Origin: Hungatella sp.
GTDB taxonomy: Bacteria; Bacillota; Clostridia; Lachnospirales; Lachnospiraceae
Direction of reading: 5' to 3'
DNA: 35,927 nt
Assembly (NCBI GenBank): GCA_022795805.1
Contig: JAAWHK010000019.1
Coordinates: forward strand, 1 to 35,927
In this document: piece by piece, positions 1 through 35,927 of the stretch
How the letters are laid out: each line of letters opens with the position of its first letter
Numbering within the stretch: the stretch's first letter is position 1
The notes under the pieces: generated by a model
What the model saw: only the letters and a program-made list of their open reading frames with translations
Told to the model about the DNA's origin: nothing
The model's database searches: none
Program-made: the position numbers and the translations under genes

Positions 1-130
1 GGTATATTTCTGTTGCACTGTCCCTGGAGTCGCCTCCGCCAGACGTTATCTGGCATCCTGCCCTGTGAAGCCCGGACTTTCCTCTCCCGCAGCCTTTCGT
101 CCCTGCGGCAGCGGCCATTTGTCTTACTCC
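1..130 (-). ncRNA. rnpB: RNase P RNA, class A, 5' part only (cut by window edge)
   Basis: This is the catalytic RNA of RNase P, which matures the 5' ends of tRNAs. Read on the minus strand, 84-70 gives GAGGAAAGUCCGGGC, the near-invariant 5' strand of helix P4. It is followed by ACAGGGCAGGAUGCC (68-54), then the AUAACG segment, and CAGUGCAACAGA at 20-9. Together these are the universal 5' half of bacterial class A RNase P RNA. The hairpin CCGCAG...CUGCGG just before P4 fits helix P3. The 3' half, including the P4 partner strand, lies outside the window. The 5' end near 130 is estimated from where P1 should begin and may be off by about 10 bases. I see no clear sigma-A promoter between it and purD, so the promoter may lie within the end of purD. 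Confidence 0.9.
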
Positions 131-136
131 CGATCC

Positions 137-182
137 CTGTTTTAGCTGTCTTAGCTGTTTAAACGGTCTTAACGGTCTTTAA
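137..182. repeat. Short imperfect tandem repeat between purD and rnpB
   Basis: Five imperfect copies of a 9-10 base unit follow one another. On the minus strand they read TTAAAGACCG, TTAAGACCG, TTTAAACAGC, TAAGACAGC and TAAAACAGG. The array overlaps the purD stop codon and ends just before the RNase P RNA. No hairpin with a T-run is present, so it is not an ordinary terminator. Its role is unknown. Confidence 0.6.
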
Positions 183-1453
183 GCCTCGTCTATGGCTTTG
201 CCGATATCGTTCCTCATATACTTGTTGTCAAACCGGACCCACTCCGTGGCCCCGTAGGCATTCTTCCTGGCCTCCTTAAGATCCGCGCCCAGGGCCGTGA
301 CGCCCAAAACCCGGCCTCCGTTGGTGACGATCCGGCCGCTGCCGTCCGCTCTGCTGCCTGCGTGGAACACGTAATACCCTTCCCTGTCCTCAAAGGCTTC
401 CAGCCCGGTGATGGGATATCCCTTCTCATAGTGCTCCGGATATCCTTTGGATGCCAGCACCACGCACACGGCGGCATTGTCCTCAAAGTCCAGTTCCACC
501 TGGTCCAGGGTGCCGTCAATACAGGCCTCAAACACGTCCACAATGTCGTTCTTCATCCTGGGAAGCACCACCTGGGTCTCCGGATCCCCGAACCGGGCGT
601 TGAACTCCAGAACCTTCGGCCCTTTGTCCGTCAGCATAAGGCCGAAGAAGATGATGCCCTTGAACTCTCTCCCCTCCGCCCTCATGGCGTCCACTGTGGG
701 CTGAAAGATGTGCTCCCGGCAGAACGCGTCCACCTCTTTTGTGTAGAAGGGACTCGGAGAAAACGTCCCCATCCCTCCTGTGTTGAGCCCTGTATCTCCG
801 TCGCCTGCACGCTTGTGGTCCTGAGCCGAGGTCATGATGCGGATGGTCTTCCCGTCCACAAAGGACAGCACGGACACCTCCCGCCCGGTCATAAACTCCT
901 CCACCACGATCCGGTCGCCTGCGGAGCCGAACTGCTTATCCAGCATCAGGGTCCTGACGCCCTCCCGCGCCTCCTCCCTGGTTTTGCAGATAAGCACTCC
1001 CTTGCCCAGCGCCAGCCCGTCCGCCTTCAGGACGATGGGCATGGCGGCCGTCTCCAGATAGCGCAGCGCCGCCTCCGGCGAATCGAAGGTCTCGTAGGCC
1101 GCCGTCGGAATGTTGTACTTCTTCATCAGATCCTTGGAAAAGGCCTTGGAACCCTCCAGGACGGCCGCATTCTTTCTGGGGCCGAACACCCTCAGCCCTG
1201 CCGCCTCAAAGGCGTCCACTGCCCCCGCTGCCAGCGGGTCATCGGGACCGATGACGGTCAGGTCGATCTCCTTCTCCCTGGCAAAGGCGGTGAGTTTGTC
1301 GAAGTCCATGACGCCGATGTCCACGCACTCCGCGATCTGCGCGATTCCCGCATTGCCCGGCGCACAGTATATCTTGTCCACCTTCTTGCTCTGGGCCGCC
1401 TTCCACGCGATGGCGTGCTCTCTCCCGCCGCTGCCCGTAATCAGTATCTTCAT
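179..1453 (-). CDS. purD: Phosphoribosylamine-glycine ligase (GAR synthetase)
   Basis: PurD joins glycine to 5-phosphoribosylamine using ATP, the second step of purine synthesis, in the cytoplasm. The protein has 424 residues, the usual length. It begins with the N-domain motif GSGGREHA (residues 7-14). The early segment GPDDPLAAG, a central ATP-grasp domain and the conserved NARFGDPETQ segment in the C-terminal half follow. The start has a GGAGGAG ribosome site about 9 bases upstream. It is the last gene of the purE-purM-purN-purD operon, 30 bases after purN. No rho-independent terminator is visible before the RNase P RNA. Confidence 0.97.
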   Translation of the reverse strand: MKILITGSGGREHAIAWKAAQSKKVDKIYCAPGNAGIAQIAECVDIGVMDFDKLTAFAREKEIDLTVIGPDDPLAAGAVDAFEAAGLRVFGPRKNAAVLEGSKAFSKDLMKKYNIPTAAYETFDSPEAALRYLETAAMPIVLKADGLALGKGVLICKTREEAREGVRTLMLDKQFGSAGDRIVVEEFMTGREVSVLSFVDGKTIRIMTSAQDHKRAGDGDTGLNTGGMGTFSPSPFYTKEVDAFCREHIFQPTVDAMRAEGREFKGIIFFGLMLTDKGPKVLEFNARFGDPETQVVLPRMKNDIVDVFEACIDGTLDQVELDFEDNAAVCVVLASKGYPEHYEKGYPITGLEAFEDREGYYVFHAGSRADGSGRIVTNGGRVLGVTALGADLKEARKNAYGATEWVRFDNKYMRNDIGKAIDEA

Positions 1454-1483
1454 TGTCTTACTCCTCCTTCCCCCGGCCGTCTC

Positions 1484-2080
1484 TTACACGGTCCGGCCGT
1501 TGGCGATCATATCAATGGCCTCTGGCAGAATCTTCCACTCCGCCTCCTCCATGACTCTCCTCTGGAGAATCTCCGGCGTATCCCCGGGCAGAACCTCCAC
1601 TGCCTTCTGCAGAATAATGGGACCTGAGTCCACACCCTCGTCCACATAGTGCACCGTGGCCCCTGTCAGCTTCACGCCTCTCTTTAAGGCCGCCTCATGG
1701 ACCTTCAGCCCGTAATACCCCACGCCGCAGAATGACGGGATCAGGGACGGGTGGATATTGATGATCCGGTTTCGATACTTCTGAATCATGGCCTCCGGGA
1801 TAGTCACCAGAAAACCGGCCAGCACGATCAGATCCAGATTATATTCGTCCGTCTTCGCCAGCAGCGCCTCGTTGAACTGCTCCCTGCTTTCAAAGGACTT
1901 GGGGGACAGGCACACGGCCTCGATGCCGCGGCTCTTTGCCCGCTCCAGGGCATAAGCTCCCGGATTGTTGCTGATGACCGCCTCTATGGACGCGCCCCTG
2001 ATCGCACCGCTGTCAATGGCATCCAGGATGGCCTGAAGGTTGGTCCCTCCTCCCGACACCATAACGCCGACTCTCAGCAT
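1484..2080 (-). CDS. purN: Phosphoribosylglycinamide formyltransferase
   Basis: PurN transfers a formyl group from 10-formyltetrahydrofolate to GAR, the third step of purine synthesis. The protein has 198 residues, normal for the family. It shows the phosphate-binding GGGTNLQ motif near the N-terminus, the catalytic NIHPSLIPSFCG segment (Asn and His), and VHYVDEGVDSGPI with the catalytic Asp. Its start overlaps the end of purM by 7 bases, which implies translational coupling. No fusion partner or truncation is seen. Confidence 0.97.
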   Translation of the reverse strand: MLRVGVMVSGGGTNLQAILDAIDSGAIRGASIEAVISNNPGAYALERAKSRGIEAVCLSPKSFESREQFNEALLAKTDEYNLDLIVLAGFLVTIPEAMIQKYRNRIINIHPSLIPSFCGVGYYGLKVHEAALKRGVKLTGATVHYVDEGVDSGPIILQKAVEVLPGDTPEILQRRVMEEAEWKILPEAIDMIANGRTV

Positions 2081-3105
2081 AAGGTCACCCCTTTTTCTCC
2101 CTCCTCAACGGAGCCGATGACATAAGGGGTATCCCCGGCGGCCTTTATGGCCTCCATGGCCCGTTCCACATCGTCCCTGTCCACGGCCACGATCATTCCG
2201 ATCCCCATGTTGTAGGTGTTGTACATCATCTCCTCCGCGATGTCACCCTTGGACGCCAGCAGGCGGAAAATGGCCGGAACCTCGTAGCTGTCCTTCTTTA
2301 TAACGGCCCTGGTGCCTTCCCTGAGCATCCGGGGCACATTCTCATAAAAACCGCCGCCGGTGATGTGGCTGCAGGCCTTCACGGTCACTCCCGCTTTCTT
2401 CAGGCTCTTAAGGGCTTTCACGTAGATCCTGGTGGGCATAAGCAGCGCGTCGCCCAGGGTTTTTCCCAGCTCATCGTAGTATGTGCCAAGCCCCTCCCGG
2501 GTCAGTTCCTTCTCAAACACCTTGCGCACCAGGGAGAAGCCGTTGCTGTGAACACCGGAGGATGCCATTCCCATAAGCACATCCCCGGGCTTTAGGCTCT
2601 CTCCCGTGATCATGTCCTTCCGGTCGCAGACTCCCACGGCAAATCCGGCCAGGTCATAGTCCTCCTCCGGCATAAGCCCCGGATGTTCCGCCGTCTCGCC
2701 TCCGATCAGCGCCGCCTCAGACTGGAGACAGCCCTCGGCCACGCCCTTAACGATATCGGCGATCTTCTCCGGGTAGTTCTTCCCGCAGGCAATATAGTCC
2801 AGAAAAAACAGCGGCTCCCCTCCCGCGCAGGCGATGTCGTTGACGCACATGGCCACCGCGTCGATGCCGATGGTATCGTGCCTGTCCATAATGATGGCCA
2901 GCTTCACCTTGGTCCCGCAGCCGTCCGTCCCGGACAGGAGCACCGGATCCTCCATCTCCTTAATCCCGGCCAGGGAAAAGGCGCCGGAAAATCCTCCCAG
3001 CCCGCCTAAAACCTCCTGGCGCATGGTCTTTGCCACATGTTCCTTCATCAGTTCCACCGACTTATAACCAGCCTCTATATCCACTCCGGCTTTCTTGTAA
3101 TCCAT
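2074..3105 (-). CDS. purM: Phosphoribosylformylglycinamidine cyclo-ligase (AIR synthetase)
   Basis: PurM closes the imidazole ring, turning FGAM into AIR with ATP. The protein has 343 residues. Family landmarks in order are LSGTDGCGTKVKLA, VNDIACAGGEPLFFLDY, IGGETAEHPG, SSGVHSNGFSLVRK and HITGGGFYENVPRML. It lies 46 bases after purE and overlaps purN, consistent with one transcript. No purL, purF or purH gene is in the window, so the rest of the pathway is encoded elsewhere. Confidence 0.97.
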   Translation of the reverse strand: MDYKKAGVDIEAGYKSVELMKEHVAKTMRQEVLGGLGGFSGAFSLAGIKEMEDPVLLSGTDGCGTKVKLAIIMDRHDTIGIDAVAMCVNDIACAGGEPLFFLDYIACGKNYPEKIADIVKGVAEGCLQSEAALIGGETAEHPGLMPEEDYDLAGFAVGVCDRKDMITGESLKPGDVLMGMASSGVHSNGFSLVRKVFEKELTREGLGTYYDELGKTLGDALLMPTRIYVKALKSLKKAGVTVKACSHITGGGFYENVPRMLREGTRAVIKKDSYEVPAIFRLLASKGDIAEEMMYNTYNMGIGMIVAVDRDDVERAMEAIKAAGDTPYVIGSVEEGEKGVTLC

Positions 3106-3151
3106 AACCGTTCCTCCATCATCTTATGTCCGCGTCTCTCCCGCCGATTTT

Positions 3152-3670
3152 CTACTTCTTCATCTGCCCCAGGTATTCCCTGTATCCGATTTTGTCCAGC
3201 TTCTCGGCCTTTGCCGCCACATCGTTTTTCATAGATTCGCTGTAGGCTTTCAGTCTCCCAAGCAAATCCGGATCCGACACGGCCAGGATCCTGGCGGCCA
3301 GAATCCCCGCGTTGGTCCCACCGTTAATCGCCACCGTGGCCACCGGAATACCGGACGGCATCTGCACGATGGAGTACAGGGAGTCAACGCCCCCCAGATC
3401 CGACGTCTTCATGGGAATGCCGATAACCGGCATGGGAAACAGCGCGGCGCACATGCCGGGCAGATGGGCTGCCTTTCCCGCCCCTGCGATCACGACCTTA
3501 ACCCCCTTTTCCTCCAGGGATTTTGCATACTGAAAAAAGATATCCGGTTCCCTGTGAGCCGAGATCACCGTCATCTCAAAATCGACTCCCAGTTTCTCGA
3601 GGATATCCGCCGCCTGCGCCATAACAGGCATATCGGAGTCGCTGCCCATTACGATTCCCACTTTAGCCAT
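3152..3670 (-). CDS. purE: N5-carboxyaminoimidazole ribonucleotide mutase, class I PurE
   Basis: PurE moves the carboxyl group of N5-CAIR to give CAIR. The protein has 172 residues. It carries MGSDSDMPVM at residues 8-17, SAHREPD, the AGAGKAAHLPGM loop and the VDSLYSIVQMPSGIPVATV segment that forms the active site between subunits. The SAHRxP and GSDSD motifs match class I enzymes, which work with PurK; no purK is in the window. It is the first gene of the operon. It has a GGAG ribosome site and starts about 45 bases downstream of the predicted transcription start. Confidence 0.97.
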   Translation of the reverse strand: MAKVGIVMGSDSDMPVMAQAADILEKLGVDFEMTVISAHREPDIFFQYAKSLEEKGVKVVIAGAGKAAHLPGMCAALFPMPVIGIPMKTSDLGGVDSLYSIVQMPSGIPVATVAINGGTNAGILAARILAVSDPDLLGRLKAYSESMKNDVAAKAEKLDKIGYREYLGQMKK

Positions 3671-3720
3671 AACAATTCTCCTTTTCTGCTGTTGGATTGA
3701 TTCTAATATTTTATGGAAAC

Positions 3721-3749
3721 ATCATACAAGGTTTTCTAAATGGCGTCAA
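3721..3749 (-). promoter_or_regulatory. Sigma-A promoter of the purEMND operon
   Basis: On the minus strand TTGACG (3749-3744) and TATGAT (3726-3721) are separated by exactly 17 bases. Transcription should start near 3714, giving a leader of only about 45 bases. That is too short for a purine riboswitch aptamer plus an expression platform, and I see no PurR-box pair I would defend. Control is therefore likely at the promoter. Confidence 0.85.
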
Positions 3750-3825
3750 TAGCTTTTCGTGGAGTCGCCTTTATTTTTGCAATCCATTCATCCGGCTTAC
3801 TCACACATCCTGTCCGCCCTCCCCC

Positions 3826-6800
3826 TCACACAATCTGCTCCAGTATGGAAGGATCCTTAATCTTCTTATCCTCCGCCAGCAAAACGATCTTCGACATGAT
3901 CTCCGCCGTCTTTGGGTCCTCATCCACAAAGGGCAAAAACAGCTTCCCCCTCTTCTGACTGTGAACCGGAAGGATGTGAAGCATGGCCCCGCCCTTCTGG
4001 TGCACCACGCCGCTTCCCAGGTGGACCGTATAGTCTCCCCGGCTCCCTGCGATTATCGCATGGCTCTCTGTGAGAGACACATTCTTAAGCCCGAACAGCG
4101 GCAGGTTAAACTCCACGATGGCCCGCCGCATCTCAATGGTGGAGTGGCTGGTCTCCGGGTCCACGCCGCCTGCATGAGCCACGCTCACCGCCAGGTCCAC
4201 GTCCCGCATGACCTCGCTGTAGATCCGATCCGGCACCTTGTCCATGGTCAGGGCTTCGTACGTCTTTCGGTCGGAGAACTCCACCCACTCCAGGGTAGGC
4301 GCTTCCGCGTCGCTGGGAGAAAACCAGTCCGCCAGGGCATAGATCCTGGCCACGATGTTCTCCTTATAGTACACTTTCTGAAGCCCTTCCTCGCAGTCGG
4401 CTGTCCACCGCCTGCCCTTTAAACACCCCACGGTCTTCTGCGGCTGGATCTGGTTTCCGGCGAACATCCTGGAATACCTCTGCCCCTGCTCCTCTGGAAG
4501 CTTCACATACAGTTCCCGGAACACCTGTTTAAAGGGCTGCCGTATCTGACGTTGGAAAAGATACCTCTGGTACTCATGCCAAATCCCTGCCCGGTAGAGA
4601 TTGAGGGGATGGGCGATGCGAAGCGTATCCTCACCGGAGAGAACCTTCTGCCGGTTATCCCAGGACGTCAGGACCACATATTTTCCGTCCCCGTCTTTTA
4701 CCGCATCCGCAAATCCTGCAAAATCCCCGCACATAAACACCAGCGGCCTTAAAATGGCTCCCACCACCGGGTTCTCCATCAGCCCCGCCGTCTCCGCGGC
4801 CGTGAACAAAGCCCCTGTCTCCATGGACTCCTCCATCAGTTTTTTCGCCCTGACGTGCTGGTCTTTCAGTTTCCTGTGGGCGTCCTTCACCTCCAGGACA
4901 TAGGGGTCCTTCCCCAGCCGGGAGGGAACCGATTTCAGCTCCCTGCCGTCTTTCCTGCACAGGATCTCGCTTTTTCCCTCCTCATTGACGTGAAGCCGCA
5001 CCTGTGCGTCCCCTGCCTGCGTCCACTGCATATAGGGGGCAAATTCGTTCGCAAGTCTGCTCTCCATCCGCAGGGTCAGCCTGGTCACGTCGGCAAATCC
5101 CCCGTGAACGCTCAGATTCACCAGGGCGGTCTGGGCCGCCTTCGTCTCGCTGGCCCGCCGCTGCGCTCCGAACTGTTTGGCCTCCCTGGCGAAGTTCTGG
5201 ATAAACTGATACCTGCCCAGCAGATCCGACTCCACATTCTCCCCGAAGGGAACCAGACCGTAGCTCATCAGCAGATCCTTGTTCCGTTTTGCCTCTATCT
5301 CCCTTCGCAAATCTTTAAGGGACACCTTCCCCGTGGCGGCATCCGCGTATTTCCTGGCTCTGGAATGCTTCTGCCCGTCGGAAATATACTTGGCCGCCTT
5401 GTACAGGATGCTGAAATTCTTCTCGCCCAGAAGCCCGTAGCACTCCCTGAACCAGTCGATGTCAAAGGCGCCGTCCTGAAGTTCCTCCGCAGACAGCGGC
5501 GTGTACCTGGTGATAACGGCCTTCTTCTGGTCGTCGAACCGCTCGTTCATGTGGGCCATAAAATAATAACACCCGCTTTTAAGCCCTGCCCACCCCAGAT
5601 ACTCCTCTACAATATCGATCCACTGGGGCGCGTACATAGCCGCCTCCACCAGGCGGTCCGCCCTGATGTCCGTCCCTTTAAGCGCCTGCCTGAGAACGGT
5701 TTTGTCATCGCCCTGTGCCGGATAGCAGGCCTTAAGCAGCAGGCTCAGCACGCTTTTCTTGGAGTGATCCGGACTGTAGTACCAGTAATAGTAGGCGTCC
5801 CGGCTTAAGGGGTCTTTGCCAAGGGCCATAAGGATCCGGACAAGCCAGGAGATCCCCTGGATGTAGGAGACGCCCGTCATATCCGCGGAGACCCGGGTCT
5901 CCCCCTCGCCCCTGCGAAGCTCGATGTCCGCCAGCACAGGGATGATTGCGTCGTAAAGCTCCCTTACCAGCTTCCCGCACCACGTATCCGGCCCCGCCAG
6001 GGCCTCCCCCTGCTCCATGACCTGCGCGGCCATATCGTTGCCGAAAAACTGATTCCAGATCTGCCGGTTTCCAGGCTTTTTGTACTCCCCCTTCACCAGC
6101 TGGCAGAGAGCCTGCAGCACCGTGGCTCTGTGGAAATAGTTTAACACCCCTTTATACAGGATATCCCTTCCTATGAGTCCCATATGGTATGCCTTTAAAA
6201 ACCAGTAGGGCACAATGGCGGTCATGGTCTCCGCGCCCCACCGTACAAAGCGGCTGCCGCCCTGGGTGAACTGCCTCCGCTCCCGGTTCTCCCTGCACCT
6301 AAGCTCCATGGCCCATGCGATGTGGAAGGCCCTGGCAAACTCCTCATCCGTCTCCCAGTACTGCAGTCCTTCAAAAAACCGGTCGAAAAACCTCATCTCC
6401 GTGACGCACATCTCCGTCCTGGCCATTTGACCCCGCCAGTCCTTATACTCGTAGGGTATCATCCTCCGCTTCTGATCCACCAGGGGGATCAGCGCCGTCA
6501 CCGCGTCGGCGCCGGCAGAAAAGAGAAGCTTTCGGTCCAAATACTCCATGCGGTAGATGATGCGGATCTCGCCCAGCTGTTTCGGGAATTCCACCGTGAG
6601 GGGTTCCGGCTTAAACGGCATCTTCCCGAAAACCGCCTCATAAAATTTTCTTCCGTTTACGTAGGCCTGACTGCCGCCCAGAAGCATCCTGGCCTCCATC
6701 TGTACAAATGTGCCGTAATCCCCGATCTCCTCCTCGTAGAACGCCCTCAGCTCCTTTTCCAGCGGATAGTTTTCCAGCCTCCGCTCCGTCCCGCTGCCTT

Positions 6801-8976
6801 TAAGCCTCCAGAAGGAATCCCCGATCAGCTGCCGTTCCCCGACGGCAGACAGGTACTCGTCGTTTTTATGCTCCCGGATCAGGTTGTCCAGCTTCTTTAT
6901 CTTCCTGATGATCTCCCCCTCGGACAGAGGCGCGCATCTGGCCGCGTCCCCTGTCCTTCCCCTCAAGTCAGGGATTATCTCCGGCGCGCCGTAATCATAG
7001 AGACCGAATCCCGGCTCCTCCTCTGCCCGGCACTTCTCCTCCCCCAGAATCTCATTCAGGAGCACTTTCTCCTTGTCCGTAGGGTTCTCCACCAGCAGGG
7101 CCATGGACTTTGTCCTCTCATAAAGTCCGGCCCTCTTCTCATCCTTTGAAAGACGCAGGAGGATATCCAGACCGGCGCTGCGCTTCTCTTCCTTCTTATC
7201 TCCCAGAAGCCGTCTCAGGCACCCGTCCATCTCCTCCTCATCCTGTCCCATGAGAAACGCCAGAAGCTCCTTTCTAAGGCTGCTCCTCTTAAACCGCAGC
7301 ATGTCCTCCATGAGGCGGTAATCTTCCTTCTCCAGAGGCAGCTTCTTCACCAGGTCAACCGCCTTTTTAGAGGCGTTCTCCTGGGAAAGCCCCATATACC
7401 GGATGAGCAGTTCCTTCTGAGTCCGGTTGGCCGGGCTGTGAAGGAGCAGCACCAGGAAATCGCTTCTGCCGTAACTGCCGGACATATCCCCCAGAAGTCC
7501 CGCCGCCTCCGTAATCTTATCCCTATCCTCCAGCACATAGGCCAGAAACGCCATCTGCTCAATGACCTGGGTCTGACTCAGCTCCACCCGGTACCACGGG
7601 AAAATACACGGATCGTACACCAGCCCCTTTTTCGGGATCCGCCCCCGGATCTCTCTGAATCGCTCATACAGTTCCTCAGCCTCCTGCCGGTTTTTGTAAT
7701 AGTCCGTCAGCACCGGCTTTGCGGGCGCCTCCTCCCTCTCCCTCTGCCAGGAGGAACCGCTGCGCCCAAGAAGCCCTCTGATCCATCCTCCCAGGGGATA
7801 GGAGAAGGCAGGCAGAAAAGCCGCCACCATCTCTAAGTCGTCCCAGTGATCCAAAATGGCCTTCCCCGCCGCACGGGTGCGGATGCTGTCGTCAAACAGG
7901 CTCTGATTGTAGTAGGAACCGATCAGCTTCTGCTGCCTGGTGCCCCTCTCCAGCAGGCCAAGCATCACCTTCACAGCCTCGTCGCTCTCCTCAAACCCCA
8001 GCGCCCAGAGTGCCGCGCTGACGGCCACAGCGTCGTTGGTCTGAAACTGCTCCATGCAGAAGGCCCTGTCCCCAAGGCACCGCCCCATGAAAGTCAGAAG
8101 CTTTGCGCTGATCCTGTCCGTATGGTTCTCGTCAAAAATGCCGATCCAGGTGGAAACGGCCCTCTTTACTGAAGAGTACCGGATCAGGTCGTGTTCCTCG
8201 ATCACCTTTAAAAGTGTCAGAAAGGCCTCGCAGGTCCCCTGATCCATAGCCTCGCAGATACTCTGCCGCAGCCCCTCCTGAAGCCTGGCCGCCAAAAGAA
8301 GATCCCCCAGAAGCCTGTGAAGCTCCTTGCTGTCGCTTCGGACGATGCCCAGGATCATCTGCCGGTCCAGATACGCGGTGTTGTTGTCGCTTAAGATCAG
8401 CTCCATCAAGGCGTCGATCACCTTCTGATTGCCCCTGTCAATCTCCGCCGCATAGATATAGCTGAAACCGTTGGTGAAATTCCAGCTGCGGCCTATGTAG
8501 TCCAGCTTCTCCTCATCCATGCGCCTTAAGATGAAATCCTCCACCGGCACGCCGCAGAATCCCAGATTCTCATAGGCTGTCAGAAGGGAAAATGCCTGCC
8601 TGACAGACGGCCCGTAGCTGGCCGTTCTCACGGTCCTGCGGTCCCACCCCCAGGAGAAGGGAAAGCGGTTCAGCTTATCCGCCATGTAGAAGAACGACTC
8701 CCTGTACTCCCCTGGCACAAAGGCATCCGTCAGTCCGTGCTTCCTGAACCACCGGGACGGCCCGGCATTTTGGGAACCCTCTGCGCCCTCTCTTCCTCCT
8801 TCCCCGTAAAACTTTGCCGCCACCCGGCTTATGAGAGAGCCTCCAGCGCCTGAGTCTCCCGTCAGCTCCCGGGCCAGCAGCTGATCTTCTCTGTTCAGCT
8901 TCCTGATCCGTCTGTCCCTGTCGTCTCTTCGCATTTTGTCAATGGCCATCCTGGTACCGGCATCGTATTCACCCAT
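3826..8976 (-). CDS. Giant DUF4132-family (DUF5724-like) protein
   Basis: This is a 1716-residue predicted cytoplasmic protein with no signal peptide or membrane segment. The C-terminal 260 residues carry the marks of the DUF4132/MolR (E. coli YehI) family. These are QPFKQVFRELY near 1480, FAGNQ and GRRW at 1505-1524, SEVMRDVDLAVSVAHAGGVDPE near 1587-1608, and a closing region with GSGVVHQKGGAMLHILPV and LPFVDEDPKTAEIMSKI. The first 1000 residues are mostly helical and rich in charge, with HEAT-like stretches, and resemble DUF5724 proteins as I recall that family. The molecular function is unknown. It starts one base after the stop of the 142-residue gene, with GGGGAGG overlapping that gene's last codons, so the two are coupled. 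DUF4132 genes elsewhere often sit with MoxR AAA ATPase and VWA genes; neither is present here. Confidence 0.8.
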   Translation of the reverse strand: MGEYDAGTRMAIDKMRRDDRDRRIRKLNREDQLLARELTGDSGAGGSLISRVAAKFYGEGGREGAEGSQNAGPSRWFRKHGLTDAFVPGEYRESFFYMADKLNRFPFSWGWDRRTVRTASYGPSVRQAFSLLTAYENLGFCGVPVEDFILRRMDEEKLDYIGRSWNFTNGFSYIYAAEIDRGNQKVIDALMELILSDNNTAYLDRQMILGIVRSDSKELHRLLGDLLLAARLQEGLRQSICEAMDQGTCEAFLTLLKVIEEHDLIRYSSVKRAVSTWIGIFDENHTDRISAKLLTFMGRCLGDRAFCMEQFQTNDAVAVSAALWALGFEESDEAVKVMLGLLERGTRQQKLIGSYYNQSLFDDSIRTRAAGKAILDHWDDLEMVAAFLPAFSYPLGGWIRGLLGRSGSSWQREREEAPAKPVLTDYYKNRQEAEELYERFREIRGRIPKKGLVYDPCIFPWYRVELSQTQVIEQMAFLAYVLEDRDKITEAAGLLGDMSGSYGRSDFLVLLLHSPANRTQKELLIRYMGLSQENASKKAVDLVKKLPLEKEDYRLMEDMLRFKRSSLRKELLAFLMGQDEEEMDGCLRRLLGDKKEEKRSAGLDILLRLSKDEKRAGLYERTKSMALLVENPTDKEKVLLNEILGEEKCRAEEEPGFGLYDYGAPEIIPDLRGRTGDAARCAPLSEGEIIRKIKKLDNLIREHKNDEYLSAVGERQLIGDSFWRLKGSGTERRLENYPLEKELRAFYEEEIGDYGTFVQMEARMLLGGSQAYVNGRKFYEAVFGKMPFKPEPLTVEFPKQLGEIRIIYRMEYLDRKLLFSAGADAVTALIPLVDQKRRMIPYEYKDWRGQMARTEMCVTEMRFFDRFFEGLQYWETDEEFARAFHIAWAMELRCRENRERRQFTQGGSRFVRWGAETMTAIVPYWFLKAYHMGLIGRDILYKGVLNYFHRATVLQALCQLVKGEYKKPGNRQIWNQFFGNDMAAQVMEQGEALAGPDTWCGKLVRELYDAIIPVLADIELRRGEGETRVSADMTGVSYIQGISWLVRILMALGKDPLSRDAYYYWYYSPDHSKKSVLSLLLKACYPAQGDDKTVLRQALKGTDIRADRLVEAAMYAPQWIDIVEEYLGWAGLKSGCYYFMAHMNERFDDQKKAVITRYTPLSAEELQDGAFDIDWFRECYGLLGEKNFSILYKAAKYISDGQKHSRARKYADAATGKVSLKDLRREIEAKRNKDLLMSYGLVPFGENVESDLLGRYQFIQNFAREAKQFGAQRRASETKAAQTALVNLSVHGGFADVTRLTLRMESRLANEFAPYMQWTQAGDAQVRLHVNEEGKSEILCRKDGRELKSVPSRLGKDPYVLEVKDAHRKLKDQHVRAKKLMEESMETGALFTAAETAGLMENPVVGAILRPLVFMCGDFAGFADAVKDGDGKYVVLTSWDNRQKVLSGEDTLRIAHPLNLYRAGIWHEYQRYLFQRQIRQPFKQVFRELYVKLPEEQGQRYSRMFAGNQIQPQKTVGCLKGRRWTADCEEGLQKVYYKENIVARIYALADWFSPSDAEAPTLEWVEFSDRKTYEALTMDKVPDRIYSEVMRDVDLAVSVAHAGGVDPETSHSTIEMRRAIVEFNLPLFGLKNVSLTESHAIIAGSRGDYTVHLGSGVVHQKGGAMLHILPVHSQKRGKLFLPFVDEDPKTAEIMSKIVLLAEDKKIKDPSILEQIV

Positions 8977-8977
8977 A

Positions 8978-9406
8978 TCACCACATCCTCCCCGAAAGCA
9001 TGGTTAATCTCACAAATGTAAACATTCCGTCCGTCTCTCCTCCTATGTCCTCCTCCAGATCCAAAAGGGGGCGGTCGTCCAGGAATATCCGGTATATACC
9101 GTCCTCAAAGCACTGGATGGCATTGTCACAGGCCTCCTTTAAATCCGCCTCCTTCTCCCCGTAGAGAACTCCAAAGGCCACTTTCCCCGTTTCCGCCTTA
9201 TCCTCGATCTCCTGCCTGGTAAGGCATCTGAGAACCTCCTGCAAATCCCCGTCTTTAAGTTTGTCATTGTAATCCCGGACCCCTGCCTCCACCACCGCAA
9301 GTATCAGCTCCCTCACAGTGGAAGGGGCCGTAAAAAGGCGGCAGACAACAGGCTCCACGGATTTCCTCCGTCTGCCCATGTGTTTTACGTTGACCCTTAT
9401 GTCCAT
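8978..9406 (-). CDS. Small partner protein of the DUF4132 protein, unknown function
   Basis: This 142-residue protein is not recognised by name. It begins MDIRVNVKHMGRR, followed by a helix-rich middle (VRELILAVVEAGVRDYNDK) and a second half with short strands and turns. It ends in a hydrophobic strand, FVRLTMLSGRMW. The strand-helix-strand order and the closing LTMLSGR strand make a beta-grasp-like fold thinkable, but that is a guess. A strong ribosome site (AAAGGAG) lies 6-7 bases before the start, and a near-consensus promoter lies upstream. Only one base separates it from the 1716-residue gene, so the two proteins probably act together. Confidence 0.8.
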   Translation of the reverse strand: MDIRVNVKHMGRRRKSVEPVVCRLFTAPSTVRELILAVVEAGVRDYNDKLKDGDLQEVLRCLTRQEIEDKAETGKVAFGVLYGEKEADLKEACDNAIQCFEDGIYRIFLDDRPLLDLEEDIGGETDGMFTFVRLTMLSGRMW

Positions 9407-9481
9407 AACTTCTCCTTTGCACTGTTATCAGAAATCAGCCGTTTTGTAAGCGTTTTCCCACATAATCATCCCGCTTCTTTC

Positions 9482-9510
9482 ATTATACGCATTCTCCGGA
9501 CATATCTCAA
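9482..9510 (-). promoter_or_regulatory. Promoter of the 142-residue / DUF4132 operon
   Basis: On the minus strand TTGAGA (9510-9505) and a perfect TATAAT (9487-9482) are spaced by 17 bases. The start of transcription is expected near 9475, giving a leader of about 70 bases before the first gene. A strong constitutive-looking promoter argues that this pair is a housekeeping or standing system, not a tightly repressed one. Confidence 0.8.
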
Positions 9511-9616
9511 CCGGATTTTCTTCGGAATACATGCAGACCCTGCAGCGATTGTCAGGAATCCCCGGAAAATGTATATGGACATATAGGCTCCTGAACTGAG
9601 CCGATATACAGACACA

Positions 9617-9668
9617 CAAAAAACCCCTGAAATCCCGGCACTTAATCTAAGTTCCGATATTCCAGGGG
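9617..9668 (-). terminator. Rho-independent terminator after the tRNA pair
   Basis: On the minus strand a CCCCTG.AAT arm pairs with ATT.CAGGGG across a mid-stem CGG/CCG segment, followed directly by TTTTTT. It lies about 12 bases after the end of tRNA-Gly and separates the tRNA transcript from the next promoter at 9510. Confidence 0.8.
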
Positions 9669-9679
9669 AAATCTCCAAA

Positions 9680-9750
9680 AGCACGTGATGGGAATCGAAC
9701 CCACCTCTCCAGCTTGGGAAGCTGGCGTTCTACCGATGAACTACACATGC
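9680..9750 (-). tRNA. tRNA-Gly (anticodon CCC)
   Basis: A full cloverleaf can be drawn. The acceptor stem is GCATGTG with CACGTGC (one T-G wobble). The anticodon stem is CCAGC/GCTGG around the 7-base loop TTCCCAA, placing CCC at positions 34-36, and the T-arm is GTGGG-TTCGATT-CCCAT. The discriminator base is T and no CCA end is encoded. It reads GGG codons only. It is transcribed directly after tRNA-Glu, 7 bases apart. Confidence 0.93.
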
Positions 9751-9757
9751 ACGCGAA

Positions 9758-9829
9758 TGACCAATCCGGGAATCGAACCCGGGTTTACGCCGTGAGAGGG
9801 CGTCGTCTTGACCGCTTGACCAATTGGCC
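9758..9829 (-). tRNA. tRNA-Glu (anticodon CTC)
   Basis: The acceptor stem is GGCCAAT with ATTGGTC (one G-T wobble). The anticodon stem is ACGCC/GGCGT around CTCTCAC, giving anticodon CTC, and the T-arm is CCCGG-TTCGATT-CCCGG. The discriminator base is A and CCA is not encoded. It reads GAG codons. It is first in the two-tRNA transcript. Confidence 0.93.
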
Positions 9830-9847
9830 TTTCCTTAACGCTTTCAT

Positions 9848-9876
9848 AGTATAGCACGGTTTCCGGGAATTGGCAA
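9848..9876 (-). promoter_or_regulatory. Promoter of the tRNA-Glu/tRNA-Gly transcript
   Basis: On the minus strand TTGCCA (9876-9871) and TATACT (9853-9848) are spaced by 17 bases, with an A/T-rich stretch immediately upstream (9880-9905) that could act as an UP element. Transcription should start near 9841, about 12 bases before mature tRNA-Glu. Confidence 0.85.
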
Positions 9877-9912
9877 GTCTTTTTTTGCAATTTTTTATTT
9901 TTTTATTTGCCG

Positions 9913-10959
9913 TCACGTCTCTATATAGGGAATGCTGGAAGCCCTTACCTTCCCGGCCAGATAAGCCATGCCGTTCTTTTCCAGAAAATACTTTACGCTC
10001 TCCATCACCTTCCCCTGCTTAACGCCGGGGCCCACCACGATCTCCCGGATGGGCATCCGGCCCAGAGGCCTGCACCGTCTGTCCATGAGCATGTACTTTA
10101 TATAGGGCAGCACGATACCGCCCCGCTCGTGATAGTGGATGTCATAGGCCTCCTCCCCCTCTGCCGTGACAAAGCGCTCCACGATGCGGCACTCCTCCTC
10201 CCCGGCGAATCCCCGGTGCTTAAAGAAGGGGATCAGATAGAAAATCATATCCGACAGAAACTGATTCCCCACCGCCAGCGCCCTGCTCCTGCTGCCTTTG
10301 CTGTAATTCCGATAACAGCTCAGCCCCAGCTCAATGGTGCTGTCCACCAGCTCCAGCTTCCGTTCGTCGTCATAGAGCACGGTCCACGGGATAAAGTCCT
10401 GCTCGTACCCCGAACACACCTCCTGCGCCTTCCTGCCCTGCTCCGCCTGCAGCCTGCCGTACATTTCCTTTCGGATCAGGCACATGCCGGGAATGGAGCT
10501 GCACCGGTTCCGGTCAAACCCTATGGCTATGCCGCTGTTCTTCCCGTACCCTCTCCACATCTCCAGGGAATCGGAAGCATGGGAAAAGCTGAGAGAAAAG
10601 ATATCCTTGCTGGACGCGGTAAAAAACCCGTCGGACATCTCGTCGTCCAGGCTCACCGCCGCCCTGTAAAGAAATTCCCTCTCCTGGCTCTCCACGGCCG
10701 CCATCTTCCTCTCCAGCTGCCGGCGGAACAGATCCTTGCCGTGAAGGTACTCTGACTTATCGTTCATAAACGCGATATGGGACGCCCACAGCTCCCGATT
10801 CTGCATGATGCTGATAAAGCCGCCCACATCCGTATAGTGATAGACATCCGAATTGCTGATCAGGTTAAACTGGTTGATCAGCAGGGAGATCCCGCTCATG
10901 GGGTTCCCGTTCTCCGCAAGAATCCGGCAGTGTTCCTGATACTCATCTAAGATCGCCAT
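9913..10959 (-). CDS. DUF2971 domain protein, unknown function
   Basis: DUF2971 proteins are soluble, widespread and uncharacterised. Family marks here are YHYTDVGGFISIMQNRELWASHIAFMNDKSEY near the N-terminus, then FSLSFSHASDSLEMWRGYGKNSGIAIGFD, and a later EEECRIVERF segment. These are the usual HYT, LWA, FND-SE, CFS, W-YG and GFD blocks. The open frame extends back to a GTG at 11019. I prefer the ATG at 10959 because AGGGGAG lies 6 bases before it, while the GTG has its GGAG too close. The gene stands alone between YitT and the tRNAs, and no convincing promoter or terminator is visible. Nothing near it suggests a substrate. Confidence 0.8.
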   Translation of the reverse strand: MAILDEYQEHCRILAENGNPMSGISLLINQFNLISNSDVYHYTDVGGFISIMQNRELWASHIAFMNDKSEYLHGKDLFRRQLERKMAAVESQEREFLYRAAVSLDDEMSDGFFTASSKDIFSLSFSHASDSLEMWRGYGKNSGIAIGFDRNRCSSIPGMCLIRKEMYGRLQAEQGRKAQEVCSGYEQDFIPWTVLYDDERKLELVDSTIELGLSCYRNYSKGSRSRALAVGNQFLSDMIFYLIPFFKHRGFAGEEECRIVERFVTAEGEEAYDIHYHERGGIVLPYIKYMLMDRRCRPLGRMPIREIVVGPGVKQGKVMESVKYFLEKNGMAYLAGKVRASSIPYIET

Positions 10960-11075
10960 ATCCATCTCCCCTAATCTGTCACGCCTGAAAACACGGCGGC
11001 CCAAAGAGGGACGCCCCACTCCTTCTGACTATATTTTACCAAACACAGGGGGAAAATGGAATCAAAAAATACAAT

Positions 11076-11924
11076 TTAATCCAGCGGCTTCTGGTAAAAG
11101 GAGCCGATAAACGTCTCCGTCGGCATCACATTGACAATGATGGCGGGATCGACGCCTTTTAAGTGCATCATAATATCGTGAACCTCGTAGGTGGAAACCA
11201 CCGTGTGCAGAAGGCTCATCTTCTTTCCGCTGTAGCCGCCGTAACCTTCCACCACGGAGATCCCGTGGCGGCAGAACCCCACATACTCCTTCACCACCTC
11301 GTGAGGCATCTGGGTGGTGATCTGTAAAGTCACCCGCTTAAACCGGTGGTAGAAATTGTCGATGGTCTTGGTGGCGATAAACTGAAACAGGATGGAATAC
11401 CCGGCGTGCTCCCACCCGAACAGGGCTCCGAAGACGCACAGAAGCCCGCAGTTAAACAGAAACACGTACTGCCAGATGGATTTGCCCAGCCGGTTGGACA
11501 CGTACAGGGCGATAAAATCCATGCCCGCGGTGGACGCGTTGCCCTTCAGGGCCACGGTGACGGCCAGGCCGTAGAGAAAGCCGCCGAAACAGATGTTTAG
11601 AAGCACATCGTCAAAGAGGGCCCCGCTCTTTATCACCTGCAGAAAAATACTGGACAGCACCACCTGGGCCATGGAAAACAGAACGAACTTCTTCCCGATA
11701 TGGCGGTAGCAGAAAAGGGCCACCGGCACATTCAGGGCCACCATTCCGAATGACGTGGACATGGAGATGCCTGCCGTCTGCGCCACCCTGGACAGAAGGG
11801 CGGCGATCCCCGTAAATCCGCTGGGCAGAAGCTGCACCGGCTCCAAAAACGTATTCATGGCAAAAGCCTGCAGAAATGCCGACACGATCACGGCGGCAGT
11901 CATAATCAGATATCTCTTGTTCAT
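11076..11924 (-). CDS. YitT-family membrane protein with C-terminal DUF2179 domain
   Basis: The protein has 282 residues. The first 180 hold five or six hydrophobic helices, with the family's early motif (FLEPVQLLPSGFTGIAALLSR) and the GNASTAGMDFIALY segment. The last 90 residues are a soluble DUF2179 domain (HGISVVEGYGGYSGKKMSLLHTVVSTYE...). YitT proteins are inner-membrane proteins of unsettled function, suggested to be transporters. The gene starts 20 bases after cutC and is probably on the same transcript. No terminator is visible behind it. Confidence 0.88.
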   Translation of the reverse strand: MNKRYLIMTAAVIVSAFLQAFAMNTFLEPVQLLPSGFTGIAALLSRVAQTAGISMSTSFGMVALNVPVALFCYRHIGKKFVLFSMAQVVLSSIFLQVIKSGALFDDVLLNICFGGFLYGLAVTVALKGNASTAGMDFIALYVSNRLGKSIWQYVFLFNCGLLCVFGALFGWEHAGYSILFQFIATKTIDNFYHRFKRVTLQITTQMPHEVVKEYVGFCRHGISVVEGYGGYSGKKMSLLHTVVSTYEVHDIMMHLKGVDPAIIVNVMPTETFIGSFYQKPLD

Positions 11925-11944
11925 AGCTCTTTCCCTCTTATCCT

Positions 11945-12691
11945 CTACTCTTTCACACTCTCCACCAGTTCCCTCACAAGCTCTGCCGACACCCCGTCAT
12001 AGCTCATGGAGAGGCTGCCGTTTGCGATGCTGTAGGACACCCCGTTTCTGACCGTGGTCGGATCGGGAAGCCACGTCTTGCAGGAGCTGTGCACCTGGCT
12101 GATGCCCGTGTACTTTATCAGCTTTCCGGCGTTGGTCCCGTTGACCCCGCTGCCTGCCAGGATCTGGATCCGGTTCCCGAACTCCTCCTGAAGGCTCCGG
12201 ATCATGTCCCGCCCTTCCCAGGCCTTAGGTTTTAAGCCGCTGGTCAGTACCCGGTCCACCCCCATGGCAATCAGCTGCTCCATGGTCTCAAAGGGGTCGT
12301 CCGTACAGTCAAATGCCCGGTGAAACACCGCCTCCCCGCCTCTCTCCCTGATAATATCCACCAGTCTCTTATTTCTCTCCGGATCCGGAGAGCCGTCCCT
12401 TCTCAGACACCCGAAGGCCGCGCCGTCGGCCCCGGCCGCCAGAACCTCCCTGCATTCCCGCTCCATAACGGCAAACTCCTCCTCCAGGTAGCAGAACCCG
12501 GCGCCTCTGGGCCGCACCATGGCGATCACCTTCAAGTCCAGATTTTCCTTCACCATGCTGACCACCGCAGCCGTGGGCGTCAGCCCTCCCAGCATCAGCG
12601 CCCCGTTCAGTTCGATCCGCCCGGCGCCGCCCAGCGCCGCCTGCTTCGCGTCGTAGTAGCTTCCGCAGCAAATCTCCGCGACCACACCCAT
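11945..12691 (-). CDS. cutC: CutC family protein
   Basis: CutC is a TIM-barrel protein first linked to copper tolerance in E. coli; its biochemical activity is unsettled. The 248-residue form starts at the ATG at 12691, which has GGAGGAGAG 3 bases upstream and begins with the family's MGVVAEICCGSYYDAKQAALGGAGRIEL-type opening. An in-frame upstream start at 12727 adds 12 low-quality residues and is not favoured. Conserved segments include LTPTA, VMVRPRGAGFCY-like MVRPRGAGF, and the TSG...LAGSGVNG barrel end. It follows the M20 peptidase by 138 bases, with a possible terminator between. Its place beside a glycosylasparaginase and a PTS hints at a role in sugar or glycoprotein breakdown instead of copper (inference). 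Confidence 0.9.
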   Translation of the reverse strand: MGVVAEICCGSYYDAKQAALGGAGRIELNGALMLGGLTPTAAVVSMVKENLDLKVIAMVRPRGAGFCYLEEEFAVMERECREVLAAGADGAAFGCLRRDGSPDPERNKRLVDIIRERGGEAVFHRAFDCTDDPFETMEQLIAMGVDRVLTSGLKPKAWEGRDMIRSLQEEFGNRIQILAGSGVNGTNAGKLIKYTGISQVHSSCKTWLPDPTTVRNGVSYSIANGSLSMSYDGVSAELVRELVESVKE

Positions 12692-12757
12692 AATCTCTCC
12701 TCCGTTCCCCGGCCCCGGGCCGGACAAATCATCTTAAAAAACTTCCCGTCCATCTCC

Positions 12758-12809
12758 AAAAGCTTCCCTGCCTGCCCCAGGCAGCGCCTGAGCTTCAGGA
12801 AAGGGAAGC
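12758..12809 (-). terminator. Possible weak terminator or attenuator between the M20 peptidase and cutC
   Basis: On the minus strand GCTTCCC (12809-12803) pairs perfectly with GGGAAGC (12768-12762), followed by TTTT. A second hairpin, CAGGC-GCT-GCCTG, sits in the loop. The T-run is short, so read-through into cutC-yitT is likely. Confidence 0.4.
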
Positions 12810-12829
12810 CCCCGTAAGTTACGATTTTA

Positions 12830-13930
12830 TCACAGATTTCCCAGCCGGTACAGCCCCAGAGCGTAAATTTTCGCGTTCTTCATCAGGTCGTCCACAGCCA
12901 TCCACTCGTTGGGGTTGTGTCCGATGCCTTTCTGGCCCGGAAAGCTGGGACCGAATGGCACGATGCCCGGCATCGCCTTGGCATAGGTCCCCCCCGTGGT
13001 GGTGACAGGCGCTCCCGGGACGCCGCTCACCTTCTCATAGCACTCCGTCAGCGCCTTAACCATGGGACCGTCCTTTTCAAACACCACCGGGTTGTAGTTC
13101 TGAACCAGCTCCACGGCAAGCCCGGCCGCTTTTTTCCGGATCCGTTCCAGAATCGCCCCGATGCCGCAGCCGGCCGGATAGCTTAGGGATGCCTCAAAAC
13201 AGGGTGTCCCCTCCCGAACCTCCAGCTTGTAGTTCCGCATCTCCATCACGCCGTACTCCTCATGGGAAAAATCGATGCCCAGTCTGTCCCCCGTATTCTT
13301 CGCACCTATAAAGTACTCCGTGACGAACCCAAAGAACGGTTCCAGCTGCCCGCCTTTGACCCGGATTACGGCCCTGCCCCGCTCACTGTACACCACCGGG
13401 AACTTGCAGTCCGGCGTAAAGCCCCAGACCGGCGGTTTCTCCCGCTGCAGATAGTATTTCAGATCCTCAAACCCGGACTCCTCATCGCAGCCGAAGATGA
13501 TCCGGATCCTGTGCTTCGGCTTATATCCCAGATTTTTTAAGGCATAGAGCCCGTAGAGGCAGGTCATAATGGGTCCTTTGTTGTCCAGAACGCCTCTGCT
13601 GTAAATAATCCCGTTCTCCGTATAGCCGGAGAAGGGCGGCTGCCTCCACCCGTCCCCCACAGGCACCACATCCACGTGGCCTATGGCACAGACATAGTCT
13701 TCCCCCTGGCCGTACTCCGCATAGCCGATGTAGTTGTCCATATTCACCGTGGAGAAACCAAGCCTCTCCCCCAGCTCCAGCGCCTTCACGAGAGCCGCCT
13801 TCACCCCCGGGCCGAAGGGCGCCCCGGGCTCCGGGGCCGCCTCCACGCTGTCGATCTTCACCAGTTCCAGGATCGCCTGGAGCATCTCCTCTTTCAGGCT
13901 CTCCACCGCGCCCAGAATCTTTTCCTCCAT
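12830..13930 (-). CDS. M20 family dipeptidase (Sapep/PepV type), short form
   Basis: This is a predicted zinc dipeptidase acting in the cytoplasm. Metal and catalytic motifs are GHVDVVPVGDGW (His85, Asp87), GVLDNKGP (Asp116), GCDEESG (Glu150/151), FTPDCKFPVVYSERG (Asp174) and a late GHNPNEW with the last His. These match the PepV/Sapep branch of M20. At 366 residues it is about 100 shorter than typical PepV or Sapep (about 470). The loss lies in the lid domain between residues 190 and 270. A smaller lid could alter which peptides fit. It is 26 bases from the glycosylasparaginase-like gene, in one operon, so it may split the peptide bond of an imported glycosylated dipeptide (inference). Confidence 0.88.
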   Translation of the reverse strand: MEEKILGAVESLKEEMLQAILELVKIDSVEAAPEPGAPFGPGVKAALVKALELGERLGFSTVNMDNYIGYAEYGQGEDYVCAIGHVDVVPVGDGWRQPPFSGYTENGIIYSRGVLDNKGPIMTCLYGLYALKNLGYKPKHRIRIIFGCDEESGFEDLKYYLQREKPPVWGFTPDCKFPVVYSERGRAVIRVKGGQLEPFFGFVTEYFIGAKNTGDRLGIDFSHEEYGVMEMRNYKLEVREGTPCFEASLSYPAGCGIGAILERIRKKAAGLAVELVQNYNPVVFEKDGPMVKALTECYEKVSGVPGAPVTTTGGTYAKAMPGIVPFGPSFPGQKGIGHNPNEWMAVDDLMKNAKIYALGLYRLGNL

Positions 13931-13956
13931 ATCCTCATCCCTTTCCGGATAATCCT

Positions 13957-14913
13957 CTACTCCTCCACCGGGGCCATGCGCGTCCTCATGTAATCATCCA
14001 GCCACTCCCCGGACGCTTCCTCAAAGGTGCAGTGTCCGTCCGCCCCCCGCTTTACCAGGTACACCCTGGGCCGCTGCCCCTCTGCGGCCGCCACAAAGGA
14101 AAACCCCTCAATATTGGTGGCAGCGCCCCACTGTCCCTCCCGGTTCATGGCGATAAGGGACAAGTCCCCGGCTTTCCCCCGCCTTTCCTTCAGCTCCTTA
14201 TCCAGCAGGTTCACCGCCCTCTCACAGGCCTCCTGGGGATGGAGCCCCTCCTTCATCAGACGCACGATCTCATAGGAAATGCACCCCTTCATCAGGTCCT
14301 CGCCGAGACCTGTGGCGCTGGCGCCGCCCACCTTGCTGTCCGCGTAGAATCCCGATCCCACGATGGGGGAGTCTCCCACCCGTCCTTTCTTTTTCATGAA
14401 CAGCCCGCTGGTGGAGGTGGCTGCCGTCACCTTTCCGTTCCCATCCAGGCACACCATTCCCACCGTATCATGACCCGCGTAGGGTTTTAACTCCTGCTGT
14501 GCCACTTCCCGCTGCCTTTTGCGATAGAAGGCCTTTGCCCTGTCCGTCAGCATATTCTTCCGCTCGAACCCTTCCTTGTGGGCAAACTTCTCCGCCCCCT
14601 CGCCCACCAGCAGATTGTTCACCGGCTCCTGGCTGAGACGCCTCGCGATGGACACCGGGTTGGCGTAATCCCTGACAGCCGCCACGGCGCCTACGGACAG
14701 CGTATCCCCGTCCATGTAAGCCGCGTCCAGCTCCACCTCCATCTCCTCATTGGGCAGGCCGCCGTAGCCCACGGACTTGTAGTACGGGAAATCCTCCACC
14801 TCCCGGATGGCCGCCTCTACGGCATCCCCGGCACTCCGGCCCTGCATAAGCATATCACAGCCCTTCTCAACCCCCTCCAGAGCCATTCTCCATGTCGCGA
14901 TCATTCCCCACAT
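13957..14913 (-). CDS. Glycosylasparaginase-type Ntn hydrolase, N4-(beta-N-acetylglucosaminyl)-L-asparaginase family
   Basis: This family makes an inactive precursor that cuts itself before a threonine, which then becomes the nucleophile. It removes the sugar-linked amide from asparagine, or acts as an isoaspartyl peptidase. The cleavage site is GHDTVGMV with Thr150. Downstream are the family blocks TSTSGLFMKKKGRVGDSPIVGSG and YADSKVGGASATGLGED. The GRVGDSP and ATGxGE elements favour the glycosylasparaginase branch over plant-type isoaspartyl peptidases. There is no signal peptide, so it should act in the cytoplasm, unlike the lysosomal or secreted relatives. It has 318 residues, full length. 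It follows the GrdB-like gene by 18 bases. In a PTS operon with no phospho-beta-glucosidase it is the best candidate for the key hydrolase. Confidence 0.9.
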   Translation of the reverse strand: MWGMIATWRMALEGVEKGCDMLMQGRSAGDAVEAAIREVEDFPYYKSVGYGGLPNEEMEVELDAAYMDGDTLSVGAVAAVRDYANPVSIARRLSQEPVNNLLVGEGAEKFAHKEGFERKNMLTDRAKAFYRKRQREVAQQELKPYAGHDTVGMVCLDGNGKVTAATSTSGLFMKKKGRVGDSPIVGSGFYADSKVGGASATGLGEDLMKGCISYEIVRLMKEGLHPQEACERAVNLLDKELKERRGKAGDLSLIAMNREGQWGAATNIEGFSFVAAAEGQRPRVYLVKRGADGHCTFEEASGEWLDDYMRTRMAPVEE

Positions 14914-14931
14914 AAAACATTCTCCTTTCCT

Positions 14932-15456
14932 CTAAAAGCAGACTTCCCGTCTCAGTTTCTCCAGATCCCCGCTCCCCTCCGCGAGGGCTTTTGCCACGCG
15001 GCACATATTTTTCAGGGAATCGTTAAGCCCCATGCCGCCCTTTTTCGGCGTCTTCACAATCATCACCTTGTCGCGGTAATCGGAAATCACGTCCTCGTTC
15101 TCCTGGGACATGGCCGCAAATGCCCGGCTGTCCCCGTTTCGGTTGATATCCGCCGCCACCTTGGCGCACATGGCCGCGTATTCCGCATAGTTAAAGGCAG
15201 GCCCGCAGATAACCACATCCGGCTTAAGCTTCTTCACCATGGCACACAATTTCCTGCTGACCTCCTCAGGGTTCTCCATGTACGTGCCGTTGCCGCAGCA
15301 GAGGCACGCCATCACATGGCCGTCAATCTCCTTCAAAAACGGCTGCATCATCACGGCAGGCCCCACGGCCTCCTTCTTGCCTGTGAGAGGAACCATCCTG
15401 TCGTCCTTCGTCCCAAGGCCGGACTGAATCTGATCAAAAATCATCACAATCTTCAT
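14932..15456 (-). CDS. GrdB-related protein, N-terminal half only (glycine/betaine reductase component B-like)
   Basis: The 174-residue protein resembles the N-terminal half of GrdB, the selenoprotein B subunit of glycine, sarcosine and betaine reductases. It has the opening MKIVMIFDQIQSGLG, a central VGPA segment, MACLCCGNGTYMENPEE (GrdB has ICGDNYF.EN at this place), KLKPDVVICGPAFNYAEYA, and a C-terminal GGMGLNDSLKNMCRVAKAL. It stops before the region that carries selenocysteine in GrdB. The stop codon is TAG, and a ribosome site for the next gene follows, so this is not a misread UGA. Cysteines 51, 53 and 54 could be redox active (inference). The gene is 20 bases after EIIC and 18 before the glycosylasparaginase, so it belongs to the PTS operon. 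Its reaction is unknown. Confidence 0.8.
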   Translation of the reverse strand: MKIVMIFDQIQSGLGTKDDRMVPLTGKKEAVGPAVMMQPFLKEIDGHVMACLCCGNGTYMENPEEVSRKLCAMVKKLKPDVVICGPAFNYAEYAAMCAKVAADINRNGDSRAFAAMSQENEDVISDYRDKVMIVKTPKKGGMGLNDSLKNMCRVAKALAEGSGDLEKLRREVCF

Positions 15457-15476
15457 AATTTACCCTCCCAATCTTT

Positions 15477-16808
15477 CTACAGGTCGTCAAAGGACAGATC
15501 GTCCAGGGAGATATCGTCGTCCTCCGCCTGCTCCACAACCTTCGTCTCGTCCGCCAGGTACTGCTTATCCATCATCTTGATGAAAGGCATGTAGACAAAT
15601 ACGCCCAGCACCAGCAGAAGCGCCTGGAGCACGGATCCCTGCCATCCGGTAGCCAGAAATCCCGACACGATAACCGGCATGGTCCAGGGGATCGCAACGC
15701 CCGTACACAGCGGAACCAGCCCGATGCTCATGCAGATGTAGGAAATGATAATGTTGATGGTCGGAACCAGCATAAACGGAATCAGCATCAGCGGATTCAG
15801 AAGAATCGGCAGACCGAAGATAATCGGCTCGTTGATGCCGAAAATACCCGGAACCAGCGCCAGCTTACCCAGCTCCTTCACCCGCTTGGAGCGGCAGAAC
15901 AGCAGCATGGCAATCAGAAGGGACAGCGTGGATCCTGCGCCGCCGAAGGTGGCGAACAGATCCTGGAACTGCTGGCAGATAATGTTTGGCATGGCCTGCC
16001 CCGCCTGGAGAGCCGCCAGGTTCTCCGCCGACAATGTCTGCAGAATGGGATTGAACACCGCTCCCACCACCGAACCGCCGTTGACCCCGAAAAACCAGAA
16101 AAAGTGGAGGAAAATGTAGGCGATAACCATGGCCGGCAGCGTATTGCCAAGCTTTAACAGCGGTGTCTGCAGGATAACGAACACGAAGTTAAACGCATTC
16201 TCAAAGGGCGTCATGGCAAACACGAAGTTGATGACAAAAAATACCGTGAGGGACACGCCCGCCGGGATCAGTGCCGCGAAAGACTTCTCAACCGTAGGCG
16301 GAACGCCGTCGGGCATCTTGATGACCCAGCCCTTCTTATCCACCCAGGAGTAGATGTGCACCGCCGCAAAGGCGCATATGATTCCCACAAAAATCCCCTT
16401 GGAGCCCACCCAGCCCAGGGGGATTCCCGTCACCACCTGGTCGTTAAACACGATCTCATAGGGCATGATCAAAAACCAGCTTACCAGGGAGATGGCCGCT
16501 CCGAACAGCCGATCCACCTTCATCTGCTCCGCAAAGGAATATCCGATTCCGATCACGGCCAGGACCGCCATGATGGAAAACGTGGCATCCGTCGGTTTGG
16601 AGAAGTAGGAAGCCCAGTTTTCGCCGAAAAACCTGGCCCAAAACTCGGTCCACCCCGGGATGGGGAAGTTGGCGATCAGCAGGAAAAAGGAACCTACAAT
16701 CAAAAGCGGCATGGACAGCAGAAATCCGTCGCGGATTGCGATAAGATACTTATTTCTTCCGATTCTTTCAGCCAGCGGCATGAAAAACTTCTCTAATTTA
16801 TCTAACAT
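15477..16808 (-). CDS. PTS sugar permease EIIC, lactose/cellobiose family
   Basis: This is the membrane channel of a phosphotransferase transporter. It has 443 residues with 8-10 hydrophobic helices. It opens with the family's MLDKLEKFFMPLAERIGRNKYLIAIRDGF-type segment and includes FFGVNGGSVVGAVFNPIL, FGGAGSTLSLLIAML and GIFGINEPIIFGLPILLNPLMLIPF, all typical of LacE/CelB/ChbC channels. The C-terminus is acidic (EDDDISLDDLSFDDL). Lac/Cel-family permeases carry lactose, cellobiose or diacetylchitobiose, and the sequence alone does not fix the substrate. The neighbours suggest an N-acetylglucosamine-type conjugate (inference). Separate EIIA and EIIB genes lie upstream. Confidence 0.95.
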   Translation of the reverse strand: MLDKLEKFFMPLAERIGRNKYLIAIRDGFLLSMPLLIVGSFFLLIANFPIPGWTEFWARFFGENWASYFSKPTDATFSIMAVLAVIGIGYSFAEQMKVDRLFGAAISLVSWFLIMPYEIVFNDQVVTGIPLGWVGSKGIFVGIICAFAAVHIYSWVDKKGWVIKMPDGVPPTVEKSFAALIPAGVSLTVFFVINFVFAMTPFENAFNFVFVILQTPLLKLGNTLPAMVIAYIFLHFFWFFGVNGGSVVGAVFNPILQTLSAENLAALQAGQAMPNIICQQFQDLFATFGGAGSTLSLLIAMLLFCRSKRVKELGKLALVPGIFGINEPIIFGLPILLNPLMLIPFMLVPTINIIISYICMSIGLVPLCTGVAIPWTMPVIVSGFLATGWQGSVLQALLLVLGVFVYMPFIKMMDKQYLADETKVVEQAEDDDISLDDLSFDDL

Positions 16809-16855
16809 AATATAGCCCCCCTAATCAAATTCCTCGCGCTCACTTTGCCGCGCTC

Positions 16856-17179
16856 TCACTTCTTCGCTTCCTTCATCATCTTCACGGCCGTCTTTAAGAC
16901 CTTCTCCCCATCCATCATCCCGTAGGCTGTCTGGTCGATGACCGCGATGGGAATCCCGGTGGAGCCGTACTGCTTTACCACCTCCTGGAACCTGTGCTTC
17001 ACCTGGGGCCCCAGAAGAATCACATCCGGGTGCCGCTCCTCAATGATCTGACCGATCTTTCCGTCGGAAAAAGCCTCCACCTCAATGGGAAGCCCGTGAG
17101 CCTGGGCCACACCCTGCATCTTGCTCGCCAGCATACTGGTGGACATCCCCGCGCTGCAAAATAAATATACTCTCTTCAT
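16856..17179 (-). CDS. PTS EIIB component, lactose/cellobiose family
   Basis: A 107-residue cytoplasmic phosphocarrier that passes phosphate to the sugar entering through EIIC. It begins with KRVYLFCSAGMSTSMLASKM, where Cys8 is the phosphorylation site in the family's P-loop. DVILLGPQVKHR and the GxxIPIAVID strand follow. A GTG sits one codon upstream; the ATG at 17179 is better placed, with AAAGGAG 7 bases before it. It lies 25 bases after EIIA and 47 before EIIC. Confidence 0.95.
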   Translation of the reverse strand: MKRVYLFCSAGMSTSMLASKMQGVAQAHGLPIEVEAFSDGKIGQIIEERHPDVILLGPQVKHRFQEVVKQYGSTGIPIAVIDQTAYGMMDGEKVLKTAVKMMKEAKK

Positions 17180-17204
17180 CACCGTTCTCCTTTCCTTATT
17201 CCCG

Positions 17205-17549
17205 TCACGTTCCGCTCTGCCTCATAAGCTTCTTCTCCAGCGCGTCCATCTGCTCATAACTTGCGATCATCTCCTCCGCGATGATCTTGAACCCCTCCGC
17301 GCTCATCAGCTGATCCTCCGCATGGATGAGAATCAGGGAGCTTCCTGCCGGGTCGCCCTTGGCCTCCCTCTGCAGAAGCTCAAAGTGCGCCTCATGGCCC
17401 TTTAAAAACTCCTGCTGTCCGGCCTCCACACACGCCCTGGCGCCGTCAAAGTCCCTCTCTTTGGCTTTGTGAATGGCCTCAATGTAGCTGGAGCGGGCCG
17501 TCCCCACGTTGGAAATAATCTGGAAGCAAGTAATTTCTAATCCTTCCAC
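17205..17549 (-). CDS. PTS EIIA component, lactose/cellobiose family
   Basis: A 114-residue, mostly helical protein that takes phosphate from HPr on His76 in the motif SLILIHAEDQLMS. Asp79 in the same motif is the likely metal ligand of the trimer. The opening ITCFQIISNVGTARSSYIEAI is typical of LacF/CelC. It is the first gene of the PTS operon, with an AAAGGAGGG ribosome site and a predicted activator-dependent promoter about 45 bases upstream. Confidence 0.95.
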   Translation of the reverse strand: MEGLEITCFQIISNVGTARSSYIEAIHKAKERDFDGARACVEAGQQEFLKGHEAHFELLQREAKGDPAGSSLILIHAEDQLMSAEGFKIIAEEMIASYEQMDALEKKLMRQSGT

Positions 17550-17592
17550 ATGTTTCCCTCCTTTCTCCGGTTGATTTTTTGATTCTGGGGTT

Positions 17593-17621
17593 ATTATATA
17601 TTTAAAAACCTTATTTGTGCA
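17593..17621 (-). promoter_or_regulatory. Promoter of the PTS operon, weak -35
   Basis: On the minus strand a perfect TATAAT (17598-17593) is preceded at 17 bases by TGCACA (17621-17616), only a 4 of 6 match to the -35 consensus. A good -10 with a poor -35, and a palindrome 10 bases further upstream, is the usual form of an activator-dependent promoter. Confidence 0.7.
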
Positions 17622-17631
17622 GTAAAGTCAC

Positions 17632-17648
17632 TTCCTAGCTGTTAGGAA
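17632..17648. promoter_or_regulatory. Candidate operator for the LicR-type activator (PTS operon copy)
   Basis: A 17-base inverted repeat, TTCCTA-N5-TAGGAA, with both 6-base arms perfect. Its centre is about 54 bases upstream of the predicted PTS transcription start. The same arms and spacing occur once more, at 19871-19887, upstream of the regulator gene itself. Confidence 0.7.
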
Positions 17649-17724
17649 ATATGGTTTTATGCATGATTACTATAGCATTCCCGGCTTTTCCCCTTTTATA
17701 CCGTCATATCTCTCATGGTTCTGC

Positions 17725-17757
17725 AAAAACAAAAAGAACCCCGCGGCGCGGGATTCT
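17725..17757 (-). terminator. Rho-independent terminator after the LicR-type regulator
   Basis: On the minus strand GAATCCCGCG pairs with GCGGGGTTC across a two-base CC centre (a few pairs open in reality), followed by TTTTTGTTTTT. It lies about 60 bases after the regulator stop and isolates that gene from the PTS operon promoter. Confidence 0.85.
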
Positions 17758-17814
17758 CCTTTATGGGGCGGGCTGCCTTCCCAACTGACTTTCCGCCGCA
17801 GTGTGTCCTCATCT

Positions 17815-19734
17815 CTATTCCACAATCCGCTCCACAAATTCTTCGTAGGAGCACTCCTCCATCAGCCGCTCCAGCTGACGGGGGCTGCCGATGATGCTGG
17901 AGACCCAGTCAAAAAAGATCTTAATCATCCTCTGATCGCCTTCATTGATCGCGAACAGCATCACCAGGCGCACGTCAAAGGTCCCCCATTTCACCGGCTG
18001 GGCCAGCCTGGCCACCGCGATGGTAGACCGGCTGGCGTAGGCCTGAAAGGCATGGGGAACCGCCAGCGCGTTGACGAAGGACGTGGGGCTTAAACGCTCC
18101 CTCTCCAGGACCGAACTCCTGAATCCGGAGTCCACCACCCCCTCTTTCTCCAGCCTGTCGCACAGACAGCCGATAACCTCCCCGGGCGTCCTGCACAACA
18201 AGTTGGGGTAATAGTGCTCCCTGCGCATGAGACGGCCTATATGGGAGGCAAATTCCAGGCGGAACCGATTCTTATCCAGCTTGTTCAGCGCTTCCAGAAT
18301 CCGGGCCTCCGACTCCGAATCCAGAAACACGCTGACAGGCACCGTCAGAATACTGAGGGCATGTTCGATGGGCGTGGTGGTCAGGATCAGATCCGGGGCG
18401 ATCCGGTTCACCTCCGCCTCCTCAAAATAGTTGCTCCTCTTCACGATCTCCATCCGCTCCCTGAACATCTCAAGGATCCGCTTCTCACACATGTCAAAGA
18501 ATGTCTGGTTGTAGGGCATGACCATCATGGCCCTGTATTTCCGCACCGAATTCAGCCTCTCGCTGGCAGCCCCCAGATGCAGGGCCAGAAAACCGCTCTC
18601 CATGTCCGCGATAGTGATTCCCAGCTCCTCCTCCAGAAACCCGGTAATACACACCCCCATCTCAAAGATCAGGGGATAATTCTGCTTGATCTCCTCCAGG
18701 AAGATATCCTCCAGCACCACCTGATTTCTGGCCCTTTCGATAAGACTGTGAATGTGCATCTTAAGTCCCGCCGCCAGATCCTCATCCTCCCGGTAGTCCA
18801 TGCCGAACACGTCCATAAGCCGCACCAGGGAGCCCTCCACCAGACGCCTGGTGTTGAGCCACCGGTCTCCCAGCTTAATGTGGTCGCTGGCGTAATTGGA
18901 CGCTCTCCGCCCCATGATCACCAGGGCAAACATCCCCACCTCCCCCTCCTTCACCTGAAGGTGGAGCCGCCTGGCTATCCTGTCAAAAAAGGTTTTCGCT
19001 ATCTGATACTCGATGGTGTCTCTCAGTCCCGGTTCCGTATCATCCATCTGCACATAATGGCAGGCGCTGATCCGCTCGATGCTGGTTCCCGCATGGACAA
19101 TGAGCATGGGGAACATGGACTGGTGGATGGAGTAGTCGTACTCTTCCAGCACCTGCACGAAGATATCCTTCACCTCGATGAGATCAAAATTCTTGTACAG
19201 ATGGGCCAGCCTGTTCAGATTCAGGAAATTCTCCTGGACCTCGGCCACCAGAAGATCCCTGTAAAATTTCCGTTTCACATGCTCGTCCCCCTCCAGGGAG
19301 ACGCACTCTAAGCTGCGCACCAGTTTTAGCCCCGTGTACGGTTCGATCATCCTTCTGATTCGCTTCAAGTCGTTCTGAAGGGAGTAATCGCTGACATAGA
19401 TCTGGCTCTGCAGCTGAGTCAGGTTCAGCTCCCTGTTCTCAAACAGCAGGCGCTGTATCATGTAAATACACCGCGCTCCCGGCGTCTGGGGAATGTCGCT
19501 GGCCAAAGGGCCCTCCGGCCCCTGCTCTCTCTGCTCCTGACGCCTTATGGCCCGGTATCCCCTGCGCACGCTGGATTCGATCCCCAGTCCCCCGGACTGC
19601 CGGTTCACGGCCTCCACATCGGAGCGGATGGTTCTGTCCGTCACATTGAGAAGTTCCGCGAGCCTGCGGCTGGTCATCCAGTCCCGGCTCTTTGTCAGCA
19701 GCTCAAGGAGCCTTTCCTGCCTGTCGTTCAACAT
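17815..19734 (-). CDS. LicR/MtlR-type PTS-regulated transcription activator
   Basis: The protein has 639 residues. A DNA-binding HTH_11 domain (residues 1-65, RRLAELLNVTDRTIRSDVEAVN) replaces the RNA-binding domain of true BglG antiterminators, so it binds DNA. Two PRD domains follow, with histidines in LIVHAGTSIERI, KMHIHSLIERA and LALHLGAASERL available for phosphorylation by HPr or EIIB. An EIIB-like domain comes next, then a fructose-type EIIA-like domain with His561 (NALAVPHAF). The EIIB-like P-loop reads VMPYNQTFF and lacks the cysteine common there, so that domain is probably not phosphorylated. It is single-gene, flanked by terminators, with its own promoter and the same palindrome found at the PTS operon, so it probably activates the PTS operon and itself. 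Confidence 0.92.
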   Translation of the reverse strand: MLNDRQERLLELLTKSRDWMTSRRLAELLNVTDRTIRSDVEAVNRQSGGLGIESSVRRGYRAIRRQEQREQGPEGPLASDIPQTPGARCIYMIQRLLFENRELNLTQLQSQIYVSDYSLQNDLKRIRRMIEPYTGLKLVRSLECVSLEGDEHVKRKFYRDLLVAEVQENFLNLNRLAHLYKNFDLIEVKDIFVQVLEEYDYSIHQSMFPMLIVHAGTSIERISACHYVQMDDTEPGLRDTIEYQIAKTFFDRIARRLHLQVKEGEVGMFALVIMGRRASNYASDHIKLGDRWLNTRRLVEGSLVRLMDVFGMDYREDEDLAAGLKMHIHSLIERARNQVVLEDIFLEEIKQNYPLIFEMGVCITGFLEEELGITIADMESGFLALHLGAASERLNSVRKYRAMMVMPYNQTFFDMCEKRILEMFRERMEIVKRSNYFEEAEVNRIAPDLILTTTPIEHALSILTVPVSVFLDSESEARILEALNKLDKNRFRLEFASHIGRLMRREHYYPNLLCRTPGEVIGCLCDRLEKEGVVDSGFRSSVLERERLSPTSFVNALAVPHAFQAYASRSTIAVARLAQPVKWGTFDVRLVMLFAINEGDQRMIKIFFDWVSSIIGSPRQLERLMEECSYEEFVERIVE

Positions 19735-19828
19735 AGGTTACCTCCTACCCGTCACTTACGTCCTCTTTTCTTTGTCTGGAGCCTGCTGCCTGCTGCCCCG
19801 GACCCGGCACATTCTGTGCCTTCCTGAC

Positions 19829-19857
19829 TTTATCATAACCGAAAACCTCCATGCCAA
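19829..19857 (-). promoter_or_regulatory. Probable promoter of the LicR-type regulator gene
   Basis: On the minus strand TTGGCA (19857-19852) and GATAAA (19834-19829) are 17 bases apart. The -10 matches only 4 of 6. The candidate operator lies 13 bases upstream of the -35, almost the same geometry as at the PTS operon, which supports activator control of both. The leader would be about 90 bases. Confidence 0.5.
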
Positions 19858-19870
19858 AAGACAAACCGGA

Positions 19871-19887
19871 TTCCTAGCTCCTAGGAA
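19871..19887. promoter_or_regulatory. Candidate operator for the LicR-type activator (autoregulatory copy)
   Basis: An inverted repeat TTCCTA-GCTCC-TAGGAA; the arms extend to a perfect 7-base TTCCTAG/CTAGGAA. Its centre is about 57 bases upstream of the predicted regulator transcription start. It matches the copy at 17632-17648 in arms, spacing and distance to the promoter. Confidence 0.7.
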
Positions 19888-19941
19888 AAAAGAGGCCCGG
19901 CCGGATTCGGCCGTCTTAATGACCTTCATGACGATGACCGT

Positions 19942-19978
19942 AACAAAAGGAGAACTTTCCTGTCTACAAAAGTTCCCC
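19942..19978 (-). terminator. Rho-independent terminator overlapping the end of the HPr gene
   Basis: On the minus strand GGGGAACTTT (19978-19969) pairs with AAAGTTCTCC (19958-19949) in a 10-bp stem with one G-T pair, followed by TTTTGTT. The HPr stop codon lies in the loop. A second, weaker hairpin of CGGCCG arms at 19898-19913, with TTTTTT at 19891-19886, could act as a backup and touches the operator. Confidence 0.8.
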
Positions 19979-20221
19979 TGCCAGTGTTTTCAGCTCTTTA
20001 ACCGTCTGCTCCTCCGAAACTCCCTCCACCTTAAACTCCAGAACGTCGCCGCATTTTGCCCTCAGCCTCATCAGTCCCATCAGCTGCCTCATGTCCGCCG
20101 CACAGTCCCTGCAGGCCACGCGGATCCTGCATTCACGTTCCATCGCAAACTGTGCCATATACGCCGCACTTCTGGCATGAAGTCCGTTGGGATCGGAAAT
20201 CTTGTGTGTAAATGTAACCAT
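19964..20221 (-). CDS. HPr-like phosphocarrier, Ser46 absent
   Basis: HPr carries phosphate from EI to EIIA proteins and PRD regulators. This one has 85 residues, the normal size. The active site DPNGLHARSA has His15 in its exact place. At the position of the regulatory Ser46 it has Gln (DMRQLMGLM where HPr has KSIMGVM). HPr kinase should therefore be unable to modify it, and it should not work as a CcpA co-repressor. The start at 20221 has GGAGGAAC upstream. The frame remains open for 46 more codons, but those are compositionally poor and lack a ribosome site. It is cysteine-rich for an HPr (Cys31, 37, 40). It is transcribed alone, just upstream of the PTS regulator, so it may be the dedicated phosphate donor for this system (inference). 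Confidence 0.93.
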   Translation of the reverse strand: MVTFTHKISDPNGLHARSAAYMAQFAMERECRIRVACRDCAADMRQLMGLMRLRAKCGDVLEFKVEGVSEEQTVKELKTLAGELL

Positions 20222-20375
20222 ATGTTCCTCCAGTCGTCCAATCGTTCTCCCGTAAGTACTTCGATTCCCGTGAGCAATGAGCCAAGTGCCTGCACGAGCA
20301 TTCGGCGAATGCCGCGAGGGTTCCATACCCCGTTGCTTGCAGCGGGGTTGTCGGCTCACCGTTCAGATACGTGCC
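20222..20375 (-). other. Structured 5' leader of the HPr gene, possible RNA element or palindromic repeat
   Basis: The roughly 155-base leader holds several perfect hairpins. CCCCG/CGGGG spans 20347-20328 and GCATTC-GCC-GAATGC spans 20312-20298. The stretch GGTGAGCC (20360-20353) can pair either with GGCTCA (20283-20278) or with GCTCAC (20275-20270), so two outer stems exclude each other. No T-run follows, so it is not a plain attenuator. It could be a regulatory RNA or a dispersed palindromic repeat that landed here. I do not recognise it as a known riboswitch. Confidence 0.5.
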
Positions 20376-20381
20376 GGTTCC

Positions 20382-20410
20382 ATTATATCAACAACCCACA
20401 CCTAAATCAA
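20382..20410 (-). promoter_or_regulatory. Promoter of the HPr gene
   Basis: On the minus strand TTGATT (20410-20405) and a perfect TATAAT (20387-20382) are 17 bases apart. The -35 overlaps the stop codon of the upstream binding-protein gene. Transcription should start near 20375 and include the structured leader. Confidence 0.8.
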
Positions 20411-21810
20411 TCGGTTTCGTGTCGCCGGTCATGGAACACAATATCTTCACTGGCGTACTCAAAGGGCCATACAATCTTGTACTCCCCGTTCTGAATCTGG
20501 GCTATGGCCACGGACGCCCACGTGTTGTTATTGTAGTGCCACACCCCGTCCACCTGATGATCCTCGAACCTGATCCTGTCATAGGGCAGAATGATCCTGG
20601 GTCCCCCCGGGAAGGCTTCCCGGATATCCAGGGAAGCCAGCGCGTCCTTTACCGCCTCCCCGTCGTCGGTCCCGGCCTGCTCAAAGGCAGTCTTAAAGAC
20701 CCACACCGCCGTGTAAGACTCCGCCGAATGGCCGTTCATGTCCACGCCGAAGACCTCCCTGAACCGCCGGTTTATGTCCTGGCCTTTGGCGAAATCCGGA
20801 TTCCACTCCACCACGGAGGTGAGGCCTTCACACATGCCTTCCGCTGCCGGTATAAAGCTGGGGTCCGTGAACCCGTTGGCCTTGGCGATCAGTATGGGCG
20901 GCTCATAGCCCTGCTCCCTCATGGTCTTCATCAGCAGAACGGCGTCCGATATGTAGCTCTCCGCCAGGACCGCATCGGCATCAGCCTCCTTCAGCGCCTT
21001 AATCTCCGGCGTCAGATCCGCGGCTCCCTGGCTGTATCGGATCTCCTCCACAATCTCCATCCCGTACTCCGGGGCGTAGTGCCTTGCACACCGGATGGCC
21101 TCCTGCCCGATCATGCTGTTGTCCGCAAAAACCGCGATGGTTTCCACTTTCTTCCCAGTCTTCTCCTCCTGATCCCTCATGTACATAAACATCTTTTCCA
21201 GGTACAGAGAGTTCATTGGACACATGCGGAAAAAGTATTCGTACCCGTGGGTGGTGATACTGTCCACCGTGGAGATGGCCGTGATCATGGGAATCCGGTT
21301 CTCCTCACACACCTGGGACACCACCTCCGTCAGCGTGCTCTGATGGCAGCCCAGTACCGCGTGTACCTGCTCCTCTTCGATAAGCCTCTCCGCCACCTGC
21401 CGCGCCGCCTGGTTGTCTCCCCTGGTATCCCCCCGGACGATCTCAACCGGCCTCCCGCCGATGCCTCCCGCCCGGTTAATATCCTCGGCCGCAAAATCGA
21501 TCCCCCTGAGTATGTTGGTCCCGATGGCCGCATTGTTGCCGCTGAGCGCATATATAACCCCGATGCGGACCGGCTCACCGGTCAGCCCGTAGTCCTGCCA
21601 CTCCCCGCCTTCCCACAGCTCTGCATCCGAACCCCCATCTTGGTCCCGCCTCCCGTCCGGCCCTTCGTCCCTCATCTCCTGTACACCGCCGGCATCCTGA
21701 AACCCTGTCCTGTCCGCTCCCGTCTCTTTGCCGCCCGCTTTACAGCCAGCCGCCAGCAAAATCACCGCGGCCCAGCCCAACAGGCACTTCGCCGCCTTTC
21801 CTGTCTTCAT
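20407..21810 (-). CDS. Liv-type ABC transporter substrate-binding lipoprotein, second copy
   Basis: The protein has 467 residues. A lipoprotein signal ends in LLAAGC with Cys23 as the lipid site, then a low-complexity linker rich in Gly and Asp reaches about residue 75. The type I periplasmic-binding fold follows: VRIGVIYALSGNNAAIGTNILRGIDFAAEDIN, GCHQSTLTEVVSQVCEENRIPMITA, and late MNGHSAESYTAVWVFKTAFEQAG. It is clearly paralogous to the next protein (22005-23387) over its whole folded part, including the last WPFEYASEDIVF. The ligand is likely an amino acid or related polar molecule but cannot be named. It has its own promoter, so its level can differ from that of the first copy. Confidence 0.93.
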   Translation of the reverse strand: MKTGKAAKCLLGWAAVILLAAGCKAGGKETGADRTGFQDAGGVQEMRDEGPDGRRDQDGGSDAELWEGGEWQDYGLTGEPVRIGVIYALSGNNAAIGTNILRGIDFAAEDINRAGGIGGRPVEIVRGDTRGDNQAARQVAERLIEEEQVHAVLGCHQSTLTEVVSQVCEENRIPMITAISTVDSITTHGYEYFFRMCPMNSLYLEKMFMYMRDQEEKTGKKVETIAVFADNSMIGQEAIRCARHYAPEYGMEIVEEIRYSQGAADLTPEIKALKEADADAVLAESYISDAVLLMKTMREQGYEPPILIAKANGFTDPSFIPAAEGMCEGLTSVVEWNPDFAKGQDINRRFREVFGVDMNGHSAESYTAVWVFKTAFEQAGTDDGEAVKDALASLDIREAFPGGPRIILPYDRIRFEDHQVDGVWHYNNNTWASVAIAQIQNGEYKIVWPFEYASEDIVFHDRRHETD

Positions 21811-21840
21811 AGCACGCCCTCCCAGACTTCCTGTACCACA

Positions 21841-21869
21841 ATTCTATTTCCAATTCCCAAATTTTTCAA
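21841..21869 (-). promoter_or_regulatory. Promoter of the second binding-protein gene
   Basis: On the minus strand TTGAAA (21869-21864) and TAGAAT (21846-21841) are 17 bases apart. Transcription should start near 21834, about 24 bases before the ATG. Confidence 0.75.
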
Positions 21870-21911
21870 CCCCTGTTTCGTATTTTACGGTTCACGGAAC
21901 GCATATTGTGA

Positions 21912-21950
21912 AACAAGAAATCAGCCTGCCGCAGAACCATGCGGCAGGCT
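21912..21950 (-). terminator. Rho-independent terminator after the first binding-protein gene
   Basis: On the minus strand AGCCTGCCGCA pairs with TGCGGCAGGCT in a perfect 11-bp stem with a 6-base loop, followed by a T-rich stretch. It lies 54 bases after the stop codon of the first binding protein and separates the two binding-protein genes. Confidence 0.9.
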
Positions 21951-22004
21951 GCAATATCTCAGCAGTTTCGTTTCATTTACAGATGCAATGGCCGGTCTCC
22001 CGCC

Positions 22005-23387
22005 TTACTGCAGCGGAGCCGGATACACAATCTTGGTGTCAGAGAATGCAAACGGCCAAACGGTCTTCCACTGGCCGTCCTGAATCTGAGCAATCGCCAC
22101 GGATGCAGAGGTGTTGTCCCTGTAGTGAGCCTCGCCCGCCAGGTCGTAATTCTCGAACTTGATCTGGTCATAGGGAAGGACGATCTTGCGTCCGCCCGGG
22201 AACTGGCCCTGGATGTCGATGTTTGCCAGAGCGTCCTTCACGGCTGCGCCGTCGGTGCTGCCCGCCTGCTCGATGGCAGTCTTGAACAGCCACACTACGG
22301 TGTAGGACTCTGCGGAGTGTCCGTTCATGTCAACGCCGAATTCCTTCTTAAACTCCTCGTTGATCTCAACACCGTTGGTCAGATCCGGGTTAAACTCCAC
22401 CACGGAAGCCACGCCGTTGGCAATGCTTCCCAGGTTGGTGATGAAGGAGGGATCCGTAAAGCCGTTGGCCTTGGCAACGATCATCTTGGGGCTGTAGTTC
22501 TGCTCTTTCAGAGTCTGAATAAACAGAGTGGCATCGCCGATGTAGGAGTCGCACAGAACCGCATCGGGGTTGGCCTGCTTCAGCGCCAGAACCTGGGCGC
22601 TTAAATCGGTTGCGTTGCTGGTGTAGTCCACAGTGGCTACCAGCTCGATGCCGTACTGATCCTTAAACAGCTCCACGCAGCGGATCAGCTCCTGACCGAT
22701 GGCAGCCCTGTCGGTAAAGATGGCCACGGTCCTTATCTCCTCTCCGGTCTGCTCTGCGGAGTCTCTTAAGTACATCAGCATATCCTCCACATACACGGAG
22801 TTTAAGGGGCAGAGACGGAAGAAATAGTCCATGTCCTTGTGCTCCTCGTTGGACAGTCTGTCCAGAGTGGAGATAGCCGTGATCATGGGAACCTGGTACT
22901 GCTGGCACACCTGGGCAACAACCTCGGTAACAACGGACATATGACATCCCATCATAACATCCACATGCTCCTGGGTGATCAGACGCTCGGCCTCGGATCT
23001 TCCTGTAGCCGCATCGCCTGCGTGATCGCCCCGCACAACCTCCAGCGGACGGCCGTCAACTCCGCCTGCCGCGTTGATCTCGGCTACCGCGAAGTCAATA
23101 CCTCTTAAGATGTTGGCGCCGATGGCCGCGGAACCGCCGGACATGGCGTAGATGGTCCCGATCTTTATAGGATCGCCGGTCAGTTCGGCCCCCGGAGCCT
23201 CAGCCGCGGCTGCCGTCGTCTCCCCGGAGTCTCCTGCTGCCGCCGTCGTATCTGCCGCCGCAGCGGTGGTTGCAGCCGCAGGCGCCGCCGTCGTATCTGC
23301 CGTGCTGCCGGATGACGAACATCCCGCAAGTGCGGACATTGCCACAGCCGCCGCACAGAGAATAGAAGTAAGTTTTCTGAATTTCAT
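22005..23387 (-). CDS. Liv-type ABC transporter substrate-binding lipoprotein, first copy
   Basis: The protein has 460 residues. The start at 23387 has GGAGGAACATT before it; ten further codons upstream in frame are not favoured. The signal ends in SALAGC with Cys23, then an Ala/Thr/Asp-rich linker (residues 24-70) tethers the domain to the membrane. The folded part begins IKIGTIYAMSGGSAAIGANILRGIDFAVAEIN and shows VMMGCHMSVVTEVVAQVCQQYQVPMITA, AKANGFTDPSF and MNGHSAESYTVVWLF. It lies directly after livF with its own promoter, and is presumably the main capture protein for the LivHMGF transporter. The substrate class (branched-chain amino acid, amide or other) is not decided by sequence. Confidence 0.95.
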   Translation of the reverse strand: MKFRKLTSILCAAAVAMSALAGCSSSGSTADTTAAPAAATTAAAADTTAAAGDSGETTAAAAEAPGAELTGDPIKIGTIYAMSGGSAAIGANILRGIDFAVAEINAAGGVDGRPLEVVRGDHAGDAATGRSEAERLITQEHVDVMMGCHMSVVTEVVAQVCQQYQVPMITAISTLDRLSNEEHKDMDYFFRLCPLNSVYVEDMLMYLRDSAEQTGEEIRTVAIFTDRAAIGQELIRCVELFKDQYGIELVATVDYTSNATDLSAQVLALKQANPDAVLCDSYIGDATLFIQTLKEQNYSPKMIVAKANGFTDPSFITNLGSIANGVASVVEFNPDLTNGVEINEEFKKEFGVDMNGHSAESYTVVWLFKTAIEQAGSTDGAAVKDALANIDIQGQFPGGRKIVLPYDQIKFENYDLAGEAHYRDNTSASVAIAQIQDGQWKTVWPFAFSDTKIVYPAPLQ

Positions 23388-23451
23388 AATGTTCCTCCTT
23401 TTTAAGTACTTCCGCACCAGTCGGAAGCCTCCCTGTTTTAGTCATGCATCT

Positions 23452-23480
23452 ATTTTACACCGAACTGCCGACGATGTAAA
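23452..23480 (-). promoter_or_regulatory. Promoter of the first binding-protein gene
   Basis: On the minus strand TTTACA (23480-23475) and TAAAAT (23457-23452) are 17 bases apart. The leader contains a small hairpin, CTTCCG...CGGAAG (about 23408-23426). A separate promoter lets the binding protein be made in excess of the transporter subunits, as is common for lipoprotein binding proteins. Confidence 0.75.
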
Positions 23481-23492
23481 AATCCTTTTGAT

Positions 23493-24200
23493 CTATATTC
23501 CCAGATACGCTTTTTTCACATGTTCATTGGCGTTGAGCTGATCGGAGGTGCCCTCCAAAACCATATGCCCGTTCTCGATCACATACCCCCGGTCCGCCGC
23601 CGCCAGCGCCTTGGTGATGTCCTGCTCCACCAAAAGCACGGATATGCCGTCGTTCTTAGCCAGGGTAGACGCCACCTTTAAAATATCGTCCACAATATTG
23701 GGAGCCAGTCCCAGAGACGGTTCGTCCAGAATCAGAAGTTTTGGATCGCCGATCAGCGCCCTGGCCACGGCCACCATCTGCTGCTCCCCGCCGGAGAGCG
23801 TGCCCGCAGCCTGCTTGGCCCGCTCTTCCAGCTTGGGAAACCAGGTATAGGCTTTCTTCAGATTCTCGCCGAAACGGGCCTTCGTCTCCCTGTTGAACGC
23901 CCCCATCTGCAGATTCTCCAGAACCGTCATGTCCGTAAACAGCTGCCGCCCCTCCGGAACCTGCACAATGCCGCTGTTAAGGATCGTGCGGGAGTTCTTT
24001 TTCGTCAGCTCCTCCCCGTTAAACACCACGGAGCCGGAAGCAGGCTTTAACATGCCGGTCACCGCCCGAACCATGGTGGTCTTGCCCGCGCCGTTGGAGC
24101 CCAAGATGGCCACGATCTCCCCGTCATTCAGTGTAAAACCGATATCCCACAGGATATTGACGGAGCCGTACCCTGCATTCAATCCTTCGACTTTAAGCAT
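23493..24200 (-). CDS. livF: Branched-chain amino acid-type ABC transporter ATPase, LivF
   Basis: An ATPase subunit of 235 residues. Walker A is GSNGAGKTT (34-42), the signature is LSGGEQQM, and Walker B is LLILDEPSLGLAP. The opening LKVEGLNAGYGSVNILWDIGFTL is characteristic of LivF. Its start overlaps the livG stop by 8 bases. All catalytic motifs are intact. Confidence 0.95.
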   Translation of the reverse strand: MLKVEGLNAGYGSVNILWDIGFTLNDGEIVAILGSNGAGKTTMVRAVTGMLKPASGSVVFNGEELTKKNSRTILNSGIVQVPEGRQLFTDMTVLENLQMGAFNRETKARFGENLKKAYTWFPKLEERAKQAAGTLSGGEQQMVAVARALIGDPKLLILDEPSLGLAPNIVDDILKVASTLAKNDGISVLLVEQDITKALAAADRGYVIENGHMVLEGTSDQLNANEHVKKAYLGI

Positions 24201-24942
24201 GTGTATCCTCCTTCTTCGTTCCCAGATATACCTCCATCACGTAGGGGTCGTTCATGACCTGCTCCGGCGTTCCGTCGGCGATCTTCTCCCCATGGTGAAG
24301 CACGATAACCTCCTCGCACAGGCTGACCACAGCCTTCATAATGTGCTCGATCAGAAGGATGGTCACACCGGACTCGTTGATCCTGCGGATCAGCCTGATG
24401 GCTTCCTCCGTCTCCGCCGGATTCAGACCCGCCATGTTCTCGTCCAGAAACAGCATGGAAGGTTTCGTCGCCAGGGCCCTGGCCATCTCCAGCCGCTTCT
24501 GGTCAGGGGTACCCATATCCTTTGAAAGGACGTGGCGTTTCTCATAGAGGCCGGTGAAATGCAGAACCTCCATGGCCCTCTCCCTGGCCTCCCTTGCGCT
24601 CTTTGCGCCGGCGTGGCCGAAGTAGGAGGACGCAACCACATTATCCAGGACGCTTAAGTTCTTCAGCGGCTTCATGATCTGAAAAGTGCGGGCGATCTTC
24701 ATGTTGGTATACTCATAGGCCTTCTTGTCCGTGATATCCTGCCCTCTGTAGAAAATCCTGCCCTCCGTGGGGGGATAGTAGCCGCAGATCATGTTGAACG
24801 TGGTGGACTTGCCTGCGCCGTTGGGCCCGATCATGCCGGTGATGCCGCCCTCCCTGACGGTAAAGGACACATCCTTGACGGCGGTCAGACCTTTAAAACG
24901 CTTGGTAATGCTTTTCACCTCAATAATCGGAGATTCCGCCAT
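24193..24942 (-). CDS. livG: Branched-chain amino acid-type ABC transporter ATPase, LivG
   Basis: An ATPase subunit of 249 residues. Walker A is GPNGAGKST (39-47), and the family segment MIARTFQ-like KIARTFQIMKPL is present. The signature is not LSGGQ-like: the expected place reads MGTPDQKRLEMARALA, and the Walker B neighbourhood reads LDENMAGLNPAET with Asn for the usual Pro. The catalytic Glu remains. Similar PDQKRLE forms exist in a LivG subgroup as I recall, so the protein is likely active. Its ribosome site (GGGAGG) lies within the end of livM. Confidence 0.94.
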   Translation of the reverse strand: MAESPIIEVKSITKRFKGLTAVKDVSFTVREGGITGMIGPNGAGKSTTFNMICGYYPPTEGRIFYRGQDITDKKAYEYTNMKIARTFQIMKPLKNLSVLDNVVASSYFGHAGAKSAREARERAMEVLHFTGLYEKRHVLSKDMGTPDQKRLEMARALATKPSMLFLDENMAGLNPAETEEAIRLIRRINESGVTILLIEHIMKAVVSLCEEVIVLHHGEKIADGTPEQVMNDPYVMEVYLGTKKEDTHA

Positions 24943-24945
24943 GTC

Positions 24946-26004
24946 TTACGCCTCCCTTCCCTGATGCTCCGCCGTCTGGACTTCCTCCAGGACCTCCAGA
25001 GACGGCTTCTTCAGTATCTTCTCATCCACGAATCGCTTTGTCCTGCTGTTCATGTACCACCCCAGAATCCCCGTGGGGCGGAACCGGATCACCACCAGAA
25101 GCACCACCGCGTACATAAGCATGTTGATGCCCGGCAGAACGGCGCTGAAGTTGGCTCTCAGATATTCGGAGAGAGGAATCATGATCAGTCCTCCCACCAG
25201 AGGCCCCTCCACGTAGGCGGCTCCGCCTACCACCGCTGGCAGCACCGACTCCGTGGACTTGGCCTGTATCATCAGCTCCGGGTCGATGTAGCGGATGTAG
25301 CTGGCGTAGAAAAATCCCACCAGCCCGGCCACCATGGCGGACACCACCACGGCCATGATCTTGTACCGGGTGGGATTGATGCCGATGGCCGCGGCCGCAT
25401 CCTCATCCTCCCGGATGGTCTTTAAGGCAAACCCCATCTTGGAGTGGTCGATCTTCTTCATAATCAGGTACACGCCGATGACCATCACAAGCCCCACATA
25501 GTAGTAGGGAACCTTGCTGGTAAACCTGAAATCCATCCAGGAATCGCTGCCGAAGGGCAGTCCCACGCCGCTGGCCCTGCCAAAGAACTCGGAGTTGATG
25601 ATCACCTGGCGGATGGATTCCCCAAAGGCGATGGAAACCAGCGTAAAGTAGGGGCCCCGCAGAATAAAGCAGGGATAAAAGACGATGCCGGCCACAAGTC
25701 CCACCACTGCCATTCCGAAGATGGCGGCCAGCCAGGGGTTAGCCCCGGTCTTCACAACCAACAGACAGCAGGCATAGGCTCCCAGTCCCATGTAGGCCGC
25801 GTGCCCCAGGGAGTTCTGTCCCGTCATGCCTCCCAGAAGATTCCAGGCCATGGACAGGGTGGACATGTAGAACACCAGGACAAATATGTTTAAAATATAA
25901 GGTGACTTTACCACGGTGGGAATCAGGATGAACACCAGCAGAATCAGTCCCACCAGGACAGCCACATTCCGATGGTATATGCGTACCGCTTTTTTGCTGT
26001 CCAT
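24946..26004 (-). CDS. livM: Branched-chain amino acid-type ABC transporter permease, LivM
   Basis: A 352-residue permease with about ten hydrophobic segments. Family marks are LLGGMTGQNSLGHAAYMGLGAYA, the periplasmic GPYFTLVSIAFGESIRQV and RTIRED-like KTIREDEDAAAAIGINPTRYK, the cytoplasmic loop that meets the ATPases. It starts after GGAGGAAATAAT, one base downstream of the livH stop. Confidence 0.95.
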   Translation of the reverse strand: MDSKKAVRIYHRNVAVLVGLILLVFILIPTVVKSPYILNIFVLVFYMSTLSMAWNLLGGMTGQNSLGHAAYMGLGAYACCLLVVKTGANPWLAAIFGMAVVGLVAGIVFYPCFILRGPYFTLVSIAFGESIRQVIINSEFFGRASGVGLPFGSDSWMDFRFTSKVPYYYVGLVMVIGVYLIMKKIDHSKMGFALKTIREDEDAAAAIGINPTRYKIMAVVVSAMVAGLVGFFYASYIRYIDPELMIQAKSTESVLPAVVGGAAYVEGPLVGGLIMIPLSEYLRANFSAVLPGINMLMYAVVLLVVIRFRPTGILGWYMNSRTKRFVDEKILKKPSLEVLEEVQTAEHQGREA

Positions 26005-26005
26005 A

Positions 26006-26869
26006 TTATTTCCTCCTCGCTATCATGGTCTGACGGACTACCAGTATCACAATAAATGTCATGAATACGATCAGGTCGCTGTAGGAAGGACTGATAAACA
26101 GGGCACTCATGGTCTCGAGAAGTCCCAGGAAGATACCTGCCAGAAAGGCCCCGGGAATGGACCCCAATCCTCCCACCACCACCACGATCAGCGCCCGGAA
26201 TCCGAAGCTGGCTCCCGCGGTGGGAAATATGGTATAAAACTGTGTCAGAAGCGCTCCGGCGGTCCCCGCCAGGGCAACCCCCAGCCCGTAAGTCAGTATG
26301 TAGATTTTCTGTACGTCAATGCCCACCACTTCCGCGCCCACAGGGTTCTGGGACACGGCCCGGATCTGCTTTCCGATGGTGGTGTACTTTAAAAACGCGA
26401 ACAGGGCGACGGTCACCACGATCAGCACGCCGAAGCTGATCAGCCTGGGAAGCGCCATGGTCACCGGCCCCAGCTGAATGTACGTCTGGGAGTAGGCCGT
26501 GCGGATGGAGCGGTACTCCGACCCGAAGATAACCAGCGCGCCGTTGGACAGAAGAAGCCCCAGCCCTACGGTCAGAAACAGGAGATTGGTAAAGCTCTTT
26601 GTCCCCAGGGACGGGGTGATCAGCGTGTGCTGGATCACGGCCCCCAGACAGAACATGATCAGCGCCACAATGGGCACCGACACATAGGGGTCTATCCCCA
26701 GATAGGTATAGAGAATAAATGTCAGGTACATACCCAGCATCAGCATCTCTCCGTGGCAGAAGTTTACGATCTTCATGACGCCGAAGATAATGTTTTGGCC
26801 CATGCCCATAAGGGAGTAGAATCCCCCCATCAAAAGTCCGTTGACACAAGCCTGCAAAAACATGCTCAT
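26006..26869 (-). CDS. livH: Branched-chain amino acid-type ABC transporter permease, LivH
   Basis: A 287-residue permease with about eight hydrophobic segments. It shows the family's GQNIIFGVMKIVNFCHGEMLMLGMY and ISQNPVGA-like VSQNPVGAEVVGIDVQKIY loop, and GGLGSIPGAFLAGIFLGLLE near the C-terminus. It is the first gene of livHMGF, with AGGAGG 9 bases before the start and an extended -10 promoter about 60 bases upstream. Confidence 0.95.
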   Translation of the reverse strand: MSMFLQACVNGLLMGGFYSLMGMGQNIIFGVMKIVNFCHGEMLMLGMYLTFILYTYLGIDPYVSVPIVALIMFCLGAVIQHTLITPSLGTKSFTNLLFLTVGLGLLLSNGALVIFGSEYRSIRTAYSQTYIQLGPVTMALPRLISFGVLIVVTVALFAFLKYTTIGKQIRAVSQNPVGAEVVGIDVQKIYILTYGLGVALAGTAGALLTQFYTIFPTAGASFGFRALIVVVVGGLGSIPGAFLAGIFLGLLETMSALFISPSYSDLIVFMTFIVILVVRQTMIARRK

Positions 26870-26928
26870 GAGAATGATCCTCCTCTCTTAACTGCTGTTT
26901 CACAAATTCACTGCCTTTGCTTTGTATC

Positions 26929-26937
26929 AATATACCA
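26929..26937 (-). promoter_or_regulatory. Extended -10 promoter of the livHMGF operon
   Basis: On the minus strand TGGTATATT gives a TG-N-TATATT extended -10; the -35 region has no good match. Transcription should start near 26922. The poor -35, and a perfect 9-base inverted repeat (arms at 26945-26953 and 27030-27038) around it, suggest control by an activator. The response regulator encoded just upstream is the obvious candidate (inference). Confidence 0.5.
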
Positions 26938-27085
26938 CAAAAAAAATAGCACAAACTTGCAAAATTCTGCACATTTCCACCATATCTATCCGACACGGAA
27001 AAATATACAGCATTATTTTGCGTTAAATCTGTGCTATTCCCTCCGGTACAGCCCTTCCTCCGCCTTCTGCCCGAAATCCCGTCTG

Positions 27086-28678
27086 TCAGCAGCCCGCGTC
27101 CTGTATCCCGTCTCTGAACTCCGTGGGAGTAATCCCCGTCCACTTTTTGAAGATGCGGCTGAAATAGTTGGGGTTGGCGTAGCCTGAGTCCACGCACACC
27201 TGCTTGATGCTCAGCTCCCGGTTCAAAAGCAGTTCCTTGGCCATGTCGATGCGCAGCCCTGTCAGGTACTCCGTAAAATTCATCCCGGCCTCCTCCTTAA
27301 ACAGCTTGCTGAAATAGTAGGGGCTGATCCCCGCCTTTTGGGCCACCTCCTCCAGGGCCAGATCCCTGCGGAAATTCTGGCGTATGTACTCCTGCGCCCT
27401 GGTGATAACGCCGTCCGGTTTCTGGTTCTGTATCACCGCCTCCCGGGCCAGCTCCTCCATGGCCGCCACGAATCTCCGGCGCAGTTCCTCCCTGTCCGCG
27501 GCCGCAAACAGCTCCCCTGCCGCCTTCGATCGGTTGCCTCCCTCGCCCCCCTGCTCCGCCACCTGCCGTCTGGCCACCAGAGCCAGCTCCGCCAGCTGAA
27601 GCCTGGCCTCCTCAAAGGTGCAGCTCTCATTTTTCAATATCCACCCGGCAAACACAGCCGCTTCCTGGCGGGCGTCGTGCTCCATGCCTCCCAGAACCGC
27701 CTTTAGGACCACCTGCTCCATGACCTGCCTCTGCTTTTCCACCGTGTCCTTCACGATCAAGTCGTCGATGTGAGTCACCTTCCGCTTGCCGTGGCGCAGC
27801 GCGTTCAAGGCCTCCTGGTAGGAGTCGAACGCAGACTCCCACGGCCTGACCGACCCGATGCCCGCCTTAAAATCGATTCCCACCGTATTTTTCAGGGACG
27901 ACACCAGGTTCCTGGCCTTCTCAATCATGCGAAGCCGGGATGCGTACTCCATCTTCCCGCTCTCAAAGGGGATCACGCAGACGATCTTATTGCCCATAAT
28001 ATTGCTGACGCTGGCCTTAAAATACACCTTGATCAGTTCCGACATCTTGTCATAGTATCTGTGTGCCCGGATGCCGGAGCCCACAGGATTGCCCATGGCG
28101 CCCTCCCTGCCGCTCTCCCCCCACTCCAGAACCATGATGCTCCCGTAGTCCTCCTTCAGATCCAGCAGATCCCGGTACTGCTTTCCGCTGTCAACATACT
28201 CGTTCTGCATCAGAAGGCTTACCACAAACCCGTTCTCGATGATGGGGATCACGGCCTCCATCTTCTCCTTGGCCACGAGGGCATCCCTGCGCTTCTGCCT
28301 ATCGCAGTCGATATCGTGCATAATGGCTGTCAGCCGCTTAGCGATCACCTCCCGGCTCACCGGCTTCATTAGATAATCGGCTGCGCCCAGACGCAGCGCC
28401 TCCTTGGCGTACTCAAAATTGTCGTAGGCCGTGAGAATCAGTATCTTCACTCTGGGGTTTATCACCCGGATCTCCTCCATGGCTTTCAGTCCGCTGATGC
28501 CGGGCATCTGGATATCCAGAAATGCGATGTCCGGCTGAAAGCTTTCCGCCAGCTCAATGGCCTGCCTTCCGTTTCTGGCCACCGTGGTCTCACACTCGTC
28601 CCCAAAGTTTTTTTCTATAATAAATTGGAGGGCATCCGTAACGATCCCCTCATCATCTGCCAGAAGAATCCTGTACAT
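27086..28678 (-). CDS. Two-component response regulator with AraC-type DNA-binding domain (YesN type)
   Basis: The protein has 530 residues. An N-terminal receiver domain (1-120) has the acidic pair ADDE, phospho-acceptor Asp55 in IAFLDIQMPG and Lys105 in YLMKP. A long middle region (130-420) of the type found in YesN proteins follows. The last 105 residues are an AraC domain with two HTH units (LEEVAQKAGISPYYFSKLFKEE and IKQVCVDSGYANPNYFSRIFKKWTG). Its start lies 26 bases inside the histidine kinase gene, so they are coupled. The likely target is the adjacent livHMGF promoter or genes elsewhere; no site is proven. Confidence 0.93.
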   Translation of the reverse strand: MYRILLADDEGIVTDALQFIIEKNFGDECETTVARNGRQAIELAESFQPDIAFLDIQMPGISGLKAMEEIRVINPRVKILILTAYDNFEYAKEALRLGAADYLMKPVSREVIAKRLTAIMHDIDCDRQKRRDALVAKEKMEAVIPIIENGFVVSLLMQNEYVDSGKQYRDLLDLKEDYGSIMVLEWGESGREGAMGNPVGSGIRAHRYYDKMSELIKVYFKASVSNIMGNKIVCVIPFESGKMEYASRLRMIEKARNLVSSLKNTVGIDFKAGIGSVRPWESAFDSYQEALNALRHGKRKVTHIDDLIVKDTVEKQRQVMEQVVLKAVLGGMEHDARQEAAVFAGWILKNESCTFEEARLQLAELALVARRQVAEQGGEGGNRSKAAGELFAAADREELRRRFVAAMEELAREAVIQNQKPDGVITRAQEYIRQNFRRDLALEEVAQKAGISPYYFSKLFKEEAGMNFTEYLTGLRIDMAKELLLNRELSIKQVCVDSGYANPNYFSRIFKKWTGITPTEFRDGIQDAGC

Positions 28679-30173
28679 ATTCCTGACCTCTCCTCAGTAT
28701 TGGTACCTGTATGGTAACCAGAGTTCCCTTTCCTTCGCCGCCGCTGTCTACGGTCATCACGTCGTCCCTTCCGAAATACAGGCGCAGCCGTTCCCGGACA
28801 TTGAACAGCCCCACTCCGTTTCCCGAATTCTCTCCGCTCTCCGTTTTTTTGGATTCTCCGTTTCTCAGCTGCCTAAGCGCTTCCCCACGGATCCCCACAC
28901 CGTTGTCCCTGATGCGGATCACCGCTTCATGGTCCCTCTGGCTCACCAGAAACCATATGCGTTTCTCCCACTCAACGCCTGCCAGCCCGTGGTGCAGGGC
29001 ATTCTCTATCACCGGCTGCAGCACCATGCCGGGAAACAGCATGTCGGACAGCCTGGGGTCTATCTCCTTCTCCAGGTGGATCTCATTGGAGTAGCGCACA
29101 TTCATAATATACATGTAGCTGTCGATCAGCTGGATCTCCTCCTGCAAAGTGGACTCCTCCCCGTTCTTCTTCAGCCTGTACCGGAAAAAGGATGCCACAT
29201 TCTCCATAAACGCGTAGGTCCTATCCGCATCCTCCATCATGGCCAGCTGCTGTCCCGCATTCAGGGTGTTGAACAGAAAGTGAGGATTAATCTGGGCCTG
29301 ATAGTATTTCAGCTGGGCGTCTTTTAAAAGGCTCTCCATGGCCAGCTCCCGTTCCTTCATGGCGATCTCCAGCTCCATGCTCTCTCTGGTCCTTTTGATG
29401 TAATCGTTGATGCTCACGATCATCTGGTTAAAGGCCATCGTCACGGTGCCCACCTCATCCCCGTCCCCCGGATCATCCAGGGCGATGCCGAAATTGCCCC
29501 GCCCCACCTCCTTGGCCTTCTCGGCCAGCTTTTCCAGGGGCCGGGTGAAGCCTCCGATGATAACATACAGAAGCACCATAAGGCAGCATGTGACGCTTAT
29601 GAGAACCGCGCTCATAAAAACCTCCAGATACTGCAGATATCGGTACAGGACGTCGTAATTCTCCGAATTGGCCCTGAACCGCAGGCTGTCCAGCCCTCTT
29701 ATGTAGGCCAGAAGATAGGTGTACACCGCCTGAGTCTCCTCAAAGATGTCCTTGTAGGAGGCCACATTGTGGTTCTGCTTGGCCTCCACGGCACTGTCCG
29801 CCAGCTCCAGGTAGGAGACCGCCAGTCTGCGGATATTCCGCTCCATGCGCCTGGCCGGGTGGTCGGTAACCGTGTCCTCAATCTCTCTTATCATGGCCGC
29901 GAACCGTTGCCGGTTGTCCGTAAACGTCTCCAACGCGTCCTGACTCTGGATGTTTAAGTACTGATACACGTCGCTCTCGATCTCCGTCAGAAGCTGCTCC
30001 AGCTCCCCCAGACGGATGTTGGTGGCGTACACCTGATCCATAGTCTCCACCGTCGTGTTGATCCTGCTAAAGAGAAGCAGGTTTATTCCCAGGGAAACGG
30101 CCATGGTGATTATCACCGGCAGAATCAGCTTGGTCCGCAGGGAGCGGTTAAAGGGGCTACTCCTCCTGCTCAT
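28653..30173 (-). CDS. Membrane sensor histidine kinase (YesM/LytS type)
   Basis: The protein has 506 residues. Transmembrane helices lie at about 15-37 and 185-208 and enclose a helical extracellular domain of about 150 residues. HAMP (209-262) and a coiled segment follow. The His_kinase block QINPHFLFNTLN has phospho-acceptor His298, and the ATP-binding domain has QPVIENALHHG, IRDNGVGI and GNGVGLFNVRERL. The helical sensor domain is not a recognised small-molecule pocket. This fits sensing through the neighbouring binding protein, as known for the xylose sensor XylFII-LytS of Clostridium. Its start overlaps the end of the binding-protein gene by 17 bases. Confidence 0.94.
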   Translation of the reverse strand: MSRRSSPFNRSLRTKLILPVIITMAVSLGINLLLFSRINTTVETMDQVYATNIRLGELEQLLTEIESDVYQYLNIQSQDALETFTDNRQRFAAMIREIEDTVTDHPARRMERNIRRLAVSYLELADSAVEAKQNHNVASYKDIFEETQAVYTYLLAYIRGLDSLRFRANSENYDVLYRYLQYLEVFMSAVLISVTCCLMVLLYVIIGGFTRPLEKLAEKAKEVGRGNFGIALDDPGDGDEVGTVTMAFNQMIVSINDYIKRTRESMELEIAMKERELAMESLLKDAQLKYYQAQINPHFLFNTLNAGQQLAMMEDADRTYAFMENVASFFRYRLKKNGEESTLQEEIQLIDSYMYIMNVRYSNEIHLEKEIDPRLSDMLFPGMVLQPVIENALHHGLAGVEWEKRIWFLVSQRDHEAVIRIRDNGVGIRGEALRQLRNGESKKTESGENSGNGVGLFNVRERLRLYFGRDDVMTVDSGGEGKGTLVTIQVPILRRGQEYVQDSSGR

Positions 30174-31194
30174 TCCTACTCTCCTCCCTGTACCTGGCCG
30201 CCGATATCCTGTCCACCAGCATGGTGTCCACCTCCGTGTAGTAGCTGACCATGTGGTATCTTTTGTAGGTCATAAGGGCCTCCACGCTCATGCGCCCCAT
30301 GGCCTCGGGGTCGACGGTGATGGTGGAGTCGATATATCCCTGCTCAATCCCGTTTAGGATATCATCGGAGATATAGCTGCCGATGACCCGGATCCGCTCC
30401 GACAGCCCCCTGTCCCTGAGAAGCTGGCAGGTAGACTGGGTAATAACCTGATCCAAGCAGATAATCATATCCGGCTGGCTTATATTCCCCTCCGCAATGT
30501 CGTGGATCATGTCCTCCGCGTTGTTGAGCCCCTTGTCGTCCCATATGATCTGAAAATCAAACTCTATCCCGTCCAGACGCACCGTATTGCCCAGCCCCTG
30601 GCGGAACCAGTCCCTGCTGGTCTGGTTAAAACTGCTTCCCGGAAAGAGAACCGTCACCAGCCGGGTATTTTCATCGGCGATTTTCAGCACCTGCCTGCCG
30701 TACTCCTGCCCCAGAAAATAGTCGTTGATTCCCACGAACCCCTGGCGCTTTGAGTCGGGGACATCCTTCTGCATGGTAATCACGGGGATCTGGTGACTGC
30801 AGGCCTTGTCGATCATCCTGCGGATCCCCTCCCCGTCGGAGGGTTTTATGAGGATCCCGTCCACATCCTCGTAGATGGCAATGTTGATGGCATCCTCCAT
30901 GGAAAAATCGTCCGCCAGGCCGTCCCCCACCTGCTCCACATAGGCCCCGTACCGGGCGCCCTCCCTCACGGCCCCGTCATAAACGTCGTCCCAGAAGGAG
31001 GTGTCCGTGTCATCCGATATGATAGCGATATGGAACCGGTAGGAGCCGTAGTCCGTCTCTTTCGGCGCGCTTACTTTCAGCAGCAGGAAATAACTGGCAG
31101 CGGTGGCCCCGGCCATCACCGCCCCCAAAATCCCTGCCGGAATCCACAGCCTTTTGGAAATCCCCCGGGCTCTGCCGGTATTCTCAGTTCCCAT
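30157..31194 (-). CDS. Membrane-anchored sugar-type periplasmic-binding protein, probable sensor subunit
   Basis: The protein has 345 residues with one N-terminal hydrophobic segment (about 16-35). There is no lipobox and no clear signal-peptidase site, so it probably stays anchored. The rest is a ribose-binding-type fold: FHIAIISDDTDTSFWDDVYDGAVREGARYG, DGILIKPSDGEGIRRMIDKA, IPVITMQKDVPDSKRQGFVGINDYFLGQEYG and a hinge near VIGSYISDD. No sugar permease or sugar ATPase gene accompanies it; the kinase and regulator genes follow with overlaps. It most likely presents ligand to the kinase instead of feeding a transporter (inference from the XylFII-LytS precedent). The ligand is unknown. Confidence 0.9.
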   Translation of the reverse strand: MGTENTGRARGISKRLWIPAGILGAVMAGATAASYFLLLKVSAPKETDYGSYRFHIAIISDDTDTSFWDDVYDGAVREGARYGAYVEQVGDGLADDFSMEDAINIAIYEDVDGILIKPSDGEGIRRMIDKACSHQIPVITMQKDVPDSKRQGFVGINDYFLGQEYGRQVLKIADENTRLVTVLFPGSSFNQTSRDWFRQGLGNTVRLDGIEFDFQIIWDDKGLNNAEDMIHDIAEGNISQPDMIICLDQVITQSTCQLLRDRGLSERIRVIGSYISDDILNGIEQGYIDSTITVDPEAMGRMSVEALMTYKRYHMVSYYTEVDTMLVDRISAARYREESRNEQEE

Positions 31195-31227
31195 ATACTG
31201 TCCAGCCTCCTGCCTGGTGTCCGTGCA

Positions 31228-33801
31228 TCAGCGCTTCTCTTCCCCTATATATACGGTATCTCCCTGAACCAGGGCCTGGCGGAACATGGCAGGCACGCCG
31301 TTGACCGTCAGTTTCACGACACCCTTGGGGTGCTCTAAGTCAATGCCAGAATACTGTATCAGGTCCATGAGATAGTACGGCCTGTCATCCTCCCTTCTCG
31401 GCAGCTCAAGAGGAGCGCCGTTGAGCTGAAATGTGACGGTGCGGTTTATCTGAAGGTCTCTGTCCTCCCTGGCCGGTACGGATTCCTCAGCCGATGCCGC
31501 CGGCTCCCCGGCCGCCGCCTCATGAACCGGCTCCTGCTGAACCGCCTCCCCGTGAACCGACTCTTCCTGTACCGCATTTTCGTAAATCGTCTCTTCCTGT
31601 ACCGCATCTTCCCGGACCGGCTCCTGCTCGTGAACCGGTTCTTCCTGTACCGCATCCCTGTGAGCATTCGCCTCTTCACCGGCCACAGGCATCACCCGGG
31701 CCCCCAGACGGCTCAGCCTGTCCATGGCGGTTTGGGGTCTCTGGCTGTCCGTCCGGACCGCCTCCCTCTTCGCCGCATCTGCCGCCTCCGTTCCCACGCT
31801 TCTTCCGCCCCCGGCTTCCGTCCCGGCATCTTCGCCTTCCGAATTCACAGCCCCGGCCGCCTTTTCCTGCGCCCTATCCGCTCCGCCGGCTTCGCCAGCC
31901 AAAGCTCCGGCCTGGGGCTCTTCCCCATTGTTCTTCCGGCTCTCCGGCTCCGTTGCTTCGCTGCTCTCTCTTTCACCGGATTCCGCCTGGACTTTTCGGC
32001 TTTCCGCAAGCCCTTCCCTGTCCCTTTCCTTCTCCGGTTTTGCTTCGGATTCGGACAGTCCGGCCGGCTCTTTTGTCTCCTCTGTCTCTTCGGCTTCCGT
32101 CTCCGCCGCCCTCACAGGCAGCACCATGTGGATCACGTCCCCGCTTTTAAGCGGTGTCTTAAGAGGCACATGAATCCCGTTAAGTGTCACGTCCACACAG
32201 TCCTTTGTCCCCTCTATATCTCCCAGACAGGCCTTAGCCGCATCTCCCTGGAGAGCCGGCACGAAATCTATGGTGTCGCCTGCGTGGATAATGTCCGAAA
32301 GCTTTCCCTCCTTCTGGTTAATCAGCAGAGAGGCCGGCTCCGACGACGTGCCGTAGAACACCTTCCGCGCCCCGTTGACCGTGACGGTCAGGTTCTGGCC
32401 CGCTCTTCCCAGAAGATCCCGGAAATTATACCCGTTCATCATCAGAAGATTCAGGGCCGTAAAGCTCCCGCTCCGAAACAGCTTGGCCGGCCGGCCGTTT
32501 AAAATAACCCGAAAGCTGTCATTGATCATGTTCAGTCCCGACGACACGGCGATGCCCAGGGGGGTGGCGTACTCAGGGTTGTTTAAGTCATATGCGTCGG
32601 AAAACGCATTGGCGTTAAAGTAATTTCCCGCGATGGCCACCCGGTTGGGCTCCATGCCAAGGGCGATGGTAAGCCCCTCCTTCAGCCCGGCCAGTTTGCT
32701 GCCTCCTCCTGCCAGAAACAGCGCCGACGGCGCGGTCCCGTTGATCTCCAGCACCTTGTCCGCAATCTCCCTGCACAGAAACCCGGAGGTTCCCTGGATA
32801 CACTGGAATATGTCGTCCCTGGATATTCTGTGCTCCATACCCAGAATATCCTTAAAGGCGATCTCCTCTTCCACATCCAGGCGGGCTTTCACATCCTCTG
32901 CCGTGGAGAAGTCCACCAGATACTCTTTCATGATGGTCTCCGTGATCTCGTCCCCTGCCACGGTGGCCATGGTGTAGCCTGTGATGCTTCCCCCGGTACA
33001 CGCCGCAATATCCGACGTCCCGGCCCCGATGTCCACCAGCACCAGATTCAGAAGGCGGATGTTCTCCGGGATGGCCGCGTTAATAGCCGCAATAGGCTCC
33101 AGGGTCAGGCTGGCCACCTCCAGCCCTATTTTGTTCATGGTGGTGTAAAGGCTCTCCACCACCTCGCTGGGCAGGAATGTGGCAATCAGATCCACCTTCA
33201 CATGACGGCCTCTGTGATCCTTAAGATTGGATATCATGTACTCGTCCAGATAGTACTGGCACACCGTGTACCCGACCAGGTAAAAGCGGCGGTCATCCTC
33301 TGCCGCCTCGTTTTCGGCGTCAAAGATTTCCTCCGCCCTGGTGATGGCTCCCGCCTCCAGGCGGCTGACGATCTCGTCGTCTATCAGCCGAGTTCCCGCC
33401 AGCTCCATCTCAAAATCCGCCCGCTTCGTCCGGAGGGCGCGCCCCGCCGCTGCCACGCACACCCGACTCAGCTTAAACCCTGACCGCTCCTCCAGACGCT
33501 TCTTCACCTTTCCTGCCAGTATGGACACCTTCTCGATATTCTCGATCTGGCCGTCTATCATGGCACGCTCCGTGTGGTCCTCCTTCTCCACGGCAACGAT
33601 CCGGATCTTCTCCTCCTCCACGACGCCCACCATCCCGATGATGCTCCTGGTTCCGATGTCCATGGCAAACACAACCTCACTGGTCTGTTCCCTGGTTTTC
33701 ACCTGCTGAGGCTGAGGTTTCGTCCTGGTCTGCGCCTTGGCCTGCTCCTGCGTCTTAGTCTGCTCCTGTCCCTGTGTCTTTCTGGCTTGTACTCTGGCCA
33801 T
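31228..33801 (-). CDS. FtsA-like actin-fold protein with extra C-terminal modules
   Basis: The protein has 857 residues from the ATG at 33801, which has AGGAGGTAATC before it; an in-frame upstream extension of 52 codons lacks a ribosome site. A Gln/Lys-rich tail (1-40) precedes an FtsA-type ATPase. Phosphate-1 is AMDIGTRS (46-53), an SHS2-like insert lies about 80-200, phosphate-2 is DIGAGTSD (257-264), and the adenosine motif is LAGGGSKL (363-370). After residue 430 come two small modules with an xLNG/VNG start and a GDxI end (about 430-515 and 530-562). An acidic Ala/Glu-rich linker with repeats (about 565-787) and a third such module at the C-terminus follow. FtsA proper has about 420 residues, so this is twice the size. 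There is no FtsA membrane-anchor helix at the end. The function is unknown; a cell-envelope or division role is inferred from the fold and the adjacent M15 peptidase. Confidence 0.85.
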   Translation of the reverse strand: MARVQARKTQGQEQTKTQEQAKAQTRTKPQPQQVKTREQTSEVVFAMDIGTRSIIGMVGVVEEEKIRIVAVEKEDHTERAMIDGQIENIEKVSILAGKVKKRLEERSGFKLSRVCVAAAGRALRTKRADFEMELAGTRLIDDEIVSRLEAGAITRAEEIFDAENEAAEDDRRFYLVGYTVCQYYLDEYMISNLKDHRGRHVKVDLIATFLPSEVVESLYTTMNKIGLEVASLTLEPIAAINAAIPENIRLLNLVLVDIGAGTSDIAACTGGSITGYTMATVAGDEITETIMKEYLVDFSTAEDVKARLDVEEEIAFKDILGMEHRISRDDIFQCIQGTSGFLCREIADKVLEINGTAPSALFLAGGGSKLAGLKEGLTIALGMEPNRVAIAGNYFNANAFSDAYDLNNPEYATPLGIAVSSGLNMINDSFRVILNGRPAKLFRSGSFTALNLLMMNGYNFRDLLGRAGQNLTVTVNGARKVFYGTSSEPASLLINQKEGKLSDIIHAGDTIDFVPALQGDAAKACLGDIEGTKDCVDVTLNGIHVPLKTPLKSGDVIHMVLPVRAAETEAEETEETKEPAGLSESEAKPEKERDREGLAESRKVQAESGERESSEATEPESRKNNGEEPQAGALAGEAGGADRAQEKAAGAVNSEGEDAGTEAGGGRSVGTEAADAAKREAVRTDSQRPQTAMDRLSRLGARVMPVAGEEANAHRDAVQEEPVHEQEPVREDAVQEETIYENAVQEESVHGEAVQQEPVHEAAAGEPAASAEESVPAREDRDLQINRTVTFQLNGAPLELPRREDDRPYYLMDLIQYSGIDLEHPKGVVKLTVNGVPAMFRQALVQGDTVYIGEEKR
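31520..31665. repeat. Intragenic repeat in the FtsA-like gene (Glu-rich linker)
   Basis: The DNA repeats units around CTCTTCCTGTACCGCA (plus strand) that encode a roughly 10-residue motif, AVQEE-x-V/I-H/Y-E-x. Clear copies are AVQEETIYEN, AVQEESVHGE and AVQQEPVHEA, with a longer-spaced copy before them. The array may vary in copy number between strains. Confidence 0.6.
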
Positions 33802-33841
33802 GATTACCTCCTGGATTAAATGTACATAGTTGTGTGAAGTG

Positions 33842-34861
33842 CTACGTCTCCGGTTTGGAGCTCCGGGAAAAATGCATGTAATCCCTGTGTCCCTCCCAGT
33901 TCCCTCCCCAGGTAAACCCGGCCTGGGTAAAAAGCCTGCAGCACAAATCATTTTCATCTATTTTATAGGGGAAATCCATGCTCCTGTCCATATAGGCAGC
34001 GCCGTTGGACGGAGCGCACACTGCCTCCCCCTGAGCATTCCATGTAATATAAGGGTTGTACAGAGGATTGATGTCCACAGCCACGCCCAGCCCGTGAAGG
34101 GACAGCGCGCCGGAACCCGCCACCGTGCGGTAGTTAAAGCAGGACGTATTGTTGTCCTGGCTGGAGAGATCGTCGTCTCCCCCGTAATCGTCGATGAGCA
34201 CCACCTTCTCGATGGGATACTCCGCCTCGTACAGCTCCCTGAAAATATAGAGCAAATCCCGGCTGACGGACCGGCTGCACACCAGCTCACCCACCCGGAT
34301 ATTGCCTGAAAAATCATAGTGGAGAATCCGAAGATACCGAAGATCCTCCCTGGGTACGGTACAATCCTCCTTGTAGGAGTTTCCGTACATCCGCGAAAAG
34401 ACCTGGTCGCTGATGGCCGAACACGTAAAAAAGCCGTCCACGCCCGTCTCCTCCGCTTCCTCCTTGTTTAGTATCTCCCCCGGATACACCTGTGCGGGAT
34501 CCGGCAGGGCCCGGCCGCCGGCATCCTCCGTCGCCCCATGGTCATATTCCTTCCAATCCCCGTCATTCCCCTGTTCTTCCCGGTTAAGGGTTCCGGCCGT
34601 CCCGCCCCTCCCCATGTCCGGTCCTCCTATTCCGCCGTCTGCCGTATCCGGCTCAACGCCGCCGCTGCCTTCCTCCTCCCGGTCCTTTCCGGGTTCATTT
34701 ACAATCTCAATGACAACGCCGCCGGCATCCATGCTCTTGCCCGGGCCGAAAGCCGGAGGGATCTCCTCCCTCCCCATTCCCCCGCAGCCTATAAGGGCGG
34801 CAAGCACCGCCAGCGCCCCGGCCCAAACATATCCGGTCACAACTCTCCGGCCTCTACACAT
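33842..34861 (-). CDS. M15 family (VanY-like) D,D-carboxypeptidase, lipoprotein
   Basis: The protein has 339 residues. A hydrophobic signal (about 8-25) ends in ALIGC, with Cys26 as a likely lipid site. A low-complexity Gly/Glu/Asp linker reaches about residue 120, and a C-terminal zinc peptidase domain follows. Zinc ligands are predicted as His256 and Asp263 in SLHGLGVAVDINP and His330 in HRDYMHF, the M15 HxxxxxxD and DxxHF pattern. Such enzymes trim D-Ala from peptidoglycan stem peptides outside the cell. Its start overlaps the end of the adenylating enzyme by 8 bases, and the FtsA-like gene starts 40 bases after it. There is no vanR/vanS pair or vanH/A/X gene here, so resistance to vancomycin is not implied. 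Confidence 0.88.
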   Translation of the reverse strand: MCRGRRVVTGYVWAGALAVLAALIGCGGMGREEIPPAFGPGKSMDAGGVVIEIVNEPGKDREEEGSGGVEPDTADGGIGGPDMGRGGTAGTLNREEQGNDGDWKEYDHGATEDAGGRALPDPAQVYPGEILNKEEAEETGVDGFFTCSAISDQVFSRMYGNSYKEDCTVPREDLRYLRILHYDFSGNIRVGELVCSRSVSRDLLYIFRELYEAEYPIEKVVLIDDYGGDDDLSSQDNNTSCFNYRTVAGSGALSLHGLGVAVDINPLYNPYITWNAQGEAVCAPSNGAAYMDRSMDFPYKIDENDLCCRLFTQAGFTWGGNWEGHRDYMHFSRSSKPET

Positions 34862-35927
34862 ATCCTTCCTTCAGCCTCTTTCGGTCAATCTTTCCGTTTG
34901 GGTTTCTTGGCATCTCTTCCAGATAAATATATCGATTTGGCATCATGTATTTGGGAAGCTTCCGGGACAATCGCCTGGAAAGCTCTTTCTTCTCCGTCTC
35001 CTGTCCCGTGTACAGAAACAGAATCATCTGCCTGGACGGGTCGTAGACGCAGGCGCAGTCCCTGACCTGGGGAATGCTTCCCGCTGCCGCTTCAATCTCC
35101 CCCAGCTCAATCCTGTACCCCAGACGCTTGATCTGGCAGTCCATTCTCTCGTGGTAGACAAGCTCACCCCGGTCATTATAGCTGACCATGTCCCCGGTGC
35201 GGTAGATAATCTCCGGGTAACTGCTGTTCAGGGGATTCTGCACGAACCGTTCCCCCGTCCGCACGGGGTCGTTGTAGTACCCCAGAGCCAGGGTGCATCC
35301 CCGGACGCACAGCTCACCCTCACCGCCGCTTCCCGGCAGAACCAGATTGTCCTCCCGATCCAGCACCAGAATATCCACATTGTTGCAGGGCCGGCCTATG
35401 GGGAGGGTCTCATGGTCGCCAAACTCCCGGTCCACATTAAAATACGTGCACACATACGTCTCCGTAGGCCCGTACATATTGCAGTAAACCGCATCCGGGA
35501 CGAACCTGCGCCAGTAATTTAACTGCTTTAAGGGCATCACCTCGCCGGCAAAGAAAATGTACTTCAGATACCTTGGCACCTCCGCCTCCAGAGCTCTTAA
35601 ATTGGCTGCCGTGGACAGGGCAAAGGGAACCCAGAAGATCCCCGTGACTTTCTCCTGGTTGAGAAATGCCATGAGGTTGGCCGGGAACGTAAAGTGCTCC
35701 TGGGGGATGATCACCGTGCTGCACCCGAACTTCAGCGGACAGTACACGTCATGGTCCGACACGTCGAAGTACAGAGGAACCTGATTCCCCATAACGTCTT
35801 CCGGCCCGAAACCGTACTCCTCCTTTAGCCCCGTAGACCTGCCAGCCGTTGCTCAATTCCAGCTCCCCGAAGGACAGCATCCCCAGGGGGGACAGCTCCG
35901 ACCGGCCCGGCGGATACCAGTACATGC
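34854..35927 (-). CDS. AMP-forming adenylating enzyme (DltA/NRPS A-domain type), partial with disrupted upstream frame
   Basis: This is the C-terminal part of an enzyme that activates an acid as acyl-AMP. In the intact frame (from at least 35852) it reads GFGPEDVMGNQVPLYFDVS (core A4 region), NMYGPTETYVC (A5), GELCVRG and YRTGDMV (A7), KRLGYRIELGEIE (A8) and NGKIDRKRL with the catalytic Lys (A10). DltA-like D-Ala ligases and NRPS A-domains share these. The frame has a TGA at 35853-35855. Related sequence appears to continue in other frames: LSFGELELSNGWQVYG in a second frame, and a possible YVLV...G segment in a third. The switches fall at GGGG (35829-35832) and GGGGGG (35886-35891). This means either a pseudogene or homopolymer errors. 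A truncated start at 35792 would give 312 residues without the phosphate loop. It overlaps the M15 gene, so D-Ala chemistry is a fair guess. Confidence 0.75.

Follow-up and report, generated by a model that had tools for sequence, protein, structure and literature searches.

A Lac/Cel-type PTS operon with a glycosylasparaginase-type hydrolase in Hungatella sp. as a probable glyco-asparagine utilisation system

The operon described here probably serves glyco-asparagine utilisation, and uptake of GlcNAc-Asn-type glyco-amino acids by its PTS is well supported. It lies in a stretch of 35,927 nt from Hungatella sp. (assembly GCA_022795805.1, contig JAAWHK010000019.1, positions 1 to 35,927), which is called the window below. 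A sequence-only reading of this DNA knew no earlier description of such a PTS, a statement that the Enterococcus faecalis ega locus contradicts. As described in PMC11160706, that locus holds a glycosylasparaginase (AGA), Lac/Cel EIIB and EIIC, a dipeptidase, and an oxidoreductase cited to selenoprotein B, and GlcNAc-Asn use in E. faecalis is reported to depend on the catabolic and transport enzymes of the locus (Combret et al. 2023, Res Microbiol 175:104169). The ega precedent thus supplies a function for the combination of AGA, PTS and dipeptidase, and the window operon is a new, larger variant of a system with a relative already published in Enterococcus.

Results

Domains were assigned with Pfam and NCBIfam profiles for 10 proteins in and around the operon, which is laid out as follows.

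19964..20359, minus strand: HPr paralogue (PF00381), upstream of the PRD regulator
17815..19734, minus strand: PRD regulator, probably of the operon (HTH_11, Mga, two PRD and EIIA-fructose domains)
17731..17761, minus strand: terminator-like stem after the PRD regulator (14-pair stem and T tail)
17593..17621, minus strand: promoter-like site upstream of EIIA (TGCACA-17-TATAAT; 10/12 matches)
17205..17549, minus strand: PTS EIIA, Lac/Cel family (PF02255, 101 bits; GTG start; His in HAEDQLM)
16856..17182, minus strand: PTS EIIB, Lac/Cel family (PF02302, 63 bits; GTG start; Cys in FCSAGMS)
15477..16808, minus strand: PTS EIIC, Lac/Cel family (PF02378; TIGR00359/TIGR00410, 458 bits, both cut-offs exceeded)
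14932..15456, minus strand: short GrdB-like protein without selenocysteine, N-terminal part of GrdB only (PF07355; NF041545, 248 bits, cut-off 175)
13957..14913, minus strand: AGA-type Ntn hydrolase (PF01112; predicted self-cleavage before Thr150)
12830..13930, minus strand: short-lid M20 dipeptidase of the PepV/Sapep kind (PF01546; TIGR01887, 343 bits, cut-off 208)
11945..12691, minus strand: CutC (PF03932, 177 bits; ATG start by alignment), a TIM barrel by model and fold search
11076..11924, minus strand: YitT membrane protein (PF02588/PF10035)

Every gene named in the sequence-only reading was found at its stated place, on the minus strand, and in the family given there. The close spacing of 18-50 bases that it had described was also recovered (18-47 bases from EIIA to M20), as was a longer gap ahead of CutC. 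The latter measures 102 bases from M20, or 138 if CutC begins not at the alternative TTG at 12727 but at the ATG at 12691, the equivalent of which is the start in most aligned relatives. Only 20 bases separate CutC from YitT. Beyond the genes of that reading, the run extends to YitT (11076), and the PRD regulator and the HPr paralogue lie upstream. The terminator-like stem after the PRD regulator suggests that the PTS operon may have its own transcript start, although both signals are weak, with 8 such terminator sites against 8.4 in shuffles and 7 such promoter sites against 4.7.

By sequence, the Ntn hydrolase is of the AGA type and not of the isoaspartyl type. Its closest solved structures are those of AGA (1p4k/9gaa, from Elizabethkingia), which score 200 bits, whereas the highest-scoring other member of the family reaches 139. 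Alignment of its relatives upheld the placing of Thr150 in GHDTVG, and His148, Asp149, Thr150, Arg178, Asp181, Thr201 and Gly202 are kept in 80/80 relatives, Thr168 in 79/80. We take the HD-T autocleavage site, the catalytic Thr and the Arg/Asp/Thr-Gly substrate set to be the signature of glycosylasparaginase (EC 3.5.1.26). Trp8, whose counterpart in the solved AGA chain is Trp11, is likewise present in 80/80 relatives and in 0/4 isoaspartyl peptidases, all four of which show an alignment gap at this position. In the tree, the Ntn hydrolase groups with three annotated AGAs, apart from four isoaspartyl peptidases (99/96), although the tree carries a long-branch warning. A hydrolase acting only on isoaspartyl dipeptides had been named beforehand as part of a case that would speak against the proposal; tree, Trp8 and nearest structures point instead to AGA and, with the conserved residues, exclude an isoaspartyl peptidase. 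GlcNAc-Asn is, accordingly with this family, the putative substrate. Position 175 is Lys or Arg in 80/80 relatives and Met in 3/3 AGAs of Bacteroidota and Sphingomonas, and Lys175 could read a phosphate, a difference that is confounded with ancestry. A scan of a viral contig set found no relatives of the hydrolase.

The M20 protein has the active-site residues of PepV/Sapep but not the full lid domain. It is 366 aa long against 470 in PepV, residues 191-340 of PepV being matched by about 53, which bears out the reduced lid noted earlier. H85, D87, D116, E150, E151, D174 and H338 (positions set by alignment to 1lfw), presumably the metal and catalytic residues of PepV/Sapep, are kept in 68/68 aligned relatives, the remaining 12/80 loci offering none in the size range of 340-420 aa.

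The GrdB-like protein is short, its 174 aa spanning profile positions 2-160 of 347, so that it is neither a full-length GrdB nor in possession of the C-terminal half. Its length and its membership of NF041545, a family without selenium, exclude a role as selenium-dependent reductase, and it is probably, from these sequence features, a PTS accessory rather than a reductase. The predicted model (pLDDT 96.6) matched no solved fold at E<=0.001; the top rows above that value were a corrinoid-binding protein and receiver-like folds. The annotated loci of E. raffinosus and E. gilvus lack the gene, and in E. faecalis OG1RF it is described as a pseudogene (PMC11160706); it is thus dispensable. A plasmid search for the GrdB-like protein gave three records, and only that from Latilactobacillus curvatus has an adjoining AGA.

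Conservation of the neighbourhood, a check that the sequence-only reading had proposed, was found across several families. The 80 best of 266 relatives of the Ntn hydrolase were compared; carriers include Clostridium asparagiforme DSM 15981 (L065). The same run holds M20 in 68, EIIC in 62, GrdB-like in 60, YitT and the PRD regulator in 54 each, an HPr-like gene in 12 and M42 peptidase genes in 11-12, and EIIC, GrdB-like, M20 and Ntn occur together in 59; CutC, which the sequence-only reading had left out of its scheme, accompanies the hydrolase in more of these runs (70/80) than EIIC does. G298, which shares only the phylum with the window, has the permuted order PRD-EIIB-EIIC-GrdB-M20-Ntn-EIIA, at identities of 61% (Ntn), 53% (M20), 51% (GrdB) and 52% (EIIC). 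The gene set is therefore beyond chance, since it recurs in distant genomes. This PTS is not always a neighbour of AGA, as EIIC is missing from the run in 15/65 loci having at least 5.5 kb upstream and at least 4.5 kb downstream. The trait is patchy: the hydrolase was found at E <= 1e-40 in 4/200 genomes of the family and was lacking in G511 (98% complete), the only other genome of the genus in that 200-genome draw.

These neighbourhoods bear on whether the operon could be a plain disaccharide PTS for N,N'-diacetylchitobiose or cellobiose, with the Ntn hydrolase and peptidases as co-regulated genes of general peptide turnover. By profile score (458 bits) EIIC is a cellobiose-type permease, the Lacticaseibacillus paracasei chb operon is described as using GH170 and a cellobiose-type PTS for diacetylchitobiose (PMC12791066), and four loci (L033-L036) carry GrdB-like, PTS and GH1-like genes without Ntn. 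However, so general a role fits poorly with a hydrolase that shares its run with EIIC at 62 loci across families, with recurrence of the set in permuted order in G298, and with a diverged Ntn (46%) whose neighbours are a NagB-like gene and an unrelated EIIBC, which is of the glucose/maltose class (L130). We consider this explanation improbable.

The sequence-only reading had also stressed that no phosphoglycosidase is present. This is correct for the window operon, where none was found among the 10 proteins scanned, but the emphasis was misplaced: 33 of the runs in the 80 best of the 266 relatives contain a GH170 (MupG-type) 6-phosphoglycosidase gene (assigned by Pfam for 3 of the 33), and a further contig (C83) of the window's genome carries such a gene as well. 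A system lacking any phosphoglycosidase is thereby excluded, and the distribution of GH170 suggests chitobiosyl-Asn as a further substrate. The genome also encodes NagB and two NagA proteins, all over their cut-offs and all outside the window operon; in one relative (L102), a TIGR00502 NagB gene follows EIIA.

GH170 could alternatively be a true MupG in a peptidoglycan-fragment operon, in which MurNAc-containing sugar peptides enter through the PTS, M20 and M42 enzymes act on their stem peptide, and a beta-aspartyl bond is the target of the Ntn hydrolase. Characterised MupG is described as serving cell-wall recycling (PMC6262408; cited in PMC12791066), M42 peptidases do occur in the 11-12 runs counted above, and one locus (L094) has an S66 (LD-carboxypeptidase family) gene. 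Nevertheless, Trp8 and the AGA branch indicate GlcNAc-Asn and not isoaspartyl peptides, EIIC scores as Lac/Cel-type with no MurNAc-family match in the NCBIfam/Pfam scan, and Enterococcus and Latilactobacillus keep AGA, PTS and dipeptidase with no GH170 annotated within 19 kb. We consider a cell-wall role improbable too.

Discussion

We propose that the Lac/Cel-type PTS imports the N-glycoprotein stub GlcNAc-Asn and would phosphorylate the terminal GlcNAc at C6; chitobiosyl-Asn and short glycopeptides are probably taken up too. Core-fucosylated GlcNAc-Asn, with C6 blocked, could not be phosphorylated there. The short-lid M20 enzyme, and in some relatives M42 as well, would strip flanking amino acids to leave Asn with free amino and carboxyl groups, as AGA requires, and the Ntn hydrolase would then yield aspartate and a 1-amino-sugar phosphate, from which ammonia may be lost spontaneously or with the help of CutC. 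GH170, where present (here on the other contig), would cleave the disaccharide phosphate, and NagA and NagB would pass GlcNAc-6P to glycolysis. Salmonella fra genes are a precedent for the use of Amadori-type sugar-amino acids, and the sequence-only reading had drawn this general parallel, but such an adduct is very unlikely to be the substrate here: the bond that AGA cleaves is a side-chain amide N-glycoside and not an Amadori amine, and neither a deglycase nor a sugar kinase was found among the 10 proteins scanned.

If the glyco-asparagine route is true, many host-associated clostridia, Erysipelotrichia and one segmented filamentous bacterium would use as food the sugar-asparagine stub that glycoproteins leave, with sugar phosphate, aspartate and ammonia all released by one route, and a trait known in Enterococcus and L. 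casei would extend to further gut flora. The operon also bears on three proteins whose roles are doubtful or undefined: the short GrdB-like protein, CutC, and GH170 enzymes outside cell-wall recycling.

As far as the ega locus is described, it has AGA, Lac/Cel EII genes, an M20-type dipeptidase and a GrdB-like gene in common with the window operon, and differs in having a GntR in place of a PRD regulator. CutC, YitT, RDD, GH170 and M42 belong to the clostridial version and are not named in the ega description (PMC11160706). The window's M20 lid is shortened, whereas in E. raffinosus and E. gilvus the Sapep encoded at the locus is 433 aa long. A similar locus in Latilactobacillus curvatus CP117684 (L123) reads AGA-GntR-GrdB-EIIC-Sapep, with an AGA 53% identical to the window's, and shares the NF041545 GrdB-like protein (233 bits), EIIC and a dipeptidase, which is full-length (440 aa); EIIA, EIIB, CutC and YitT are not annotated within 19 kb. 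In Lactobacillus casei alf-2, AsnA2 is described as cleaving GlcNAc-Asn, an internal intermediate there, and is linked to pepV, which is dispensable for fucosyl-GlcNAc-Asn (PMC6960285). AGA and a PepV-type dipeptidase are thus found in both, but alf-2 has MFS import (AlfH), a fucosidase (AlfC) and a kinase (SugK) in place of a PTS and acts on a core-fucosylated substrate; none of these three was found among the 10 proteins scanned around the window AGA. The L. paracasei chb operon resembles the clostridial system in its cellobiose-type PTS and GH170, the latter lying outside the window operon, and differs in that its cluster, as described, lists no AGA or peptidase and has the DUF3284 protein ChbD as accessory.

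Two Hymenobacter N-glycan loci (L131, L132) are like the window in pairing AGA with CutC, which follows directly, the two genes sharing 4 bases. Both have GH92 and ROK genes, L131 also NagB, MFS and GH18, with no PTS annotated within 19 kb. From such neighbourhoods one might speculate, with considerable doubt, that in these bacteria CutC is not a copper protein but the dedicated next enzyme after glycosylasparaginase, acting on 1-amino-GlcNAc or 1-amino-chitobiose (as 6-phosphates in PTS pathways); CutC, named for copper, may thus be misnamed. Were this so, hydrolysis, or isomerisation and deamination, would quickly free ammonia and free sugar at neutral pH, the clostridial operon with GH170 would form a complete chitobiosyl-asparagine route, and the same role would apply in Bacteroidota N-glycan loci and might hint at the function of animal CutC.

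For the 10 of the best 80 of 266 relatives that have no CutC in the run, CutC lies elsewhere in the genome; in one of them (L080), the contig ends about 60 bases after AGA. With G298 and G430, these form 12 carriers picked for a CutC-less AGA locus, and 12/12 have CutC in the genome, against baselines of 52/200 genomes of the window's family (p = 1.4e-7) and 21/199 in a phylum draw (p = 2e-11), kinship being ignored. Within the family, the figures are 4/4 carriers against 48/196 (p = 0.004, kinship again ignored). The carriers come from several families, and carriers or the window's own genome were removed from the baselines; these co-occurrence statistics are nonetheless weaker than they look. 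Among the 70 CutC genes found in the run, three (L120-L122) are just 29-31% identical to the window's CutC and may, on this divergence, represent another subtype.

Organization of the operon

The sequence-only reading had described an operon in which Lac/Cel-type PTS genes are joined to an Ntn hydrolase of the glycosylasparaginase (AGA) type. This observation was confirmed, as the genes were found on the minus strand at the following coordinates:

17549-17205, minus: EIIA
17182-16856, minus: EIIB
16808-15477, minus: EIIC
15456-14932, minus: GrdB-like protein
14913-13957, minus: Ntn hydrolase
13930-12830, minus: M20 dipeptidase
12727 (more likely 12691)-11945, minus: CutC
11924-11076, minus: YitT
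17815-19734, minus: PRD regulator, upstream of EIIA
19964-20359, minus: HPr paralogue, upstream, beyond the PRD regulator

Intergenic gaps are 18-47 bases as far as M20, 102-138 bases ahead of CutC and 20 bases ahead of YitT. Past the end of the PRD regulator gene there is a terminator-like stem, and ahead of EIIA a promoter-like site; sites of these kinds occur at a frequency not clearly above that in shuffled sequences. The window is contig C55 of a 2.55 Mb genome that is 78% complete. In the HPr paralogue the His region is usual (GLHARSAA), and QLMGLM stands at the position of the usual regulatory serine, presumably Ser46.

The Ntn hydrolase and its relatives

Among 359 pattern matches in a scan of GTDB species contigs, 266 were relatives of the hydrolase; the analysis was confined to the best 80, and each of their loci was annotated by BLAST against reference proteins. 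The closest solved structures to the hydrolase are glycosylasparaginases (200 bits; other family members, at most 139 bits). Trp8, His148, Asp149, Thr150, Arg178, Asp181, Thr201 and Gly202, which we take to be AGA substrate residues, are kept in all of the best 80 of 266 relatives, and Thr168 in 79. Trp8 aligns with Trp11 of the solved AGA chain, and its position is a gap in four of four isoaspartyl peptidases. In a tree of 20 proteins, the 13 Bacillota enzymes group with the three annotated AGAs and stand apart from the four isoaspartyl peptidases (99/96), a separation that carries a long-branch warning. At position 175 all of these best 80 relatives have Lys or Arg, and the three AGAs of Bacteroidota and Sphingomonas have Met; the residue might serve as a phosphate reader, but ancestry accounts for it equally well.

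Conservation of the gene neighbourhood

The hydrolase is frequently accompanied by the same partners. Among the best 80 of 266 loci, the run of genes containing it includes EIIC in 62, EIIB in 58, EIIA in 57, the GrdB-like gene in 60, M20 in 68 and CutC in 70, together with YitT (54), a PRD regulator (54), an RDD membrane protein (38), GH170 (33), M42 peptidases (11-12) and HPr (12); in some of the HPr-bearing runs, GH170 lies between the HPr-like gene and the regulator. Contig ends cut some of these loci, and in the 65 flanked by 5.5 kb or more upstream and 4.5 kb or more downstream the counts were 50 for EIIC, 56 for M20, 58 for CutC and 29 for GH170. Hosts of the best 80 include Lachnospiraceae, Clostridiaceae, Peptostreptococcaceae, Erysipelotrichaceae/Coprobacillaceae and one segmented filamentous bacterium. 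The named relatives nearest to the hydrolase (L043-L048; 85-91% identity) are labelled Hungatella or Clostridiaceae, so the organism that carries the window is probably Hungatella-like.

The trait is patchy, since the hydrolase was detected at E <= 1e-40 in 4 of 200 genomes of the window's family (its own included) and was not found in the other same-genus genome of that draw. In 398 phylum genomes, the curated family NF041545, to which the short GrdB-like protein belongs, scored above its cut-off in two, the window's own and G298, which shares only the phylum. The G298 order is PRD regulator-EIIB-EIIC-GrdB-M20-Ntn-EIIA, the same set permuted, and its EII, GrdB, M20 and Ntn proteins are 44-61% identical to those of the window.

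Relation to known systems and likely substrates

The first interpretation held that no such PTS was known, which is not borne out, as the Enterococcus faecalis ega locus is one. As described in PMC11160706, ega comprises an AGA (EgaG), Lac/Cel EIIB and EIIC, a dipeptidase, a regulator of the GntR type and a pseudogene for an oxidoreductase, which is cited to selenoprotein B. According to the title of the paper by Combret et al., the use of GlcNAc-Asn depends on catabolic and transport enzymes of the locus. The layout is similar in named relatives, on E. raffinosus and E. gilvus megaplasmids. Compared with the ega locus of PMC11160706, the window operon has a PRD rather than a GntR regulator and adds a short-lid peptidase, CutC and YitT, and its relatives add RDD, GH170 and M42 genes. 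The operon is thus a larger, new form of an ega-like PTS locus; no publication on the clostridial form was found among the matches listed, in a search mostly outside subscription journals. The proposed function was largely right in direction even though its novelty was not, and we consider glyco-asparagine uptake by this PTS likely.

The 360-aa gene adjoining many relatives is a MupG-type GH170 (PF19200 and PF05913, three of three scanned). In the window's genome a GH170 gene lies on contig C83, with no recognisable PTS beside it within the 20 kb read. In L. paracasei, a PTS of the cellobiose type together with a GH170 enzyme serves diacetylchitobiose (PMC12791066). The combination of PTS, GH170, AGA and peptidases therefore suggests chitobiosyl-asparagine as a substrate in addition to GlcNAc-Asn. 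NagB (TIGR00502, above cut-off) follows EIIA at locus L102, and the window's genome encodes NagB on C8 and two NagA on C93 and C113, all above cut-offs. At locus L130 (7446-10730), the neighbours of a diverged AGA-type hydrolase (46%) are an EIIBC in the glucose/maltose class and a gene resembling NagB that scores below the cut-off; the EIIBC appears to represent a second PTS type that goes with AGA.

Presumed metal and catalytic residues of M20 are kept in 68 of 68 relatives aligned, and about 100 lid residues of PepV are missing, so that the site may be more open to sugar-bearing peptides. L099-type operons carry two M42 peptidases alongside M20.

The GrdB-like protein corresponds to the N-terminal part of GrdB only, and its predicted model, though confident, matched no solved fold at E <= 0.001. 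In four genomes of one genus (L033-L036), a homolog (34-35% identity) is flanked by the EIIA and EIIB genes of a different Lac/Cel PTS; a GH1-like gene (assigned by eye) is also present there and an Ntn gene is not, an arrangement that suggests that the protein is a PTS accessory. The protein is not essential, because the annotated loci of E. raffinosus and E. gilvus lack it and in E. faecalis OG1RF it is a pseudogene (PMC11160706). GrdB-like proteins thus also go with other Lac/Cel PTSs: L033-L036 (about 9-12 kb of each) are EIIA-GrdB-EIIB-EIIC-169 aa-GH1-like operons, that of L033 near a GH2/mannosidase-type gene.

CutC

CutC is kept in 12 of the 18 loci without EIIC in the run (best 80 of 266), and in 10 of 15 when well flanked (of 65); in some cases, as at L109, it abuts or overlaps the gene for the hydrolase. 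Where the run lacks CutC (10 of the best 80 of 266 loci), the gene is present elsewhere in the genome every time, and G298 and G430 have one as well, against baselines of 52/200 family and 21/199 phylum genomes; these co-occurrence statistics ignore kinship and genome choice. AGA and CutC genes overlap by 4 bases in two Hymenobacter plasmids, beside GH92 and ROK genes and, in one, NagB, MFS and GH18. No annotated CutC was found beside the Persicobacter and Sphingomonas AGA genes, in the Enterococcus and L. curvatus loci, or in the G298 operon. In a fold search, the CutC model matched solved CutC proteins first and then phosphate-handling TIM barrels (among them MJ1099, ribulose-phosphate epimerases and KDPG aldolases; TM-scores ~0.5-0.7), which is weak evidence because TIM barrels are a common fold. 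The copper phenotype of E. coli cutC has been attributed to MicL. The promoter of this small RNA is located in the cutC region (PMC8216713). Among the papers searched, none names both CutC and glycosylasparaginase; the one paper with CutC, N-glycan and asparaginase contains, in the matching passages, only another protein's predicted interaction map and no CutC-AGA link.

Other features of the window

Elsewhere on the minus strand, two adjoining binding proteins (20407-21810 and 22005-23417) both match PF13458, which we take to be the branched-chain-amino-acid type. A 1716-aa protein (3826-8976) has the architecture DUF5724-DUF4132-DUF7737, and a 909-aa protein (31228-33957) has weak FtsA/PilM-like ATPase matches. 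Consecutive genes at 27086-31194 encode an AraC-type response regulator, a sensor kinase and a Peripla_BP_4 binding protein, perhaps a sugar-sensing three-gene set.
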